DNA from: Streptomyces phaeolivaceus
GTDB taxonomy: Bacteria; Actinomycetota; Actinomycetes; Streptomycetales; Streptomycetaceae
Assembly (NCBI RefSeq): GCF_009184865.1
Contig: NZ_CP045096.1
Location: forward strand, 7,564,001-7,628,000
DNA length: 64,000 bases
Direction of reading: 5' to 3'
Shown: one piece after another, positions 1 through 64,000 of the stretch
How positions within the stretch are numbered: position 1 is the stretch's first letter
How the letters are laid out: each line of letters begins with the position of its first letter
Notes under the pieces: model-generated
What the model was told of the DNA's origin: nothing
Databases searched by the model: none
What the model saw: only the letters and a program-made list of their open reading frames with translations
Translations under genes and position numbers: made by a program

Positions 1-560
1 GCACTCACCGGGAAGACCTGCTGGACCCGCTGGAGCTGGCCGATCGTGGTGTCGTACATGCCCGCGCCCGGCCGGCGCCCCGCCCGCGCGCCCACCGCGC
101 ACAGGCCCAACGCCCGTACCTTCCCGGCCCGGACGAGATCCGCCATCGCGCCCCATGTCTCCTCGACGGGGACCTCGGGATCCGCCCGGTGCAGCTGGTA
201 GAGGTCGATGACATCGGTCTGGAGCCGGCGCAGCGAGGCATCGCAGGCCCGTCGCACATAGCCGGGGCGGCCGTTGGCCACGATGTGCTGCTCGCCCACC
301 AGCAGACCCACCTTGGTGGAGACGAAGGCCTCCGCGCGGCGCTCCTTCAGCACCCGGCCGACCAGCAGCTCATTGGTGAAGGGGCCGTACATGTCGGCCG
401 TGTCCAGCAGAGTCGTGCCGAGGTCGAGCGCCCGGTGCACCGTCCGCATCGACTCGTCGCCCCGTTGCCGCGATCCGGTGTACGCCCAGCTCATCGGCAT
501 GCACCCGAGTCCTACGGCCCCCACGTCGAGCGTCGCCGCGCCGATCGTCCTGCGCTCCAC
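1..560 (-). CDS. aldo/keto reductase, C-terminus outside window
   Basis: NADPH-dependent aldo/keto reductase of cytosolic type; only the first 186 codons are inside the window. Read on the minus strand from a GTG at 560, the protein opens VERRTIGAATLDVGAVGLG. The AKR catalytic tetrad can be placed: Asp53 and Tyr58 in LLDTADMYG, Lys83 in STKVG and His124 in LYQLH. The GTG is preceded by a GAGGGAGGG tract about 11 nt upstream. It is divergent from the dehydrogenase gene at 636, with a 75-bp shared upstream region. The substrate cannot be told from sequence. The family call is secure; the start is the best in-frame choice. Confidence 0.88.
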   Translation of the reverse strand, partial: MERRTIGAATLDVGAVGLGCMPMSWAYTGSRQRGDESMRTVHRALDLGTTLLDTADMYGPFTNELLVGRVLKERRAEAFVSTKVGLLVGEQHIVANGRPGYVRRACDASLRRLQTDVIDLYQLHRADPEVPVEETWGAMADLVRAGKVRALGLCAVGARAGRRPGAGMYDTTIGQLQRVQQVFPVS

Positions 561-635
561 CTGGTCGTGACCCTCCCTCTCGCGACCCCCAACCTAACCT
601 CTGCCGTACCGGGTACCTGACATAGCCTCCGGAGC

Positions 636-1637
636 ATGACTGCTGACGCGACTGCCGACCCGACCGCGGACGTGACCGGCGATGTGTGGCTCTCCATCCC
701 GCCGGACGAGATCGAGGGGCTCCCGCAGGGCCCCGACTACCTCTTCTGGGACGGGGGCGAGGACGGCACCCAGCCGTATCCCGGCGATCCCGCGGACTGT
801 GTCCTGTACGTGGTGCCGTACATGAAACGGTGGCCGGTGAAGGTGAACCCGCTGGAACGGATGCGGAACCTGCGGGTCGTGCAGACGCTCACGGCGGGCG
901 TCGACGACGTCCTGGCCCGGCTGTCGAGCCTCCCTCCCGGGGTCCAGCTGTGCAACGCGCGCGGAGTGCACGAGGCCAGCACCGCCGAACTCGCGCTCAC
1001 CCTGACCCTCGCCTCGCTGCGCGGTGTCCCCGACTTCGTGCGCGCCCAGCAACAGGAGTGCTGGCAGGGCGACTTCCGCCCCGCGCTCGCCGACAGGTCC
1101 GTCCTGATCGTCGGCTACGGCGCGATCGGCTCCGCCATCGAGGACCGGCTCGTACCCTTCGAGGTGGCGCGGGTGGCGCGCGTCGCGCGCTCTGAGCGCA
1201 CCACGGCGCGCGGACCGGTGCATTCGTTCACCGAACTGCCCTCCCTGCTGCCGTCGGCCGACGTCGTGATCCTGTCCACTCCGCTCACGGAACAGACGAA
1301 AGGCCTGGTCGGCGCCGACTTCCTGGCCCATATGAAGGACGGCGCCCTCCTGGTGAATGTTGCCCGCGGAGGAGTCGTCGACACCAAGGCGCTGCTCGCG
1401 GAACTGGACACCGGGCGCATCACCGCGGCACTCGACGTCACCGACCCCGAGCCGCTGCCGCCGGGGCACCCGCTCTGGCGCGCGCCCGGCGTGCTCATCA
1501 GCCCGCATGTGGGCGGACCCACGTCGGCCTTCCTGCCGCGTGCCAAAAGGCTGCTGGTGGACCAGTTGGGACGATTCGTGAACCGGGAGCCACTGCGCAA
1601 CGTGGTTCTTACGACGGGCGAGACGGACGACGCGTAA
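636..1637 (+). CDS. D-isomer-specific 2-hydroxyacid dehydrogenase family protein
   Basis: NAD-dependent oxidoreductase of 333 aa, related to phosphoglycerate, glyoxylate and D-lactate dehydrogenases. The Rossmann motif GYGAIGSAI lies near residue 159. The family signature NVARGGVVD supplies the catalytic Arg, the DPEPLP segment carries the catalytic Glu, and SPHVGG carries the catalytic His. It is a lone gene, divergent from the aldo/keto reductase. The ATG at 636 sits 7 nt after a TAGCCT hexamer (623-628), so the mRNA may be leaderless; a short GGAG also abuts the start. The substrate is unknown. This is a general dehydrogenase, not the serA found later in the window. Confidence 0.9.
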   Translation: MTADATADPTADVTGDVWLSIPPDEIEGLPQGPDYLFWDGGEDGTQPYPGDPADCVLYVVPYMKRWPVKVNPLERMRNLRVVQTLTAGVDDVLARLSSLPPGVQLCNARGVHEASTAELALTLTLASLRGVPDFVRAQQQECWQGDFRPALADRSVLIVGYGAIGSAIEDRLVPFEVARVARVARSERTTARGPVHSFTELPSLLPSADVVILSTPLTEQTKGLVGADFLAHMKDGALLVNVARGGVVDTKALLAELDTGRITAALDVTDPEPLPPGHPLWRAPGVLISPHVGGPTSAFLPRAKRLLVDQLGRFVNREPLRNVVLTTGETDDA

Positions 1638-1677
1638 TCCACTTCGGGCACCCTCCGCGTTCCTTCGGAAGCGGACC

Positions 1678-4600
1678 GTGCTCGTGTTGCCAGAGGTGGT
1701 CACTGAGCGTAGAGGAACTATGTCCCTGAGTGACGAGACTGGTGTATCGTCCCGACAGGGGCTGCGCCGCGCACCGTTCGGCGCCGGGGACGGACTTGAG
1801 ACAGCGAGGGGGGCGACGGGCGATGCACGGCCTATGGACGAACGATCCGACGCGGCGGAGCCGCCGACGGCGGCCCTGGCGAGCCGCGACGCGAAGGCAC
1901 CCGCACGGGAGCCACGGCGGTCGCGGCGGTCAAGGTCATCACCGCAGGCACAGCAACCGCAGAAAGCACACCCAGCCGACCCACCGGGACCGGCGGGACA
2001 CCGGGGCGGCACTCACCGGGGAGATCCGGTGAGCCCCCGCCCGTCCTCCGCCACCACGCTGAGCCCCACCCTCCGGGCGGCCAGGCCGCTGACCGGGCCG
2101 CCGTCGCCCGGCGGACGGGCACCCGCCCGCGGTGGCGCGAGCCTACGGGCCCAGCTCGTCCTCGCCCTGCTCTGCGCGGCCTACGCCGTCGGTGCCGCGC
2201 TCGGCTGGGGCAATGAGCAAGTCGCCCTCGTCATGGGCGACTTCGGCCTCAGCGCCGCGGCTGCCGCGGCGGCCGTCTCCTGCTTCCGCTACGCGCGCAG
2301 CCGCCGCAGCCGCTTTCGACCGGCCTGGCTGTTGTTCGCCCTCTCCTCCGCCATGGCGGCCCTGGGCAACGGCGTCTGGGGGTGGTACGAGGTCGTCCTG
2401 GAGCGGCCCGTCCCCGAGCCCAGCTACGCGGACCTGTTCTTCCTCTGCTTCGCGCCACCCGCCATCGTCGGCCTGCTGGTGCTGGCCAAGAGGCCCGTGA
2501 CCAAGGCCGGCTGGATCTGCCTCGCACTGGACTCCTGGCTCATCGGCGGCTCCCTGGTCACCCTCTCCTGGAGCCTCGCCCTCGCCCAGAACGCCCAGCT
2601 CGACGACTCCGACACCGCCCACACCGCGCTCTCCCTGGCCTATCCGCTCCTGGACATCGCCCTGGTCAGCATGGTGCTCGCGCTGCACTTCCGCCGCTCC
2701 TCGATGCACCGCTCCGCGGTCAACACCGCGATCGGCGCCCTCGCGCTCACCGTAATGTGCGACGCCCTGTTCACCTCACCCCTGCTGCACACCAGCTACC
2801 AGTCGGGGCAGCTCCTCGACGCCGGCTGGTTCGCGGGCTCCCTGCTCCTCGCCTACGCCCCCTGGGCCGGCCAGCGGCACGGCCGGTCGGACGAGGGCGG
2901 GCACGCGCGCGTGGTGCACGAACACATCCCGGGCCAGCGGCACGACCCGAAGCCGGGACACCGCCACGAGGTCCAGCCCGGCCACCGGCACGACGGCCCC
3001 GGTGGACACGTGCATGTGCTCCTCCAGGGAGGAGGTCACAGCCGGTATCCGGCCACCCGCCCAATCGCCGGATCCCTGGCCGCGCTCACTCCCTACCTGG
3101 CCGCCGCCGTCTGCACCCTGGGCATCCTCTACAACGTGCTCAACGGCCGCAGCGTCGACCGCGTGGTGCTCATCACCGCCTGCACCGTGGTGCTCGCCCT
3201 CGTCGTACGCCAGGGCATCATGCTCCTCGACAACATCACCCTCACCCAGGAACTGGCCCAGAAGGAGAACCACTTCCGCTCCCTGGTGCAGGGCTCCAGC
3301 GACGTCATCATGATCGCCGCCCCGAACGGCATCCTCCGCTACGTCAGCCCGGCCGCCGCCGGGGTCTACGGCCGCCCCGCGGAGGACCTCGTCGGCAAGG
3401 AGCTGGCCTCGATCATCCACCCCGAGGACCTCGGCTGCGTCGTCCACGAGGTGCGCCGCTTCCTCGCCGCCAGCCCCGCCGAGGAGCCCACCACCCGCAT
3501 CGAGTGCCGCTTCAAGTCCGGCGGCGGCGGAGGCTGGCTGAACGTGGAGTCCACGGTCAACCGCCACCACGGCGGCCTCATCTTCAACAGCCGGGACGTG
3601 ACCGAAAGGGTCCGCCTCCAGGCCCAGTTGCAGCACAACGCCGAACACGACCCGCTCACCGACCTGCCCAACCGCGCCCTGTTCACCAAGCGCGTGCAAC
3701 AGGCGCTCTCCGGCCGCCGCTCCTCCGACCGGGGCGTCGCCCTGCGGAACACTGCGGTCCTCTTCATCGACCTCGACGGCTTCAAGGCCGTCAACGACAC
3801 CATCGGGCACCAGGCCGGGGACGAACTGCTCGTCCAGGCCGCCCGCAGACTCCAGGACGCCGTCCGGCAGGGGGACACCGCCTCCCGCCTCGGCGGCGAC
3901 GAGTTCGCGGCCCTCATCGTCGGGGACGGCTCCCGCGACCGTTCCGCCCGCGAACAGCACATCCTGGAGCTGGCCGACCGCCTGCGGATCGCCCTCTCGC
4001 AGCCGTACACCATCGACGGAAACGATGTCCGGGTCGCCGCCTCCATCGGCGTCTCCTTCGCCGAGCCCGGCCTCGGCGCGGGCGAGCTGCTGCGCAACGC
4101 CGACCTCGCCATGTACCGGGCCAAGGCGTCCGGGAAGGGCCGTGTCGAGCTGTACAAGCCACAGATGCAGCAGGACGTCGTACGCAAGGCGGAGCTGGCC
4201 ACCCGGCTGCGGGCCGCGCTGCACGACGGCGAGTTCATGCTGCTGAACCAGCCCGTGGTGGAGCTGGAGACCGGCCGGATCTCCTCGGTGGCGACGGCGG
4301 CCCGCTGGCGTTCGTCCCAGGGGGTGCTGTTCACGCCCGCCGAGTTCCTGCGGGTCTCCGAGGACAGCGAGAAGACCGCCGAGCTGGGCCGCTGGATGCT
4401 GGAGCAGGCCGTCGAGCAGGCCGCCGACCGCCTCACCGGCGGCCTGAACGTACCGGTCTCCGTCCGGATGAGCGCCCGGCGGCTGCTGGACCGCTCACTG
4501 CCCCCCGGCTCGATCGAGACGCTCCTCACCCGCCATGGGCTGCCCTCCGGCTCCCTGGTCGTCGAGCTGTCCGACACCGAGCTGAAGTGCCCGCTGGACG

Positions 4601-5103
4601 AGCTGGAGCGCCGGCTGAACCAGTTGCGGCGCCTCGGGGTCCGGGTCGCGCTGGACGGCCTCGGCAGCGGCCACGCGGCCATCACGGCACTGCGCCGGCT
4701 CCCCGTCGACGTACTGAAGCTGGACCGGGGCCTGATCGAGGGGATCGTGGAGTCCACGCGGCTCCAGAAGATCACCCGTGGGCTGCTGCGGATCGCCGAC
4801 GACCTGGGGCTGCAGTCCGTGGCCGACGGGGTGGACCTGCCCGAGCAGGTCGTCGCCCTGCGCGCGATGGGCTGCACCCACGGCCAGGGTGCCGCCTTCT
4901 CCGGGCCCCTGGACGAGTACCGCCTGCGCCGGGCCCTGTCGCTCGGGCACTACCCGTTGCCCAGCGGACCCGCGGAACCCGCGTTCGCGGGTGGCGGGAG
5001 GGAGCCCGAGGGGCGGATCGGCGCCGAGAGCGGGGGAGGGCGGAGGTCCGAGGCGCTCAGCGCGGTCGTGGCGTCGCCACCGACGCTGGCGCCCCGGAGG
5101 TGA
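1678..5103 (+). CDS. cdgE: membrane PAS-GGDEF-EAL protein, probable diguanylate cyclase (CdgE-like)
   Basis: Predicted c-di-GMP enzyme of about 1141 aa. The first 155 residues are disordered and Arg/Pro-rich. Several membrane helices follow (about 160-390 and 465-520), interrupted by a histidine-rich loop (about 398-458, 12 His). Then come a PAS domain (about 530-650), a GGDEF domain with intact RLGGDEFAA (GGDEF at 739-743) and an EAL-type domain (about 830-1090). In the EAL domain the signature Glu-Ala-Leu is replaced by Ala-Thr-Ala (872-874) and DDFG by DGLG, so phosphodiesterase activity is unlikely. The symbol rests on its position next to ilvB as in S. coelicolor, recalled rather than searched. 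Start: GTG 1678 has GGAAG 6 nt upstream; ATG 1720 (after AGAGGA) is an alternative. Confidence 0.85.
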   Translation: MLVLPEVVTERRGTMSLSDETGVSSRQGLRRAPFGAGDGLETARGATGDARPMDERSDAAEPPTAALASRDAKAPAREPRRSRRSRSSPQAQQPQKAHPADPPGPAGHRGGTHRGDPVSPRPSSATTLSPTLRAARPLTGPPSPGGRAPARGGASLRAQLVLALLCAAYAVGAALGWGNEQVALVMGDFGLSAAAAAAAVSCFRYARSRRSRFRPAWLLFALSSAMAALGNGVWGWYEVVLERPVPEPSYADLFFLCFAPPAIVGLLVLAKRPVTKAGWICLALDSWLIGGSLVTLSWSLALAQNAQLDDSDTAHTALSLAYPLLDIALVSMVLALHFRRSSMHRSAVNTAIGALALTVMCDALFTSPLLHTSYQSGQLLDAGWFAGSLLLAYAPWAGQRHGRSDEGGHARVVHEHIPGQRHDPKPGHRHEVQPGHRHDGPGGHVHVLLQGGGHSRYPATRPIAGSLAALTPYLAAAVCTLGILYNVLNGRSVDRVVLITACTVVLALVVRQGIMLLDNITLTQELAQKENHFRSLVQGSSDVIMIAAPNGILRYVSPAAAGVYGRPAEDLVGKELASIIHPEDLGCVVHEVRRFLAASPAEEPTTRIECRFKSGGGGGWLNVESTVNRHHGGLIFNSRDVTERVRLQAQLQHNAEHDPLTDLPNRALFTKRVQQALSGRRSSDRGVALRNTAVLFIDLDGFKAVNDTIGHQAGDELLVQAARRLQDAVRQGDTASRLGGDEFAALIVGDGSRDRSAREQHILELADRLRIALSQPYTIDGNDVRVAASIGVSFAEPGLGAGELLRNADLAMYRAKASGKGRVELYKPQMQQDVVRKAELATRLRAALHDGEFMLLNQPVVELETGRISSVATAARWRSSQGVLFTPAEFLRVSEDSEKTAELGRWMLEQAVEQAADRLTGGLNVPVSVRMSARRLLDRSLPPGSIETLLTRHGLPSGSLVVELSDTELKCPLDELERRLNQLRRLGVRVALDGLGSGHAAITALRRLPVDVLKLDRGLIEGIVESTRLQKITRGLLRIADDLGLQSVADGVDLPEQVVALRAMGCTHGQGAAFSGPLDEYRLRRALSLGHYPLPSGPAEPAFAGGGREPEGRIGAESGGGRRSEALSAVVASPPTLAPRR

Positions 5104-5206
5104 GAGCGGGCATTGAGGGGCGCGGGGGTGTACACAAGGGGGTAACCGCTGTCGAGGGAGGCGGACGTGCCCATAGCTCACATGATGAGACTCCCGTCCC
5201 ACTCAC

Positions 5207-5243
5207 TTGACACGCGGTGCGCGCCGGGGGGAGGGTCAGTGCC
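5207..5243 (+). promoter_or_regulatory. candidate ilvB promoter
   Basis: A consensus -35 TTGACA lies at 5207-5212. A weak -10 of the nAnnnT type, GAGGGT, lies at 5231-5236 after an 18-nt spacer. Transcription would start at about 5243-5244, at the leader-peptide ATG, making the leader mRNA nearly leaderless. The same GGGAGGG tract could instead act as a ribosome site if a promoter lies further upstream. Confidence 0.45.
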
Positions 5244-5285
5244 ATGCGCACTCGAATCCTCGTACTTGGAAAGCGCGTCGGCTGA
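5244..5285 (+). CDS. ilvB operon leader peptide (ILVL motif)
   Basis: A 13-codon [16 protein letters not shown], 172 bp before ilvB. The run Ile-Leu-Val-Leu matches the three end products of the pathway, and the codons ATC CTC GTA CTT include GTA and CTT, which are uncommon in this GC-rich genome. A GGGAGGG tract ends 9 nt before the ATG. A strong intrinsic terminator follows at 5342-5376. Leader-peptide attenuation of ilvBNC is established in corynebacteria; its action here is inferred from layout. Confidence 0.75.
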
Positions 5286-5341
5286 AGCTGGGACCCACCG
5301 GAGGACGTTCCGGAATCCCCGGCGACCGTACCCGGCGCGCT

Positions 5342-5376
5342 CCCCTCGCTTGCCTCGTGGCAAGGAGGGGTTTTTT
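5342..5376 (+). terminator. ilvB attenuator terminator
   Basis: CCCCTCGCTTGCC (5342-5354) pairs with GGCAAGGAGGGG (5359-5370) over 12 bp with one bulged G and a four-base loop, followed by six T. True T-tailed terminators are scarce in this genome, and this one lies in the 5' leader rather than at a gene end. With the upstream ILVL leader peptide it forms a classical attenuator. The alternative antiterminator pairing was not worked out. Confidence 0.85.
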
Positions 5377-5457
5377 GTTGCACGGGCACCAGTCGGACGC
5401 CAGCCGCACTTCGTACAAACCTCGCAAAACACCCTCAGCATCGAGAAGAGAATGCCG

Positions 5458-7305
5458 ATGACCGAGCAGGCCACCGGGGCCCACCATCCGCAGCCGCGGC
5501 CCCGATCCGGAGGACCGTCCACCCCCGTCGAGCACGTCACGGGTGCGCAGTCCCTCATCCGCTCTCTCGAGGAGGTCGGGGCCGACACGGTGTTCGGCAT
5601 CCCCGGCGGTGCGATCCTCCCGGCCTACGACCCGCTGATGGACTCCACCCGCGTGCGTCATGTGCTGGTCCGTCATGAGCAGGGCGCCGGCCACGCCGCG
5701 ACCGGCTACGCGCAGGCCACCGGCAAGGTCGGTGTCTGCATGGCCACTTCGGGCCCCGGCGCCACCAACCTGGTGACCCCGATCGCCGACGCCCACATGG
5801 ACTCGGTGCCGATGGTCGCGATCACCGGGCAGGTCGCGTCGAAGGCGATCGGCACGGACGCCTTCCAGGAGGCGGACATCGTCGGCATCACGATGCCGAT
5901 CACCAAGCACAACTTCCTGGTCACCAAGGCCGAGGACATCCCGCGCACCATCGCGCAGGCCTTCCACATCGCCTCCACCGGCCGCCCCGGTCCGGTCCTG
6001 GTCGACATCGCCAAGGACGCCCTCCAGGCCCGTACGACCTTCAGCTGGCCGCCCACCACCGACCTGCCCGGCTACCGGCCGGTGACCAAGCCGCACGCCA
6101 AGCAGATCCGCGAGGCCGCCAAGCTGGTCACCGCCGCCAAGCGGCCCGTGCTGTACGTCGGCGGCGGCGTCCTCAAGGCGCGGGCCACGGCCGAGCTGAA
6201 GGTGCTCGCCGAGCTGACCGGCGCGCCCGTCACCACCACCCTGATGGCGCTCGGCGCGTTCCCCGACAGCCACCCGCAGCACCTGGGCATGCCCGGGATG
6301 CACGGCTCGGTGGCCGCCGTCACCGCGCTGCAGAAGGCCGACCTGATCATCGCCCTCGGCGCCCGCTTCGACGACCGGGTCACCGGCAAGCTGGACAGCT
6401 TCGCGCCGTTCGCGAAGATCGTCCACGCGGACATCGACCCGGCGGAGATCGGCAAGAACCGCGCCGCCGACGTGCCGATCGTCGGTGACGCCCGCGAGGT
6501 CATCGCCGACCTGATCCAGGCCGTGCAGAAGGAGCACAGCGAGGGCGTCCGGGGCGACTACAGCGCCTGGTGGAAGGACCTCGACCGCTGGCGCGAGACC
6601 TACCCGCTCGGCTACGACCAGCCGGCCGACGGCTCGCTCTCCCCGCAAGCCGTCATCGAGCGCATCGGCCAGCTCGCCCCCGAGGGCACGATCTTCGCGG
6701 CGGGCGTCGGCCAGCACCAGATGTGGGCCGCCCACTTCATCCAGTACGAGAAGCCCGCCACCTGGCTGAACTCCGGCGGCGCCGGAACGATGGGGTACGC
6801 GGTCCCGGCCGCCATGGGCGCCAAGGCCGGAGCCCCCGGGCAGACCGTCTGGGCGATCGACGGCGACGGCTGCTTCCAGATGACCAACCAGGAACTCACC
6901 ACCTGCGCCCTGAACAACATCCCGATCAAGGTCGCCATCATCAACAACGGCGCCCTCGGGATGGTCCGCCAGTGGCAGACCCTGTTCTACAACCAGCGCT
7001 ACTCCAACACCGTCCTGCACAGCGGCCCGGACGACGTGAACCCCAAGGCCCGCGGCACCCGCGTCCCCGACTTCGTGAAGCTGTCGGAGGCCATGGGCTG
7101 CTACGCGATCCGCTGCGAGTCCCCGGACGACCTCGACAAGGTCATCGAGGAGGCGAACTCGGTCAACGACCGCCCGGTCGTCGTCGACTTCGTCGTCCAC
7201 GAGGACGCGATGGTGTGGCCGATGGTCGCCGCCGGCACCTCCAACGACACGATCATGGCCGCCCGGGACGTCCGCCCCGACTTCGGCGACAACGAAGACG
7301 ACTGA
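5458..7305 (+). CDS. ilvB: acetolactate synthase, catalytic (large) subunit
   Basis: ThDP-dependent enzyme of 615 aa that joins two pyruvates to acetolactate, or pyruvate and 2-oxobutyrate to acetohydroxybutyrate, the first common step of Val/Leu/Ile synthesis. It has the activating-Glu region [17 protein letters not shown]-site sequence near [13 protein letters not shown], and the ThDP motif starting [14 protein letters not shown] and ending IINNG. An N-terminal extension of about 30 residues precedes the domain. ATG 5458 has GAGAAGAG with a 7-nt spacing; ATG 5452, two codons earlier, is too close to that site. It heads the ilvB-ilvN unit behind the attenuator at 5244-5376. Confidence 0.97.
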
Positions 7306-7327
7306 GCGAAAGAGACGTAAAGAAGCC

Positions 7328-8996
<1,669 letters not shown>

Positions 8997-9003
8997 TCCT
9001 GTG

Positions 9004-9045
9004 AGGTCGGCCGTGGCGGGGTTCACCCGGTGCCACGGCCGGCCT
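9004..9045 (+). terminator. terminator after ilvC
   Basis: A 14-bp stem with one G-T pair, built around GGCCGTGGC (9009-9017) and GCCACGGCC (9032-9040), lies 8 bp after the ilvC stop and is followed by TGTTTC. Confidence 0.7.
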
Positions 9046-9386
9046 TGTTTCACGTCCGGGTGATCCTTCCGCAGTGGCGTGAGGCGAGGCCCCCGGCGCC
9101 ACTACACTGCTGCACTACATACGCGTCAGGCCCACAGCGTCGTGCGTCTTCCACGCGGCCCAGCGACACCGAAGATTTACGGGCACGCCCCCGCGCCGCC
9201 CGGCACGCACTCTCGCCGCACCGGCCGAAGGCCCCAGTAGCTCCGCTACGAGAGCCTTCGTCCGGCACACCGAGAGCACGCACCGAACGACACGGGAACG
9301 CCCCGCGAATCTCCGGTGCCGCTTCCCCTCCACCGCCTGCGGCCGTCGGGACGGCCGTCCGCAGCATTGGACTTGTGAGGACTCAC
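9046..9386 (+). other. long gene-free upstream region of serA
   Basis: About 340 bp without a supported gene. A TACACT hexamer near 9102 is a possible -10. If that is correct, serA has a leader of about 270 nt containing a small hairpin GTAGC-tcc-GCTAC (near 9238-9250) and a nested hairpin at 9337-9364 (CTGCGG/CCGCAG around CCGTC/GACGG), which ends 13 nt before the GAGG ribosome site. No known riboswitch was recognised. Confidence 0.4.
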
Positions 9387-10976
9387 GTGAGCTCGAAACC
9401 AGTCGTACTGATCGCTGAAGAGCTGTCGCCCGCCACCGTCGACGCGTTGGGCCCGGACTTCGAGATCCGGAACGTCAACGGAGCGGACCGAGCCGAACTG
9501 CTCCCGGCCATCGCCGACGTCGACGCGATCCTGATCCGCTCGGCCACCAAGGTCGACGCCGAGGCGATCGCCGCCGCGAAGAAGCTGAAGGTCGTCGCGC
9601 GCGCCGGCGTCGGCCTGGACAACGTGGACGTCTCCGCCGCCACCAAGGCCGGCGTGATGGTCGTCAACGCCCCCACCTCGAACATCGTGACCGCCGCCGA
9701 GCTGGCCTGCGGTCTGCTGCTCGCCACCGCCCGCCACATCCCGCAGGCGAACACGGCGCTGAAGAACGGCGAGTGGAAGCGCAGCAAGTACACGGGCGTG
9801 GAGCTGGCCGAGAAGACCCTCGGTGTCGTCGGCCTCGGCCGCATCGGCGCGCTCGTCGCCCAGCGCATGTCCGCGTTCGGCATGAAGGTCGTCGCCTACG
9901 ACCCCTACGTACAGCCCGCGCGGGCCGCGCAGATGGGCGTCAAGGTCCTCTCCCTGGACGAGCTCCTCGAGGTCTCCGACTTCATCACCGTCCACCTGCC
10001 GAAGACCCCCGAGACGGCCGGTCTGATCGGCGACGAGGCGCTGACGAAGGTCAAGCCGTCGGTGCGGATCGTCAACGCCGCGCGCGGCGGGATCGTCGAC
10101 GAGGCCGCGCTGTACTCGGCGCTCAAGGAAGGCCGGGTCGCGGGCGCGGGCCTCGACGTGTACGCCAAGGAGCCCTGCACCGACTCGCCGCTGTTCGAGC
10201 TGGACGAGGTCGTCTGCACCCCGCACCTGGGCGCGTCCACGGACGAGGCGCAGGAGAAGGCGGGCATCGCGGTCGCCCGTTCCGTGCGTCTCGCGCTCGC
10301 CGGTGAGCTGGTCCCGGACGCGGTGAACGTCCAGGGCGGTGTCATCGCCGAGGACGTCAAGCCCGGTCTGCCGCTCGCCGAGCGGCTCGGCCGGATCTTC
10401 ACCGCGCTGGCCGGTGAGGTCGCGGTCCGCCTCGACGTCGAGGTGTACGGCGAGATCACCCAGCACGATGTGAAGGTGCTGGAGCTGTCCGCGCTCAAGG
10501 GCGTCTTCGAGGACGTCGTCGACGAGACGGTGTCGTACGTCAACGCCCCGCTGTTCGCGCAGGAGCGCGGCGTCGAGGTGCGGCTGACGACCTCGTCCGA
10601 GTCGCCCGACCACCGCAATGTCGTCACCGTGCGCGGGACGCTCGGCAGCGGCGAGGAGGTGTCGGTGTCCGGGACGCTGGCCGGGCCGAAGCACCACCAG
10701 AAGATCGTCGCGGTGGGTGAGTACGACGTGGATCTGGCGCTCGCCGATCACATGGTCGTCTTCCGGTACGTCGACCGGCCCGGTGTCGTCGGCACGGTGG
10801 GGCGGATCTTCGGTGAGGCCGGGATCAACATCGCCGGGATGCAGGTCGCCCGTTCCGCGGCCGGGGGCGAGGCGCTCGCGGTGCTGACCGTGGACGACAC
10901 CGTGCCGCAGCCGGTGCTCGTGGAGGTCGCGGAGGAGATCGGCGCGACGTCGGCGCGCTCGGTGAACCTGGTCTGA
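9387..10976 (+). CDS. serA: D-3-phosphoglycerate dehydrogenase
   Basis: 529-aa enzyme of the long actinobacterial form, first step of serine synthesis (3-phosphoglycerate to 3-phosphohydroxypyruvate, NAD+). Order: catalytic and NAD domains (about 1-310) with GLGRIGALVA and NAARGGIVDEAAL, the intervening allosteric (ASB) domain, then a C-terminal ACT domain (about 455-529) starting FRYVDRPGVVGTVGRIF that binds serine for feedback inhibition. GTG 9387 has GAGG (9377-9380) 6 nt upstream and gives the family N-terminus MSSKPVVLIAEELSP. An in-frame extension to 9030 has no family support. Confidence 0.96.
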   Translation: MSSKPVVLIAEELSPATVDALGPDFEIRNVNGADRAELLPAIADVDAILIRSATKVDAEAIAAAKKLKVVARAGVGLDNVDVSAATKAGVMVVNAPTSNIVTAAELACGLLLATARHIPQANTALKNGEWKRSKYTGVELAEKTLGVVGLGRIGALVAQRMSAFGMKVVAYDPYVQPARAAQMGVKVLSLDELLEVSDFITVHLPKTPETAGLIGDEALTKVKPSVRIVNAARGGIVDEAALYSALKEGRVAGAGLDVYAKEPCTDSPLFELDEVVCTPHLGASTDEAQEKAGIAVARSVRLALAGELVPDAVNVQGGVIAEDVKPGLPLAERLGRIFTALAGEVAVRLDVEVYGEITQHDVKVLELSALKGVFEDVVDETVSYVNAPLFAQERGVEVRLTTSSESPDHRNVVTVRGTLGSGEEVSVSGTLAGPKHHQKIVAVGEYDVDLALADHMVVFRYVDRPGVVGTVGRIFGEAGINIAGMQVARSAAGGEALAVLTVDDTVPQPVLVEVAEEIGATSARSVNLV

Positions 10977-10980
10977 GGTT

Positions 10981-11153
10981 GCGTGGGCGGGTGCGGGTCC
11001 GGTGGGGCTTCTCGCGCAGTTCCCCGCGCCCCTGAAAAAGCGGGGGCTGCGCCCCCTGCTTTTTCGGGCCGAAGAGCCCGGGGCGCAGCCCCGGCTCTTC
11101 AGGGGCGCGGGGAACTGCGCGACCAGCCCCCACCCACCCGCACCCGCCCACGC
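10981..11153. repeat. long palindromic repeat, copy 1 of dispersed family
   Basis: Arms 10981-11035 and 11098-11153 are near-perfect inverted copies, and the middle carries further GC-rich dyads. The core GCGCGGGGAACTGCGCGA is shared with copies near 30061, 39531 and 56771. It lies directly after serA, so it may act as a terminator or mRNA 3'-end structure. Confidence 0.85.
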
Positions 11154-11183
11154 ACCCCCTGACCCACGTGCCAGGATGGTGCC

Positions 11184-14108
11184 GTGGGGCAGAGCATCGT
11201 GTACGCGCCGTTCGTCGGCCGAAACGCCGAGATGGCCCGGCTGAGGGACGTCGTGGACCGGGCCGTCGACGGGGAACCCCGTGCCGTGCTGGTCGCGGGG
11301 GACGCGGGTGTCGGGAAGAGCCGGACGCTGGCGGAGGCCGCGGCGTACGCGGAACAGCGGGGGACCGTCGTCTTCACCGGGCACTGCGTGGACCTCGGGG
11401 ATGTCGGTCTGCCCTATCTGCCGTTCACCGAGATCCTGGGCGCCCTCGCCGTCGACGAGCGGTTCGCGCCGCTGCTGGAGGCGCACCCGGCGACCGCCCG
11501 CCTCCTCGGCGGCGGAGCCGACGGCGTCGACCGGCTCCAGCTCTTCGAGGGCGTCGCCGCCCTGCTGACGGACCTCACCGCCACCACCCCCGCCCTGCTC
11601 GTGCTGGAGGACCTGCACTGGGCCGACCAGTCCTCACGGGACCTGCTGCGCTTCCTGCTCAGCCGGGGCGTCCTCCAGCGCCCCACCCCGGGCACCCCGC
11701 CCCACCGCCTCGCCGTCTTCGCCTCCTACCGCGCCGACGACCTGCACCGCCGCCACCCGCTGCGCCCCCTGCTCGCCGAACTGGTGCGGCTGCCCGCCGT
11801 GGAGCGGCTGGAGCTGCGGCCGATGCCGGACCCGGAGGTCGCGAGGCTGGTGCGTTCGCTGCGCGCCGAGCCGCTGTCCGAGGCCACGGTCGGCAGGATC
11901 GTCGAGCGGGCGGAGGGCAACGCCTTCTACGCCGAGGAGCTGTTGGCGGCGACGGCGGACGAACCGGGCGCGGTCCTGCCGAGCGGGCTGGCCGACCTCC
12001 TGCTGATCCGGATCGAGCAACTGCCCGGCGCCGCCCAGCAGGTGCTGCGCACCGCGGCCGTGGCGGGCCGCCGGGTCGGGCACGACCTGCTGCGGGAGGC
12101 CGTCCAACTCCCGGACGAAGAGCTGGAGTCGGCGCTGCGGGAGGCGGTCGGCCGGCAACTGCTGCTGCCGGGCGAGGGATCGACGTACGAGTTCCGGCAC
12201 GCGCTCACCCGGGAGGCGGTCTACGCGGATCTGCTGCCGGGCGAACGGGTGCGCCTGCACGGGGTGTTCGCCAAGCTGCTGGCCCGCCGGGGCCGGGTGG
12301 GGGAGAGCGCCGAGCGCGCCCACCACTCGCGCGAGAGCCATGATCTGGCCGACGCGCTGGCCGCGTCCGTCGAGGCCGCCGACCACGCGTCCGGGATCGG
12401 GGCGCCCGCCGAGGAGCTGCGGCATCTGGAGAGCGCCCTCGATCTGTGGTCGTCCGTGGACTGCGGGGCCCGGCCCCGGGACCTCGACACGGTCACCCTG
12501 ACGCTGCGCGCCTCGTCCGCCGCCGCGCGCGCCGGGGAGAACCACCGCGCGGTCTCCCTGTCCCGCTCGGCGCTCGCCGGAACCGGCGCGGACGCCGACT
12601 CCGAACTGGCCGCCCGGGTGCGCTACACCCTCGCCGGCGACCTGATGCGGGTGGACAACCTGGAGGCCGCGTTCCGGTACAGCAGCGAGGCGCTGGCGAT
12701 GATCCCCGCCGAACCCCCGTCCCGTACCTGGGTGTGGGCGGCGGCCACACATGTGATGGCGGCGCGATACGTGGGGCAGGACGAGGAGGCCGGGCGGGTC
12801 GCGCGCGAGGCGCTGGAGGTCGCCGGGCGGCTCGGACTGGCCGACGCCGAGGCCGACCTGGCCATCTCCGTCGTCGGCCTCGACCCCCGGCGCAACCGCC
12901 GCACCCCGGAGGGCCGGGCACGGCTGAAGGACGCCCGTGAGCTGGCCCGGCGCGCGGGCAACGTCACCGTGGAGATGCGCGCCCTGTTCAACCTCGCCGT
13001 CGGCTGCTTCGAATCCGGCGACCTCGACGAATGCCTCGGCTGGCTCTCCGAGGGCCTGTACCGGGCGGGCCGCACCGGGCTGCTCTCCTCCCCGTACCCG
13101 GTCGAGATGCGCTACCTCCAGTCCCTGTGCCTGTACACGCTGGGCCGCTGGGACGAGTGCGTCCGCTCGGCCGCCGACGCCGACCGGCTGCCCTCGACGG
13201 CAGGGTACGCGCTCGGCCCCGCCCTGTACGTCGCCCTCGCGCGCGGCGACGAGAGCGCGGCGGAGCGGGCGCGGGCGCTCCTGGACGGGCCGTACGACTT
13301 CATGGCCGCCCTCGTCGCGGCGATCGTCCTCACCGAGGCGGCCGTCCTGCGGCACGATCCCGAGGCCGCGGTCGCCCGGTTCCGTACGAGTGTCGCCGTC
13401 CTCACCGAGCAGATCGGCGCCCGGCCCGACGCGACCGTCCGCCTCGCCGCGCTCGCCCTCGGGGCCGTCGCGGACGCGGTGACGGAACGGCGGTCGGCCG
13501 GGGACGAGGAAGGGGTACGGCACTGGGCCCCCACGGGGGAGGAGCTGGTGCGGGCCGCGCGGATCACCGCCGCCGAGGGGGAGGACGGGGGACGGCAGGG
13601 CCCGGAGGGGCTGGCCTGGCTGGCGCGGGCCGAGGCCGAGTGGACGCGGGTGACGACCGGCCCCGACGTGGAGGGCTGGCGCAGGGCGGTGGACGCGTTC
13701 GCGTTCGGTGATCCCTACGAGGGCGCGCGGTGCCGGCTGCGGCTGGCGGAGGCGCTGTTGGGGGCGGGCGAGCGGGAGGAGGCCGGGGCCGAGGCGCGGG
13801 CGGCGCGGGAGACCGCCGACCGGCTGGGGGCCGTGGCGCTGCGCGCCGACCTGGACGCGCTGATCCGCCGGGGACGGCTCGCGGGCGGCCCGGCGGCCGG
13901 GGACGTACCCGCGCTCACCTCCCGGGAGAGCGATGTCCTGCGGCTCCTCGCGCTCGGGCGCACCAACCGGCAGATCGGTGACGAGCTGTTCATCACCGGG
14001 AAGACGGCGAGCGTGCACGTGTCCAACATCCTGGCCAAGCTGGGCGCGGCGAGCCGCACGGAGGCGGTGTCCATCGCGTACCGGGAGGGTCTGATCACGG
14101 CGGGCTGA
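11184..14108 (+). CDS. LuxR-family large ATP-binding (LAL) transcriptional regulator
   Basis: 974-aa regulator of the LAL/MalT-like type. The N-terminus has an AAA-type ATPase: Walker A GDAGVGKS (39-46) and a Walker B-like LLVLEDLHWADQSS. A long central region of helical, TPR-like repeats follows. The C-terminus has a LuxR helix-turn-helix (about 910-970) with LTSRESDVLRLLALGRTN and ANILAKLGA-type sequence. Such proteins usually activate target operons on binding ATP and an inducer; neither is known here. GTG 11184 lies 6 nt after CAGGAT, so it may be leaderless. Its stop codon directly abuts the convergent MFS gene's stop at 14109. Confidence 0.9.
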   Translation: MGQSIVYAPFVGRNAEMARLRDVVDRAVDGEPRAVLVAGDAGVGKSRTLAEAAAYAEQRGTVVFTGHCVDLGDVGLPYLPFTEILGALAVDERFAPLLEAHPATARLLGGGADGVDRLQLFEGVAALLTDLTATTPALLVLEDLHWADQSSRDLLRFLLSRGVLQRPTPGTPPHRLAVFASYRADDLHRRHPLRPLLAELVRLPAVERLELRPMPDPEVARLVRSLRAEPLSEATVGRIVERAEGNAFYAEELLAATADEPGAVLPSGLADLLLIRIEQLPGAAQQVLRTAAVAGRRVGHDLLREAVQLPDEELESALREAVGRQLLLPGEGSTYEFRHALTREAVYADLLPGERVRLHGVFAKLLARRGRVGESAERAHHSRESHDLADALAASVEAADHASGIGAPAEELRHLESALDLWSSVDCGARPRDLDTVTLTLRASSAAARAGENHRAVSLSRSALAGTGADADSELAARVRYTLAGDLMRVDNLEAAFRYSSEALAMIPAEPPSRTWVWAAATHVMAARYVGQDEEAGRVAREALEVAGRLGLADAEADLAISVVGLDPRRNRRTPEGRARLKDARELARRAGNVTVEMRALFNLAVGCFESGDLDECLGWLSEGLYRAGRTGLLSSPYPVEMRYLQSLCLYTLGRWDECVRSAADADRLPSTAGYALGPALYVALARGDESAAERARALLDGPYDFMAALVAAIVLTEAAVLRHDPEAAVARFRTSVAVLTEQIGARPDATVRLAALALGAVADAVTERRSAGDEEGVRHWAPTGEELVRAARITAAEGEDGGRQGPEGLAWLARAEAEWTRVTTGPDVEGWRRAVDAFAFGDPYEGARCRLRLAEALLGAGEREEAGAEARAARETADRLGAVALRADLDALIRRGRLAGGPAAGDVPALTSRESDVLRLLALGRTNRQIGDELFITGKTASVHVSNILAKLGAASRTEAVSIAYREGLITAG

Positions 14109-15728
14109 TCAGGACGGGGTGGTCGCGGCGGGCTGGTCATGTGAGGGCTGGTCGCGGGCGGGTTGATCGCAGGTGGGCTGTTCGTGGGCGGGCTGTTCGT
14201 GGGCGGGCTCGCGTACCCGCACTCCGCGCAGCGCGCCGACCGTCAGGACCGCCGCTGTCAGCAGGACGACGGCGCCGGCCGTCGCCGCGCCCTGCATGCC
14301 GGTGGTGAAGGCGGCTCGGGCGGCCGTCCTCAGGGACTCGGCCGCCGGGCCCGGCAGTTGGTCGGCCACCGCCAGGGCGCCCCCGAGGGTCTCGCGGGCC
14401 GGGGCGGGCGCGGTGGCCGGGATCTCGCGGTGGTAGAGGGCCGTGCCGATGGAGCCCAGGGTGGCCATGCCGAGGGCGCCGCCGAACTCCTGGCCGGTCT
14501 CCAACAGGGAGGACGCGGAGCCCGCGCGCTCGACGGGGGTGGCACCGAGGGCGAGGTCGGTCATCTGCGCGAACACGGCGACGATGCCGGCGGCGAGGAT
14601 TCCGGCGCCGGCGAGGACCAGCCAGAGGGAGTCGGTGCCGGCCAGGGCCAGCAGCGCGTAACCGCACGCGGCGGTCGCGAAGCCCCCGGACACGACGTGG
14701 GCCCGGTTCGCGCCGCGCCGCACGAGGAGCGTGGTGACCGGCGCGGCCACCCCGACGAGTACGGAGGGCAGCAGCCCCCACAGCGCGGCCTCCAGTGAGC
14801 TCTTGCCGAGGACGGACTGGAGGTACTGGGTGGTGAAGTAGACCGAGCCCAGCATCCCGAAGGCCGCGACGAGGTTCAGGACGAGGGCCGGGGTGAAGCC
14901 GTGGCCCCGGAACAGCGCGGGGGAGACGAGAGGGGAGGCCGCGGTGCGCTGGCGGTGGACGAACAGGGCCGCGAAGAGCAGACCGACGGTCACGGACAGC
15001 ACGTACCGCACGTTCCAGCCCTCCGACGGGATCTCCTTCAGGCCGTAGATCACCGGCAGCACGGCCGCCATCGACAGGGGGACGCTCAGCAGGTCGAAGC
15101 GGCCGGGGGCCGGGTTCCGCGACTCGGGGAGCAGGAGCGGGCCGAGGAGCAGCAGCAGGGCCATCGCGGGCAGGTTCACCAGGAAGACCGAGCCCCACCA
15201 GAAGTGCTCCACCAGCACACCGCTGAGCACCGAGCCGAGGGCGACACCGCCCGCCATCACGCCCGACCAGATGCCGATGGCCTTCGCCCGCCGGCCGGGG
15301 TCCGTGAACATCGTCCGGGTCAGCGCCATCGTCGACGGCATGAGTGTCGCGCCGCCGACACCGAGCACCGCGCGGGCCGCGATCAGTGTCTCGGCGCTGT
15401 TCGCGTACGCGGCCACCAGGGACGCCGCGCCGAACGCCGCCGCGCCGATCAACAGGAGCCGGCGGCGGCCGACGCGGTCACCGAGCGAGCCCATCGTCAT
15501 CAGCAGTCCGGCCAGCACGAACGCGTAGATGTCGAAGATCCACAGGAGTTGGGTGCCGCTCGGTTCCAGATCCGCGCTGAGCGCCGGGACGGCGAAGTAC
15601 AGCACCGAGACATCCATCGAGACCAGCAGCAGCGGAAGCATCAGCACGCCGAGGGCGGTCCATTCGCGGCGTCCGGCGGGTCCGCGCGGGGTGTCGGGGG
15701 CGGGTGGGCTCGTGGGGTTCGTCGTCAT
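14109..15728 (-). CDS. MFS efflux transporter, DHA2 (14-TM) family
   Basis: 539-aa multidrug exporter of the EmrB/QacA type. About 14 hydrophobic helices are visible, with the MFS motif GDRVGRRRLLLIG after the second. The C-terminal 30 residues are a hydrophilic repeat of HEQPA/CDQPA-like units encoded by imperfect 15-bp tandem repeats. It is divergent from the TetR gene at 15827 with a dyad operator between them, the standard layout for a repressor controlling its efflux pump. The ATG at 15728 is followed by a normal family N-terminus. The substrate is unknown. Confidence 0.92.
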   Translation of the reverse strand: MTTNPTSPPAPDTPRGPAGRREWTALGVLMLPLLLVSMDVSVLYFAVPALSADLEPSGTQLLWIFDIYAFVLAGLLMTMGSLGDRVGRRRLLLIGAAAFGAASLVAAYANSAETLIAARAVLGVGGATLMPSTMALTRTMFTDPGRRAKAIGIWSGVMAGGVALGSVLSGVLVEHFWWGSVFLVNLPAMALLLLLGPLLLPESRNPAPGRFDLLSVPLSMAAVLPVIYGLKEIPSEGWNVRYVLSVTVGLLFAALFVHRQRTAASPLVSPALFRGHGFTPALVLNLVAAFGMLGSVYFTTQYLQSVLGKSSLEAALWGLLPSVLVGVAAPVTTLLVRRGANRAHVVSGGFATAACGYALLALAGTDSLWLVLAGAGILAAGIVAVFAQMTDLALGATPVERAGSASSLLETGQEFGGALGMATLGSIGTALYHREIPATAPAPARETLGGALAVADQLPGPAAESLRTAARAAFTTGMQGAATAGAVVLLTAAVLTVGALRGVRVREPAHEQPAHEQPTCDQPARDQPSHDQPAATTPS

Positions 15729-15749
15729 GGAGGTGACTGTACGGACGTC

Positions 15750-15778
15750 TTATACGTTCGTCTAGTACGCTTGTATAA
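15750..15778. promoter_or_regulatory. probable TetR operator between MFS and TetR genes
   Basis: A 29-bp dyad: TTATAC (15750-15755) and GTATAA (15773-15778) are perfect outer half-sites, with CGT and ACG at 15759-15761 and 15767-15769. The half-site ACGCTTGTAT recurs at 15793-15802, upstream of the TetR start. Position between divergent repressor and pump genes makes this the likely binding site. Confidence 0.7.
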
Positions 15779-15826
15779 AACGGCCGTCTTGGACGCTTGT
15801 ATGGCCCGCGGGCTACGCTGACCCGC

Positions 15827-16459
15827 ATGGGACACCGTGAGGATCTGCTGGAAGGCGCCAAGCGCTGCCTGCTGGAGAAGGGGTTCGCGCGGACGACGGC
15901 GCGCGACATCGTCAAGGAGTCGGGGACCAACCTGGCCTCGATCGGCTACCACTACGGCTCGAAGGACGCCTTGCTGGCGCAGGCGTACGTGGCGATGGTC
16001 GAGGAGATCTCGGACACCTTCGACGGCGGCGAGGCGGTCGGGAGCGACAGCGCGCCCGGCTCGGTCGAGCGGTTCCGGGAGGTGTGGGCGAACGCCGTCG
16101 CGACCATGCGGGAGCCGGGCTCCATGTGGCGGCTCAGCATGGAGGTGCTGGCCATGGGGGACCACTTGCCGGAGGTGCGCGAGCATCTGGCGCGAGCCCA
16201 GCGGGAGGGGGCGCGCGGGATCGTGACGCTGTTCATGGGTGGCCGGGACGAGGACGTCCCGGACTCGGCCGCGGACACCCTCGGCCGCTTCTACCTCACC
16301 CTCCTGCTGGGCCTGGTCGCCCAGTGGACCTTCGATCCCGAGAACGCCCCCGACGCGGAGGCCCTCACCGAAGGGCTCCGCCTGGTGATGGAGGCGGCGG
16401 CGGAGCCCGGGGCGGGCGGCGTCCAGGCCCTGGGCCGGACCGTCGTGCCGCCCGCCTAG
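15827..16459 (+). CDS. TetR-family repressor, likely of the adjacent MFS pump
   Basis: 210-aa TetR protein. The N-terminal HTH spans about 1-50 with TTARDIVKESGTNLASIGYHYGSKDALL; the C-terminal ligand domain is variable. It is divergent from the MFS gene with a dyad between them. ATG 15827 matches the family N-terminus (MGHREDLL) and lies 7 nt after TACGCT, so it may be leaderless; an upstream in-frame TTG at 15797 overlaps the second operator half-site and is unlikely. Its 3' end lies in a short tandem duplication shared with the converging kinase gene. Confidence 0.9.
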   Translation: MGHREDLLEGAKRCLLEKGFARTTARDIVKESGTNLASIGYHYGSKDALLAQAYVAMVEEISDTFDGGEAVGSDSAPGSVERFREVWANAVATMREPGSMWRLSMEVLAMGDHLPEVREHLARAQREGARGIVTLFMGGRDEDVPDSAADTLGRFYLTLLLGLVAQWTFDPENAPDAEALTEGLRLVMEAAAEPGAGGVQALGRTVVPPA

Positions 16460-16509
16460 GCCTTCGGCCGGACCGTCGTGCGCCCGCCTAGGCCTTCGGC
16501 CAGACCGTC
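16433..16509. repeat. tandem duplication at converging gene ends
   Basis: A 33/32-bp unit starting GGCCGGACCGTCGTG is present at 16433-16465 and 16466-16497, and a third partial copy begins at 16498. Each unit contains CCTAGG: the first supplies the TAG stop of the TetR gene on the plus strand, the second the TAG stop of the kinase gene on the minus strand. Confidence 0.85.
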
Positions 16510-18287
16510 ATGTCCGCGGTGACGAAGCTGGCGTCGTGGTCCCCGAGCGCGGTCGACTTCACCTGGATCACCAGCAGGGCGATGTCTCCGGAGGGGTGCT
16601 TGACGCAGAACTCGCTGCCGGCCGCCGCGCCGGAGAGCGTGAAGCTGTGGCTCTTGGCACCGGACAGGGCGATACGGCACGTCTCCAGGGTGGCTCCGGG
16701 GTCGGCGTACATCATCGTGATCACGCTCTTGTCGCTCTCCAGCGCGCAGAGGATCTCCTCACAGGCGAGCCGGACGTCGCCCTTGCGGTCCTCGCGGGTC
16801 TCCCCGCTCCGGATGTCGACGGAGCTGGTCTGCGACAGGAACTGCATGGGGTAGGCGGTGGGTTGCGGGTCCCGGGGTGTGGTCGGGGAGGAGTCCGTCG
16901 TCCCGGACGTCCGTTCGCCGTCGGTCCCTCCGTCCGCCGTCCCCGAGTCCCCCTCTGATCCTGTCCCCGAGCCCGCGGCGGAGTGCGACGGGGACGCCGA
17001 CGACCGTGCGGACGGGTCGCCGCCGGACGTCGAGGAGGAGGCCGTCTCCCGGGTGCGGTACCGGTCCACGCCCTCCTTGAGCGTCCAGCCCAGGCCGGTG
17101 AGCAGCAGCGCGCCGCCCAGCACGGCCACGGCCGTGATCAGCGCGGTACGCCGTCGCCGGGCGCGTCGCTGCTCCGGCCGTTCCGGCGTCGCGGGCCCGT
17201 TCGGCCCCATCGCCCTCATCGGGCCGTACGGGCTCATCGGCCCGTGCGGCACCATCGGGCCGGTCAGCACTATCGGCCCGTTCGGCACCATCGGCCCGAG
17301 CGGTGCCAGTGGCCCGTGCGGACCCATCGGTCGAGTCGGCGTCGGTTGCGGTATCGGGTGGGGGACGGTGGCCTGGTGGGCCGTCGGCGGGGGCGGGGGC
17401 GGGACCTCCGGTCCGGTGACCTCCCGCCAGACGGCCGGTCCGCCGCCCGCGCCGGCGTCCCCGCCCAGCCGGTCGCGGCACCACTCGACGACCTCCGCCG
17501 GAGTGGGCCGCCGCGCCGGATCGAGGGCGAGACATCGGGCCATCATCGGGCGGAGCGGCTCGGGCAGCAGGGACAGGTCGGGCTCCGAGTGCACGATCCG
17601 GTACAGCACGCTGACCGACGGCCCGTCGCCGTACAGCGGCTCGCCCAGGGCCGCGAACGCCGCCGTCTGGCCCAGCGCGAACACGTCGGTCGCCGTCGTG
17701 ACATCGCCCCCGGTCGCCTGCTCGGGCGCCATGAACTGGGGGGTGCCGACCGCGGTGCCGGTGGCGGTGTGCGAGGTGAGGTCGGCGGCCACCGAGATAC
17801 CGAAGTCGATCACCCGGGGCCCGTCGGCGGCCAGCAGCACGTTCGACGGCTTCAGATCGCGGTGCACGATCCCCTCGTCGTGGATGGCCTGGAGCGCCTC
17901 CGCCACCCCCGCCATCAGCCACAGCACGGCGGGCACCGGCAGCGGCCCGCGCCGGCCGACGGCCTCCGCCAGGGACGGGCCGGGCACATAGAGCGTGGCC
18001 AGCCAGGGCGGTACGTCGTCCGCGTCGGCGTCGATCAGCTCGGCGGTGTACGCGCCCCGCACCCGCCGGGCCGCCTTGATCTCCCGGCCGAACCGCCGCC
18101 GGAACGCCGGGTCGTCGGCCAGCTCCGGGCGGACCACCTTGATGGCCACCGGTCTGCCGCCCTGTGTGTGCGACAGATAGACCCTGCCCATGCCACCCGC
18201 CCCGAGCCGGGCGGCGAGACGGTAGCCCGCCACCTGTGGCGGATCGTCCGCCTGGAGCGGCCGGAACACCTCGGTCGCGTCGTTCAA
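16488..18287 (-). CDS. membrane Ser/Thr protein kinase (PknB-type)
   Basis: 599-aa Hanks-type kinase. The kinase domain (about 20-285) has glycine loop LGAGGMGRVY, catalytic Lys50 in VAIK, HRDLKPSN near 140, DFG in VIDFGIS and an APE-type MAPEQ. A Pro/Gly/Met-rich linker follows, with repeats of the form MGPHGP and GPMVPNGP, then one membrane helix (about 380-400) and an extracellular Ser/Thr-rich stalk and small sensor domain. TTG 18287 is chosen for the GGGGGA 9 nt upstream; GTG 18269 is a possible alternative. Signal and substrates are unknown. The stop lies in the 16433-16509 duplication. Confidence 0.88.
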   Translation of the reverse strand: MNDATEVFRPLQADDPPQVAGYRLAARLGAGGMGRVYLSHTQGGRPVAIKVVRPELADDPAFRRRFGREIKAARRVRGAYTAELIDADADDVPPWLATLYVPGPSLAEAVGRRGPLPVPAVLWLMAGVAEALQAIHDEGIVHRDLKPSNVLLAADGPRVIDFGISVAADLTSHTATGTAVGTPQFMAPEQATGGDVTTATDVFALGQTAAFAALGEPLYGDGPSVSVLYRIVHSEPDLSLLPEPLRPMMARCLALDPARRPTPAEVVEWCRDRLGGDAGAGGGPAVWREVTGPEVPPPPPPTAHQATVPHPIPQPTPTRPMGPHGPLAPLGPMVPNGPIVLTGPMVPHGPMSPYGPMRAMGPNGPATPERPEQRRARRRRTALITAVAVLGGALLLTGLGWTLKEGVDRYRTRETASSSTSGGDPSARSSASPSHSAAGSGTGSEGDSGTADGGTDGERTSGTTDSSPTTPRDPQPTAYPMQFLSQTSSVDIRSGETREDRKGDVRLACEEILCALESDKSVITMMYADPGATLETCRIALSGAKSHSFTLSGAAAGSEFCVKHPSGDIALLVIQVKSTALGDHDASFVTADMTVWPKA

Positions 18288-18394
18288 CTGCGCACGTCCC
18301 CCTGATCCCCTGATCCCCCATGCGCCGGTCCGATGATCCGGCCGACGGAAGCAGCCTAAGGGTTGTTGTGGGCATGCTGTTTCGAGTTGCGGAC

Positions 18395-19591
18395 CTACGG
18401 CGTCGTCGTGAGCCGAGCCCCCTTGAGCGCCATGTGCAGCAGCAGCCGGTCCTCGCCCTCCGTGAGGTGCAGGCCCGTGAGCTGTTCGACGCGGGAGAGG
18501 CGGTAGTAGAGGGTCTGCCGGTGGATGCCCAACTCGGCGGCGGTGCGGCCCGCCTGCCCCGCGTGGTCGAGGAACGCCTCGGCGGTACGGGCGAGTTCGC
18601 GGTGGGCCGGGGTGAGGAGGAGACGTACGGAGGGGTCCTGGGGGATGCCGGGCGGCAGCGCGGTCAGGAGGCGGTACGGGCCGATCGAGCGCCACTCGGC
18701 GATCGGGCCGAGCCTCGGCTCCGCCAGCGCGGCGCGCGCCGCCGCCGAGGCCTCCCGCCAGTCGGTGCCCAGCGCGGCCAGGCCCGTGCGGGCGTCCGAG
18801 ACACCGGCCGCCGCGTGCGCGCCCGCGCGCTCCAGCAGTCGTGCGGCGGCCGTGAGTGCCGGGGCGGGTACGTCCGCCGAGCGCAGCCGCACCAGCAGGG
18901 CCAGGCCCTGGCCCGCCGTGCCCCACGGCACCGTGCACAGCGCGGTCGCCCCCGGCACCGTACGGAAGGACGGGGCGTCGTCCGGATCGGCGGACGGCCA
19001 GGGGGCCACGCACACCATCGTGTGGACGCCGTCGCCGCGCGGGCCGAGGGCGGCGCGCAGCTCTGCCACCGCCATGTCGCGCTCCCAGTCGCGCGCGGTG
19101 GTGAGCACCGCGCGCAGCTCCCGGGTGAGGTCCGCCCCGGCCTGGGCCTCGTCCGCGAGGAGGGCGCCGATCCGGGAGGCGACGGCCATGGCGGCGGTCA
19201 GCTGGGCGTCGGTCGGGCCCGGATCGTCGTCCAGGAGCCAGACGTACCCGAGGACGACACCCCGATGGCGTACCGGGAGGCAGACACGGCCCCGGAGCAC
19301 TCCGGCCTCCGGGGTCGGCGGGATACGGACCGGGCCCGTCGCCCGGGTGATGCCGAAGCCCTCGAACCACTCCCGTACCGCCGTCGTCGAGCGGCGGGTG
19401 AGGATCGAGCGGGTGCGGACCGGGTCCAGGGCCGACGGGTCGAGGTCGCCCTCGCTGTCGTACGCGCCGAACGCGATCAGCTCGAAGTCGCGGTTCTCCA
19501 GCGTCGCGGGGGCGCCGAGCAGCCCGGAGATCTCGTCGACGAGGTCCTGGTAGCCACCCATGGGGTGGGGCGATGAGGTTTCCGGGGTCAC
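18395..19591 (-). CDS. PucR/CdaR-type regulator, probable activator of proline catabolism
   Basis: 398-aa transcription factor. The N-terminal two-thirds is a ligand-sensing region (GGDEF-like CdaR fold); the C-terminus has the PucR HTH with [26 protein letters not shown]. It is divergent from proline dehydrogenase (19738). PucR-family PutR activates proline catabolism in Bacillus, so the same role is inferred here. GTG 19591 lies 6 nt after GACAAT and has no ribosome site, consistent with a leaderless message; ATG 19561 is an alternative. Confidence 0.82.
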
Positions 19592-19737
19592 CCGGGCATT
19601 GTCGCGTATTTCCCAGGAGCCTTCATACATCTGTCTGAGATCTGCGGCACGGATACGTGACAGCTGTCGATGGCCGGCGATGCGGGGGATCCTTAGGTTT
19701 CACGGTGGTTCTATCTGCTGGTTTGTGGAGGTGCCCC

Positions 19738-20718
19738 GTGCTGGGTCCCGTGATTCTCGCCGCGTCGCGCAGCGACCGGATGCGACGCCTGATCTCGGCG
19801 GCGCCCGTGACCAAGCAGGTCGTCGACCGCTTCATCCCCGGTGAACGGGTCGACGACATCGTCCCGGTCGTCCGGGATCTCACCGGCAAGGGCCTCGAGG
19901 TCACGCTGGACGTCGTCGGCGAGGACATCACCCGCCCGGAGCAGGCCGCCGCAGCCCGCGACGCCTATCTGGAGCTGATCGACCGGCTGAAGGAACTGGA
20001 GCTGGGCGACCGCGCCGAGATGTCGGTCAAGCTCTCCCTCTTCGGCCAGTCCCTCCCGTCGCCCACCACCACCCTCGGCCGAGGGCCCTCCGGGCCCGCC
20101 CCTGCATTTCCCGGCGGCCATGAGCTGGCCCTCGCCAATGTCCGGCCGGTCGTCGAGGCCGCCGCCGCGATCGGGACGACGGTCACGCTCGACGCCGAGG
20201 ACCACACCACCCTCGACTCGATGTTCGCCATCCACGACGCACTGCGGCGGGACTTCCCGGAGACCGGCTGTGTCATCCAGGCCTATCTGTTCCGCACCGA
20301 GGCCGACGCCCGCCGCCTCGCCGAGAACGGCAGCCGGGTGCGGCTGGTCAAGGGCGCCTACAAGGAGCCCGCCGCCGTCGCCTTCCAGCAGAAGGCCGAG
20401 ATCGACAAGGCGTACGTCCGCGTCCTGAGGATCCTGATGGACGGGGAGGGGTACCCGATGATCGGGTCCCACGACCCGCGCCTCATCTCCATCGCCCAGG
20501 AACTCGCCCGCCGGGCCGGGCGCAAGCTCGACGAGTACGAGTTCCAGATGCTGTACGGCATCCGCGGCGACGAACATCTGCGGCTCGCCGCCGAGGGCCA
20601 CCGGATGCGGGTCTACACCGCGTACGGCACCGACTGGTACGGCTATTTCATGCGCCGCCTCGCGGAGAAGCCGGCGAACCTGCGCTTCTTCGCCCGCTCG
20701 ATGGTCAGCAAGGGCTGA
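19738..20718 (+). CDS. proline dehydrogenase (monofunctional, FAD)
   Basis: 326-aa beta/alpha-barrel flavoenzyme that oxidises proline to pyrroline-5-carboxylate. Family segments seen: MSVKLSLFGQ, TVTLDAEDHTTLDSMF, QAYLFRT, RLVKGAYKEP, and GTDWYGYFMRRLAEKPAN at the C-terminus. GTG 19738 has GGAGG 6 nt upstream. A stretch of about 19 residues rich in Pro, Thr and Gly (encoded by 20056-20115) splits the barrel after FGQSL; the DNA there is three abutting palindromes, and I recall no such insert in relatives. It is followed by the P5C dehydrogenase gene, making a proline-to-glutamate operon. Confidence 0.93.
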   Translation: MLGPVILAASRSDRMRRLISAAPVTKQVVDRFIPGERVDDIVPVVRDLTGKGLEVTLDVVGEDITRPEQAAAARDAYLELIDRLKELELGDRAEMSVKLSLFGQSLPSPTTTLGRGPSGPAPAFPGGHELALANVRPVVEAAAAIGTTVTLDAEDHTTLDSMFAIHDALRRDFPETGCVIQAYLFRTEADARRLAENGSRVRLVKGAYKEPAAVAFQQKAEIDKAYVRVLRILMDGEGYPMIGSHDPRLISIAQELARRAGRKLDEYEFQMLYGIRGDEHLRLAAEGHRMRVYTAYGTDWYGYFMRRLAEKPANLRFFARSMVSKG

Positions 20719-20720
20719 GC

Positions 20721-20780
20721 CGACACCACCCCCTGACGACACCACCCCCTGACGACACCGCCCGCTCACGACACCGCTCA
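20721..20780. repeat. tandem 16-bp repeats between proline genes
   Basis: CGACACCACCCCCTGA occurs twice exactly (20721-20736, 20737-20752), then as a diverged copy (20753-20768) and a shortened one (20769-20780). It fills nearly the whole gap between the two proline-catabolism genes, just before the P5CDH ribosome site. Confidence 0.85.
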
Positions 20781-20801
20781 CGTCAAGGAGACATGGAAAC
20801 C

Positions 20802-22433
20802 ATGGACGCTGTGACCCAGGTCCCCACCCCCGTCAACGAGCCGGTGCACGGCTATGCCCCCGGCTCGCCCGAGCGCGCCCGGCTGGAGGCCAAGCTGAAG
20901 GAGCTGGCCGAGAACCCGGTCGATCTGCCGATGACCATCGGCGGGGAGAAGCGGATGGGCGGCGGCGACCGCTTCGACGTCGTACAGCCGCACAACCACA
21001 AGGCCCGCCTCGGCACCTACGGCAACGCCACCCGGCAGGACGCCCAGGACGCCATCGACGCGGCCCTCGCCGCCGCGCCCGCCTGGCGCGCGATGTCCTT
21101 CGACGACCGCGCCGCGATCATCCTGCGCGCCGCCGAACTCCTCGCCGGGCCCTGGCGCGAGACGCTCGCCGCCTCCACCATGCTCGGCCAGTCGAAGACC
21201 GCCCAGCAGGCCGAGATCGACTGTCCCTGCGAGCTGGTCGACTTCTGGCGCTTCAACGTCAAGTACGCCCGTGACCTGCTCGCCGAGCAGCCCCCGGCGA
21301 ACTCCCCGGGCGTCTGGAACCGCCTCGACCACCGCCCCCTCGAAGGATTCGTCTACGCGATCACGCCCTTCAACTTCAGCGCCATCGCGGGCAATCTGCC
21401 GACCGCCCCGGCCCTCATGGGCAATGTGGTCGTCTGGAAGCCCTCGCCCACCCAGACGCACGCCGCCGTGCTGCTGATGCGGCTGCTGGAGGAGGCCGGG
21501 CTGCCCAAGGGCGTCATCAACCTCGTCACCGGCGACGGCATCGAGGTCTCCGAGGTGGCCCTCGAACACCGTGATCTCGCCGGCATCCACTTCACCGGCT
21601 CGACCAAGACCTTCCAGTACCTGTGGAAGACGGTCGGCGCGAACATCGAGAAGTACCGCTCCTACCCGCGGTTGGTCGGGGAGACCGGCGGCAAGGACTT
21701 CGTGGTCGCCCACCCGAGCGCCGACCGCGCCGTGCTCAAGACCGCCCTCACCCGGGGTGCCTTCGAGTACCAGGGGCAGAAGTGCAGCGCGACCTCCCGG
21801 GCGTACATCCCGGCGTCGATCTGGAACTCCGGCTTCAAGGAGGAGTTCGCGGCGGAGGTCGACTATCTGACCATGGGCGATGTCACCGACCTGGCGAACT
21901 TCGTCGGCGCCGTCATCGACGAACGCTCCTTCGCCAAGAACAAGGCAGCCATCGACCGTGCCAAGGCCGACCCGACCTGCACGATCGTCGCGGGCGGCTC
22001 CTACGACGACTCGGTGGGCTACTTCGTCCGCCCGACCGTCGTCGAGTGCACCGACCCGGCCAACGAGGTCTTCACCACCGAGTACTTCGGCCCGTTCCTC
22101 GCCGTGCACGTCTACGAGGACGACCGGTACGAGGAGATGCTGACCCAGATGGAGTCGGTGTCGGCCTACGCGCTGACCGGCTCCGTCATCTCGGGCGACC
22201 GGGCGGCGGCGGCGCACACGATGGAGAAGCTGCGCTACGCGGCCGGCAACTTCTACATCAACGACAAGTCCACCGGGGCGGTCGTCGGGCAGCAGCCGTT
22301 CGGCGGGGGCCGCGCCTCCGGCACCAACGACAAGGCCGGGGCCCCGCAGAACCTGATGCGCTGGACCCTGACCCGGGCCATCAAGGAGACCCTGGTCGCG
22401 CCGACGGACTACACGTACCCGCACATGGGCTGA
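20802..22433 (+). CDS. L-glutamate gamma-semialdehyde (P5C) dehydrogenase
   Basis: 543-aa aldehyde dehydrogenase that completes proline breakdown to glutamate with NAD+. Motifs: LVGETGGKD with catalytic Glu294, and GQKCSATSRAYIP with nucleophile Cys328; FGGGRASGTNDKAG is typical of P5CDH. AAGGAG (20785-20790) precedes; ATG 20802 leaves an 11-nt spacing, while ATG 20793 would be only 2 nt away. It is co-directional with proline dehydrogenase, so substrate passes directly within one operon product set. Confidence 0.95.
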   Translation: MDAVTQVPTPVNEPVHGYAPGSPERARLEAKLKELAENPVDLPMTIGGEKRMGGGDRFDVVQPHNHKARLGTYGNATRQDAQDAIDAALAAAPAWRAMSFDDRAAIILRAAELLAGPWRETLAASTMLGQSKTAQQAEIDCPCELVDFWRFNVKYARDLLAEQPPANSPGVWNRLDHRPLEGFVYAITPFNFSAIAGNLPTAPALMGNVVVWKPSPTQTHAAVLLMRLLEEAGLPKGVINLVTGDGIEVSEVALEHRDLAGIHFTGSTKTFQYLWKTVGANIEKYRSYPRLVGETGGKDFVVAHPSADRAVLKTALTRGAFEYQGQKCSATSRAYIPASIWNSGFKEEFAAEVDYLTMGDVTDLANFVGAVIDERSFAKNKAAIDRAKADPTCTIVAGGSYDDSVGYFVRPTVVECTDPANEVFTTEYFGPFLAVHVYEDDRYEEMLTQMESVSAYALTGSVISGDRAAAAHTMEKLRYAAGNFYINDKSTGAVVGQQPFGGGRASGTNDKAGAPQNLMRWTLTRAIKETLVAPTDYTYPHMG

Positions 22434-22448
22434 CATCGGCCACCGACA

Positions 22449-22489
22449 GCGGCGCCCGGCTCCTCCACCAGGGAGGTGCCGGGCGCCGC
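22449..22489 (+). terminator. terminator after P5C dehydrogenase
   Basis: GGCGCCCGGC (22451-22460) pairs with GCCGGGCGCC (22478-22487), extended outward, with an inner CTCC/GGGAG stem. No T-run, as is usual in Streptomyces. Confidence 0.75.
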
Positions 22490-22760
22490 CATGTCCGACG
22501 AGATCATGGAAGCCGCAGGTCAACACGGTGTGACCCAACCCACCGTCTCAGATAGTAGGAAGTCCGACTACTTGTAGAGACAGACGCGCGCCCCTCACCT
22601 AGCTTTGTAGGAGCCGAACGTCTCGCTCGATCCAGCGAATGGCGGTCGTGAGCCGGAGCCCGAGGCAGGCAACCCCTGCGGCCCCGCTCCCCGCCCCACC
22701 CGGCGTCTCGTACACCTCCCGTTTCCGTACTCCGCAATGCCTCGAAGGAGTCGATTCCCC
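22490..22760. other. gene-free region before small basic protein
   Basis: About 270 bp. It holds a short dyad AGTAG-N9-CTACT (22554-22572) in an unusually AT-rich patch and then a GTAG-containing stretch, likely the promoter area of the small gene at 22761. No gene is supported. Confidence 0.4.
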
Positions 22761-22892
22761 ATGGCCGAGACGACCGTCCGCCGCCGAGTCCGTCACGTTT
22801 CGCGGACCACCGAGTCCGACCGCAAGAACGCTGCCGCCGCCCTCCAGCGCGCCCTCGACCGCAGGGACAACGGCGGTTCGACCGGGCACTGA
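22761..22892 (+). CDS. small basic protein of 43 aa, unknown function
   Basis: The ORF begins MAETTVRRRVRHVSRT and is rich in Arg, with an Ala-rich middle (KNAAAALQRALD). AAGGAG at 22745-22750 lies 10 nt before the ATG, and a hairpin at 22912-22934 follows the stop. It has no cysteines and no membrane segment. The strong ribosome site, terminator and codon bias (third-position GC) support it as real. Nucleic-acid binding is possible from charge but is not shown. Confidence 0.7.
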   Translation: MAETTVRRRVRHVSRTTESDRKNAAAALQRALDRRDNGGSTGH

Positions 22893-22911
22893 GCGCCCCC
22901 ACCAGCCGGGA

Positions 22912-22934
22912 GCCGCACCCGTTCGCGGTGCGGC
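22912..22934 (+). terminator. hairpin after small basic protein gene
   Basis: GCCGCACC (22912-22919) and GGTGCGGC (22927-22934) form a perfect 8-bp stem 19 bp after the stop. Confidence 0.55.
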
Positions 22935-22950
22935 GCGGCCGTGGGAGGAC

Positions 22951-23010
22951 GACTCACGCGCCGCGCCGTACTCCGAAGCGGACTCAGCCGCCGCGCCGTA
23001 CCTCGAAGTG
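22951..23010. repeat. 30-bp tandem duplication at phosphatase 3' end
   Basis: 22951-22980 and 22981-23010 are adjacent copies with about 25 of 30 positions equal, both starting GACTCA and sharing CGCCGCGCCGTAC. The second copy contains the last codons and stop (22984-22986) of the phosphatase; the first lies just beyond the stop. Confidence 0.75.
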
Positions 23011-24600
23011 GTCGATGCGCTCGCCGTCCTGGGCCAGTGCCGACACCTTCAGGGCCGGCCGCGCGCCGCTCTCCGCCTCGACCGAGAGCAGCGAGAAGCC
23101 CCGGTAGCGCACCCGCGACCACTCCACCGTCTCCGCCTTCGACCTGCGCGACCTGGTCCACTCGAAGGTCTCGACGGCCTCGTGGCGGGTGACGTGCCCC
23201 TCGTAGCTCTCCTTCACGCCGGACGGGAAGCCGTACAGATCGCGCCCGCCGCCGCCCGCCGTCACATACACGATCCCGTCCCGGGTCGGGTCGGTCGACG
23301 CGCCGATGGGGACCGCCCTGCCGACCGCGCCGTCCTTGACCGCGTCGGTCCGCTCGTAGACATGGTTGTGGCCGTTGATCACCAGATCCACCTGGTGCTT
23401 GGTGAACAGCGGCAGCCAGGTGTCGCGGATACCGCCGTCGGAGGCGTGCGCGGACGTCGAGTAGGCGCAGTGGTGGAAGAAGACGACGACGAAATCGACG
23501 CCCTTCGCCGCCCGCAGCTCACCCAGCTTCCTGTCCAGCCACTCGGTCTGCCGGCCGCCGGAGTAACCGAAGTTGGCGGGGATCTCGTACGACACGTCGT
23601 TCGCGTCCAGCGCCACGAAGCCGACGTTGCCGTAGGTGAACGCGTACACCCCCGGGGACGAGCGCGGGTCGAAGCCGTTGTCCGGGAGGGACCAGCGGGC
23701 GACCTGGCCGCCGTAGCCGTCCGGTGAGTACCAGGCCTCCATGTCGTGGTTGCCGGTCGTCACCATCCAGGGCACGGACCGGGCCACCGACTCGTTCTGC
23801 TTGAGGAACAGATCCCAGAACGCGGGGTCGTAGCCGTCCGACTCCACCCCCTTGCCGTTGCCGTTCGCGTAGCAGATGTCCCCGGCGTGCAGATGGAACG
23901 CGGGCTTCTGGCGGACGATCAGATTGTCGTTGGCCGCCGCGGCCTTGCCGACGCCCTGGTCGCCGAACGCGGTGAACACGAACTTCTCGGGCGAGGCGGG
24001 CGCGGTGCGGAAGGTGCTGATCGTGGAGCGGTGGGCCGGGGCGGCCGGGTCGAAGCCCTCGTGGCCGACGCCGTAGTAGTACGTCGTGCCGGGGCGCAGC
24101 CCGTCCAGGGCCGCGTGCAGGTAGTACTGGTCCAGCTCCAGGCGTACGCCGTCGACGCCCGGTGTGTGCAGGTCGCGGACCTCGGCGTCGATCTTCCGGC
24201 TCAGCTCGTCCGGCTTCGGCCCCACCCGGATGTACGGCTTCCGCACCGCGAGCGGCACCTGCCAGGAGATCCGCATCTCCGTCCTCGGGTCGGCTCCGAA
24301 GGCCAGATGGCGGCCGAAGGGGGTGACGGCGGCGCCGGGCAGCTTGGAGGTGGCGGGCGACGGGGACGAGGACGCCGAGGTCGTCGCGTTGGGCGAGGCC
24401 GACGAACCGGAACCGCCGCAGCCGGTCAGCAGTCCGCCCGCCGCGAGCGAGCCGGCCGTCACCAGGGTGCGGCGCCGGGTCAGCTTCGTCCGCAGGTACT
24501 CGTGCTGCTCGGCCATGCTCATCCGGCGCGCGAGCTGCGGCGGGATGCCGAAGTCGGGTACGGGGGGTCCGGGGGGTGTCCCCCTGGAAAGCAGGGTCAT
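22984..24600 (-). CDS. Tat-exported purple acid phosphatase-like metallophosphoesterase, lipoprotein
   Basis: 538-aa secreted phosphatase. The N-terminus has twin arginines in TRRRTLV (42-44) and a lipobox LLTGC with Cys61, so it is Tat-translocated and lipid-anchored. A fibronectin-like N-domain comes first, then the calcineurin-type metal site: GDQG, GDICY, GNHD, FFHH and GHNHVYERT, the five blocks of purple acid phosphatases. ATG 24600 gives the family start region ending ARRMSMAEQHEYLR; the ribosome site is weak (GGGA). It is divergent from leuB. It likely scavenges phosphate from esters. Confidence 0.9.
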   Translation of the reverse strand: MTLLSRGTPPGPPVPDFGIPPQLARRMSMAEQHEYLRTKLTRRRTLVTAGSLAAGGLLTGCGGSGSSASPNATTSASSSPSPATSKLPGAAVTPFGRHLAFGADPRTEMRISWQVPLAVRKPYIRVGPKPDELSRKIDAEVRDLHTPGVDGVRLELDQYYLHAALDGLRPGTTYYYGVGHEGFDPAAPAHRSTISTFRTAPASPEKFVFTAFGDQGVGKAAAANDNLIVRQKPAFHLHAGDICYANGNGKGVESDGYDPAFWDLFLKQNESVARSVPWMVTTGNHDMEAWYSPDGYGGQVARWSLPDNGFDPRSSPGVYAFTYGNVGFVALDANDVSYEIPANFGYSGGRQTEWLDRKLGELRAAKGVDFVVVFFHHCAYSTSAHASDGGIRDTWLPLFTKHQVDLVINGHNHVYERTDAVKDGAVGRAVPIGASTDPTRDGIVYVTAGGGGRDLYGFPSGVKESYEGHVTRHEAVETFEWTRSRRSKAETVEWSRVRYRGFSLLSVEAESGARPALKVSALAQDGERIDHFEVRRGG

Positions 24601-24753
24601 GTCGACGAAGTTCCCAGCGAATCCCAACACCCGCCCCCCGTACGGGTGAACGCGGGGTGACGTGTGGGCACCGTCACCTTCCGGCCACCCCCTCGTGCGT
24701 CCGTATCGCGGACACGTCATGTCATCCCCTGGGACAAGGAGTACGGTGCCGTC

Positions 24754-25797
24754 ATGTCTCGCAGCCTCAATCTCGCAGTGATCCCCGGTGACGGCATCGG
24801 TCAGGAAGTCGTGGCCCAGGGACTCAAGGTCCTCTCCGCCGTCCTTCCGCAGGATGTGAAGCTGGAGACCAAGGAGTACGACTTCGGCGCCAAGCGCTAC
24901 CACGCGACGGGTGAGACCCTCACCGACGCCGACCTCGACGCGCTGAAGCGGCACGACGCGATCCTGCTGGGCGCCATCGGCGACCCGAGCGTCCCCTCCG
25001 GGGTCCTGGAGCGCGGCTTCCTGCTCAAGCTCCGCTTCGCCTTCGACCACCACGTCAACCTGCGTCCGTCGAAGCTGCTCCCCGGTGTCGCCACCCCGCT
25101 CGCCGGTCAGCCCGAGATCGACTTCGTCGTGGTCCGCGAGGGCACCGAGGGCCCGTACACGGGCAACGGCGGCACCATCAGGAAGGGCACCGAGCACGAG
25201 GTCGCCACCGAGGTCTCCGTGAACACGGCCTTCGGTGTCGAGCGCGTGGTCCGCGACGCCTTCGCCCGCGCCCAGGCCCGCCCGCGCAAGAAGCTCACCC
25301 TCGTCCACAAGAACAATGTGCTGGCCTTCGCCGGTCACCTGTGGACGAACATCTTCAACAAGGTGGCCGAGGAGTTCCCCGAGGTCACCACCGACTACAT
25401 CCACGTCGACGCGGCCACCATCTACCTGGTGACCGACCCGGCCCGGTTCGACGTGATCGTCACCGACAACCTCTTCGGCGACATCATCACCGACCTCGCC
25501 GCCGCCGTCTCCGGCGGTATCGGCGTCGCGGCCTCCGGCAACATCAACCCGTCCGGAGAGTTCCCGTCCATGTTCGAGCCGGTGCACGGCTCGGCCCCGG
25601 ACATCGCCGGCCAGGCCAAGGCCGACCCCTCCGCCACGGTCCTGTCCGTCGCCCTGCTCCTGCGCCACCTCGGCTACGAGGCCGAGGCCGTGCGCATCGA
25701 GGAGGCCGTCTCCGCCGACCTCGCGGAGCGTGTCGGCAAGCCCGCCCGTTCGACGGACGAGATCGGCGACGCCCTCGCCGTACGAGTAGCCGGCTGA
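24754..25797 (+). CDS. leuB: 3-isopropylmalate dehydrogenase
   Basis: 347-aa NAD+-dependent decarboxylating dehydrogenase, third step of leucine synthesis. Family marks: [11 protein letters not shown] at the N-terminus, [15 protein letters not shown], the substrate helix around [19 protein letters not shown], and [17 protein letters not shown] 24754 follows AAGGAG at 12 nt. It is a single gene, divergent from the phosphatase and followed by a strong terminator, so it is separate from leuCD at 57809. Confidence 0.96.
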
Positions 25798-25833
25798 CCT
25801 GCCGCGCTCACTCGAATTCTCCGAATTCCTCCG

Positions 25834-25866
25834 AAGCCGCCGGGTCGCACCTGCACCCGGCGGCTT
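25834..25866 (+). terminator. terminator after leuB
   Basis: AAGCCGCCGGGT (25834-25845) and ACCCGGCGGCTT (25855-25866) form a perfect 12-bp stem with a 9-nt loop, followed by TCGT. Confidence 0.85.
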
Positions 25867-25950
25867 TCGTATGTCCCCGCCGGGTGTCACCATCATCCCT
25901 GGGTCGTATTCACACCGTTTTCACGCCGTTTTCGTCCGCCGACTCCGCTT

Positions 25951-25958
25951 GCGATAAT
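25951..25958 (+). promoter_or_regulatory. candidate extended -10 promoter of ilvE
   Basis: GATAAT at 25953-25958 is preceded by TGC, giving an extended -10 (TGnGATAAT) in a GC-rich setting. The -35 region (TTCGTC, 25931-25936) is weak. Transcription from about 25965 would include the upstream ORF at 25977. Confidence 0.45.
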
Positions 25959-25976
25959 CGAACGCGGAGCCGCCGA

Positions 25977-26072
25977 ATGAGGCAGTGCTCGGGCGTCCTA
26001 GCACTCGCCACCGGCGGTGCGGATGTGCACGCGGCCCGTCACACACAACCGGTGAAGGACAACCACTCATGA
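25977..26072 (+). CDS. upstream ORF of ilvE (31 aa), possible leader
   Basis: A 31-codon ORF starting [14 protein letters not shown] whose TGA overlaps the ilvE ATG (TCATGA). GGAG lies 7 nt before its ATG and a candidate -10 lies 19 nt upstream. It carries Val-Leu-Ala-Leu with a CTA codon, which is rare in this genome, inside a hairpin formed by AGTGCT and AGCACT. No terminator follows, so coupling of translation to ilvE is more likely than classical attenuation. Confidence 0.45.
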
Positions 26073-27154
26073 CGACCACGATCGAGCTCAAGCCCTCCGC
26101 GAGTCCGCTCTCCGACGCCGAGCGCGACGCGGTCCTGGCCAACCCCGGCTTCGGCCGCCACTTCACCGACCACATGGTCGTCATCAAGTGGACCGAGGGC
26201 CGCGGCTGGCACGACGGCCAGCTCGTTCCGTACGCGCCGCTCTCCCTGGACCCGGCCACCATGGTCCTGCACTACGCGCAGGAGATCTTCGAGGGTCTGA
26301 AGGCCTACCGGCAGCCGGACGGGTCGGTCGCCACCTTCCGCCCGGAGAAGAACGCGGCCCGCTTCCAGGCCTCCGCCCGCCGGCTCGGCATGCCGGAACT
26401 GCCGGTCGAGACGTTCATCGAGGCCTGTGACGCGCTGGTGCGCCAGGACCAGGCCTGGGTCCCGGCCCACGGCGGCGAGGAATCCCTCTATCTGCGGCCC
26501 TTCATGATCGCCACCGAGGTCGGCCTGGGCGTCAAGCCGGCCGGCGAGTACCTCTTCCTGGTCATCGCCTCCCCGGCCGGCGCCTACTTCCCCGGTGGCG
26601 TGAAGCCCGTCTCCATCTGGGTCTCCGAGGACCACGTCCGCGCGGTCCCCGGCGGCATGGGCGACGCCAAGACCGGCGGCAACTACGCGGCCTCCCTGCT
26701 CGCCCAGGCCGAGGCGGCGGCCGAGGGCTGCGCTCAGGTCTGCTACCTCGACGCGGTCGAGCGCAAGTGGGTCGAGGAGCTGGGCGGCATGAACCTGTAC
26801 TTCGTGTACGGCGACCGCATCGTCACCCCCTCCCTCACCGGCTCCATCCTGGAGGGCGTCACCCGCGACTCCCTGCTCAGCGTCGCCGCCGACCTCGGCC
26901 ACACCGCCGAGGAGGGCCGGATCTCCATCGACCAGTGGCAGGCCGACTCCGAGAGCGGCGCCCTCACCGAGGTCTTCGCCTGCGGTACGGCCGCCGTCAT
27001 CACCCCCGTCGGCACGGTCAAGCGCACCGGCGCCGCCTGGCAGCAGTCCGGCGGCGAGCCCGGCCCGGTCACCCTCAAGCTCCGCGAGGCGCTGCTGAAC
27101 ATCCAGCGCGGCACGGTCGAGGACAAGCACGGCTGGATGCACGAGCTGGGCTGA
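26069..27154 (+). CDS. ilvE: branched-chain amino acid aminotransferase
   Basis: 361-aa fold-type IV PLP enzyme, final step of Val, Leu and Ile synthesis (2-oxo acid plus glutamate). The PLP lysine lies in [40 protein letters not shown] is the substrate and phosphate-site region. ATG 26069 has GAAGGA 9 nt upstream and overlaps the stop of an upstream ORF. It is followed by an 18-bp-stem terminator, so it is its own unit. Confidence 0.96.
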
Positions 27155-27175
27155 CGCCGGCCGTACCTCCCCCTC

Positions 27176-27216
27176 GGCAGGGCCGCCGCGGACATCTCGT
27201 CCGCGGCGGCCCTGCC
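27176..27216 (+). terminator. terminator after ilvE
   Basis: A perfect 18-bp stem, 27176-27193 with 27199-27216, and a 5-nt loop (ATCTC). No T-run. Confidence 0.88.
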
Positions 27217-27235
27217 GCGTTCTGGCCCCCTTCCA

Positions 27236-27321
27236 TTAGAGCGTTGCTCAATCGAGAGTCGCCTTCCTGCTTCGCGTTCTTCCTCGCGTGGGCCCCTCCT
27301 GTTTGGAGTGATGTTCTAAAC
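27236..27321. promoter_or_regulatory. paired operator-like sites before TetR gene
   Basis: TTAGAGCGTTGCTCAA (about 27236-27251) and, inverted, TTTAGAACATCACTCCAAA (about 27302-27321) share TTAGAnCnTnnCTCnA. Both lie in a locally AT-rich patch just before the TetR gene. They are possible autoregulatory sites, by position and symmetry only. Confidence 0.45.
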
Positions 27322-27336
27322 CGAGGGAGTGAGGAG

Positions 27337-28068
27337 GTGCCGGACCCGGCAGCCGAGGACGGACGTCCGGCGTCAGGTAGAAACGTACCGATGACCACGC
27401 CACCGCCACCGCCCCCGTCGCCGCCCTCACCCGCGTCCTCGCCACGCCTCACGCCCCCCACGGCGGCCCGGCGCCGCAACACCGCCCCGCCCCGCGAGGA
27501 CGTCCTCGCCGCCGCCATGCGCATGATCGCCGAACGGGGCCCGGAGAAGCTGACCATGGCGGCGCTCGGCCGTGCGGTCGGCATGAGCAGCGGCCATCTC
27601 CTCTACTACTTCCACTCCAAGCACGAACTGCTGCTGCGGACCCTGGAGTGGAGCGAGGACCGGCTCGGCGCGGAACGCGCCCGGCTGCTCACCCGGACGG
27701 GCACCGCCCGCGAACGGCTGGAAGCGTATGTGGACCTGTACGTCCCGGACGGCCACCGCGACCCGCACTGGACGCTCTGGCTGGAGGTCTGGAACCGCTC
27801 GCAGAACGCCGCCGACGACGCCCGCGACCGGCAGGCCGCCATCGAGGGAGCCCGGCACCGCGACCTGGTGGCGCTGCTCGCGGAGGGGGTGTCGAAGGAG
27901 GAGTTCCGCGCGGTGGACCCGGACCGGTTCGCCGCCCGGCTGCGGGCCCTGCTCGACGGCTTCTCCATCCATGTGGCCATCGGCCTGCGCGGGACGGACC
28001 GTGACCAGATCCTGTCCCACGTACGGGAGTTCCTCGACGAGTCACTGGGCCGACAGCGCCGGTCGTGA
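27337..28068 (+). CDS. TetR-family transcriptional regulator (BetI-like)
   Basis: 243-aa regulator. A Pro-rich N-terminal tail (about 1-50) is followed by a TetR HTH with LTMAALGRAVGMSSGHLLYYF and a C-terminal ligand domain with WLEVWNRSQNAADD, a type seen in BetI-like proteins. GTG 27337 has GAGGGAG 7 nt upstream and is preferred; ATG 27391 lacks a ribosome site. No divergent target gene is present, so it may regulate itself and distant genes. Confidence 0.85.
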   Translation: MPDPAAEDGRPASGRNVPMTTPPPPPPSPPSPASSPRLTPPTAARRRNTAPPREDVLAAAMRMIAERGPEKLTMAALGRAVGMSSGHLLYYFHSKHELLLRTLEWSEDRLGAERARLLTRTGTARERLEAYVDLYVPDGHRDPHWTLWLEVWNRSQNAADDARDRQAAIEGARHRDLVALLAEGVSKEEFRAVDPDRFAARLRALLDGFSIHVAIGLRGTDRDQILSHVREFLDESLGRQRRS

Positions 28069-28152
28069 CACTCGCGGACCCGCGATCGACCGCCCGGTGA
28101 TCACGGACGGCCACGGGATGATCAGCGCGCTGTTCGCATCCTGAGACGGACG

Positions 28153-28187
28153 GTGAGCGCGGGGACGGATTGTGCCAGACTGCCCCC
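28153..28187 (+). promoter_or_regulatory. candidate cimA promoter
   Basis: GTGAGC at 28153-28158 and CAGACT at 28176-28181 are spaced 17 nt apart. The leader GTG comes 6 nt after the -10, so the leader peptide would be translated from a leaderless mRNA. Both hexamers are weak matches. Confidence 0.4.
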
Positions 28188-28238
28188 GTGCTCTCGTTCG
28201 CCACGATTATTGGCAGCAGGCGCGCCGGTCCGCAGTGA
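28188..28238 (+). CDS. cimA leader peptide with Ile-Ile
   Basis: A 16-codon ORF, MLSFATIIGSRRAGPQ, 200 bp before cimA. The tandem isoleucine codons are both ATT (28206-28211), AT-rich codons that are uncommon in this genome, so they stand out. A T-tailed hairpin at 28294-28318 follows. The citramalate route makes 2-oxobutyrate for isoleucine, so Ile-controlled attenuation fits. Activity is inferred from layout. Confidence 0.65.
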   Translation: MLSFATIIGSRRAGPQ

Positions 28239-28293
28239 CCGTCACGTACGACCAGGTACGGGCGGCCATCGTCGTCTTCGACCCGCGCGCAGA

Positions 28294-28318
28294 CCTCTCG
28301 CACCCGCGAGGGGTTTTT
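28294..28318 (+). terminator. cimA attenuator terminator
   Basis: CCTCTCGC (28294-28301) pairs with GCGAGGGG (28306-28313), including one T-G pair, with loop ACCC, followed by TTTTTCGCTTTT. It lies 120 bp before the cimA start and 55 bp after the leader peptide. Confidence 0.8.
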
Positions 28319-28438
28319 CGCTTTTCTGGCCCACCTTCAGCCGGGAGCGCAGCGTGAGGGACCATTGGGGGCGGTGGAGCCGGTCATTCCGGTACAGACC
28401 GAGATCCAGCGGGATCCAACAGCAGGAGCCTTGACACC

Positions 28439-30040
28439 ATGACGGAAACCAGCGAGCCGGACGACTCGTTCCACGTCTTCGACACCACCCTGCGCGACGG
28501 CGCCCAGCGTGAGGGCATCAACCTCACGGTCGCGGACAAGCTGGCCATCGCACGGCACCTGGACGACTTCGGCGTCGGCTTCATCGAGGGCGGCTGGCCG
28601 GGCGCGAACCCGCGCGACACCGAGTTCTTCGCCCGCGCGCGGAGCGAGATCGACTTCAAACACGCCCAGCTGGTCGCGTTCGGCGCCACCCGCCGCGCGA
28701 ACGGCAAGGCGAGCGAGGACCCCCAGGTCAAGGCCCTGCTCGACTCCGGCGCCTCGGTGATCACCCTGGTCGCCAAGTCCCATGACCGCCATGTGGAGCT
28801 GGCCCTGCGCACCACCCTGGACGAGAACCTGGAGATGGTCCGCGACACCGTCTCCTACCTCCGCTCCCAGGACCGCCGGGTCTTCGTCGACTGCGAGCAC
28901 TTCTTCGACGGCTACCGCGCCGACCCCGCGTACGCCAAGGCCGTCGTACGGGCCGCCGCCGAGGCCGGCGCCGATGTCGTCATCCTCTGCGACACCAACG
29001 GCGGCATGCTCCCCGCCCAGGTCCAGGCCGTCGTGGCCACCGTGCTGGCCGACACGGGCGCCCGCCTCGGCATCCACGCCCAGGACGACACCGGCTGCGC
29101 GGTCGCCAACACCCTGGCCGCCGTCGACGCGGGCGCGACCCACGTCCAGTGCACCGCCAACGGCTACGGCGAGCGCGTCGGCAACTCCAACCTCTTCCCG
29201 GTCGTCGCCGCCCTGGAGCTGAAGTACGGCAAGAAGGTCCTCCCCGAGGGCGCGCTGCGCGAGATGACCCGTATCTCGCACGCGATCGCCGAGGTCGTCA
29301 ACCTCACCCCCTCCACCCACCAGCCGTACGTCGGTGTCTCCGCCTTCGCGCACAAGGCGGGTCTGCACGCCTCCGCGATCAAGGTCGACCCGGATCTGTA
29401 CCAGCACATCGATCCCGAGCAGGTCGGCAACACCATGCGGATGCTGGTCTCCGACATGGCGGGCCGCGCCTCCATCGAGCTGAAGGGCAAGGAGCTGGGC
29501 GTCGACCTCGGCGGCGACCGCGAGCTGGTCGGCCGGGTCGTCGAGCGGGTCAAGGAGCGCGAGCTGAAGGGCTACACGTACGAGGCCGCCGACGCCAGCT
29601 TCGAGATCCTGCTGCGCGACGAGGTCGCGGGCAAGCCGCAGCGGTACTTCCGTACGGAGTCCTGGCGGGCCATCGTCGAGGACCGCCCCGACGGCAGCCA
29701 CGCCAACGAGGCCACGGTCAAGCTGTGGGCCAAGAGCGAACGCCTCGTCGCCACGGCGGAGGGCAACGGCCCGGTCAACGCGCTCGACCGCGCCCTGCGG
29801 GTCGCCCTGGAGAAGATCTACCCCCAGCTCGCCAAGCTGGAGCTGGTCGACTACAAGGTCCGCATCCTGGAGGGCAAGCACGGCACCAACTCCACGACCC
29901 GTGTGCTGATCTCCACGACGGACGGCACGGGCGAGTGGTCCACGGTGGGCGTCGCCGACAACGTGATCGCCGCGTCGTGGCAGGCACTGGAGGACGCGTA
30001 CACGTACGGGCTGCTGCGGGCGGGCGTGGAACCGGAGTAG
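28439..30040 (+). CDS. cimA: citramalate synthase
   Basis: 533-aa DRE-TIM metallolyase of the CimA/LeuA group, condensing pyruvate with acetyl-CoA to citramalate in the threonine-independent isoleucine route. Motifs: FDTTLRDGAQREG at the start, DCEHFFDGY, LCDTNGGMLP, and the metal pair in GIHAQDDTGCAVANT; the C-terminal LeuA-type dimer domain (about 390-520) binds the allosteric effector. AGGAG lies 10 nt before ATG 28439. The upstream Ile-Ile leader favours CimA over a second LeuA. A large palindromic repeat follows. Confidence 0.9.
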   Translation: MTETSEPDDSFHVFDTTLRDGAQREGINLTVADKLAIARHLDDFGVGFIEGGWPGANPRDTEFFARARSEIDFKHAQLVAFGATRRANGKASEDPQVKALLDSGASVITLVAKSHDRHVELALRTTLDENLEMVRDTVSYLRSQDRRVFVDCEHFFDGYRADPAYAKAVVRAAAEAGADVVILCDTNGGMLPAQVQAVVATVLADTGARLGIHAQDDTGCAVANTLAAVDAGATHVQCTANGYGERVGNSNLFPVVAALELKYGKKVLPEGALREMTRISHAIAEVVNLTPSTHQPYVGVSAFAHKAGLHASAIKVDPDLYQHIDPEQVGNTMRMLVSDMAGRASIELKGKELGVDLGGDRELVGRVVERVKERELKGYTYEAADASFEILLRDEVAGKPQRYFRTESWRAIVEDRPDGSHANEATVKLWAKSERLVATAEGNGPVNALDRALRVALEKIYPQLAKLELVDYKVRILEGKHGTNSTTRVLISTTDGTGEWSTVGVADNVIAASWQALEDAYTYGLLRAGVEPE

Positions 30041-30060
30041 CGCTCCGCGGGATTGGCCGG

Positions 30061-30251
30061 GGGGTGCGTTGTCGGCCGCCGGTCCGGTGGGGGCTGGTCG
30101 CGCGGTTCCCCGCGCCCCTGAAAAAGCAGGGGCCGCGCCCCATGCTTTTTCGGCCCGAAAGGGCCGCGGGCCCGTCAGGGCCTGCGGCCCTTTCAGGGGC
30201 GCGGGGAACCGCGCGAGAAGCCCCACTCACCCGCACCCGACAACGCACCCC
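30061..30251. repeat. long palindromic repeat, copy 2 of dispersed family
   Basis: Arms 30061-30122 and 30192-30251 are inverted copies; the core here is GCGCGGGGAACCGCGCGA. The centre holds additional GC-rich dyads. It separates the converging cimA and lipoprotein genes and may terminate both. Confidence 0.85.
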
Positions 30252-30262
30252 TCACCGCCCCC

Positions 30263-30760
30263 TCAACACGCCCCCTCCGCGAGCTCCTCGAACTCCGCCG
30301 CACTCATCGCCCGGTCGTCCGCCCACACCTGCCCGGACTCCAGCCGCCCCAGATCCCCCGTGGTGAAGGAGACCGCCCCGTTCGCGTAGTCGTCGGTCTG
30401 GCCGTAGAGGACGAACCGGTACGTGTGCCCCGATACGAGCCGCTGCTCCCCCCTGGCCTCGGCCTCCCAGAAGTCCGGTGGTGAGAAGAGCGGGAACTCC
30501 TCGTCGCCCGACCACTCACCGTCCGCCGTCCAGACCGTCGTGTCCGTCTCGTCGTCGCTCGGTTCGTCCTCGTGGGAACCGGGCCGGCCGGAGAGCGTCG
30601 GATCCTCGTAGGGGTCGTCGTCGCACGGCCGTACCAGCACCCGGGTCGCCCCCTCCGCGTCGACCGTCACCGCCGCCAGCGGCAGATCCTCCGCCGAGCA
30701 GCCGCTCAACAGCGCCACCCCGGCCACCGAACCCACCACCGCGAGAACCCTGCGCAGCAT
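30263..30760 (-). CDS. hypothetical secreted lipoprotein
   Basis: 165-aa protein with signal peptide MLRRVLAVVGSVAGVALLSGC, lipobox Cys21, then an acidic Asp/Glu-rich mature domain ending in Cys. No family is recognised. ATG 30760 is chosen; GTG 30769, three codons earlier, has a GGGG tract upstream and is possible. It is convergent with cimA, with the palindromic repeat between, and divergent from the TPM-like gene at 30995. Confidence 0.75.
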   Translation of the reverse strand: MLRRVLAVVGSVAGVALLSGCSAEDLPLAAVTVDAEGATRVLVRPCDDDPYEDPTLSGRPGSHEDEPSDDETDTTVWTADGEWSGDEEFPLFSPPDFWEAEARGEQRLVSGHTYRFVLYGQTDDYANGAVSFTTGDLGRLESGQVWADDRAMSAAEFEELAEGAC

Positions 30761-30994
30761 TCCGCTCACCCCCGTTCCACCACCCCGTCGCACTGCGTGA
30801 CCCACCCCTATCGAACGTTTGTACAGCCGTCGAGGTCCCCACCCAAGTCGACGGTCGACTCCTATCAAGTCACGAAAGGAAAACGGGAGTTGGGCGGTGG
30901 CTGGCGGCGTGCCGGACGACGGGACGCCCCGCTTCACCGCTCAGTCATTGATCGGATCGTCCGTTTTGGCGGCGATCGAGGTAGCTTCGAAGAT

Positions 30995-32356
30995 ATGAAA
31001 GGCGTACCGAGTCGACGTCGTCTCCTCCTCCGCCTGCTGATCGCGCCGCTCGCCGCGGCGACCCTGGCGGTGCTGTCGGTCGGTGCGCCCGGCGCGCACG
31101 CGGCCACCGATCTCTCGACGGTGGCCGAGGCCCTGCGCGAGAGCCCTGTCTATGTCGCCCCGGGCGCCTCCGACCTGCTCTCCTCGGCGGACGCCGAGGC
31201 CCTCGCCGACAAGATCGAGGACGCCGACGAGCCGATCTTCGTGGCGGTCCTCCCGGCCGACCAGCCGACCGCGAACCTCTTCCAGAACCTGCGCACGGAG
31301 ACGGGCATCACCGGTCTCTACGCCGTCCGCCTCGGCGACCGCTTCGACGCCCGCGCCGACAGCGGGGTGCTGAGCCAGCAGGCCGTGCGGAACCTGGTCA
31401 CCTCGGTCCAGGGCGCCGGCGACCCGAAGGCCCAGCTCAACGACTTCGTGGACGACGCCCTGCGCGGCAACCCGGGCGGCACGGCCCCGTCGAGCTGGAG
31501 CGGCGGCGCCGACACGGGCGTGGACACCGGCGCCCTGGCGGTCGCGGGCGCCGTCGTGGTCGCGGGCGGTGCGGGCGCGTACGCGCTGGTCCGCCGCAGC
31601 CGCCGCAAGAAGGAGGAGGAACGCCGCGAGGCGCTGGCCAAGCTCGCCGTGGTCGTGGACGAGGACATCACGGCCTTCGGCGAGGAACTGGACCGGCTGG
31701 ACTTCCACCCGGCCGAGGCGGGCGCCGACGACGCGATGCGCGCCGACTACGAGCGCGCCCTGGACGCGTACGAGAAGGCCAAGTCCCTCATGGCGGCGGC
31801 CACCCGCCCCGAGGAGGTCCGCGCGGTCACCCGGACCCTGGAGGACGGCCGCTTCTCCCTCACCCAGCTCGCGGCCCGCAGACAGGGCCTCCCCCTCCCC
31901 GAACGCCGCGCCCCCTGCTTCTTCGACCCCCGCCACGGCCCCTCCGCCGCGGACGTCCTGTGGACCCCGGGCACCGGCACCGAACGCGAGGTCCCGGTCT
32001 GCGCCGCCGACCGGGCCCGGCTCGCCGACGGCCAGGACCCCATGATCCGCGAGGTGGAGACGGCCTCCGGCGGACGCCGGCCCTACTGGGACGCGGGCCC
32101 CGCCTACGGCCCCTGGGCGGGCGGCTACTACGGCGGCGCCCTCCTCCCCGGCCTCCTCGTCGGCACCCTGCTCGGCAGCATGATGGCCACCCCGTCCTAC
32201 GCGGCCATGTACGGCTCCGGCTACGGCGACTTCGGCGCGGGCTCCGGCTACGGGGGCGGCGACGTCTCGGGCGGCGACTTCAACTCGGACGACTTCGGCG
32301 GCGGCTTCGGCGGCGGAGACTTCGGCGGTGGCGGGGACTTCAGCGGCGGCTTCTGA
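30995..32356 (+). CDS. TPM-domain-like membrane protein with glycine-rich tail
   Basis: 453-aa protein. Signal peptide (about 1-37, ending AHAA), a TPM-like extracytoplasmic domain (about 38-150, with ESPVYVAPGASDLLS and IFVAVLPADQP), one membrane helix (about 178-195), a charged coiled region with KKEEERREALAKL, a Cys-containing segment (PCFFDPRHG), and a Gly/Asp/Phe-rich low-complexity C-terminus ending GGDFSGGF. TPM domains occur in membrane-protein quality-control and phosphatase-like proteins; no function can be assigned here. It has no obvious partner gene. A CCCTGT repeat follows the stop. Confidence 0.75.
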   Translation: MKGVPSRRRLLLRLLIAPLAAATLAVLSVGAPGAHAATDLSTVAEALRESPVYVAPGASDLLSSADAEALADKIEDADEPIFVAVLPADQPTANLFQNLRTETGITGLYAVRLGDRFDARADSGVLSQQAVRNLVTSVQGAGDPKAQLNDFVDDALRGNPGGTAPSSWSGGADTGVDTGALAVAGAVVVAGGAGAYALVRRSRRKKEEERREALAKLAVVVDEDITAFGEELDRLDFHPAEAGADDAMRADYERALDAYEKAKSLMAAATRPEEVRAVTRTLEDGRFSLTQLAARRQGLPLPERRAPCFFDPRHGPSAADVLWTPGTGTEREVPVCAADRARLADGQDPMIREVETASGGRRPYWDAGPAYGPWAGGYYGGALLPGLLVGTLLGSMMATPSYAAMYGSGYGDFGAGSGYGGGDVSGGDFNSDDFGGGFGGGDFGGGGDFSGGF

Positions 32357-32381
32357 GCACCGGCACCGGCCCCGGCTCCGA

Positions 32382-32420
<39 letters not shown>

Positions 32421-32541
32421 CGGCACCGTCCCCGACGCCGGCCCGCCCTGCCATGGCAACGCGCACGCGCACGCGCACGGGCCCGGCGCGGTGAGCCGCC
32501 GGGCCCGTGGACGTCGTACGGGAGTTGACGCGTGAGCCGGT

Positions 32542-34154
<1,613 letters not shown>

Positions 34155-34191
34155 GGGATGCGGCGTACTCCACGCGCGCGTGCGGACATGC

Positions 34192-34237
34192 GAGCACCCG
34201 CCCTCCTGATACGGGGAGTCGGAGGGCGGGTGTGCTC
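34192..34237. terminator. bidirectional terminator
   Basis: GAGCACCCGCCCTCC (34192-34206) pairs with GGAGGGCGGGTGTGCTC (34221-34237) with a 2-nt bulge, between the converging YdeI-type and yceI-type genes. Confidence 0.8.
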
Positions 34238-34279
34238 AACGAGGCGCGGCGGAACGGCTCGGTGCCGCCGCCGGGCGGC

Positions 34280-34885
34280 TCACGCGTTGCGGATCGCCGA
34301 GATGTCGAAGCTCAGCTTGATCTTGTCGGACACCAGGACGCCGCCGGTCTCCAGGGCCGCGTTCCAGGTGAGGCCCCACTCGGAGCGCAGGATCTCCGCC
34401 TTGCCCTCGAAGCCGACGCGCTCGTTGCCGAAGGGGTCCTTGGCGGCGCCGTTGAACTCCAGGTCGATGGTGAGCGGCTTCGTCGTGCCGAGGATGGAGA
34501 GGTCACCGGTGATGCGGTAGTCGTCACCGCCGAGGGCCTCCACCTCGGTCGAGCGGAAGGTCATCGTCGGGAACTCCTCCGTCTTGAAGAAGTCCGCGCT
34601 CTTCAGGTGACCGTCGCGGTCGGCGTTGCCGGTGTCGATGCTCTCCATCGTGACGTCGAGGGAGGCGGTGGACCGGGACGGGTCCGAGCCGTCCAGGTGC
34701 AGGCTGCCGGTGAAGTCGAGGAAGCCGCCCTTGACGTTGGTGACCATGGCGTGGCGGGCCGTGAAGCCGATCGTGGTGTGGGACGCGTCGATCGTGTAGT
34801 CACCGGTCAGCGCCGCCAGCTCGGGGTTCACCGCGGCGGCGGTGGCGGTGTCGGTGGTCGTGGTGCTGCGGCCGAAGATGCCCAT
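34280..34885 (-). CDS. YceI family lipid-binding protein
   Basis: 201-aa YceI-fold protein (lipocalin-like beta-barrel that binds isoprenoid lipids). Visible: GDYTIDASHTTIGFTARHAM, MESIDTGNADRDGHLKSADFF, and TGDLSILGTTKPLTIDLEF. No signal peptide, unlike E. coli YceI, so it is probably cytoplasmic. ATG 34885 has AAGGAG 6 nt upstream. A perfect dyad operator lies upstream at 34914-34931. Confidence 0.92.
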   Translation of the reverse strand: MGIFGRSTTTTDTATAAAVNPELAALTGDYTIDASHTTIGFTARHAMVTNVKGGFLDFTGSLHLDGSDPSRSTASLDVTMESIDTGNADRDGHLKSADFFKTEEFPTMTFRSTEVEALGGDDYRITGDLSILGTTKPLTIDLEFNGAAKDPFGNERVGFEGKAEILRSEWGLTWNAALETGGVLVSDKIKLSFDISAIRNA

Positions 34886-34913
34886 GGCGTGCTCCTTGAG
34901 TGATGTCATTCAA

Positions 34914-34931
34914 TGTTCAACGAACTGAACA
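34914..34931. promoter_or_regulatory. perfect dyad upstream of yceI-type gene
   Basis: TGTTCA (34914-34919) and TGAACA (34926-34931) with a 6-bp spacer, in an AT-rich patch with additional TTCAA half-sites up to about 34966. It is likely an operator; the regulator (MarR-type in many YceI loci) is not encoded nearby. Confidence 0.5.
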
Positions 34932-35032
34932 CGGCCTACCGTAGACCTATTCCGTTCAAGTTTCAACCTTGTCGTTCCGGTGACCATTGTGTCACGCAGC
35001 GTTGATATCGCGTACCTCAGGTGATACACGGC

Positions 35033-37462
35033 ATGGGCATGACCCCCACACGCCGCACCGTCCTGCTCCTCGCCGCCACCCTGGCGGCCTCGCCCCCGCC
35101 CGGCCCCACCGCGCACGCCCCCGACGGGCCTGCGGGCGAGCCCTCCCACGGGCCGGCCGACGGGCCCTCCGACGACGAGTACGACACCCTCCGCCGCCGC
35201 TGGACGGCCCTCGCGCTCGGCACCGGCTACGACCCCGCCACCGAGCCCTACGCCACCCGGCTGCGCGAGACCGGCGACCTCGCCCACGCGTTCCGCGCGG
35301 CCATGGCGCCCACCACCCGCTCCCTCTGGCCGGGCCACCCCTTCGACCCGCCCGCCGGGATCACCAAGAGCTACAGCCGCCTGTGGACGATGGCCCAGGC
35401 GTACGCACAGCCGGGCACCGGCGCCACCGGCGACCCCGCCCTCCTCGCGGACGTGGTGCGCGGCCTCGACCACCTCACCGCGACCGTCTACAACCCCTCC
35501 ACCACCCGCTACGGCAACTGGTGGGAGTGGCAGATCGGCAGCCCCCGCCTCCTGCTGGACATCGTCACCGCCCTGCACGACGAACTGACGCCCGCGCGCC
35601 GCGCCGAGGCCTGCGCGGCGGTCGACCACTTCATCCCCGACGCCATGCTCCGCGACTACACCGGCACCTCAACCGGCGCCAACCGCGTCGACCTCTGCCG
35701 CTCCGTCGCCCTGCGCGGCATCCTCGGCCGCGCCCCCGACAAGATCGCCCTGGCCCGGGACGCCCTCTCACCCGTCTTCCCGTACGCCACCCGGGGCGAC
35801 GGCCTGTACGCCGACGGCTCCTTCGTGCAGCACACCTGGGTCGCCTACTCGGGGACGTACGGGCAGGTCCTGCTCGACGGCCTCGGGCGGCTCTTCGCGC
35901 TGCTGGCCGGGTCGACCTGGGAGGTGACCGACCCGAACCGGCGGATCGTCCTGGACTCCGTGGAACGGGCGTACGCGCCGCTCATCCTCGACGGGCTGGT
36001 GATGGACAGCGTCAACGGCCGCGCCATCAGCCGGGGTTACCTCAAGGGCGACGACCGGCACATCCTGCGCGGCGACCACTTCCACGGTCACGGGATCATC
36101 GCCGCGATCGCCCTGCTCGCGCTCGGCGCGGACGCCGCCGAGCGCGAGCGGTGGCACGGGCGGATCAAGGGCTGGATCGCACGCGACACCGTGACACCGA
36201 TCCTCACGGCACGACAGTTCGGCGTCGCCGACCTCGCCCGGCTGCACGCCGTCGCCGCGTCCCCGGTCGCCGCCGCGCCCGAACCCGTCGGCCACCGGCT
36301 CTTCCCGGCCATGGACCGGGCCGTCCACCGCCGCCCGGACTTCACCGTCAACATCGCCATGGCCTCCGACCGCATCGCCCACTACGAGTGCGGCAACGGC
36401 GAGAACCCGCGCGGCTGGCACACGGGCGCGGGCGCCACCCTCTGGTGGGCCGAGGGGCACGGCGGCCGGGCCGATCAGTACACCGACTGGTTCTGGCCCA
36501 CCGTCGACTGGTACCGCCTCCCCGGCACCACCGTCTCCACCAAACGGCTCGCGGACCGGGAGGGCGGCGAATGGGGTGCGCCGAAGCCCGCCGTCCGCTG
36601 GGTCGGCGGCACCACCGACGGCGAGTACGCGGCGATCGGCCAGCACCTCCAAGGGCTCGGCTCCACGCTCCGGGCCCACAAGTCCTGGTTCTGCGTCGCC
36701 GACGCCGTCATCTGCCTCGGGGCGGGCATCAGCTGCGCGGACGGCGTCCCGGTGGAGACGGTCGTCGACAACCGGAACCTGGGCGAGAGCGGCGGTACGG
36801 CGGCTCCCCGGCCCCTCGTACGCGGCCGGGGCTGGGCGCATCTGGAGGGCCACGGCGGCTGGGTCCTCCCGGGCGGCAGGTCCGCGGACGGCGCCCTGAG
36901 CACCCACCGCACCCACCACACCCTCCGCACCCTCCGCGAGGACCGCACCGGCGCCTGGTCCGACATCAACACCGCCGGCACGACCGAGCGCCGCACCCGG
37001 CGCTGGCAGACCCTCTGGCTGGATCACGGCACCGATCCGGTGAACGCCGACTACGCCTATCTGCTCATGCCCGGCGCCTCGCGCCACGCCGTGGAGGCCC
37101 GTGCCACCGACCGGCGCTGGTTGTCGATCCTCGCCAACGACAGCGCCCGCCAGGCAGTCCACGTCCCCTCGCTAGGGCTGATCGGCGCGAACTTCTGGCA
37201 GCCCGGTACGGTGGGCCCGCTGACGGCCTCCGCCGGGGCGAGCGTGCTGGTCCGCCGCCGGGGGAGGACCGCTACCCTCCACGTGAGCGAACCACCGCGC
37301 ACGGGCGAGCCGATGGAGATCATTTGGAATGGCCCGTTCCGCACGGTGATCCGGGCGGACGACCCGGTCGAGGTGCTGGAGTCGGCCCCCGGCCGCCTGC
37401 GCCTCCGCGTCACCCCCGGCACGGCCTGCGCCACGCACACCTGTGAGCTGACTCTCCCCTGA
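35033..37462 (+). CDS. secreted polysaccharide lyase family 8
   Basis: About 809-aa PL8 enzyme (hyaluronate/chondroitin/xanthan lyase group). Signal peptide with TRRTVLLLAATLAAS, then an alpha/alpha-toroid domain with the catalytic Asn region YGNWWEWQIG and catalytic His/Tyr region GSFVQHTWVAYSGTYG, followed by beta-sandwich domains (NGENPRGWHTGAGATLWW). ATG 35033 is chosen among three close in-frame starts (35021, 35033, 35039). A second overlapping frame over most of the gene is a GC artefact. It is a single gene; substrate is unproven. Confidence 0.9.
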   Translation: MGMTPTRRTVLLLAATLAASPPPGPTAHAPDGPAGEPSHGPADGPSDDEYDTLRRRWTALALGTGYDPATEPYATRLRETGDLAHAFRAAMAPTTRSLWPGHPFDPPAGITKSYSRLWTMAQAYAQPGTGATGDPALLADVVRGLDHLTATVYNPSTTRYGNWWEWQIGSPRLLLDIVTALHDELTPARRAEACAAVDHFIPDAMLRDYTGTSTGANRVDLCRSVALRGILGRAPDKIALARDALSPVFPYATRGDGLYADGSFVQHTWVAYSGTYGQVLLDGLGRLFALLAGSTWEVTDPNRRIVLDSVERAYAPLILDGLVMDSVNGRAISRGYLKGDDRHILRGDHFHGHGIIAAIALLALGADAAERERWHGRIKGWIARDTVTPILTARQFGVADLARLHAVAASPVAAAPEPVGHRLFPAMDRAVHRRPDFTVNIAMASDRIAHYECGNGENPRGWHTGAGATLWWAEGHGGRADQYTDWFWPTVDWYRLPGTTVSTKRLADREGGEWGAPKPAVRWVGGTTDGEYAAIGQHLQGLGSTLRAHKSWFCVADAVICLGAGISCADGVPVETVVDNRNLGESGGTAAPRPLVRGRGWAHLEGHGGWVLPGGRSADGALSTHRTHHTLRTLREDRTGAWSDINTAGTTERRTRRWQTLWLDHGTDPVNADYAYLLMPGASRHAVEARATDRRWLSILANDSARQAVHVPSLGLIGANFWQPGTVGPLTASAGASVLVRRRGRTATLHVSEPPRTGEPMEIIWNGPFRTVIRADDPVEVLESAPGRLRLRVTPGTACATHTCELTLP

Positions 37463-37627
37463 GGAACCCGACCCGGCTTTGTGTGACCCCTACAAGCCCC
37501 ACACCCCCTGAGCAGTCGGTTCGCCTGCATGCCGACCGGGTTCTGTTCAGGGGTACCAGGAAAACACGCCGGAGACTGTACGGAGTCGACGGACCGCTTT
37601 CCTCGCTCGGCTTCGTATGGTCGCTAC

Positions 37628-39211
37628 ATGACCGTTTTGGATGAGGCACCGGGTGAGCCGACGGACGCGCGCGGGCGGGTGGCCGAACTGCACGAGATTC
37701 GTGCCCAGGCGTTGGCCGGCCCCAGCGAGAAGGCGACCGAGGCGCAGCATGCCAAGGGCAAGCTGACCTCCCGGGAGCGCATCGAGCTGCTGCTGGACCC
37801 GGGCTCCTTCAACGAGGTCGAGCAGCTGCGCCGGCACCGGGCCTCCGGATTCGGTCTGGAGGCCAAGAAGCCGTACACCGACGGTGTCATCACCGGCTGG
37901 GGCACGGTGGAGGGCCGTACGGTCTTCGTCTACGCCCATGACTTCCGGATCTTCGGCGGCGCGCTGGGCGAGGCCCACGCCACCAAGATCCACAAGATCA
38001 TGGACATGGCCATCGCGGCCGGGGCCCCGCTGGTCTCGCTCAACGACGGCGCGGGCGCCCGTATCCAGGAGGGCGTCTCCGCACTCGCCGGGTACGGCGG
38101 CATCTTCCAGCGCAACACCAGGGCGTCGGGTGTCATCCCGCAGATCTCGGTCATGCTCGGCCCCTGCGCGGGCGGCGCGGCCTACAGCCCCGCCCTCACC
38201 GACTTCGTCTTCATGGTCCGCGAGACCTCGCAGATGTTCATCACCGGCCCGGACGTCGTCAAGGCGGTCACCGGCGAGGAGATCACCCAGAACGGCCTCG
38301 GCGGCGCGGACGTGCACGCCGAGACCTCCGGCGTCGCGCACTTCGCGTACGACGACGAGGAGACCTGCATCGCCGAGGTGCGCTACCTCCTGTCGATGCT
38401 CCCGCAGAACAACCGCGAGAACCCGCCCCGCGTGGAGCCCTCCGACGAGGCGGACCGCCGCGGCGACGTCCTCCTCGACCTGGTCCCCGCCGACGGCAAC
38501 CGGCCGTACGACATGACCAAGGTCATCGAGGAGATCGTCGACGACGGCGACTACCTGGAGGTCCACGAGCGCTGGGCCCGCAACATCATCTGCGCCCTCG
38601 GCCGGCTCGACGGCCAGGTCGTCGGCATCGTCGCCAACCAGCCGCAGTCCCTCGCGGGTGTCCTGGATATCGAGGCATCCGAAAAAGCTGCACGCTTTGT
38701 CCAGATGTGTGATGCTTTTAACATCCCGATCATCACGCTGCTGGATGTCCCCGGGTTCCTTCCGGGCGTCGATCAGGAGCACGGCGGAATCATCCGCCAC
38801 GGCGCGAAGCTGCTCTACGCCTACTGCAACGCGACCGTCCCCCGGATCTCCCTGATCCTGCGCAAGGCGTACGGAGGTGCCTACATCGTCATGGACAGCC
38901 AGTCCATCGGCGCCGACCTCACCTATGCGTGGCCGACCAACGAGATCGCCGTGATGGGCGCCGAGGGCGCCGCCAACGTCATCTTCCGTCGGCAGATCGC
39001 CGAGGCCGAGGACCCCGAGGCGATGCGGGTCCGGATGGTCAAGGAGTACAAGGCCGAGCTGATGCACCCGTACTACGCGGCCGAGCGCGGTCTCGTGGAC
39101 GACGTGATCGACCCCGCGGACACCCGCGCGGTCCTCATCCGCTCCCTGGCCATGCTCCACACCAAGCACGCGGACCTGCCGTCCCGCAAGCACGGCAACC
39201 CGCCGCAGTAA
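37628..39211 (+). CDS. accB: acyl-CoA carboxylase beta (carboxyltransferase) subunit
   Basis: 527-aa carboxyltransferase, making malonyl-CoA or methylmalonyl-CoA with a biotinylated alpha subunit encoded elsewhere. It has the N- and C-domain carboxyltransferase motifs: FGGALGEAHATKI, SLNDGAGARIQEGVSALAGY, LGPCAGGAAYSPALTDF, and LDVPGFLPGVDQEHGGIIRHG. It begins MTVLDEAPGEP as in S. coelicolor AccB (recalled). ATG 37628 lies 6 nt after TATGGT (37616-37621), so it may be leaderless. A local AT-rich codon patch occurs at about 38665-38740. It is followed by accE. Confidence 0.93.
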   Translation: MTVLDEAPGEPTDARGRVAELHEIRAQALAGPSEKATEAQHAKGKLTSRERIELLLDPGSFNEVEQLRRHRASGFGLEAKKPYTDGVITGWGTVEGRTVFVYAHDFRIFGGALGEAHATKIHKIMDMAIAAGAPLVSLNDGAGARIQEGVSALAGYGGIFQRNTRASGVIPQISVMLGPCAGGAAYSPALTDFVFMVRETSQMFITGPDVVKAVTGEEITQNGLGGADVHAETSGVAHFAYDDEETCIAEVRYLLSMLPQNNRENPPRVEPSDEADRRGDVLLDLVPADGNRPYDMTKVIEEIVDDGDYLEVHERWARNIICALGRLDGQVVGIVANQPQSLAGVLDIEASEKAARFVQMCDAFNIPIITLLDVPGFLPGVDQEHGGIIRHGAKLLYAYCNATVPRISLILRKAYGGAYIVMDSQSIGADLTYAWPTNEIAVMGAEGAANVIFRRQIAEAEDPEAMRVRMVKEYKAELMHPYYAAERGLVDDVIDPADTRAVLIRSLAMLHTKHADLPSRKHGNPPQ

Positions 39212-39268
39212 CCCGACGGTTCCTTCGCGGTCCCTCTGCGGAAACCTCTCTCACGGAGACTGACACCC

Positions 39269-39454
39269 ATGAAGCTGCCTGATATTCGCGTCGAGAAGGG
39301 TCACGCCGAGCCCGAGGAAGTGGCCGCGATCACCGCGCTGCTCCTCGCCCGCGCCGCCGCCCAGCCCGTCGAGACCCCGGCCGCTCGCCCCCGCGCGGGT
39401 TGGCGCCGACTGGAGCGCGAGCCGGGGTTCAGGGCGCCGCACAGCTGGCGCTGA
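39269..39454 (+). CDS. accE: acyl-CoA carboxylase epsilon subunit
   Basis: 61-aa small subunit that stabilises the actinobacterial acyl-CoA carboxylase. It opens MKLPDIRVEKGHAEPEEVAAI and ends in the typical WRRLEREPGFRAPHSWR. ACGGAG lies about 9 nt before the ATG. It is 57 bp after accB and co-transcribed, with terminators after it. Confidence 0.92.
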   Translation: MKLPDIRVEKGHAEPEEVAAITALLLARAAAQPVETPAARPRAGWRRLEREPGFRAPHSWR

Positions 39455-39467
39455 GCCTTGGTTCTTG

Positions 39468-39499
39468 AAGGGGCCCTCTCCGAATGGAGGGGGTCCTTT
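39468..39499 (+). terminator. terminator after accE
   Basis: AAGGGGCCCTCTCC (39468-39481) pairs with GGAGGGGGTCCTTT (39486-39499) with G-T pairs and loop GAAT, ending in TTT. Confidence 0.8.
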
Positions 39500-39530
39500 C
39501 CCGTGTGGGTCGACTGCGGGCCTGGAAAGC

Positions 39531-39609
39531 ATGGGGCGCAGCCCCTGCTATTCAGGGGCGCGGGGAACTGCGCGACCAGCCCCCACTCACCCGCACCCGA
39601 CACGCAACG
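39531..39609. repeat. palindromic repeat, copy 3 (half element)
   Basis: Carries GCGCGGGGAACTGCGCGA and the flanking CCAGCCCCCACTCACCCG, equal to the 3' arms of copies 1 and 2, but lacks the full 5' arm. It lies between converging accE and cvnD. Confidence 0.8.
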
Positions 39610-39648
39610 AAGGGGACCCCTCCCGGAAGAACAGGAAGGGGTCCCCTT
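39610..39648. terminator. terminator between accE and the second conservon
   Basis: AAGGGGACCCCT (39610-39621) and AGGGGTCCCCTT (39637-39648) form a perfect 12-bp stem. It can serve both the accE and cvnD ends. Confidence 0.85.
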
Positions 39649-39674
39649 TCGTCGTCGGCTGGGCGCCGCACGGC

Positions 39675-40256
39675 CTACCGCAGCCGAGCCATCAGCGCGT
39701 GCTCGACCAAGGTGATCAGCGCGCTCTTCGCGTCGGACCGATGCCGCGCGTCGGTCGTGATGATCGGGGTGTCGGGCCCGATCTGGAGCGCCTCCCGGAC
39801 CTCGTCCGGGTTGTACGGCTGTTGCCCGTCGAAGCCGTTCAACGCGATCACGAACGGCAGTCCGCTGTTCTCGAAGTAGTCGACGGCGGGGAAGCAGTCG
39901 GCGAGTCGGCGGGTGTCGACGAGGACGATCGCGCCGATCGCGCCGCGGACCAGGTCGTCCCACATGAACCAGAACCGGTCCTGACCGGGGGTGCCGAACA
40001 GGTACAGGATGAGGTCCTGGTCGAGGGTGATGCGGCCGAAGTCCATGGCGACCGTGGTGGTCGTCTTGTCCCCGGTGTGGGTGAGGTCGTCGATGCCCGC
40101 GGACGCGGACGTCATCACGGCCTCGGTACGCAGCGGGTTGATCTCCGAGACGGCCCCGACGAACGTGGTCTTGCCCACGCCGAAGCCGCCCGCCACCACG
40201 ATCTTCGCGGACGTGGTGGAGCGGGAAGGCCCTCCGCTAGAGCTTGCGAAGTCCAC
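39675..40256 (-). CDS. cvnD2: conservon GTPase (MglA-like)
   Basis: 193-aa small GTPase, last gene of the conservon. G1 is GGFGVGKTT, the G3 region is LFGTPGQDRFW and G4 is degenerate (NGFD in place of NKxD). CvnD proteins are thought to act with the roadblock protein CvnB and kinase CvnA as a membrane switch. GTG 40256 lies inside the end of cvnC, a 20-bp overlap, so translation is coupled. Residues about 24-132 are encoded by DNA identical to the other cvnD at 44964. The cvn1/cvn2 numbering follows S. coelicolor order from memory. Confidence 0.92.
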   Translation of the reverse strand: MDFASSSGGPSRSTTSAKIVVAGGFGVGKTTFVGAVSEINPLRTEAVMTSASAGIDDLTHTGDKTTTTVAMDFGRITLDQDLILYLFGTPGQDRFWFMWDDLVRGAIGAIVLVDTRRLADCFPAVDYFENSGLPFVIALNGFDGQQPYNPDEVREALQIGPDTPIITTDARHRSDAKSALITLVEHALMARLR

Positions 40257-40806
40257 TGAGCACCCTTTCGAGCAAAGTCACAGCTGGCTGGCCGCCGGCG
40301 CTCTCGTCGCCGCCGGGCTGATGAATGGCGACCAGGCCCGCCTCCGCCAAGTCGGCGACGAGGATCCTGGCCACGCCGAGAGGAATCGTCAGGAGGGCCG
40401 AGATTTCGGCCACCGACTTGATCTCCCGGCAGAGGTTGCAGATCCGCTGATGCTCGGGCAACTGGCCCTGCATCTGGTGCGGCTGCGCGGTGGTGTGCAC
40501 CAGCGCCTCGATGGCGAGCTGGTAACGCGGCCTGGTGCGACCGCCCGTCATGGCGTACGGGCGCACCAGGGGGTTGGTCGCCGCCCCTGCGGGCGACGGC
40601 TCGGGGGTGCGGCGTTGCGGCTGCACGGGCTGGATGCGCGGCGCCGGCGGCTGGTCGTACGGCGAGGGGCCGGGGCCCTGAGGTGCGTACGGCTGCTGGC
40701 GGCTCGGTGCGGAGGGGAAGTTGTACCGGTTCTGGTCACCCTGGCCCGGCCCCTGGCCGGGGTAGGACCAGTTGCCCGACGATGAACCGCCTGGGGGTGT
40801 TGCCAC
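40237..40806 (-). CDS. cvnC2: conservon DUF742 protein
   Basis: 189-aa DUF742 protein. The N-terminal half is Pro/Gln/Gly-rich and disordered; the DUF742 domain follows LVRPYAMTGGRTRPRYQLAIEAL and ends LLERVLSGLRKL, with CNLCREIKSVAEISALL as its winged-helix-like part. GTG 40806 has GGAGGAG about 7 nt upstream; ATG 40839 has none. It overlaps cvnD by 20 bp. Its exact role in the conservon is unknown; it interacts with the other subunits. Confidence 0.9.
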   Translation of the reverse strand: MATPPGGSSSGNWSYPGQGPGQGDQNRYNFPSAPSRQQPYAPQGPGPSPYDQPPAPRIQPVQPQRRTPEPSPAGAATNPLVRPYAMTGGRTRPRYQLAIEALVHTTAQPHQMQGQLPEHQRICNLCREIKSVAEISALLTIPLGVARILVADLAEAGLVAIHQPGGDESAGGQPAVTLLERVLSGLRKL

Positions 40807-40904
40807 GTTCTCTCCTCCTCCGACTGTGCTGGCATCCATGGCTCATTGGAAGCCGCGTCCCGAAACCTTACGGCCCCGGGACGCCAAAACGCACCGTCTG
40901 ACTG

Positions 40905-41327
40905 TTAGTTGAGCAGGCTGCCCTGGAGCTCCGCACGAAGATCGGGCGTCAGGACCGTACCGGCACGGTCCACCAGAAGTGCCATCTCGTACCCGATGAG
41001 ACCGATGTCGGCTTCCGGATGTGCGAGAACGGCGAGCGAGGAACCATCGGAAACGGACATGATGAAGAGGAATCCCCGCTCCATCTCCACAACCGTCTGA
41101 TTGACGCTGCCACCTTCGAAAATGCGGGAGGCACCCGCGGTCAGAGAGGTCAGACCCGACGCGACGGCCGCCAGCTGGTCGGCACGGTCGCGGGGAAACC
41201 CTTCGGACATCGCCAGAAGGAGTCCGTCGGCGGAGACCACCACCGTGTGCGACACCCCGGGGGTGTTGTCCACGAAATTGGTGATCAACCAGTTCAGGTT
41301 CTGTGCCGCCTGGCTCATCGGGCTCAC
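40905..41327 (-). CDS. cvnB2: conservon roadblock/LC7 protein
   Basis: 140-aa roadblock/LC7 domain protein: NLNWLITNFVDNTPGVSHTV, LLLAMSEGFPRDRADQLAAVASG, and LAVLAHPEADIGLIGYEMALL. Roadblock proteins act as GTPase-activating or scaffold partners of MglA-type GTPases, here CvnD. GTG 41327 lies one base after the cvnA stop with AGGAG 7 nt upstream, so it is translationally coupled to cvnA; ATG 41318 is an in-frame alternative. Confidence 0.92.
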   Translation of the reverse strand: MSPMSQAAQNLNWLITNFVDNTPGVSHTVVVSADGLLLAMSEGFPRDRADQLAAVASGLTSLTAGASRIFEGGSVNQTVVEMERGFLFIMSVSDGSSLAVLAHPEADIGLIGYEMALLVDRAGTVLTPDLRAELQGSLLN

Positions 41328-41328
41328 A

Positions 41329-44300
41329 CTAACGCTCCTGGTTGTAGGTGCTGTCAGGACCACTGTGTTGATTTCTAGTGGCCTGGCCGTTCGTTTCACT
41401 GCTTGCGTTGCGTCCCCGCTGGACCCCTCGGCGCAGGTTGCTCAGCCTGCCCCGGACGTCCTCGGGGGCGCGGGAGATCTGTGGACCTCCCTGCGGGGTC
41501 GTCGTGGCGGCACCCTCGACCAGGTTGGCCTTGGGAACCCGCCGCGGCAGGCCGGAGGAGGTGACCCCGCCCGCCTTGGGCTTCTTCAGCGCGGAGGCCT
41601 GCTGCCAGCGCTCGTCGTTGGCCGAGCGCCAGTCGCCGTTCGGTCCCCCGGCCGTCGGCTGGTCCTGGGCCACTTCCTGCCGTCCGTTCACGGCGCCCGC
41701 GCTCGTGCCGCCCGCGCTCGCGGTGGATCCGCGGCGGGGCAGGCCGGCGTCGGTCAGCGCGTGGCCGGCGGAGGGGGTGGGTCCCGGACGGTCGAAGCCT
41801 ACGCGTTCCGGCTCCTTCACGTCAGCGGCCTGCACAGATTCCGGTTCCGGAGCGTACTCGGAGCGGTAGGAGCTCTGGTAGTCCTGCTGTTGCGGCCAGT
41901 CGTCCTGATAGGACTGCTCGTCGTAGCCCGAGTAGGTCTCCGGCGCCGCGGGGGCGGCCGTCGCGTGCTCCTCCTGGACGGACTCCGCATAGGCGGGCTC
42001 GGGGTAACCGCCGGTAGCGGTGAACGTGTCGTTCCCGCCCGGCAGATGCCCGTTGCCGTTCGCCACGCCGTTGCCCTGGCCGAAGTACGCCTCGTCGTAC
42101 GACGGTTGCTGCGGCTCCTCGTACGCCGTCTGCTGGTCGAAGGACCGCTGCGGGTCCACGAAGGCCGTCGCGCCGTTGTCGTAGGACGGCTCGGGCGACT
42201 GGAAGTCGTCGCCGTAGCGCGGCGCCTGGCCGGCGGGCAACTGCGGGCTCTGGTGGGTCTGGGACTCCAGCGCCGCGCGGCGCTCCTCGCGCATCAGCGA
42301 ACGGCCCACGGGGTCCAGGTCGCGGATGTCGTCCGGCACCTCGTAGCGGCTGTCGTCGAAGCCCAGCTCCGCGGCGGTCCGCATCGGGGCCAGGCCCGGC
42401 TGCTGGAAGGCGTGCTGCTGCTCCGGGATGATCTGCGAGACCGTGAACTGGTCGGCCGCCGGCTGCTGCAGCTCGCCACCGCCACCATGGGTGATGACGT
42501 CGGGGAGCATGACCAGCGAGGTCGTACCGGCCTGCTCGCCCGAGGGGCGGAGCTGGACGCGGATGCCGTGCCGGTCGGACAGCCGGCCGACCACGAACAG
42601 ACCCATGCGCTGGGAGATCGCGGCGTCCACGGTCGGCGGGTTGGCCAGCTTGTGGTTGATGTCCGCGAAGTCCTCGGCGGTGAGGCCGATGCCCTTGTCG
42701 TGGATCTCGATCATCACGCGGCCGTCGGGGAGACGGGTCGCGGTGACGCGGACCTTGGTCTGTGGGGAGGAGAACGTGGTGGCGTTCTCCAGGAGCTCGG
42801 CGAGCAGGTGCACGAGGTCGGTCACGGCACGGCCGTGGATCTCGGCCTCCGGGACGCCGGACAGCTCGATGCGCTCGTACTGCTCCACCTCGGAGGAGGC
42901 GGCACGCAACACGTCGATCAGCGGGACCGGCTGGTCCCAGCGGCGGCCGGGCTCCTCGCCGGCGAGGACCAGGAGGTTCTCGCCGTTGCGGCGCATACGG
43001 GTCGCCAGGTGGTCCAGCTTGAAGAGGTTCTCCAGCTGGTCCGGGTCGGCCTCGTTGTTCTCCAGGTCGGTGATCAGGGTCAGCTGGCCCTCGATCAGCG
43101 ACTGGTTGCGGCGCGAGAGGTTGGTGAAGATCGCGTTGATGTTGCCCCGCAGCAGGGCCTGCTCGGCGGCGAGCCGGACGGCCTCGCGGTGGACCTGGTC
43201 GAAGGCGCGGGCGACTTCGCCGATCTCGTCGGTGGTGTTGATCGGGATCGGCGCCACCCGGGTGTCCACCCGGCCGGGGTCGGTGCGGGAGAGCTGGTCG
43301 ACCAGCATCGGCAGACGCTGCTCGGCGATGCCGAAGGCGGCGTTGCGCAGCTGGCGCATCGAGCGGCTCATCTGGCGGGCCATGATCCCCGCGATGATGA
43401 ACGCGGCGAGCAGTGCGACGATGACGATGGCGCCGTTGGTGTAGGCATCGCGCTGGGCGTCGGAGGCGATCTGGCCGGCTTCGTCCACCGCGCGGTTGAT
43501 CAGCTCGGTCTCGACCTCGCTGTACCCCTCGAACTTCAGGGTGGAGGCGGCCATCCAGTTCTGGTAGGTGACGCCCTGCGCCGCGAGCTGCTCGGGCGAG
43601 GCACCGCTGCCGATCAGCTGGATCATCTTCAGCATGGTGTCCGGCGGCGCCTTGTAGTCGGCGTTGCCGGCAGCGGCCTCGGCGGCCTGCTTCTTGCCCT
43701 CCTCGGTCTTCTGCGCCATGACCGACTCCAGACGCGCGGCGTCGGCCTCGGTGCCACCGGAGACGTACTCCTGTACGGCGATGTTCTCCAGGTAGGCGTA
43801 CGAGGTGAACGCGGTGACCTGCTGACGGAAGACCGTCTCGTCCTCACTGGGGCGGATCAGCAGGTGGGCACCGATCGAACGCTGCAGCGAGGCGGCGCCC
43901 TTCGCGAGCGTGACCGCGTAGACCGTACGGCCGTACGCGGTGATGTTGCCGGTACCGAGGCCGAGCTCGTTGGAGAACTCCGCCAGGAGGTGCTCGACGG
44001 TGACGTAGCCCTCTTCGGTCTGTACCGGGTCGGCGGCCCGGGTGAAGGCGATCTGCCGGAGCTTCTCCAGCGACGGCTCGGCCTCCTCCACCAGACGCAG
44101 ACGGCGCTCCAGGCCCTGCCCGGCGGGCATCCCGACGACCTCCGCGTGGAAGGCGTCCGCCTTCTCGTCGGTGAAGGCGCGGGCGTCCTTGACGACCTCA
44201 CTGTCGCGCTTGCCGTTGAGAAGGGGCTCGGCCGACAGGTCACGTTCATTGAGCAGTGCTTCGGCGTAGACGCCGGCGGCGGCCACGATCTTGGCCACCT

Positions 44301-44565
44301 TCTCGGCGTCCCGTGCCTCCTGCCAGGTGTCGATCGAGCCCTTCACCTGGAAGCCGCCCATGACGAGGCCGACCAGCACGGGTATGAGGAGAATCGCGTT
44401 CAGGCGAGTGGGTACACGCCAGTTGCGGGGGGAGAGACGACTGCCGCTCGCTGCGGGGGCTGCCGTCGGCTCCGGTCCGGCCACTTGTGCGGGTGCCGCT
44501 CCGCGCGGCGGCGGGGTGAAGTTGCCCCGCGCCGACGGCTCGGGACCTTTCTTGCTTCGCCTCAC
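41329..44565 (-). CDS. cvnA2: conservon sensor histidine kinase (nitrate/nitrite-sensor type)
   Basis: 1078-aa membrane kinase. TM1 (about 55-75), an extracytoplasmic NIT-type helical sensor domain (about 100-330), TM2 (about 377-397), a HAMP domain, a dimerisation helix with LDHLATRMRRNGENLLVLAGEE (about 515), and a HATPase domain with LAELLENATTFSSPQ, IEIHDKGIGL and GMGLFVVGRLSDRHG. A long Gln/Tyr/Pro-rich tail follows (about 700-1078). GTG 44565 follows AGAGGTTG, a sequence also present before the other cvnA. It heads the cvnA-B-C-D operon. Confidence 0.92.
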   Translation of the reverse strand: MRRSKKGPEPSARGNFTPPPRGAAPAQVAGPEPTAAPAASGSRLSPRNWRVPTRLNAILLIPVLVGLVMGGFQVKGSIDTWQEARDAEKVAKIVAAAGVYAEALLNERDLSAEPLLNGKRDSEVVKDARAFTDEKADAFHAEVVGMPAGQGLERRLRLVEEAEPSLEKLRQIAFTRAADPVQTEEGYVTVEHLLAEFSNELGLGTGNITAYGRTVYAVTLAKGAASLQRSIGAHLLIRPSEDETVFRQQVTAFTSYAYLENIAVQEYVSGGTEADAARLESVMAQKTEEGKKQAAEAAAGNADYKAPPDTMLKMIQLIGSGASPEQLAAQGVTYQNWMAASTLKFEGYSEVETELINRAVDEAGQIASDAQRDAYTNGAIVIVALLAAFIIAGIMARQMSRSMRQLRNAAFGIAEQRLPMLVDQLSRTDPGRVDTRVAPIPINTTDEIGEVARAFDQVHREAVRLAAEQALLRGNINAIFTNLSRRNQSLIEGQLTLITDLENNEADPDQLENLFKLDHLATRMRRNGENLLVLAGEEPGRRWDQPVPLIDVLRAASSEVEQYERIELSGVPEAEIHGRAVTDLVHLLAELLENATTFSSPQTKVRVTATRLPDGRVMIEIHDKGIGLTAEDFADINHKLANPPTVDAAISQRMGLFVVGRLSDRHGIRVQLRPSGEQAGTTSLVMLPDVITHGGGGELQQPAADQFTVSQIIPEQQHAFQQPGLAPMRTAAELGFDDSRYEVPDDIRDLDPVGRSLMREERRAALESQTHQSPQLPAGQAPRYGDDFQSPEPSYDNGATAFVDPQRSFDQQTAYEEPQQPSYDEAYFGQGNGVANGNGHLPGGNDTFTATGGYPEPAYAESVQEEHATAAPAAPETYSGYDEQSYQDDWPQQQDYQSSYRSEYAPEPESVQAADVKEPERVGFDRPGPTPSAGHALTDAGLPRRGSTASAGGTSAGAVNGRQEVAQDQPTAGGPNGDWRSANDERWQQASALKKPKAGGVTSSGLPRRVPKANLVEGAATTTPQGGPQISRAPEDVRGRLSNLRRGVQRGRNASSETNGQATRNQHSGPDSTYNQER

Positions 44566-44963
44566 TCGACCAACAACCTCTCGGCGCCGGCACCTACGTC
44601 GTGCCGCGGGTGACTCCACGCCCTAGTACGTCTTTGACTAATGGGCAGTTCAGGCATTCCAGCACGTCACGCTGAGGACTTCCAAACACTGGGAGGCAAC
44701 GATTCCGCGTGATGTAAGTCCCAGATAAAACGGTCATAAAGAGCGAGCCCCGGCAAAAAGCGGGGGCATGGTGAGCGCAGCGGCACCGATCGACCGCGAC
44801 GCGTGGTCGTACCACCCTATTTCTCTGTCGAAACGTTATGAACACCGAGGCCGACCGTGTCAAAGGACACAGCCGGCTCCGGTGTAACTACGACAACTGC
44901 CCTATGAGGTTGTGGACTTGGGTCCTGTTTTGGCCCCGGGTGTGGTGCTTCGGTCCCTCTGCC
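44566..44963. other. spacer between the two conservons
   Basis: About 400 bp with no supported gene. It must hold the cvnA2 promoter on the minus strand. A hairpin at 44747-44767 (GCCCCGGC-aaaaa-GCGGGGGC, one mismatch) is a likely terminator for the upstream cvn1 operon, read on the minus strand. Confidence 0.45.
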
Positions 44964-45539
44964 CTAGCGGAGCCGTGCCATGAGCGCGTGCTCGACCAGG
45001 GTGATCAGGGCCGACTTGGCGTCCGCGCGGTGGCGGGCGTCGGTCGTGATGATCGGGGTGTCGGGCCCGATCTGGAGCGCCTCGCGAACCTCGTCCGGCG
45101 TGTAGGGCTGGTGCCCCTCGAAGCCGTTGAGCGCGATGACGAAGGGGAGTCCGCTGTTCTCGAAGTAGTCGACGGCGGGGAAGCAGTCGGCGAGTCGGCG
45201 GGTGTCGACGAGGACGATCGCGCCGATCGCGCCGCGGACCAGGTCGTCCCACATGAACCAGAACCGGTCCTGACCGGGGGTGCCGAACAGGTACAGGATG
45301 AGGTCCTGGTCGAGGGTGATGCGGCCGAAGTCCATGGCGACCGTGGTGGTCGTCTTGTCCCCGGTGTGGGTGAGGTCGTCGATGCCCGCGGACGCGGACG
45401 TCATCACGGCCTCGGTACGCAGCGGGTTGATCTCCGAGACGGCCCCGACGAACGTGGTCTTGCCCACGCCGAAGCCACCCGCCACCACGATCTTCGCCGA
45501 GGTGGTGGCCCGCCCCGCTTCAGAGCTTCCGAAGTCCAC
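44964..45539 (-). CDS. cvnD1: conservon GTPase (MglA-like)
   Basis: 191-aa GTPase, nearly the same as cvnD2 in its core. G1 GGFGVGKTT, G3 LFGTPGQDRFW, and G4 NGFE, with Glu where the other copy has Asp. GTG 45539 overlaps cvnC by 20 bp. DNA 45148-45476 is identical to 39859-40187; the 3' third of the gene differs at about 15 percent of positions. Likely the switch protein of the first conservon. Confidence 0.92.
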   Translation of the reverse strand: MDFGSSEAGRATTSAKIVVAGGFGVGKTTFVGAVSEINPLRTEAVMTSASAGIDDLTHTGDKTTTTVAMDFGRITLDQDLILYLFGTPGQDRFWFMWDDLVRGAIGAIVLVDTRRLADCFPAVDYFENSGLPFVIALNGFEGHQPYTPDEVREALQIGPDTPIITTDARHRADAKSALITLVEHALMARLR

Positions 45540-45918
45540 TGAGCACCCTTTCCAGCAGAGTCACGTCCGGGGCGCCACCGGCGTTCTCGTCGCCACCGGG
45601 CTGGTGGATCGCGACGAGTCCGGCCTCGGCGAGGTCCGCGACAAGGATCCGTGCCACACCGAGCGGCATGGACAGCAGGGCCGACACCTCGGCCACCGAC
45701 TTCACCTCGCGGCACAGGTGGCAGATCCGCTGGTGCTCGGGGAGCAGACCCATCAGATGGGCGGGGTCTGCCGTCGTGCTGATCAGCGCCTCGAGGGCGA
45801 GCTGGTATCGCGGCCGCGTCCGGCCACCGGTCATGGCGTACGGCCGAACCAGAGGCTGGTCGCCCTCGTCTCCGTACGGCTCTGCGTACGGATCGTGAGG
45901 AGCGGTGGGCGGGGTCAT
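45520..45918 (-). CDS. cvnC1: conservon DUF742 protein
   Basis: 132-aa DUF742 protein, shorter than cvnC2 because the Pro/Gln-rich N-terminus is only about 25 residues. Domain marks: LVRPYAMTGGRTRPRYQLALE, CHLCREVKSVAEVSALL and LLERVLSGLRKL. ATG 45918 has GGAGG 4 nt upstream. It overlaps cvnD1. Confidence 0.92.
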   Translation of the reverse strand: MTPPTAPHDPYAEPYGDEGDQPLVRPYAMTGGRTRPRYQLALEALISTTADPAHLMGLLPEHQRICHLCREVKSVAEVSALLSMPLGVARILVADLAEAGLVAIHQPGGDENAGGAPDVTLLERVLSGLRKL

Positions 45919-46029
45919 TGATCCTCCGAGCGGGACAGCAAGTCGGTCAGTCGTGCCGTCTGACGGGGGCCGGTGGGGGGACTGTGTCGGCCGGACGGTG
46001 ATGTGGTGAGTTCTGTGGATCCGCAGGCG

Positions 46030-46452
46030 TCAGTGGAGCAGACTGCCTTGGAGTTCGGCGCGCAGGTCGGGCGTGAGCACGGCGCCCGCGCGGTCGACGA
46101 GCAGCGCCATCTCGTAACCGACCAGGCCGATGTCGCACTCGGGGTGGGCGAGGACGGCCAGGGACGATCCGTCGGAGACGGACATCAGGAAGAGAAAACC
46201 GCGCTCCATCTCGACCACGGTCTGGGCCACGTCCCCGCCCTCGAAGATCCGGGAGGCCCCGGCCGTGAGCGAGGTGAGCCCGGAGGCGACGGCCGCGAGT
46301 TGATCGGCACGGTCGCGCGGAAAGCCCTCCGACATCGCCAGGAGAAGGCCGTCGGCGGACACGACGACGGTGTGGGACACCCCGGGGGTGTTGTCCACGA
46401 AGTTGGTGATCAACCAGTTGAGGTTCTGTGCCGCCTGGCTCATCTGGCTCAA
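46030..46452 (-). CDS. cvnB1: conservon roadblock/LC7 protein
   Basis: 140-aa roadblock protein, very similar to cvnB2 but diverged at DNA level: NLNWLITNFVDNTPGVSHTV, MSEGFPRDRADQLAAVASG, LAVLAHPECDIGLVGYEMALL. TTG 46452 directly abuts the cvnA1 stop (TAGTTG) with AGGAG 7 nt upstream, parallel to cvnB2. A gap of 111 bp separates it from cvnC1. Confidence 0.92.
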   Translation of the reverse strand: MSQMSQAAQNLNWLITNFVDNTPGVSHTVVVSADGLLLAMSEGFPRDRADQLAAVASGLTSLTAGASRIFEGGDVAQTVVEMERGFLFLMSVSDGSSLAVLAHPECDIGLVGYEMALLVDRAGAVLTPDLRAELQGSLLH

Positions 46453-49400
46453 CTAACGCTCCTGCTGGTGAGTGGGGCTCGGGAAGCTGCCGGTCTGGCC
46501 GGTACCGGCCTGTCGACCCTGCGCGATGCCCCGACGGAGATTGGTCAGCCGGCCGCGTACGTCGTCAGGCGAACGCGAGACCTGCGGACCGGTTTGGTGC
46601 TGTTGCTGCTGAGCCGTGCCCGGCACGAGGTTGGCGCGCGGGACCCGGCGCGGCAGGCCGGAGGTGGTGACCCCGCCCGCCGAAGGCTGACGGGCTCGTT
46701 CGGCCTGGCGGACCAGGTCGTCGTTGGGTGTGCTGCGCCAGGTGGGGGAAGCGGGCGAGGCGGGGGTCGCCGGACGCTGTGGGGCGGCCGGAGTCTGGGG
46801 GGCGGGGGCGGCGGGCGCCTGCGGAGCGGAACCGTTGCCCTGCTGGTGGCCCGACTGCTGGCCGTTCTGACCGCCCTGACCGTGGAACCAGTTGGTCTCC
46901 AGCGTGTCGTACAGCGGGGTACGGCCGTCCATCGGACCCGTCGCCGGGGGCAGTGCCTCCGGCTCCTGCGGGCGCGCGGGGCGCTGCGGGGGCACCGGGG
47001 GACGCTGCGGCGGCACCGGCGGGCGGGGCGCGCCGTAGCTCGCCCCGTTCACCTGGGGCCGCTCGAACTGCCCGGTGTCCTGGCCGTTCTGCCGGCCGGG
47101 CGTACCGAACTGTCCCGTGTCCTGCGGGTTCTGCCGGCCCGGGACCCCGAACTGGCCGGTGTCCTGCGGGTTCTGCCGACCCTGCGCCGGGAACTGGCCC
47201 GTGCCGGAGCCGTCGTAGCCCGGCATGGCGAACTGGCCGGTGGACGACGGGTCGTGCGGGGCGCCCCGGGACGGACCGGTGGGCGCCGGCGGTGCGCCGG
47301 CCCCGCCGAACACATCGGGACGGACGAAGGATCCGGTGCCGTTCTGCGGCGCGGGCGTACCCGCGCCGGGACGCCGGCTGTCGAAGTCGGCACCCGGGGA
47401 ACGGGGGAAGTCGGTGGGCGGGGCCGGAGCGCGACCGGGGTCGACGCGCGGCATCGGCGCGGTGACGTCCGGCTGCTCCTCGTGGCCGCGCGGGGCGTCC
47501 AGCGAGGCGCGGGGCACCGGCGGCTGCGCGTTGTCGTCGCTCCAGCTGGGCGTCCGCGACGTGGAGTTGCCGCCGGGCAGCTCGGCGCGTGCGCCACCGC
47601 GGCCGGGCAGCTGCGGACGGCGCCTGCCGGAACGTTCCTTGCCCTGCTTGGGCGGCACGGCGCCGGGACCGTTGTCGGCCCCGCCCGGCCGGCCCGCACC
47701 CGCGTCACCCGGACCGCCGGCCGGGCGCAGGCCCGAACCGCCGGAGGGGAAGCCGCCCTGGCGCCCGGAGTCGTCGAAGCTCTCGAAGCCGCCCGGGACA
47801 CCGGTCCCGGCGGCCTGCAGACCCTGCGGGGCACCCGGCGCCTGACCGCCGCCGAACCCACCGGCACCGGCCGGCGGCCGACCGCCCTGCGGGGGAACCG
47901 GCGGACCGCCCTGCGGCCCACGCGGACCGCCGGGGTTGCCGAAACCGCCCGGACCGCTGGGGTTGCCGGGCAGCGCGGCCCGCGGACCCTGGCCCGCGCC
48001 GACCTGCCCACGCTGCGGAGGGGCACCGAGCAGACCGCCACCGGAGGACGGGCCGCCCAGCGGCGGACCCGACTGGTTGCCGGCCTGGCGACGCGCGGCG
48101 GCGGCACCGGCCGCGGCCTGTGCGGCGGCCGGACCACCGGTGGAGGGCACGCCCTGGCCGGGCTTGCCCGGGGTGGGCTTCTTGTTGCCCTGGGCCACGT
48201 CGACGGGAAGCATGACGAGCGCGGTCGTACCGCCCGAGTCGGACGGACGCAGCTGGATACGGATGCCGTGGCGCTGCGAGAGCCGGCCGACCACGAACAG
48301 ACCCATGCGGCGGGAGACCGAGACGTCCACGGTGGGCGGCGAGGCGAGCCGCTCGTTGATCGCGGCGAGGTCCTCCGGGGAGAGACCGATACCGGTGTCG
48401 TGGATCTCGATCAGCACCCGGCCGTCGGGCAGCGCGTGACCGGTGACCTTGACCTTGGTCTGCGGGGAGGAGAACGAGGTGGCGTTCTCCAGCAGCTCGG
48501 CGAGCAGGTGCACGAGGTCGTTGACCACCCGGCCGGCGACCTCGGTCGTCGGCACGGAGGACAGTTCGATGCGCTCGTACTGCTCCACCTCGGACGCGGC
48601 GGCGCGGAGGACGTCGACCAGCGGGACCGGACGGGTCCAGCGGCGGCCGGGCTCCTCACCGGCGAGGACGAGGAGGTTCTCACCGTTACGGCGCATGCGG
48701 GTGGCGAGGTGGTCGAGCTTGAAGAGGGAGGACAGCTGGTCCGGGTCGGCCTCGCGGGACTCCAGTTCGGAGATGAGCGACAGCTGACGCTGGATGAGGC
48801 CCTGGGAGCGGCGCGAGAGGTTGGTGAACATCGCGTTGACGTTGCCCCGCAGAAGGGCCTGCTCGGCGGCGAGGCGGACGGCCTCGCGGTGCACGTCGTC
48901 GAAGGCCGCGGCCACCTGGCCGATCTCGTCCCGGGAGTGCACACCGACCGACTCGACGGAGGTGTCGACGTCCTGCGGGTCCGACTCCGACAGCTGCTTG
49001 ACCAGCTCGGGCAGCCGGTCCTGGGCGACCTTGGTCGCCGTGTCCTGGAGGCGGCGCAGCGAGCGGATCATGGACCGGGCCACGACGAACGCGCCGACCA
49101 GGGAGACACCGAGGACGAGCAGGATCAGCGCACCGGAGATGATCGCCTCTTGCTCCGCGTCGGCGCGGAGGTTGCGGGCGGTCTGTTCCATCTCCTCGAG
49201 GAGCGAGCCCTCGATCTTCTTCATCTGCTCGATCTTGGCCGCGGAGTCGTCGGTCCAGTCCTTGTACGAGCGCTTGTCCTGGCCGCCCAGACCGCCCGCG
49301 CTGGCGAGGACCCGGTCCGCGTAGACGTCGGAGGCCTCGATGGTGGGGCTCGCGTCGTCGATCGGCCGGGTCAGTTCCTCGGCACCGGCACCGTAGATGT

Positions 49401-50328
49401 CGGAGAAGGTGCTGCGGTCGGACTCCTCGTTGGCGAGCGCCGCGTTGGCGTACAGCCGGTCGTTCTCGGAGAGGTCGCCGGCCTTGTCCTTGGTCTCGGG
49501 CAGGGCCGCCGCGATGACCGCGCGCTGCACGGAGGCGTACTCCTTGGCGGAGGAGAACGCCGCCAGGGCACGGGTCCGCTTGATCATGTCCGGGTTGCTG
49601 GTGGCCTCGGCCATGTCCGTGGACAGTTCCAGCAGCTGGTCGATCAGCCGGTGGTAGGCCTCGACCGTCTGCGTGGAGTTCTCACTGTCCACATACGCGT
49701 TCTTGCGGATGCTGCTGAGGTTGTACAGCTCGCGGACGACCCGGACGAGGCTGTCGCGGACACCGGGCATCTTCGTGGTGGTGTTCGCGGTCTCGGCGGC
49801 CTGGGTCGCGTCCGTGAACTGGACGCGGGCCTGGTCCGTCTTCTCGCGGGCGCCCTTGACCGTGTAGTCGGTGGCGTCCAGACCGTGCGCGAGGGGACCG
49901 GCCGACAGGTCGCGCTCCTGCTGGAGCGCGGTGGCCAGTTCGGTCGCCTGCTTGGTCATGTCGGTGAGCAGCCGCATGTTGTCGAGCTGCTGGATGTCGT
50001 CCACGTTGTCGCCGATGCGCAGGGCACCGAGCGAGGTCGCCGCCACCACGGGGAGCGCGAGCAGCGAGACCAGACGAGTCGAAATGCGCCAGTTGCGCAG
50101 GGCTATTCGGGAGCCGCCGCTTCCGCCGCCGGCATGGGGGCCGCCCTTGGGCTTCCCGGGTGCCGCGGGAGCAACTGACGTGCCGGGGCGCCCGGAGCGC
50201 TCCCCGCCGTCGCCGATCTCCGCCGGACCCGGGTTCTGGGCGTGCTGGGGGGAGGAACCGTTACCGGTTCCGTTGTGTGGCTCCGGCTCCGCCGAAGCGC
50301 TGCCATCCCTCTTGAAACGTCCCTGCAC
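46453..50328 (-). CDS. cvnA1: conservon sensor histidine kinase (nitrate/nitrite-sensor type)
   Basis: 1291-aa membrane kinase. An N-terminal Pro/Gly/Ser-rich segment, TM1 (about 87-105), NIT-type sensor domain (about 115-350), TM2 (about 393-416), HAMP, dimerisation helix FKLDHLATRMRRNGENLL (about 536), and HATPase with LAELLENATSFSSPQ, IEIHDTGIGL and RRMGLFVVGRLSQRHG. A tail of about 560 residues is Pro/Gly/Gln-rich and includes three tandem copies of TGQFGVPGRQNPQD-type units. GTG 50328 gives MQGRFKRDGSASAEP and follows AGAGGTTG as in cvnA2. The tail may tether partner proteins. Confidence 0.92.
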   Translation of the reverse strand: MQGRFKRDGSASAEPEPHNGTGNGSSPQHAQNPGPAEIGDGGERSGRPGTSVAPAAPGKPKGGPHAGGGSGGSRIALRNWRISTRLVSLLALPVVAATSLGALRIGDNVDDIQQLDNMRLLTDMTKQATELATALQQERDLSAGPLAHGLDATDYTVKGAREKTDQARVQFTDATQAAETANTTTKMPGVRDSLVRVVRELYNLSSIRKNAYVDSENSTQTVEAYHRLIDQLLELSTDMAEATSNPDMIKRTRALAAFSSAKEYASVQRAVIAAALPETKDKAGDLSENDRLYANAALANEESDRSTFSDIYGAGAEELTRPIDDASPTIEASDVYADRVLASAGGLGGQDKRSYKDWTDDSAAKIEQMKKIEGSLLEEMEQTARNLRADAEQEAIISGALILLVLGVSLVGAFVVARSMIRSLRRLQDTATKVAQDRLPELVKQLSESDPQDVDTSVESVGVHSRDEIGQVAAAFDDVHREAVRLAAEQALLRGNVNAMFTNLSRRSQGLIQRQLSLISELESREADPDQLSSLFKLDHLATRMRRNGENLLVLAGEEPGRRWTRPVPLVDVLRAAASEVEQYERIELSSVPTTEVAGRVVNDLVHLLAELLENATSFSSPQTKVKVTGHALPDGRVLIEIHDTGIGLSPEDLAAINERLASPPTVDVSVSRRMGLFVVGRLSQRHGIRIQLRPSDSGGTTALVMLPVDVAQGNKKPTPGKPGQGVPSTGGPAAAQAAAGAAAARRQAGNQSGPPLGGPSSGGGLLGAPPQRGQVGAGQGPRAALPGNPSGPGGFGNPGGPRGPQGGPPVPPQGGRPPAGAGGFGGGQAPGAPQGLQAAGTGVPGGFESFDDSGRQGGFPSGGSGLRPAGGPGDAGAGRPGGADNGPGAVPPKQGKERSGRRRPQLPGRGGARAELPGGNSTSRTPSWSDDNAQPPVPRASLDAPRGHEEQPDVTAPMPRVDPGRAPAPPTDFPRSPGADFDSRRPGAGTPAPQNGTGSFVRPDVFGGAGAPPAPTGPSRGAPHDPSSTGQFAMPGYDGSGTGQFPAQGRQNPQDTGQFGVPGRQNPQDTGQFGTPGRQNGQDTGQFERPQVNGASYGAPRPPVPPQRPPVPPQRPARPQEPEALPPATGPMDGRTPLYDTLETNWFHGQGGQNGQQSGHQQGNGSAPQAPAAPAPQTPAAPQRPATPASPASPTWRSTPNDDLVRQAERARQPSAGGVTTSGLPRRVPRANLVPGTAQQQQHQTGPQVSRSPDDVRGRLTNLRRGIAQGRQAGTGQTGSFPSPTHQQER

Positions 50329-50932
50329 TAGCGTCGCAACCTCTGGACCAGGCGCCCCACCGCGTGAACGGCGGGACGGTGTCGGCGTCTTCGGGGACGC
50401 CCTGAATACGTCCCCAATTGGTGGTCGTGAGTGACCGGCGCTGGCTCCCCTCCACCGCCGCCAGGCGCTGTTGTTCTGCGCCCCTGCGCGCCGGCACGGT
50501 CCTGCGGCGGTCCGTGGAATTCCAGCACAGTGCCGGATCTCCAACAAGGCCAATGGGTAACGGTCTGTTCACTGTGACAGCATGTGAGGACTACGTCACC
50601 AGGCGTGGAAGGTGTTTCCCCCCTATTGCGGACATACCCGTGCGATACAGGGGGGTGAAGTGGGTGTCCCAGTCGCCATGATCAGGAGCGGAATGAGGGC
50701 TTCAGGTATCTGATGTCCGTTTCGTGGGGGCGCGTTGGCGGCCTGGATTGCCCGTTTTACCCATGGCTGAGTGAGCAAACTCACACGCCGATCGTGTCTT
50801 CTTCACGTCTTGACCCGGGAATCGGATGTTTAGCCTGACGCTTTACAGGGATGGCGAATCCGACAACCCGCGCTTGTGGGACGGCCCTTGCGGCCCGCCC
50901 GGCGCCCGCACATGACGAGGTCCAGGACAACA
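50329..50932. other. 600-bp gene-poor region between conservon and small protein
   Basis: It contains the cvnA1 promoter region (minus strand), a hairpin GTGAG-caaa-CTCAC (50771-50784), and a candidate plus-strand promoter TTGACC (50810-50815) with TAGCCT (50831-50836), 15-nt spacer, before the small gene at 50933. No gene is supported inside. Confidence 0.45.
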
Positions 50933-51112
50933 GTGAAGACGACGACGATGTTCCGCACGATAGCCAACCCCCGGCGTACGACGCTGGCCCACCTCGCCGA
51001 CGCCGAGGACCTGCGCACACCGGAACTGGAGCACTCCGTCGACCTCCCCTCCGTGACCGCCAACCCCCGTCGGACGGTCCTGATGACGGTCCCGGTCCAG
51101 ACGGCGGAGTAG
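50933..51112 (+). CDS. small repeat-containing protein of 59 aa, unknown function
   Basis: It opens MKTTTMFRTIANPRRTTLAHL and contains ANPRRTTL and later ANPRRTVL, an internal repeat about 34 residues apart, separated by an acidic stretch rich in Glu and Asp; it ends VPVQTAE. No cysteines or membrane segment. GTG 50933 is preceded by AGGA; ATG 50948, five codons on, is an alternative. Family not recognised. It sits between the cvn1 operon and the FAH gene and has typical codon bias. Confidence 0.7.
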   Translation: MKTTTMFRTIANPRRTTLAHLADAEDLRTPELEHSVDLPSVTANPRRTVLMTVPVQTAE

Positions 51113-51362
51113 TTGCACGCTCAAGTACGCGCGGAAATCGCCAATCGCTCAAGCGGATTCCTGTGAAGGATCGGCGGATTTCCGTGAGGCTTCGCGAAAG
51201 GGCGCCCGGCACCAGCCGGGCGCCCTTCCGTATGCGTACGCCGGTACGCGCGGGCGCCGCCGAGTCGCGCGTACGCCGGTAATACGCGAGGCGGGCACCC
51301 CGCCCCGCGTTAGCCTGGACCGTCAGACTCCAGCCAGCACAGTTAAGGGGCGCAGGCATCCC

Positions 51363-52139
51363 GTGCGCATCGCCAGGTTCTCCATCGACGGGAACGTAGC
51401 CTTCGGCGCGGTCGAGGGCGACAAGCCGGACGAGCTCGTCCTCGACATCATCAAGGGCATCCCGTTCGCGGACTTCGAGCTCTCCGGTACGAAGGTCCCG
51501 GTCAACAAGGTCAGGCTGCTGCCGCCGGTGCTCCCCAACAAGGTCGTGGCCTTCGGCCGCAACTACGCCGAACACGCCCGCGAACTGGGCAACGAGGTCC
51601 CCGACGCCCCCTTCGCCTTCTTCAAGCCCGCCACCTCGGTGATCGGCCCCGGCGACGAGATCCAGTACCCGTCCTTCTCCGAGGACCTCCACCACGAGGC
51701 CGAACTGGCCGTCGTCATCGGCCGACTGTGCCGCGAGGTCCCCCGCGAACGCGTCAAGGACGTGATCTTCGGCTACACCTGCGCCAACGACATCACCGCC
51801 CGTGACGTCCAGAAGCGCGAGAAGCAGTGGGCGCGGGCCAAGGGCTTCGACACCGCCTGCCCGCTGGGCCCCTGGGTGGAGACCGACCTCGACCCGAGCG
51901 ACCTGACCATCCAGCTCACCGTCAACGGCGGGCAGCGTCAGCTGGGCCGTACGAGCGAGATGATCAACTCCATCGAGGACCTGATCGTCAACATCACCGA
52001 GGCCATGACGCTGCTCCCCGGCGACGTGATCCTCACGGGCACCCCGGCAGGGGTCGGCCCCCTCAACGTCGGCGACGAGGTCGCCGTCACCATCGAAGGC
52101 ATCGGCACTCTCACCAACAAGGTGATCAAGCGTGGCTAA
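51363..52139 (+). CDS. fumarylacetoacetate hydrolase family protein
   Basis: 258-aa FAH-domain hydrolase/decarboxylase. The metal site is visible as [11 protein letters not shown] and [27 protein letters not shown] closes the active site. TAGCCT at 51311-51316 is a candidate -10. GTG 51363 is used. Its TAA overlaps the gltX GTG (8 bp), so the two are translationally coupled, although a functional link to tRNA charging is unclear. Confidence 0.92.
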
Positions 52140-53607
52140 CGGCTCCGTCCGCGTACGTTTCTGTCCGTCCCCGACCGGCAACCCCCATGTGGGCCTGGTC
52201 CGCACGGCCCTGTTCAACTGGGCGTTCGCCCGCCACACCGGCGGCACGTTCGTCTTCCGCATCGAGGACACCGACGCGGCCCGCGACTCCGAGGAGTCCT
52301 ACGGGCAGCTCCTGGACTCCCTGCGCTGGCTGGGCTTCAGCTGGGACGAGGGCCCCGAGATCGGCGGCCCGCACGCGCCGTACCGCCAGTCGCAGCGCAC
52401 GGAGACGTACCGGGAGGTGGCCGAGAAGCTCAAGGACGCCGGCCACGCCTACTCCTGCTACTGCACCGCCTCCGAGCTGGAGGAGCGCCGCGACGCCGCC
52501 CGCGCCGCCGGCCGGCCCTCCGGCTACGACGGCAAGTGCCGCGAGGTCACGGCCGAGCAGAAGGCCCGGTACGAGGCCGAGGGCCGCGAGCCGATCGTCC
52601 GCTTCCGGATGCCCGACGAGACGATCACCTTCACGGACCTGGTCCGCGGCGAGCTGACCTTCACCCCGGAGAACGTGCCGGACTACGGCATCGTCCGCGC
52701 CAACGGCGCCCCGCTCTACACCCTCGTCAACCCGGTCGACGACGCCCTGATGGAGATCACCCACGTCCTGCGCGGCGAGGACCTGCTCTCCTCCACGCCC
52801 CGCCAGATCGCCCTCTACAAGGCACTGATCGAACTGGGCGTCGCCAAGGAGGTCCCGTCCTTCGGCCACCTGCCGTACGTGATGGGCGAGGGCAACAAGA
52901 AGCTCTCCAAGCGCGACCCCGAGTCGAGCCTCAACCTCTACCGGGAGCGCGGCTTCCTCCCCGAGGGCCTGCTCAACTACCTCTCCCTGCTGGGCTGGTC
53001 GCTCTCCGCCGACCAGGACATCTTCACGATCGAGGAGATGGTCGCCGCCTTCGACATCGCCGACGTGAACCCCAACCCGGCCCGCTTCGACCTGAAGAAG
53101 GCCGAGGCGATCAACGCCGACCACATCCGCCTGCTGGACGTGAAGGACTTCACCGAGCGCTGCGCCCCTTGGCTGAAGGCCCCGTTCGCCCCCTGGGCGC
53201 CGGAGGACTTCGACGCGGCCAAGTGGGAGGCCGTCGCCCCGCACGCGCAGACCCGTCTCAAGGTCCTCTCGGAGATCACGGACAACGTCGACTTCCTGTT
53301 CCTGCCGGAGCCGGTGGCGGACGAGGCGTCCTGGACGAAGGCCATGAAGGAGGGCTCCGACGCGCTCCTGCGCACGGCGCGGGAGAAGCTGGAGGCGGCC
53401 GACTGGACCGCGGCCGAGTCCCTGAAGGAGGCCGTCCTGGCCGCCGGCGAGACCCACGGCCTCAAGCTCGGCAAGGCCCAGGCCCCCGTCCGCGTCGCCG
53501 TCACCGGCCGCACGGTCGGCCTGCCCCTTTTCGAGTCCCTGGAGATCCTGGGCAAGGAGAAGACCCTGGCGAGGATCGACGCGGCCCTGGCGAGGTTGAG
53601 CGCGTAA
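52132..53607 (+). CDS. gltX: glutamyl-tRNA synthetase
   Basis: 491-aa class I synthetase: SPTGNPHVG in place of HIGH (residues 13-21) and KLSKR (257-261) in place of KMSKS. Actinobacteria lack GlnRS, so this enzyme is expected to charge both tRNA-Glu and tRNA-Gln, the latter corrected by GatCAB. GTG 52132 overlaps the upstream gene. tRNA-Gln and tRNA-Glu genes lie 1.3 kb downstream, a fitting neighbourhood. Followed by a 14-bp-stem terminator. Confidence 0.96.
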
Positions 53608-53617
53608 CGGCCGCACA

Positions 53618-53659
53618 GGTGAGGGGCGGTACCCGGAGGTCCGGATACCGCCCCTCACC
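53618..53659. terminator. bidirectional terminator after gltX
   Basis: Perfect 14-bp stem, 53618-53631 (GGTGAGGGGCGGTA) with 53646-53659, and an inner CCGGA/TCCGG stem. It separates gltX from the converging RelE-like gene. Confidence 0.88.
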
Positions 53660-53667
53660 GCGTGGGC

Positions 53668-53952
53668 TCAGATGGCGTCGTTCTCGTCGATCAAGTAGGA
53701 GCTCTCGTCGAAGATCTCCAGCACCACGACCACCATGACTGCGCCGGCGACCATGTACTCCAGCATCACTCCGGGGGCCACGTACGCCTTGCGAAGGTGC
53801 TCATCGGGTCCCAACTGAGCGGTCGAGTGCTTGCGGAAGGGGTCACGGGCCAGTACGCGCACGGCCCTGTCCAGCTGGGCCTGGCGCTCTCCGGGCAGAG
53901 CGTCGTACGCCGCGCGGGCCTCTACGGTGAACTGGACGCGGTACTCGTTCAT
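53668..53952 (-). CDS. RelE/ParE-like toxin fold protein without adjacent antitoxin
   Basis: 94-aa protein: YRVQFTVEARAAYDALPGERQ, RAVRVLARDPFRKHS, and VMLEYMVAGAVMVVVVLEI match the RelE/ParE toxin fold (helical start, Arg/Lys centre, beta sheet end). No antitoxin ORF lies next to it: upstream is the HAD gene on the plus strand, downstream the gltX end. ATG 53952 is used; GTG 53973 is an alternative. It may be a solitary, tamed or non-toxic relative. Confidence 0.7.
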   Translation of the reverse strand: MNEYRVQFTVEARAAYDALPGERQAQLDRAVRVLARDPFRKHSTAQLGPDEHLRKAYVAPGVMLEYMVAGAVMVVVVLEIFDESSYLIDENDAI

Positions 53953-54038
53953 GGCTGTGACTCGGTCTTTCACTCGTCGGTACCACCACGTTAGGGCATC
54001 CGCCCTACGCGCGGCCCTGCTCCGGCTACGGTCGTTCC

Positions 54039-54770
54039 ATGAACATCAAGGCCGTGCTCTGGGACGTCGACGACACCCTTTTCGACTACACCGAGGCCGA
54101 CCGGGCCGGTATGAGGGACCATCTCGCGGCGGAGGGCCTGCTGCTCGGGTACGGCTCCGTCGAGGAGGCGCTCACCCGCTGGCGCGAACTCGGCGGCGTG
54201 CACTGGCGGCGGTTCGCGGCGGGCGAGGGCGACTGGGAGGCCACCCGCCGCGACCGGGTACGGGACTTCCAGGGCCGCCCCCTCACCGACACGGAGGCCG
54301 ACGCCTGGTTCGAGCGTTACGTCGCCCACTACGAGCGGGCCTGGTCGCTCTTCCCCGACGTCGTGCCCGTACTGGACACGCTCGCCGCCAGCCACCGGCA
54401 CGCGGTGCTCTCCAACTCCAGCCTCCCCGTCCAGGAACGCAAGCTGCGCGCCCTCGGTGTGTGGGACCGCTTCGAGACGGTGCTGTGCGCCGAGCAACTG
54501 GGCGTCCACAAGCCGGCCGCCGAGGCCTTCCATGTCGCCTGCGAGGCCCTCGAACTGCCACCGCACGAGGTCGCGTACGTCGGCGATCACCCGGAGATCG
54601 ACGGACGGGGCGCCGCCGACGCCGGTCTGCTGTCCGTGTGGATCGATCGCGGAGACCTCCACGCGACCGTCGACCCGCCCGTGGGGCCGCACCGGATCGT
54701 CACCCTCGCCGAACTCCCCGCGATCCTCGGCTCGGATACCCGTTTTGGAGCGCCGTCCACCTTCGGGTAA
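54039..54770 (+). CDS. HAD-superfamily hydrolase (subfamily IA)
   Basis: 243-aa phosphatase-type HAD protein: motif I DVDDTLFDY, motif II LSNSS, motif III Lys in GVHKP, motif IV VGDHPEID, plus a helical cap. Substrate unknown; probably a small phosphometabolite. ATG 54039 lies 6 nt after TACGGT (54027-54032) without a ribosome site, so a leaderless mRNA is likely. It precedes the tRNA array. Confidence 0.9.
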   Translation: MNIKAVLWDVDDTLFDYTEADRAGMRDHLAAEGLLLGYGSVEEALTRWRELGGVHWRRFAAGEGDWEATRRDRVRDFQGRPLTDTEADAWFERYVAHYERAWSLFPDVVPVLDTLAASHRHAVLSNSSLPVQERKLRALGVWDRFETVLCAEQLGVHKPAAEAFHVACEALELPPHEVAYVGDHPEIDGRGAADAGLLSVWIDRGDLHATVDPPVGPHRIVTLAELPAILGSDTRFGAPSTFG

Positions 54771-54860
54771 TGTTCTTCCTGCGCCGCCGGAGAGCGGGCC
54801 GAAAGGCCGGAACCGACGGGGCAAGCTAGAACAAGATCCCCACAGGGGCTTGAGTTCCAG

Positions 54861-54932
54861 TGGCCTATGGTGTAATTGGCAGCACGACTGATTCTGGTTC
54901 AGTTAGTCTTGGTTCGAGTCCAGGTAGGCCAG
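54861..54932 (+). tRNA. tRNA-Gln (CTG anticodon)
   Basis: Cloverleaf of 72 nt: acceptor TGGCCTA/TAGGCCA plus G, anticodon loop with CTG in ATTCTGGTT, T-loop GGTTCGAGTCC. No CCA encoded. Confidence 0.95.
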
Positions 54933-54990
54933 CTCGCAGATGCATTGATCCACACATCGCATCTGCACAAGCGGAAATCAGATCCGCGAA

Positions 54991-55063
54991 GCCCCCGTTG
55001 TGTAGCGGCCTAGCACGCTGCCCTCTCAAGGCAGTAGCGCCGGTTCGAATCCGGTCGGGGGTA
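54991..55063 (+). tRNA. tRNA-Glu (CTC anticodon), copy 1
   Basis: 73 nt: acceptor GCCCCCG/CGGGGGT plus A, anticodon stem CTGCC/GGCAG with CTC, T-loop GGTTCGAATCC. The first acceptor pair is G-T. Copy 1 differs from copies 2 and 3 by a compensated anticodon-stem pair. Confidence 0.95.
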
Positions 55064-55126
55064 CAGATCCTTCCCGCGAAGGTGGACCAGGGTAGCTCCC
55101 ACCACCATCGATGCAGGATCGCTAGG

Positions 55127-55199
55127 GCCCCCGTTGTGTAGCGGCCTAGCACGCCGCCCTCTCAAGGCGGTAGCGCCGGTTCGAATCCGGTCGGGGGTA
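55127..55199 (+). tRNA. tRNA-Glu (CTC anticodon), copy 2
   Basis: 73 nt: same as copy 1 except anticodon stem CCGCC/GGCGG. No CCA encoded. Confidence 0.95.
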
Positions 55200-55219
55200 C
55201 TGACTGGTCTAAACCACAT

Positions 55220-55291
55220 TGGTCTATGGTGTAATTGGCAGCACGACTGATTCTGGTTCAGTTAGTCTTGGTTCGAGTCCAGGTAGACCAG
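55220..55291 (+). tRNA. tRNA-Gln (CTG anticodon), copy 2
   Basis: 72 nt: same as the first tRNA-Gln except acceptor TGGTCTA/TAGACCA, a compensated base-pair change. Confidence 0.95.
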
Positions 55292-55335
55292 CTGGGACCT
55301 GCGGCGGTGTAGTATCAAACGCTTGCAGGCTCCAC

Positions 55336-55408
55336 GCCCCCGTTGTGTAGCGGCCTAGCACGCCGCCCTCTCAAGGCGGTAGCGCCGGTTCGAATCCGGT
55401 CGGGGGTA
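55336..55408 (+). tRNA. tRNA-Glu (CTC anticodon), copy 3
   Basis: 73 nt, identical in structure to copy 2. It is followed at 55417 by a terminator, so the five tRNAs probably form one transcript. Confidence 0.95.
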
Positions 55409-55416
55409 CGCATCGA

Positions 55417-55446
55417 GAAGGCCCTCCACTTCGGTGGGGGGCCTTC
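55417..55446 (+). terminator. terminator after tRNA array
   Basis: A 13-bp stem (GAAGGCCCTCCAC with GTGGGGGGCCTTC, one T-G pair) with a TTCG loop, followed by TTCG and T-rich sequence. Confidence 0.85.
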
Positions 55447-55487
55447 TTCGTGTGCCGGTCACGCGCCCCGGCCGCTCGACCGCCCGG

Positions 55488-56132
55488 CTACTCGATCCCG
55501 TAGCGTCGCGCCGACTCCACCTCCTGGGCCAGTCGGTGCAAGGAGCGCAGCACCGGTTCGAAGAGCACCGCCGACGAGACCGCCGTCTCCACCTTCTCCG
55601 TGTCGGACTCATAGGTCTCCAGACGATCCAGGTCCCGCACGGCCGCCCGGTACATCAACTCGGCGTACGGACGCATCAGTTCGGCATCGCACGGATAGCC
55701 GAGCCGCAGCAGTGTCGCTACCAGCGCGACCAGCGAACGGTGTACGGGGGAGAGGGGGCCGATCTCCCGCGCCGACTCCCAGCCCAGCGTCCGCAGCAGC
55801 CGGTCCACCTCGGCCGCCGCCGCGACCGTAGCGGGGTCCTCCTCGTCCGGGTCCGGGGCCTGGGGCAGCGCCCACAGGGCCGCGCCGAGCCGGATCGTAC
55901 GGCCCAGCGACTCGTCGTCGACGTGCTTCAGCACCTCCCGGGCGTTCGCCACCGGCACCTTGCCCACCTGGATCAACGCCCGCACCAGCCGCAGCCGCCG
56001 CAGATGCTCCTCGTCGTACTCCGCCGTCGTCGCGTTGATCTGGCGGCCCGGCGCCAACAACCCCTCGCGCAGGTAGTACTTGATCGTCGCCGTGGACACC
56101 CCGCTGCGCTCACTCAGCTCCGCCAGCCGCAT
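55488..56132 (-). CDS. MerR-family regulator
   Basis: 214-aa regulator: winged HTH at 1-70 with RLAELSERSGVSTATIKYYLREGLL and LRLVRALIQVGKVPVANA, then a coiled coil and an effector domain of unknown ligand. It lacks the Cys pattern of metal MerR proteins. It is divergent from the DUF4188 gene; the dyad between (56161-56190) is the likely site. ATG 56132 follows an AGGAGAGG tract at 10 nt. Confidence 0.88.
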   Translation of the reverse strand: MRLAELSERSGVSTATIKYYLREGLLAPGRQINATTAEYDEEHLRRLRLVRALIQVGKVPVANAREVLKHVDDESLGRTIRLGAALWALPQAPDPDEEDPATVAAAAEVDRLLRTLGWESAREIGPLSPVHRSLVALVATLLRLGYPCDAELMRPYAELMYRAAVRDLDRLETYESDTEKVETAVSSAVLFEPVLRSLHRLAQEVESARRYGIE

Positions 56133-56160
56133 TTCTGTTGCGCCTCTCCTTGGGAAGTGT

Positions 56161-56190
56161 CACTATCCAAACATGGATGGTCGGATAGTG
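56161..56190. promoter_or_regulatory. dyad between MerR and DUF4188 genes
   Basis: CACTATCC (56161-56168) and GGATAGTG (56183-56190), perfect 8-bp arms 14 bp apart. It is probably the MerR-type operator overlapping the divergent promoters. Confidence 0.65.
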
Positions 56191-56214
56191 CCGCTCACCA
56201 ATGAGGGGGAGTCC

Positions 56215-56724
56215 ATGTTCGGAAAGCGGGTCAACCCGGGCCGTACCACCGCGGGCGCCGAGGGCGAGGTGGTGGTCCTGCTGATCGGCGTACGGATCAA
56301 CCACTTCTGGGCCGTGCGCCACTGGATGCCCGTGCTCACCGCGATGCCCCGGATGCTGCGGGAACTGCGCAGGGACCCGGGCCGGGGACTGCTGAACGCC
56401 GTGCTGCTCACGGCCTCGCCGCGTACCTACTACGTCGTCCAGTACTGGGAGTCCAAGGAGAAGCTCTACGGCTACGCGCACGCGCCCGACGCGTTCCACC
56501 GGGTGGCGTGGGCGGCGCTCAACCGCAAGGAGCGGAAGGGCGGGAGCCGACAGCATGTGGGGCTCTGGCACGAGACGTATGTGGTGCCGGAGGGGTCGTA
56601 CGAGTCGATCTACGCGGACATGCCCGCGTTCGGGCTCGCGGCCGCGACGGGGGCGCTGCCGCTGGAGAAGCGGGGGAGGTCGGCGAAGGAGCGGTTCGCC
56701 CACCGGCCGGGGGTGAGTGCGTGA
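56215..56724 (+). CDS. DUF4188 domain protein
   Basis: 169-aa protein of the DUF4188 family, distantly related to small alpha/beta-barrel monooxygenase-like proteins: VVVLLIGVRINHFWAVRHW, TYYVVQYWESKEKLYGYA, and GLWHETYVVPEGSYESIYADMP. Function unknown. GGGGGAG lies 3 nt before ATG 56215. An in-frame ATG at 56173 lies inside the dyad and is unlikely. It is probably controlled by the divergent MerR regulator. Confidence 0.85.
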   Translation: MFGKRVNPGRTTAGAEGEVVVLLIGVRINHFWAVRHWMPVLTAMPRMLRELRRDPGRGLLNAVLLTASPRTYYVVQYWESKEKLYGYAHAPDAFHRVAWAALNRKERKGGSRQHVGLWHETYVVPEGSYESIYADMPAFGLAAATGALPLEKRGRSAKERFAHRPGVSA

Positions 56725-56770
56725 GTGGGGTGGGTGCCTAGTCGCCGTGGGGGGAGCTGTGGTCTGGCGG

Positions 56771-56820
56771 CTGCGGGTTCGATGTGGTTGCTCGCGCAGT
56801 TCCCCGCGCCCCTGACGGGA
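56771..56820. repeat. palindromic repeat, copy 4 (partial)
   Basis: Carries TCGCGCAGTTCCCCGCGC, the complement of the shared core, plus flanking CCCCTGA. Only one arm is present, between converging genes. Confidence 0.75.
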
Positions 56821-56834
56821 CAGGGGTGACCCTC

Positions 56835-56878
56835 ATGCGAAAAGGCCTGCCGCGGCGTTGGGGCAGGCCTTCTCGCAT
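56835..56878. terminator. terminator between DUF4188 and ndgR
   Basis: ATGCGAAAAGGCCTGCC (56835-56851) pairs with GGCAGGCCTTCTCGCAT (56862-56878) except for two inner mismatches; the A-rich and T-rich sides suit both directions. Confidence 0.8.
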
Positions 56879-56894
56879 GGTTGGACGGGGGTGG

Positions 56895-57611
56895 TCAGCC
56901 GGTGCGGCGTAGGGCCTCCGAGAGGCGGCCGGCGGCGTCGATGACCGCCTGGGCGTGCATACGGCCGGGGTGGCGGGTCAGGCGCTCGATGGGACCGGAT
57001 ACCGAGACGGCGGCCACCACACGGTTCGACGGGCCGCGCACCGGCGCGGAGACCGAGGCCACGCCCGGCTCGCGCTCGCCGATGGACTGGGCCCAGCCCC
57101 GGCGCCGTACCCCCGACAGGGCCGTGGCCGTGAAGCGGGCGCCCTGGAGGCCGCGGTGCAGCCGCTCCGGCTCCTCCCAGGCCATGAGGATCTGGGCCGA
57201 GGAACCGGCTTTCATCGTGAGGGTCGAACCGACCGGGACCGTGTCCCGCAGGCCGGAGAGCCGCTCCGCGGCGGCGACACAGATACGCATGTCGCCCTGC
57301 CGGCGATAGAGCTGCGCGCTCTCGCCCGTGATGTCGCGGAGGTGGGTGAGCACCGGGCCCGCGGTGGCGAGGAGGCGGTCCTCGCCGGCGGCCGCGGCCA
57401 GCTCGGCCAGTCGCGGACCGAGGATGAATCGGCCCTGCATGTCGCGTGCCACCATGCGGTGGTGTTCCAGAGCCACGGCCAGGCGGTGGGCCGTGGGTCG
57501 TGCGAGTCCCGTGGCGCCGACCAGACCCGCGAGGGTGGCCGGACCGGACTCCAGAGCGCTCAGGACCAGGGCCGCCTTGTCCAGAACGCCGACGCCGCTA
57601 CTGTTGTCCAT
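56895..57611 (-). CDS. ndgR: IclR-family regulator NdgR (AreB)
   Basis: 238-aa IclR regulator: HTH with AGLVGATGLARPTAHRLAVALE and a ligand domain with RQGDMRICVAAAERLSGLRDTVP and VAAVSVSGPIERL. NdgR in Streptomyces controls branched-chain amino-acid genes, including the adjacent leuCD, and antibiotic production (established family knowledge). It is divergent from leuC. ATG 57611 lies 6 nt after GAGTAT, possibly leaderless. The intergenic segment with TTTCACAGAGTGAGA is a candidate binding dyad. Confidence 0.94.
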   Translation of the reverse strand: MDNSSGVGVLDKAALVLSALESGPATLAGLVGATGLARPTAHRLAVALEHHRMVARDMQGRFILGPRLAELAAAAGEDRLLATAGPVLTHLRDITGESAQLYRRQGDMRICVAAAERLSGLRDTVPVGSTLTMKAGSSAQILMAWEEPERLHRGLQGARFTATALSGVRRRGWAQSIGEREPGVASVSAPVRGPSNRVVAAVSVSGPIERLTRHPGRMHAQAVIDAAGRLSEALRRTG

Positions 57612-57808
57612 GCAACGATACTCGCGTCTCACTCTGTGAAACGCAAGTTCAATTTCGCGTGGACCTTGCCACTCTGGAAGCAGAACAACGAACGGCTCGC
57701 GGACCAACGAGCCCGGCGGCCGGCGCTCATACGAGGGGTACGTGCGCTCGCCACCTCCGATATCTCTAGTTGGGCCGGCGCTCGGACAAGCCGGCCGGAG
57801 GGAAAGCG

Positions 57809-59239
57809 ATGGGTAGGACACTCGCGGAGAAGGTCTGGGACGACCATGTCGTCCGGCGCGCCGAGGGCGAGCCCGACCTCCTCTTCATCGATCTGCACCT
57901 GCTGCACGAGGTGACCAGCCCCCAGGCCTTCGACGGTCTCCGCAAGAGCGGGCGCAAGGTGCGCCGGCTCGACCTGACCATCGCGACCGAGGACCACAAC
58001 ACCCCCACCCTTGACATCGACAAGCCCATCGCGGACCCGGTCTCCCGCGTACAGTTGGAGACACTGCGCGCCAACGCCGCCGAGTTCGGTGTGCGGCTGC
58101 ACCCGCTGGGCGACGTCGAGCAGGGTGTCGTGCACGTCGTCGGCCCGCAGCTGGGTCTGACCCAGCCGGGCATGACCGTCGTCTGCGGCGACTCCCACAC
58201 CTCCACGCACGGCGCCTTCGGCGGTCTGGCGTTCGGTATCGGCACCTCCCAGGTGGAGCATGTGCTGGCCACCCAGACGCTGCCGCTGGTCCGCCCCAAG
58301 ACCATGGCCATCACCGTCGAGGGCGAGCTGGCCGACGGCGTCACCGCCAAGGACCTGATCCTGGCGATCATCGCCAGGATCGGCACGGGCGGCGGCCAGG
58401 GCTATGTCCTGGAGTATCGCGGTCCCGCCATCGAGCAGCTCTCGATGGAGGCCCGGATGACCATCTGCAACATGTCCATCGAGGCCGGCGCCCGTGCGGG
58501 CATGATCGCCCCCGACGAGACCACCTTCGCGTACCTCAAGGGCCGCCCGCACGCCCCCGAGGGCGAGGACTGGGACGCGGCCGTCGCGTACTGGCGGACG
58601 CTGCGGACGGACGACGACGCCGAGTTCGACGCCGAGGTGATCATCGACGGCACCACGCTGGCGCCGTTCGTCACCTGGGGCACCAACCCCGGCCAGGGCG
58701 CGCCGCTTTCGGCGTCCGTCCCCGACCCGGCTTCGTACGAGGACGCTTCGGAGCGCCTCGCCGCCGAAAAGGCCCTGGAGTACATGGGGTTGGAGGCCGG
58801 CCAGCCGCTGAAGTCCATCAACGTGGACACCGTCTTCGTAGGTTCGTGCACCAACGGCCGCATCGAGGACCTGCGCGCCGCCGCCGAGCTGATCAAGGGC
58901 CGCAAAGTCGCCGACGGCGTACGGATGCTGGTCGTCCCGGGCTCCGCGCGGGTCGGTCTGCAGGCCGTCTCCGAGGGCCTGGACATCGTCTTCAAGGAGG
59001 CCGGCGCCGAGTGGCGGCACGCGGGCTGCTCGATGTGTCTGGGCATGAACCCGGACCAGCTGGCCCCGGGTGAGCGCTCCGCGTCCACCTCCAACCGCAA
59101 CTTCGAGGGGCGGCAGGGCAAGGGCGGCCGTACCCACCTGGTCTCCCCGCAGGTCGCCGCCGCGACGGCCGTGCTGGGCCATCTGGCGTCCCCCGCCGAC
59201 CTGACCGACGCCACCGCCCCCGCGCCCGCTGGAGTCTGA
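57809..59239 (+). CDS. leuC: 3-isopropylmalate dehydratase, large subunit
   Basis: 476-aa aconitase-type enzyme, second leucine step. The 4Fe-4S ligands are Cys347 (GSCTNG), Cys407 and Cys410 (GCSMCLGM). [23 protein letters not shown] and [12 protein letters not shown] are family regions. ATG 57809 has GGAGG at 7 nt. It forms an operon with leuD 6 bp downstream and is divergent from ndgR, which likely regulates it. Confidence 0.96.
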
Positions 59240-59245
59240 ACAGCC

Positions 59246-59839
59246 ATGGAAGCATTCACCACACACACCGGCCGGGCCGTCCCGCTGCGCCGCAGCAACG
59301 TCGACACCGACCAGATCATCCCCGCCCACTGGCTCAAGAAGGTGACCAGGGACGGCTTCGAGGACGGGCTGTTCGAGGCCTGGCGCAAGGACGAGACCTT
59401 CATCCTCAACCAGCCCGAGCGCGAGGGCGCCACCGTCCTGGTCGCCGGCCCCGACTTCGGCACCGGCTCCTCCCGTGAGCACGCGGTGTGGGCGCTGCAG
59501 AACTACGGCTTCAAGGCCGTCATCTCCTCCCGCTTCGCCGACATCTTCCGCGGCAACTCGCTCAAGAACGGCCTGCTCACGGTCGTCCTGGAGCAGAAGA
59601 TCGTGGACGCGCTCCAGGAACTCACCGAGAAGGACCCGCAGGCCGAGATCACCGTCGACCTTCAGGCCCGCGAGGTGCGCGCCGAGGGCGTCACCGCCTC
59701 CTTCGAGCTGGACGAGAACTCCCGCTGGCGGCTGCTGAACGGCCTGGACGACATCTCCATCACCCTCCAGAACGAGGCCGACATCTCGGCGTACGAGGCC
59801 AAGCGGCCCTCGTACAAGCCGAGGACGCTGAAGGTCTGA
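59246..59839 (+). CDS. leuD: 3-isopropylmalate dehydratase, small subunit
   Basis: 197-aa small subunit providing the substrate-recognition swivel domain: [16 protein letters not shown] at the start, [17 protein letters not shown] in the middle. It starts 6 bp after the leuC stop. Length is normal. Confidence 0.96.
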
Positions 59840-59846
59840 TCCGGCG

Positions 59847-59875
59847 GCGCGGGCCACCCCTCGGGCGGCCCGCGC
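59847..59875 (+). terminator. terminator after leuCD
   Basis: GCGCGGGCC (59847-59855) with GGCCCGCGC (59867-59875), 9-bp stem, no T-run. Confidence 0.7.
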
Positions 59876-59906
59876 AAGGCGGATTCCAGCCACCGCGACA
59901 CCCCCA

Positions 59907-59938
59907 GGTACCCCCAATCGTGCACGGTTGGGGGTACC
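59907..59938. repeat. 32-bp near-perfect palindrome
   Basis: GGTACCCCCAA (59907-59917) and TTGGGGGTACC (59928-59938) are perfect arms, and the centre CGTGCACG is itself palindromic. It lies in the 290-bp gap between leuD and the small gene at 60127; rest of the gap shows no gene. It may be a second terminator or an operator. Confidence 0.75.
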
Positions 59939-60126
59939 GCCATGTTCGGGTTCGGAGACCTTCGAAGTCCTGTGCAGAAAGGTTTCAACTCCCCTAGTTA
60001 CAAAGGCGATTGCCGGGGTACGCGCACCATGGTGCGGCCACCGCCGGGGGTGCTTCCAAGGCCCCCGGGAGACGGCAGTTGCCCCCTGCGCAGGCGACAA
60101 CTCGCCCCAGATGGCACAATCTGTGC

Positions 60127-60357
60127 ATGGAACACGACGGCCAACTCAAGCTCTATACGGCGGTCGCGGGCCAACTCAAGGAAGCGCACACAAGAGTGCG
60201 CGCACTGCAAGTCCCGGAGGGCGTACGCATGGCGCTGACCCGGAAGCTGCTGGTCATTACGGCCGTGGCCAAGCACGATCTCGCCGACGCGGCAAGGCGG
60301 CTGGAGAGCTTCATGACGGACCTCGACGAGGGGCGAATGCCCGCGGGGGAACGCTGA
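60127..60357 (+). CDS. conserved small helical protein, 76 aa, unknown function
   Basis: Mostly alpha-helical, charged: begins [20 protein letters not shown] and continues with [23 protein letters not shown]. No membrane segment. ATG 60127 lies 6 nt after CACAAT, suggesting a leaderless mRNA. It precedes hupS by 138 bp in the same direction with a separate hupS promoter. Function not recognised. Confidence 0.72.
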
Positions 60358-60415
60358 AGGAACTCCATGACCGCCGAGTTCGTTGCGGCACAAGGGTGAT
60401 AAGCCCGTTTCGTGT

Positions 60416-60444
60416 TTGATTTGCGGTATATATCTGCCTAACGT
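60416..60444 (+). promoter_or_regulatory. hupS promoter
   Basis: TTGATT (60416-60421) and TAACGT (60439-60444) with a 17-nt spacer, in an AT-rich patch containing TATATATCT. The start would be near 60451, giving a leader of about 45 nt. Confidence 0.6.
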
Positions 60445-60495
60445 GCGAAAAAGCTTGAACACTTTCGTTCTGGCGATGTCTCCGAAGGGGAAGAC

Positions 60496-61149
60496 GTGAA
60501 CAAGGCGCAGCTCGTAGAAGCGATTGCGGACAAGGTCGGCGGGCGTCAGCAGGCCGCCGACGCGGTCGACGCCGTTCTGGACGCCATCGTCCGCGCGGTC
60601 GTCGCCGGCGACCGGGTGTCGGTCACTGGCTTCGGTTCGTTCGAGAAGGTCGACCGGCCGGCCCGTTACGCCCGCAACCCGCAGACGGGTGAGCGGGTTC
60701 GGGTCAAGAAGACCTCCGTGCCCCGTTTCCGCGCGGGCCAGGGTTTCAAGGACCTGGTGAGCGGCTCGAAGAAGCTTCCCCGCGGTGGCGAGGTCGCGGT
60801 CAAGAAGGCGCCCAAGGGCAGCCTGAGCGGTGGGGCTTCGGCGACGGTCAAGAAGGCGGTGGCGAAGAAGACCACCGCGAAGAAGGTGACCGCCCGCAAG
60901 ACCACCGCCGCGGCCAAGAAGACGACGGCCGCCGCGAAGAAGACCACGGCGAAGAAGACGACCGCCAAGAAGGCCACGACCAAGTCGGCGGCGGCGAAGA
61001 AGACGGCCGCCAAGAAGACCACGGCGGCGGCGAAGAAGACCGCGGCGAAGAAGGCGCCGGCCAAGAAGGCCACCGCGAAGAAGGCGCCGGCCAAGAAGTC
61101 GACGGCTCGCAAGACGACCGCGAAGAAGACGGCCGCGCGTCAGGCGTAG
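60496..61149 (+). CDS. hupS: HU-like nucleoid protein with lysine/alanine-rich tail (HupS)
   Basis: 217-aa DNA-binding protein. The HU fold (about 1-92) opens [16 protein letters not shown] and has [20 protein letters not shown] and [14 protein letters not shown]; the tail (about 100-217) is made of [10 protein letters not shown] and AAKK units, resembling a histone H1 tail. The two-domain form is typical of HupS, needed for spore nucleoid compaction in Streptomyces. GTG 60496 has AAGGGGAA about 6 nt upstream. Confidence 0.95.
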
Positions 61150-61172
61150 AACGCTTGGTACTCACACGCACC

Positions 61173-61205
61173 GGGCCGGGCTCCCTGTTACTTGGAGCCC
61201 GGCCC
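61173..61205 (+). terminator. terminator after hupS
   Basis: GGGCCGGGCTCC (61173-61184) and GGAGCCCGGCCC (61194-61205) form a perfect 12-bp stem, extended by CACACGC and GCGTGTG outside. Confidence 0.88.
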
Positions 61206-61244
61206 GCGGCGTGTGCAAGGGCGTGGCCTTGAGTAGGAATCCGT

Positions 61245-61448
61245 TCAGAACGTCTGCAGGGTGATCAGGGTGATGCGCGGGTTCTCCGCCTCGCCGTCCG
61301 TCTCGATCCTGACCCGCTGGCCCGGCCGGAGCAGACGCAGGGCGCCCGCGTCGAAGGCCGGGGCGTCGAAGGGGAGCGGGGTGCCGTCGTCCAGGAGGAC
61401 CTGGCCGGTGCGGGTGGCGGGGTCGTAGGTGTACGCGGTGGCCTGCAT
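61245..61448 (-). CDS. small OB/cold-shock-like protein, 67 aa
   Basis: The sequence contains TGQVLLDDGTPLPFDAPAF and RPGQRVRIETDG, reminiscent of the beta-barrel of cold-shock proteins but without the RNP aromatic motifs. Possible single-strand nucleic-acid or protein-binding role; not certain. ATG 61448 lies 6 nt after TAGGCT, and that hexamer contains the stop codon of cofC upstream on the same strand. Likely co-located with cofC. Confidence 0.72.
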   Translation of the reverse strand: MQATAYTYDPATRTGQVLLDDGTPLPFDAPAFDAGALRLLRPGQRVRIETDGEAENPRITLITLQTF

Positions 61449-61457
61449 GGCCGCAGC

Positions 61458-62108
61458 CTACTGGCCGGGGATCAGCAGACGCGCGGCCGCGGCGGCCGTA
61501 CGGGGACCGACGCCGAGACCGAGGGCGGCGCGCAGGTCGTCGCCGGTGTCGACGTCCTGGCGTACGGAGTCGACGGCGGTCGGGGCGAGTTCCACGGCGC
61601 CGGAGCGGCGGTGGCGCAGGCGCGAGCCGGGGCCGAAGACGGGGGAGAGGTCATGACCGGGGGTCGCGGCGAGCAGGGTGGTGCCGGTGCCCGCGGCGTC
61701 CGGGAGGAAGGAACGGGGGAATTCGGCTGCCGCGTTCAGGACGCGGGTCAATTCCTCGGGGCGCAGAGCGGGCAGATCGGCGTTCAGAGCCGCTACGGGG
61801 CTTTGCGGGCGTATATCCCGGACCATCGCTGTTCCGTGCCGCAGCGCGGCGTTCAGGCCGTCCGGGGAGCCGTTCCGGGGATTCTCGGGGACGGTGCGGG
61901 CGCCCAGGGCCGCCAGTTCGCGGGCGGCGAGCGGGTCGTCCGTGACCACCACCACACCGTGCACCGCCGCCGCGGCCAGGGCCGCGGCCACGGTGTCCTG
62001 GGCGAAGGCGAGGGCCAGGCCGGGGCGCACCGCGTCCGCGGCGGTGTCCGAGAGTCTGCTCTTGGCCCGCGCCAAGGGCTTCACGGGTACGACCAGGGTC
62101 CACTGCAC
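61458..62108 (-). CDS. cofC: 2-phospho-L-lactate (or PEP) guanylyltransferase
   Basis: 216-aa nucleotidyltransferase CofC/FbiD, which activates 2-phospholactate or phosphoenolpyruvate with GTP in coenzyme F420 biosynthesis. Family marks: VVPVKPLARAKSRL, DDPLAARELAALG, ALNADLPALRPEEL. GTG 62108 is the start, with GAGGGA about 11 nt upstream. The other F420 genes are not in this window. Its TAG lies inside the -10-like TAGGCT of the next gene. Confidence 0.92.
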   Translation of the reverse strand: MQWTLVVPVKPLARAKSRLSDTAADAVRPGLALAFAQDTVAAALAAAAVHGVVVVTDDPLAARELAALGARTVPENPRNGSPDGLNAALRHGTAMVRDIRPQSPVAALNADLPALRPEELTRVLNAAAEFPRSFLPDAAGTGTTLLAATPGHDLSPVFGPGSRLRHRRSGAVELAPTAVDSVRQDVDTGDDLRAALGLGVGPRTAAAAARLLIPGQ

Positions 62109-62272
62109 GGGGGTTACGTCCCTCTCTTGTCGCCGCCATTGTCACCTGGGCGCAATGGACCGTCGCGGGGCGGGGCGTACGGTGTTCTCGACAGACCGGC
62201 AGCCCGGGGCGACACTTGTGCGGCTCCGGGCCCCGGAACAGGCCCTGGGAAGTCCTAGAGGAAGGTGTCCGC

Positions 62273-63094
62273 GTGCCCCGCCGGAGAATCGGCTTCTGGT
62301 ACCGCCTCGCCGCGGTGATCGCCAAACCACCCCTGGTGGTGCTGATCAAGCGGGACTGGCGTGGAATGGAGAACATTCCGGCCGAGGGTGGATTTATCAC
62401 CGCCGTGAACCACAATTCGCATGTCGATCCCTTTGCGTACGCCCATTATCAGTACAACAGCGGCCGGGTTCCGCGATTTCTCGCGAAGAGCGGTCTCTTC
62501 GGCAAGGGATTCATCGGCGCCGTGATGCGCGGCACCGGACAGATCCCCGTCTATCGCGAGAGCACCGACGCGCTGAGCGCCTTCCGGGCCGCGATCGACG
62601 CCGTGGAGCGCGGCGAGTGCGTCGCCTTCTACCCCGAGGGCACCCTCACCCGCGACCCGGACGGCTGGCCCATGACCGGCAAGACCGGCGCCGCGCGGGT
62701 CGCCCTGCAGACCAGGTGCCCGGTGATCCCGGTCGCGCAGTGGGGCGCCAACGAACTGCTGCCGCCGTACGCCAGGAAGCCCAGCCTCCTGCCGCGCAAG
62801 ACCCACCATGTGCTGGCCGGCCCGCCCGTCGACCTGTCGGCCTTCTACGGCCGGGAGATGAGCCCCGACCTGCTGAAGGACGCGACGGAGGTCATCATGG
62901 CCGCCGTCACCCGCCAGCTGGAGGAGATCCGCGGCGAGCAGGCGCCCGAGACGCCGTACGACCCGAAGCGGGAGCGGATCGAGCAGCGGCGCAGGTCCGC
63001 CCGCGCGGTCGAGCACCGGCGGCCCGAGCAGCACAATGGAGCGTTGCGGGGGCAGCAACGTCCCGAACGTCAGGAAGAGGGGCAGGGCAAGTGA
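62273..63094 (+). CDS. plsC: 1-acyl-sn-glycerol-3-phosphate acyltransferase (PlsC family)
   Basis: 273-aa acyltransferase in phospholipid synthesis: catalytic NHNSHVD (HX4D type), FYPEGTLT (EGTR type), and a basic, disordered C-terminal tail. GTG 62273 follows GAGGAAGG at 7 nt. Its TGA overlaps the gpsA GTG by 4 bp (GTGA), so these two phospholipid-pathway genes are translationally coupled. Confidence 0.92.
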   Translation: MPRRRIGFWYRLAAVIAKPPLVVLIKRDWRGMENIPAEGGFITAVNHNSHVDPFAYAHYQYNSGRVPRFLAKSGLFGKGFIGAVMRGTGQIPVYRESTDALSAFRAAIDAVERGECVAFYPEGTLTRDPDGWPMTGKTGAARVALQTRCPVIPVAQWGANELLPPYARKPSLLPRKTHHVLAGPPVDLSAFYGREMSPDLLKDATEVIMAAVTRQLEEIRGEQAPETPYDPKRERIEQRRRSARAVEHRRPEQHNGALRGQQRPERQEEGQGK

Positions 63095-64000
63095 GCAAGC
63101 CGGTCAAGGCGGCCGTGTTCAGCGCCGGTTCATGGGGCACGGCCTTCGGTACGGTGCTCGCCGACGCCGGGTGCGAGGTCACCCTGTGGGCGCGCCGCGC
63201 GGAGGTCGCGGACGCGATCAACTCCACACGGATCAACAGCGACTACCTGCCGGGCCTGGAACTCCCGGGGAACGTGCGGGCCACCACGGACCCGGCCGAG
63301 GCCGCCGCCGACGCCGACTTCACGGTGCTGTCCGTACCGTCCCAGACGCTGCGCGCCAACCTCGCCGAATGGGTGCCCCTGCTGGCCCCCGGCACTGTCC
63401 TCGTCTCCCTCATGAAAGGCGTCGAACTCGGTTCCGCCATGCGGATGAGCGAGGTCATCGAGGACGTCGCCAAGGTCGGGCAGGACCGTATCGCCGTCGT
63501 CACCGGGCCGAACCTGGCGCGGGAGATCGCCTCCCGGATGCCGGCCGCCTCGGTGGTCGCCTGTACCGACGAGGCCGTGGCCCAGCGGCTCCAGACCGCC
63601 TGCCACACCCCCTACTTCCGCCCGTACACCAACACCGACGTCGTCGGCTGCGAGCTGGGCGGCGCGGTGAAGAACGTCATCGGGCTCGCCGTCGGCATCG
63701 CGGACGGCATGGGCCTCGGCGACAACGCCAAGGGCTCGCTCATCACCCGCGGTCTCGCCGAGACGACCCGGCTCGGTCTCGCGATGGGCGCCGACCCGCT
63801 CACCTTCGCCGGACTCGCGGGCCTCGGCGACCTGGTGGCGACCTGTTCCTCGCCGCTCTCCCGGAACCACACCTTCGGCACCAACCTCGGCAAGGGCATG
63901 ACCCTCCAGGAGACCATCGCGGTCACCAAGCAGACCGCCGAGGGCGTCAAGTCCTGTGAGTCCGTACTGGACTTGGGGCGCCGGCACGGCGTCGACATGC
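63091..64000 (+). CDS. gpsA: glycerol-3-phosphate dehydrogenase, C-terminus outside window
   Basis: NAD(P)H-dependent enzyme that makes sn-glycerol-3-phosphate for phospholipids; 303 codons are visible. Nucleotide motif AGSWGTAFGTVLADAG near residue 12, TGPNLAREIA, and the catalytic Lys in GGAVKNVIGLAVGIADG. Start GTG 63091 overlaps the plsC stop. The open reading frame continues beyond 64000, so the end is missing. Confidence 0.95.
   Translation, partial: MSKPVKAAVFSAGSWGTAFGTVLADAGCEVTLWARRAEVADAINSTRINSDYLPGLELPGNVRATTDPAEAAADADFTVLSVPSQTLRANLAEWVPLLAPGTVLVSLMKGVELGSAMRMSEVIEDVAKVGQDRIAVVTGPNLAREIASRMPAASVVACTDEAVAQRLQTACHTPYFRPYTNTDVVGCELGGAVKNVIGLAVGIADGMGLGDNAKGSLITRGLAETTRLGLAMGADPLTFAGLAGLGDLVATCSSPLSRNHTFGTNLGKGMTLQETIAVTKQTAEGVKSCESVLDLGRRHGVDM

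Follow-up and report, generated by a model that had tools for sequence, protein, structure and literature searches.

Gene conversion between bacterial paralogues is already known, and Wang and Chen 2018 (PMC6053082) reported 26 prokaryotic genes under recurrent concerted evolution (e.g. tuf, amoABC, psbA and fla), 22 of which encode proteins of stable complexes. Like cvnD, the conservon GTPase gene considered here, these genes have copies that are closer within a species than to their orthologues, in at least five species and through recurrent gene conversion. No conservon gene, however, is listed in Tables 1 and 2 of that paper, and conservons differ from its cases in that homogenisation affects mainly two of a unit's four genes, which are separated by one that is mostly left unconverted; the conservon pair is a clear new case. 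Neighbouring duplicated conservons of unequal gene content have likewise been described (PMC4316618), although there, unlike here, one mglA-type GTPase was lost and gene loss was invoked; the main text of that study has no occurrence of either ‘gene conversion’ or ‘concerted’. In S. coelicolor, cvn1 and cvn2 (cvnA1 = SCO5544, cvnA2 = SCO5540; table in PMC9739842) are A-B-C-D units whose gene order agrees with that of the tandem pair studied here, and the cvn1/cvn2 passages of PMC9739842 deal with how these units are regulated rather than with recombination between them. Among conservon proteins, CvnD shows the highest conservation, with CvnB second, and cross talk has been speculated upon (PMC8510531). 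A membrane heterocomplex of conservon proteins is known for Cvn9. In the open-access literature we found no publication that joins conservons or cvnD with gene conversion, concerted evolution or unequal crossing.

The window (the whole stretch of 64,000 nucleotides of Streptomyces phaeolivaceus DNA that was analysed) carries two tandem conservons on its minus strand, recognised from open reading frames and Pfam matches, with the distal cvnA-cvnB-cvnC-cvnD unit followed by the proximal one in the same order (Table 1). Both units encode, in order, a sensor kinase, a roadblock/LC7 protein, a DUF742 protein and a small GTPase by Pfam; the GTPase genes match PF03029, while NCBIfam small_GTP stayed under its cut-off, and zero NCBIfam families scored above cut-off among the six proteins submitted. 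Going by gene order alone, we equate the distal and proximal units tentatively with cvn1 and cvn2 of S. coelicolor, respectively; the proximal cvnD would then encode CvnD2 and the distal one CvnD1. The start of the proximal cvnB is a conserved Met chosen within ORF 40905-41399, and the true start of the distal cvnA probably lies inside its ORF. Fourteen cvnD-like matches were found in this genome (10.18 Mb, 2 contigs), the next one after the tandem pair having 67% protein identity. An Rfam scan of positions 36000-52000 at gathering thresholds gave no match, so there is no sign of a known RNA element behind any synonymous conservation.

Table 1. Features of the two tandem conservons in the window and of the tract shared by their cvnD genes.
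Feature	Coordinates	Strand	Evidence and remarks
Acyl-CoA carboxyltransferase-type gene, flanks proximal unit	37529-39211	+	PF01039, 7.4e-206; landmark
cvnD, proximal conservon	39675-40256	-	Pfam PF03029, 7.3e-35; 193 aa
Converted tract, proximal (carboxyltransferase side) cvnD	39859-40208	-	gene nt 49-398
cvnC (DUF742), proximal unit	40237-40839	-	PF05331; not converted
cvnB (roadblock/LC7), proximal unit	40905-41318	-	PF03259; not converted in this strain
cvnA sensor kinase, proximal unit	41329-44619	-	NIT, HATPase_c, weak HAMP; start uncertain
cvnD, distal conservon	44964-45539	-	Pfam PF03029, 7.6e-34; NGFE replaces NGFD
Converted tract, distal cvnD	45148-45497	-	pairs with 39859-40208
cvnC (DUF742), distal unit	45520-45918	-	PF05331
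cvnB (roadblock/LC7), distal unit	46030-46452	-	PF03259
cvnA sensor kinase, distal unit	46453-50553	-	NIT, HAMP, HATPase_c; coordinates = ORF limit

The two cvnD genes share a sharply bounded tract that spans the P-loop to just before the NGFD motif and in which 349/350 bases are the same. It consists of a perfect run of 329 bases (39859-40187 = 45148-45476), a sole mismatch (40188 / 45477) and 20 further identical bases, just as the initial annotation had described it. In a codon-anchored comparison, 1/350 sites differ at nt 49-398, as opposed to 10/42 at nt 1-48 and 28/181 at nt 399-579; the divergence outside the tract (38/223 sites, about 17%) is of the same order as the ~15% given in that annotation, if somewhat higher. 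The two CvnD proteins accordingly differ outside the tract only (among the first 13 residues and at positions 143, 145, 149 and 174), and the longest run of matching variable sites was 67 (p = 5e-5, the floor of 20000 shuffles in a permutation test). Differences between the copies amounted to 71/333 sites in cvnC, 81/411 in cvnB and 746/1947 in the compared part of cvnA. That the cvnB genes differ far more than the rest of cvnD, as had been claimed, is overstated, since raw divergence is only slightly higher (19.7% vs. 17% in the cvnD flanks), though cvnB identity at third positions is just 0.482. At the NGFE/NGFD position, which we take to be a G4-like motif, NGFE was found in 25/157 distal cvnD copies, including that of the window, and in 1/157 proximal copies; a functional difference between the two GTPases is possible.

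To compare the locus across genomes, regions were obtained for 133 of the 199 genomes listed: 100 were picked from the listed matches, which biases them toward relatives with higher cvnD similarity, and the others came from 26 finished genomes and 7 low-similarity genomes; 78 named loci were added besides. From the 212 pooled loci, we removed 19 without an accepted tandem pair (the rule being one strand and 4.3-7.5 kb spacing; the dropped loci lay at contig ends, had broken genes, belonged to other genera or were more widely spaced) and 5 duplicates, leaving 188 unique pairs. From the fetched genomes we hand-picked, by contig count, a set of 74 in 1-3 contigs, each of them selected because it carried a pair. 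The window's proximal cvnD (and its B, C and A genes) served as the codon reference, and insertions were dropped. Run counts used every ordered cross-genome pair of the 74, and the estimate of erased divergence used every pair with the gene present; the cross-genome yardsticks elsewhere (percentiles, permutation controls, codon identity and matched windows) are random samples. No N occurs in the cvnD genes of the 74 genomes; locus L246 has an N run elsewhere. Another of the 74, L107 (G011:C1:971400-984200), keeps a distal cvnD (6061-6612) of only 71% protein identity; upstream of it in the locus none of the other distal genes (cvnC, cvnB, cvnA) was matched, so that its distal unit is decayed or partly lost.

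Long identical stretches of cvnD were concentrated in copies sharing a genome. Runs of at least 300 bases joined a genome's own copies in 20/74 genomes vs. 0/5402 cross-genome pairs (20/73 and 0/5256 without L107), runs of at least 150 bases in 35/74 vs. 14/5402, and across all unique tandem pairs the longest identical run reached at least 300 bases in 39/188. Many tracts start and stop within the gene, and some runs cover nearly all of it. If there were no conversion, own-copy and cross-genome comparisons should agree, and for cvnC and cvnA they nearly do: median third-position identity was 0.871 between own copies of the cvnD core vs. 0.767 between proximal and distal copies of different genomes (157 pairs), and the corresponding values were 0.657/0.620 for cvnB, 0.640/0.634 for cvnC and 0.700/0.691 for the kinase part of cvnA. 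Own copies exceeded the 99th percentile of sampled cross-genome third-position identity in 76/157 genomes for the cvnD core and 37/153 for cvnB (2/154 for cvnC and 2/149 for the cvnA kinase part), and surpassed all sampled orthologues on both sides in 49/157, 11/153, 1/154 and 0/149 for the cvnD core, cvnB, cvnC and cvnA, respectively. The run permutation test was significant after correction in 28/74 genomes for cvnD, 5/70 for cvnB, 3/73 for cvnC and 2/71 for cvnA, with 4/219, 2/207, 1/216 and 1/209 in the respective cross-species controls; an earlier set gave 61/157, 7/153, 8/154 and 2/149, with 2/156 cross-species comparisons significant. The test is strong for cvnD. On its own it does not tell cvnB and cvnC apart; conversion of cvnB is supported instead by its tree, by the percentile count and by cvnB pairs outside the genus that are nearly identical.

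The gene trees (FastTree) tell the same genes apart. Copy labels changed once in the tree of the cvnA kinase part and twice in that of cvnC. The number of changes rose to 17 in the cvnB tree, 31 in that of the cvnD tail and 47 in that of the cvnD core, the last being close to what shuffled labels gave (means 46 to 50; 50.3 for the cvnD core). The two copies of one genome were sisters in 34/74 genomes for the cvnD core, 17/74 for the cvnD tail and 9/70 for cvnB, and in none for cvnC (0/73) or cvnA (0/71). Ten of the 34 core sister pairs had support of at least 0.9 (identical tips have no support value), and the window's own core copies were sisters with support of 0.998. Separate trees, a check proposed at the outset, thus unite the window's copies in the core, while the cvnA (71 genomes) and cvnC (73) trees never unite one genome's copies. 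As the cvnA and cvnC trees split by copy and the cvnD tree is scrambled, the two units arose before the sampled species separated, and homogenisation of cvnD came later; in the cvnD core, paralogues within a genome are closer than orthologues by both measures (34/74 sister pairs and 49/157 genomes).

We consider it very probable that these patterns reflect recurrent homologous recombination between the cvnD genes of the tandem conservons and, separately, between their cvnB genes, conversion within each genome causing the copies to evolve in concert. The conservon would have been duplicated before the sampled Streptomyces species diverged, and the directly repeated cvnD genes would since have recombined repeatedly, with the cvnB genes doing so on their own. 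Gene conversion, the non-crossover outcome, would have carried tracts of ~100 to 580 bases from one copy to the other, presumably through RecA-type ectopic repair templated by the second unit, either on the same chromosome or on a further copy of it. Conversions in cvnD and cvnB would survive owing to the ~95% identity that the proteins already have there, and those in cvnC and cvnA would be removed, or would rarely start, since the proteins have diverged.

Conversion has continued since this strain parted from its nearest sampled relative. Locus L045, the nearest sampled relative by cvnA identity, has cvnD copies identical over nt 49-428, and eight sites in nt 246-396 differ between it and the window, all at third positions and with both copies agreeing in each species; such copy-shared differences require conversion later than the split of the two lineages. 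Orthologues differ at 8-9 sites, so that ~8.5 differences would be expected between copies if conversion had ended at the split, whereas 1 was seen in the window and 0 in L045 over nt 49-398 (Poisson, 0.002 and 0.0002). The tract of the window shows 8 and 20 differences from the proximal copies of L145 and L148 vs. 21 and 31 from their distal copies, which suggests that the donor in this strain was mainly the proximal copy. The donor signal is ambiguous in several relatives, L067 is closer in the distal copy, and across the genus the scrambled copy labels obscure the direction. The single recent event envisaged in the initial annotation is instead one among many across the family, and its restriction to the P-loop and switch regions does not hold, since tract ends vary, some runs span nearly the whole gene and cvnB converts elsewhere.

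Why cvnD and cvnB should be singled out can be read in more than one way. Between copies taken from different genomes, protein identity reaches 0.953 in cvnD and 0.949 in cvnB, compared with 0.850 in cvnC and 0.744 in the kinase part of cvnA, and this similarity is part of why the former two convert. Selection could also have fixed conversions that keep the GTPase/roadblock pair interchangeable, so that two receptors act on one switch. As this would predict, cvnD and cvnB convert and the intervening cvnC and cvnA hardly do, even when 30-codon windows of equal cross-genome nucleotide identity are compared: at 0.80-0.88 the excess synonymous identity was +0.13 to +0.18 in cvnD and +0.11 to +0.12 in cvnB vs. 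+0.04 in cvnC and about +0.015 in cvnA, and at 0.88-0.93 it was +0.158 in cvnD, +0.049 in cvnB and +0.022 in cvnA. Own-copy identity of the cvnD core also tracks that of cvnB (Spearman 0.34) and not that of cvnC (0.03). Each class, however, offers just 1 to 7 matched windows, the A and C windows sit in diverged DNA, which is itself a recombination barrier, and own-copy identity of the cvnD tail correlates weakly with cvnC (0.26). Moreover, conversion erased 0.58 of synonymous vs. 0.27 of amino-acid divergence in the cvnD core (difference 0.32, bootstrap 0.16-0.45) and 0.23 vs. 0.17 in cvnB, the reverse of what selection for protein identity predicts; the base level of about 0.05 erased in the cvnA kinase part and cvnC is some other effect, such as composition. 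Because more synonymous than amino-acid divergence was erased, tolerated near-silent recombination fits better than selection for identical proteins, and we regard such selection as improbable. A broader form of the idea, in which the two conservons are one device with distinct receptors (cvnA and cvnC) and a pooled, interchangeable switch (cvnD and cvnB) at which selection favours conversion, the sensory parts being kept different, seems to us unlikely as well. The sparing of cvnC and cvnA fits either a purging of conversions that alter functionally different proteins or infrequent recombination of short, similar patches lying in diverged surroundings.

Purifying or codon-level selection on the G-domain core could in principle keep two copies alike without recombination, and the core is indeed better conserved than the tail between species (same-amino-acid codon identity of proximal orthologues, 0.767 vs. 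0.679). Constraint contributes, but it does not suffice. Codons for the same amino acid in the core were identical in a proportion of 0.982 between the window's own copies, against a median of 0.786 and a maximum of 0.929 with the proximal copies of other sampled genomes, and 0.758 and 0.920 with their distal copies; the comparison of synonymous identity across species, which had been named as a way to overturn conversion, therefore came out in its favour. The kinase part of cvnA, with orthologue codon identity of 0.81-0.84, nevertheless shows an own-copy excess of just 0.005-0.03. Purifying selection as the sole cause was rejected on the own-copy codon excess and on the eight third-position sites at which window and L045 differ in both copies alike, and we hold it to be very improbable. 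The original proposal of gene conversion rather than simple purifying selection is borne out by this excess over cross-genome codons, together with the sisterhood of the core copies.

An assembly artefact, i.e. a collapsed or mis-copied repeat in this genome, would likewise yield two near-identical tracts, and draft assemblies do break at cvnD: in G123 and G140, the matches have 99-111 query bases in common, as k-mer-overlap joins would produce, and such joins may be the cause. In the window, however, the copies differ at one base in the tract and at 38/223 sites outside it, the genome is in 2 contigs, and the same pattern recurs in L045 and in 20/74 genomes of 1-3 contigs, whose cvnD genes are without N. 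A collapsed repeat, raised early on as a possible refutation, is therefore unlikely as a general cause, and we rejected it for this genome (the copies are distinct and the pattern recurs in near-finished genomes), its probability being very slight. Recent independent duplication of cvnD in each lineage, which near whole-gene identity in some genomes might suggest, is scarcely credible, since cvnC adjoins both copies in 185/188 pairs and cvnA in 178/188, on one strand and 4.3-7.5 kb apart (as the acceptance rule requires), many tracts are bounded inside the gene, and whole-gene replacement in place is itself conversion.

Several assemblies show irregularities at the locus. In the drafts G123:C24, G140:C26, G183:C40, G117:C511, L182 and L132, the assembly breaks or repeats 99-111 query bases in cvnD, or contigs stop within the gene or close to it; such breaks are expected where two copies have long identical tracts. 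L081 (G193:C12) has an extra cvnD match ~12 kb off on the opposite strand, reflecting a rearrangement or an assembly error, and in L068 and L206 one cvnD copy was matched as two separate pieces (an assembly artefact or a pseudogene).

With recurrent recombination between the units as the preferred reading, a bacterial signalling operon joins the few genes for which long-lasting concerted evolution is known, and it brings a natural internal control, in that adjacent genes of one duplicated unit include some that convert and some that hardly do. Whether similarity or selection limits ectopic recombination becomes testable in place. Trees and orthology labels for cvnD1 and cvnD2 are unreliable, as are short-read assemblies of these genes, and single mutants of cvn1 or cvn2 may mask shared functions.

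Some loci resemble the products of crossing-over. L266 (G273:C1:4999200-5019100) has three tandem conservons, the middle one chimeric: it differs from the proximal unit by one mismatch in 4198 bases from cvnA through cvnB, and matches the distal unit at 99.6% over 1594 bases from just before cvnB through cvnD. Its cvnB is of the proximal type at nt 15 and of the distal type at nt 243, placing the breakpoint in between, and judged from its sequence the structure is what unequal crossing-over within cvnB would yield. In L276 (G288) and L277 (G303) one unit is present; its cvnA and cvnC are of the distal type, and downstream of its cvnD lies the proximal flank, which is 87-92% identical to that of relatives, the match in L276 beginning ~100 bases past cvnD. 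These two match what a crossover in cvnD would leave, although an ordinary deletion ending at cvnD could account for them. They are not the reciprocal of L266, and the two may have a common ancestry.

Outside the genus, cvnD runs of more than 320 bases were found in 7/20 loci from other genera of the family (327 to 579 bases in L268, L269, L270, L271, L274, L275 and the triple L266). Third-position identity of cvnB was 0.96 to 1.0 in six of the seven and 0.80 in L274, that of cvnC was 0.63-0.74 (1.0 in the L266 pair having the duplicated segment), and that of cvnA was 0.60-0.66 where measured (L269 left out). The L266 run is partly due to the recent extra unit, yet its proximal and distal cvnD genes still share a 401-base run. 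Members of genus g7 had short cvnD runs (50-130 bases), yet cvnB identity of 0.93-0.985 in 5/8. One genome, sampled twice (L197 and L257), had a high cvnC identity of 0.929, which implies that cvnC is not wholly exempt from conversion. Three further cvnD genes of the S. phaeolivaceus genome that lie within 12 kb of one another (L005, L011 and L012) gave runs of just 17-21 bases, and conversion is thus not general to clustered conservons here. Identical runs in the cvnD genes of L215 and L222 measured 32-38 bases. A longer one, of 117 bases, links two cvnD genes of L218 (Sphaerisporangium perillae) separated by 8.6 kb and hints that conversion also occurs beyond the family.
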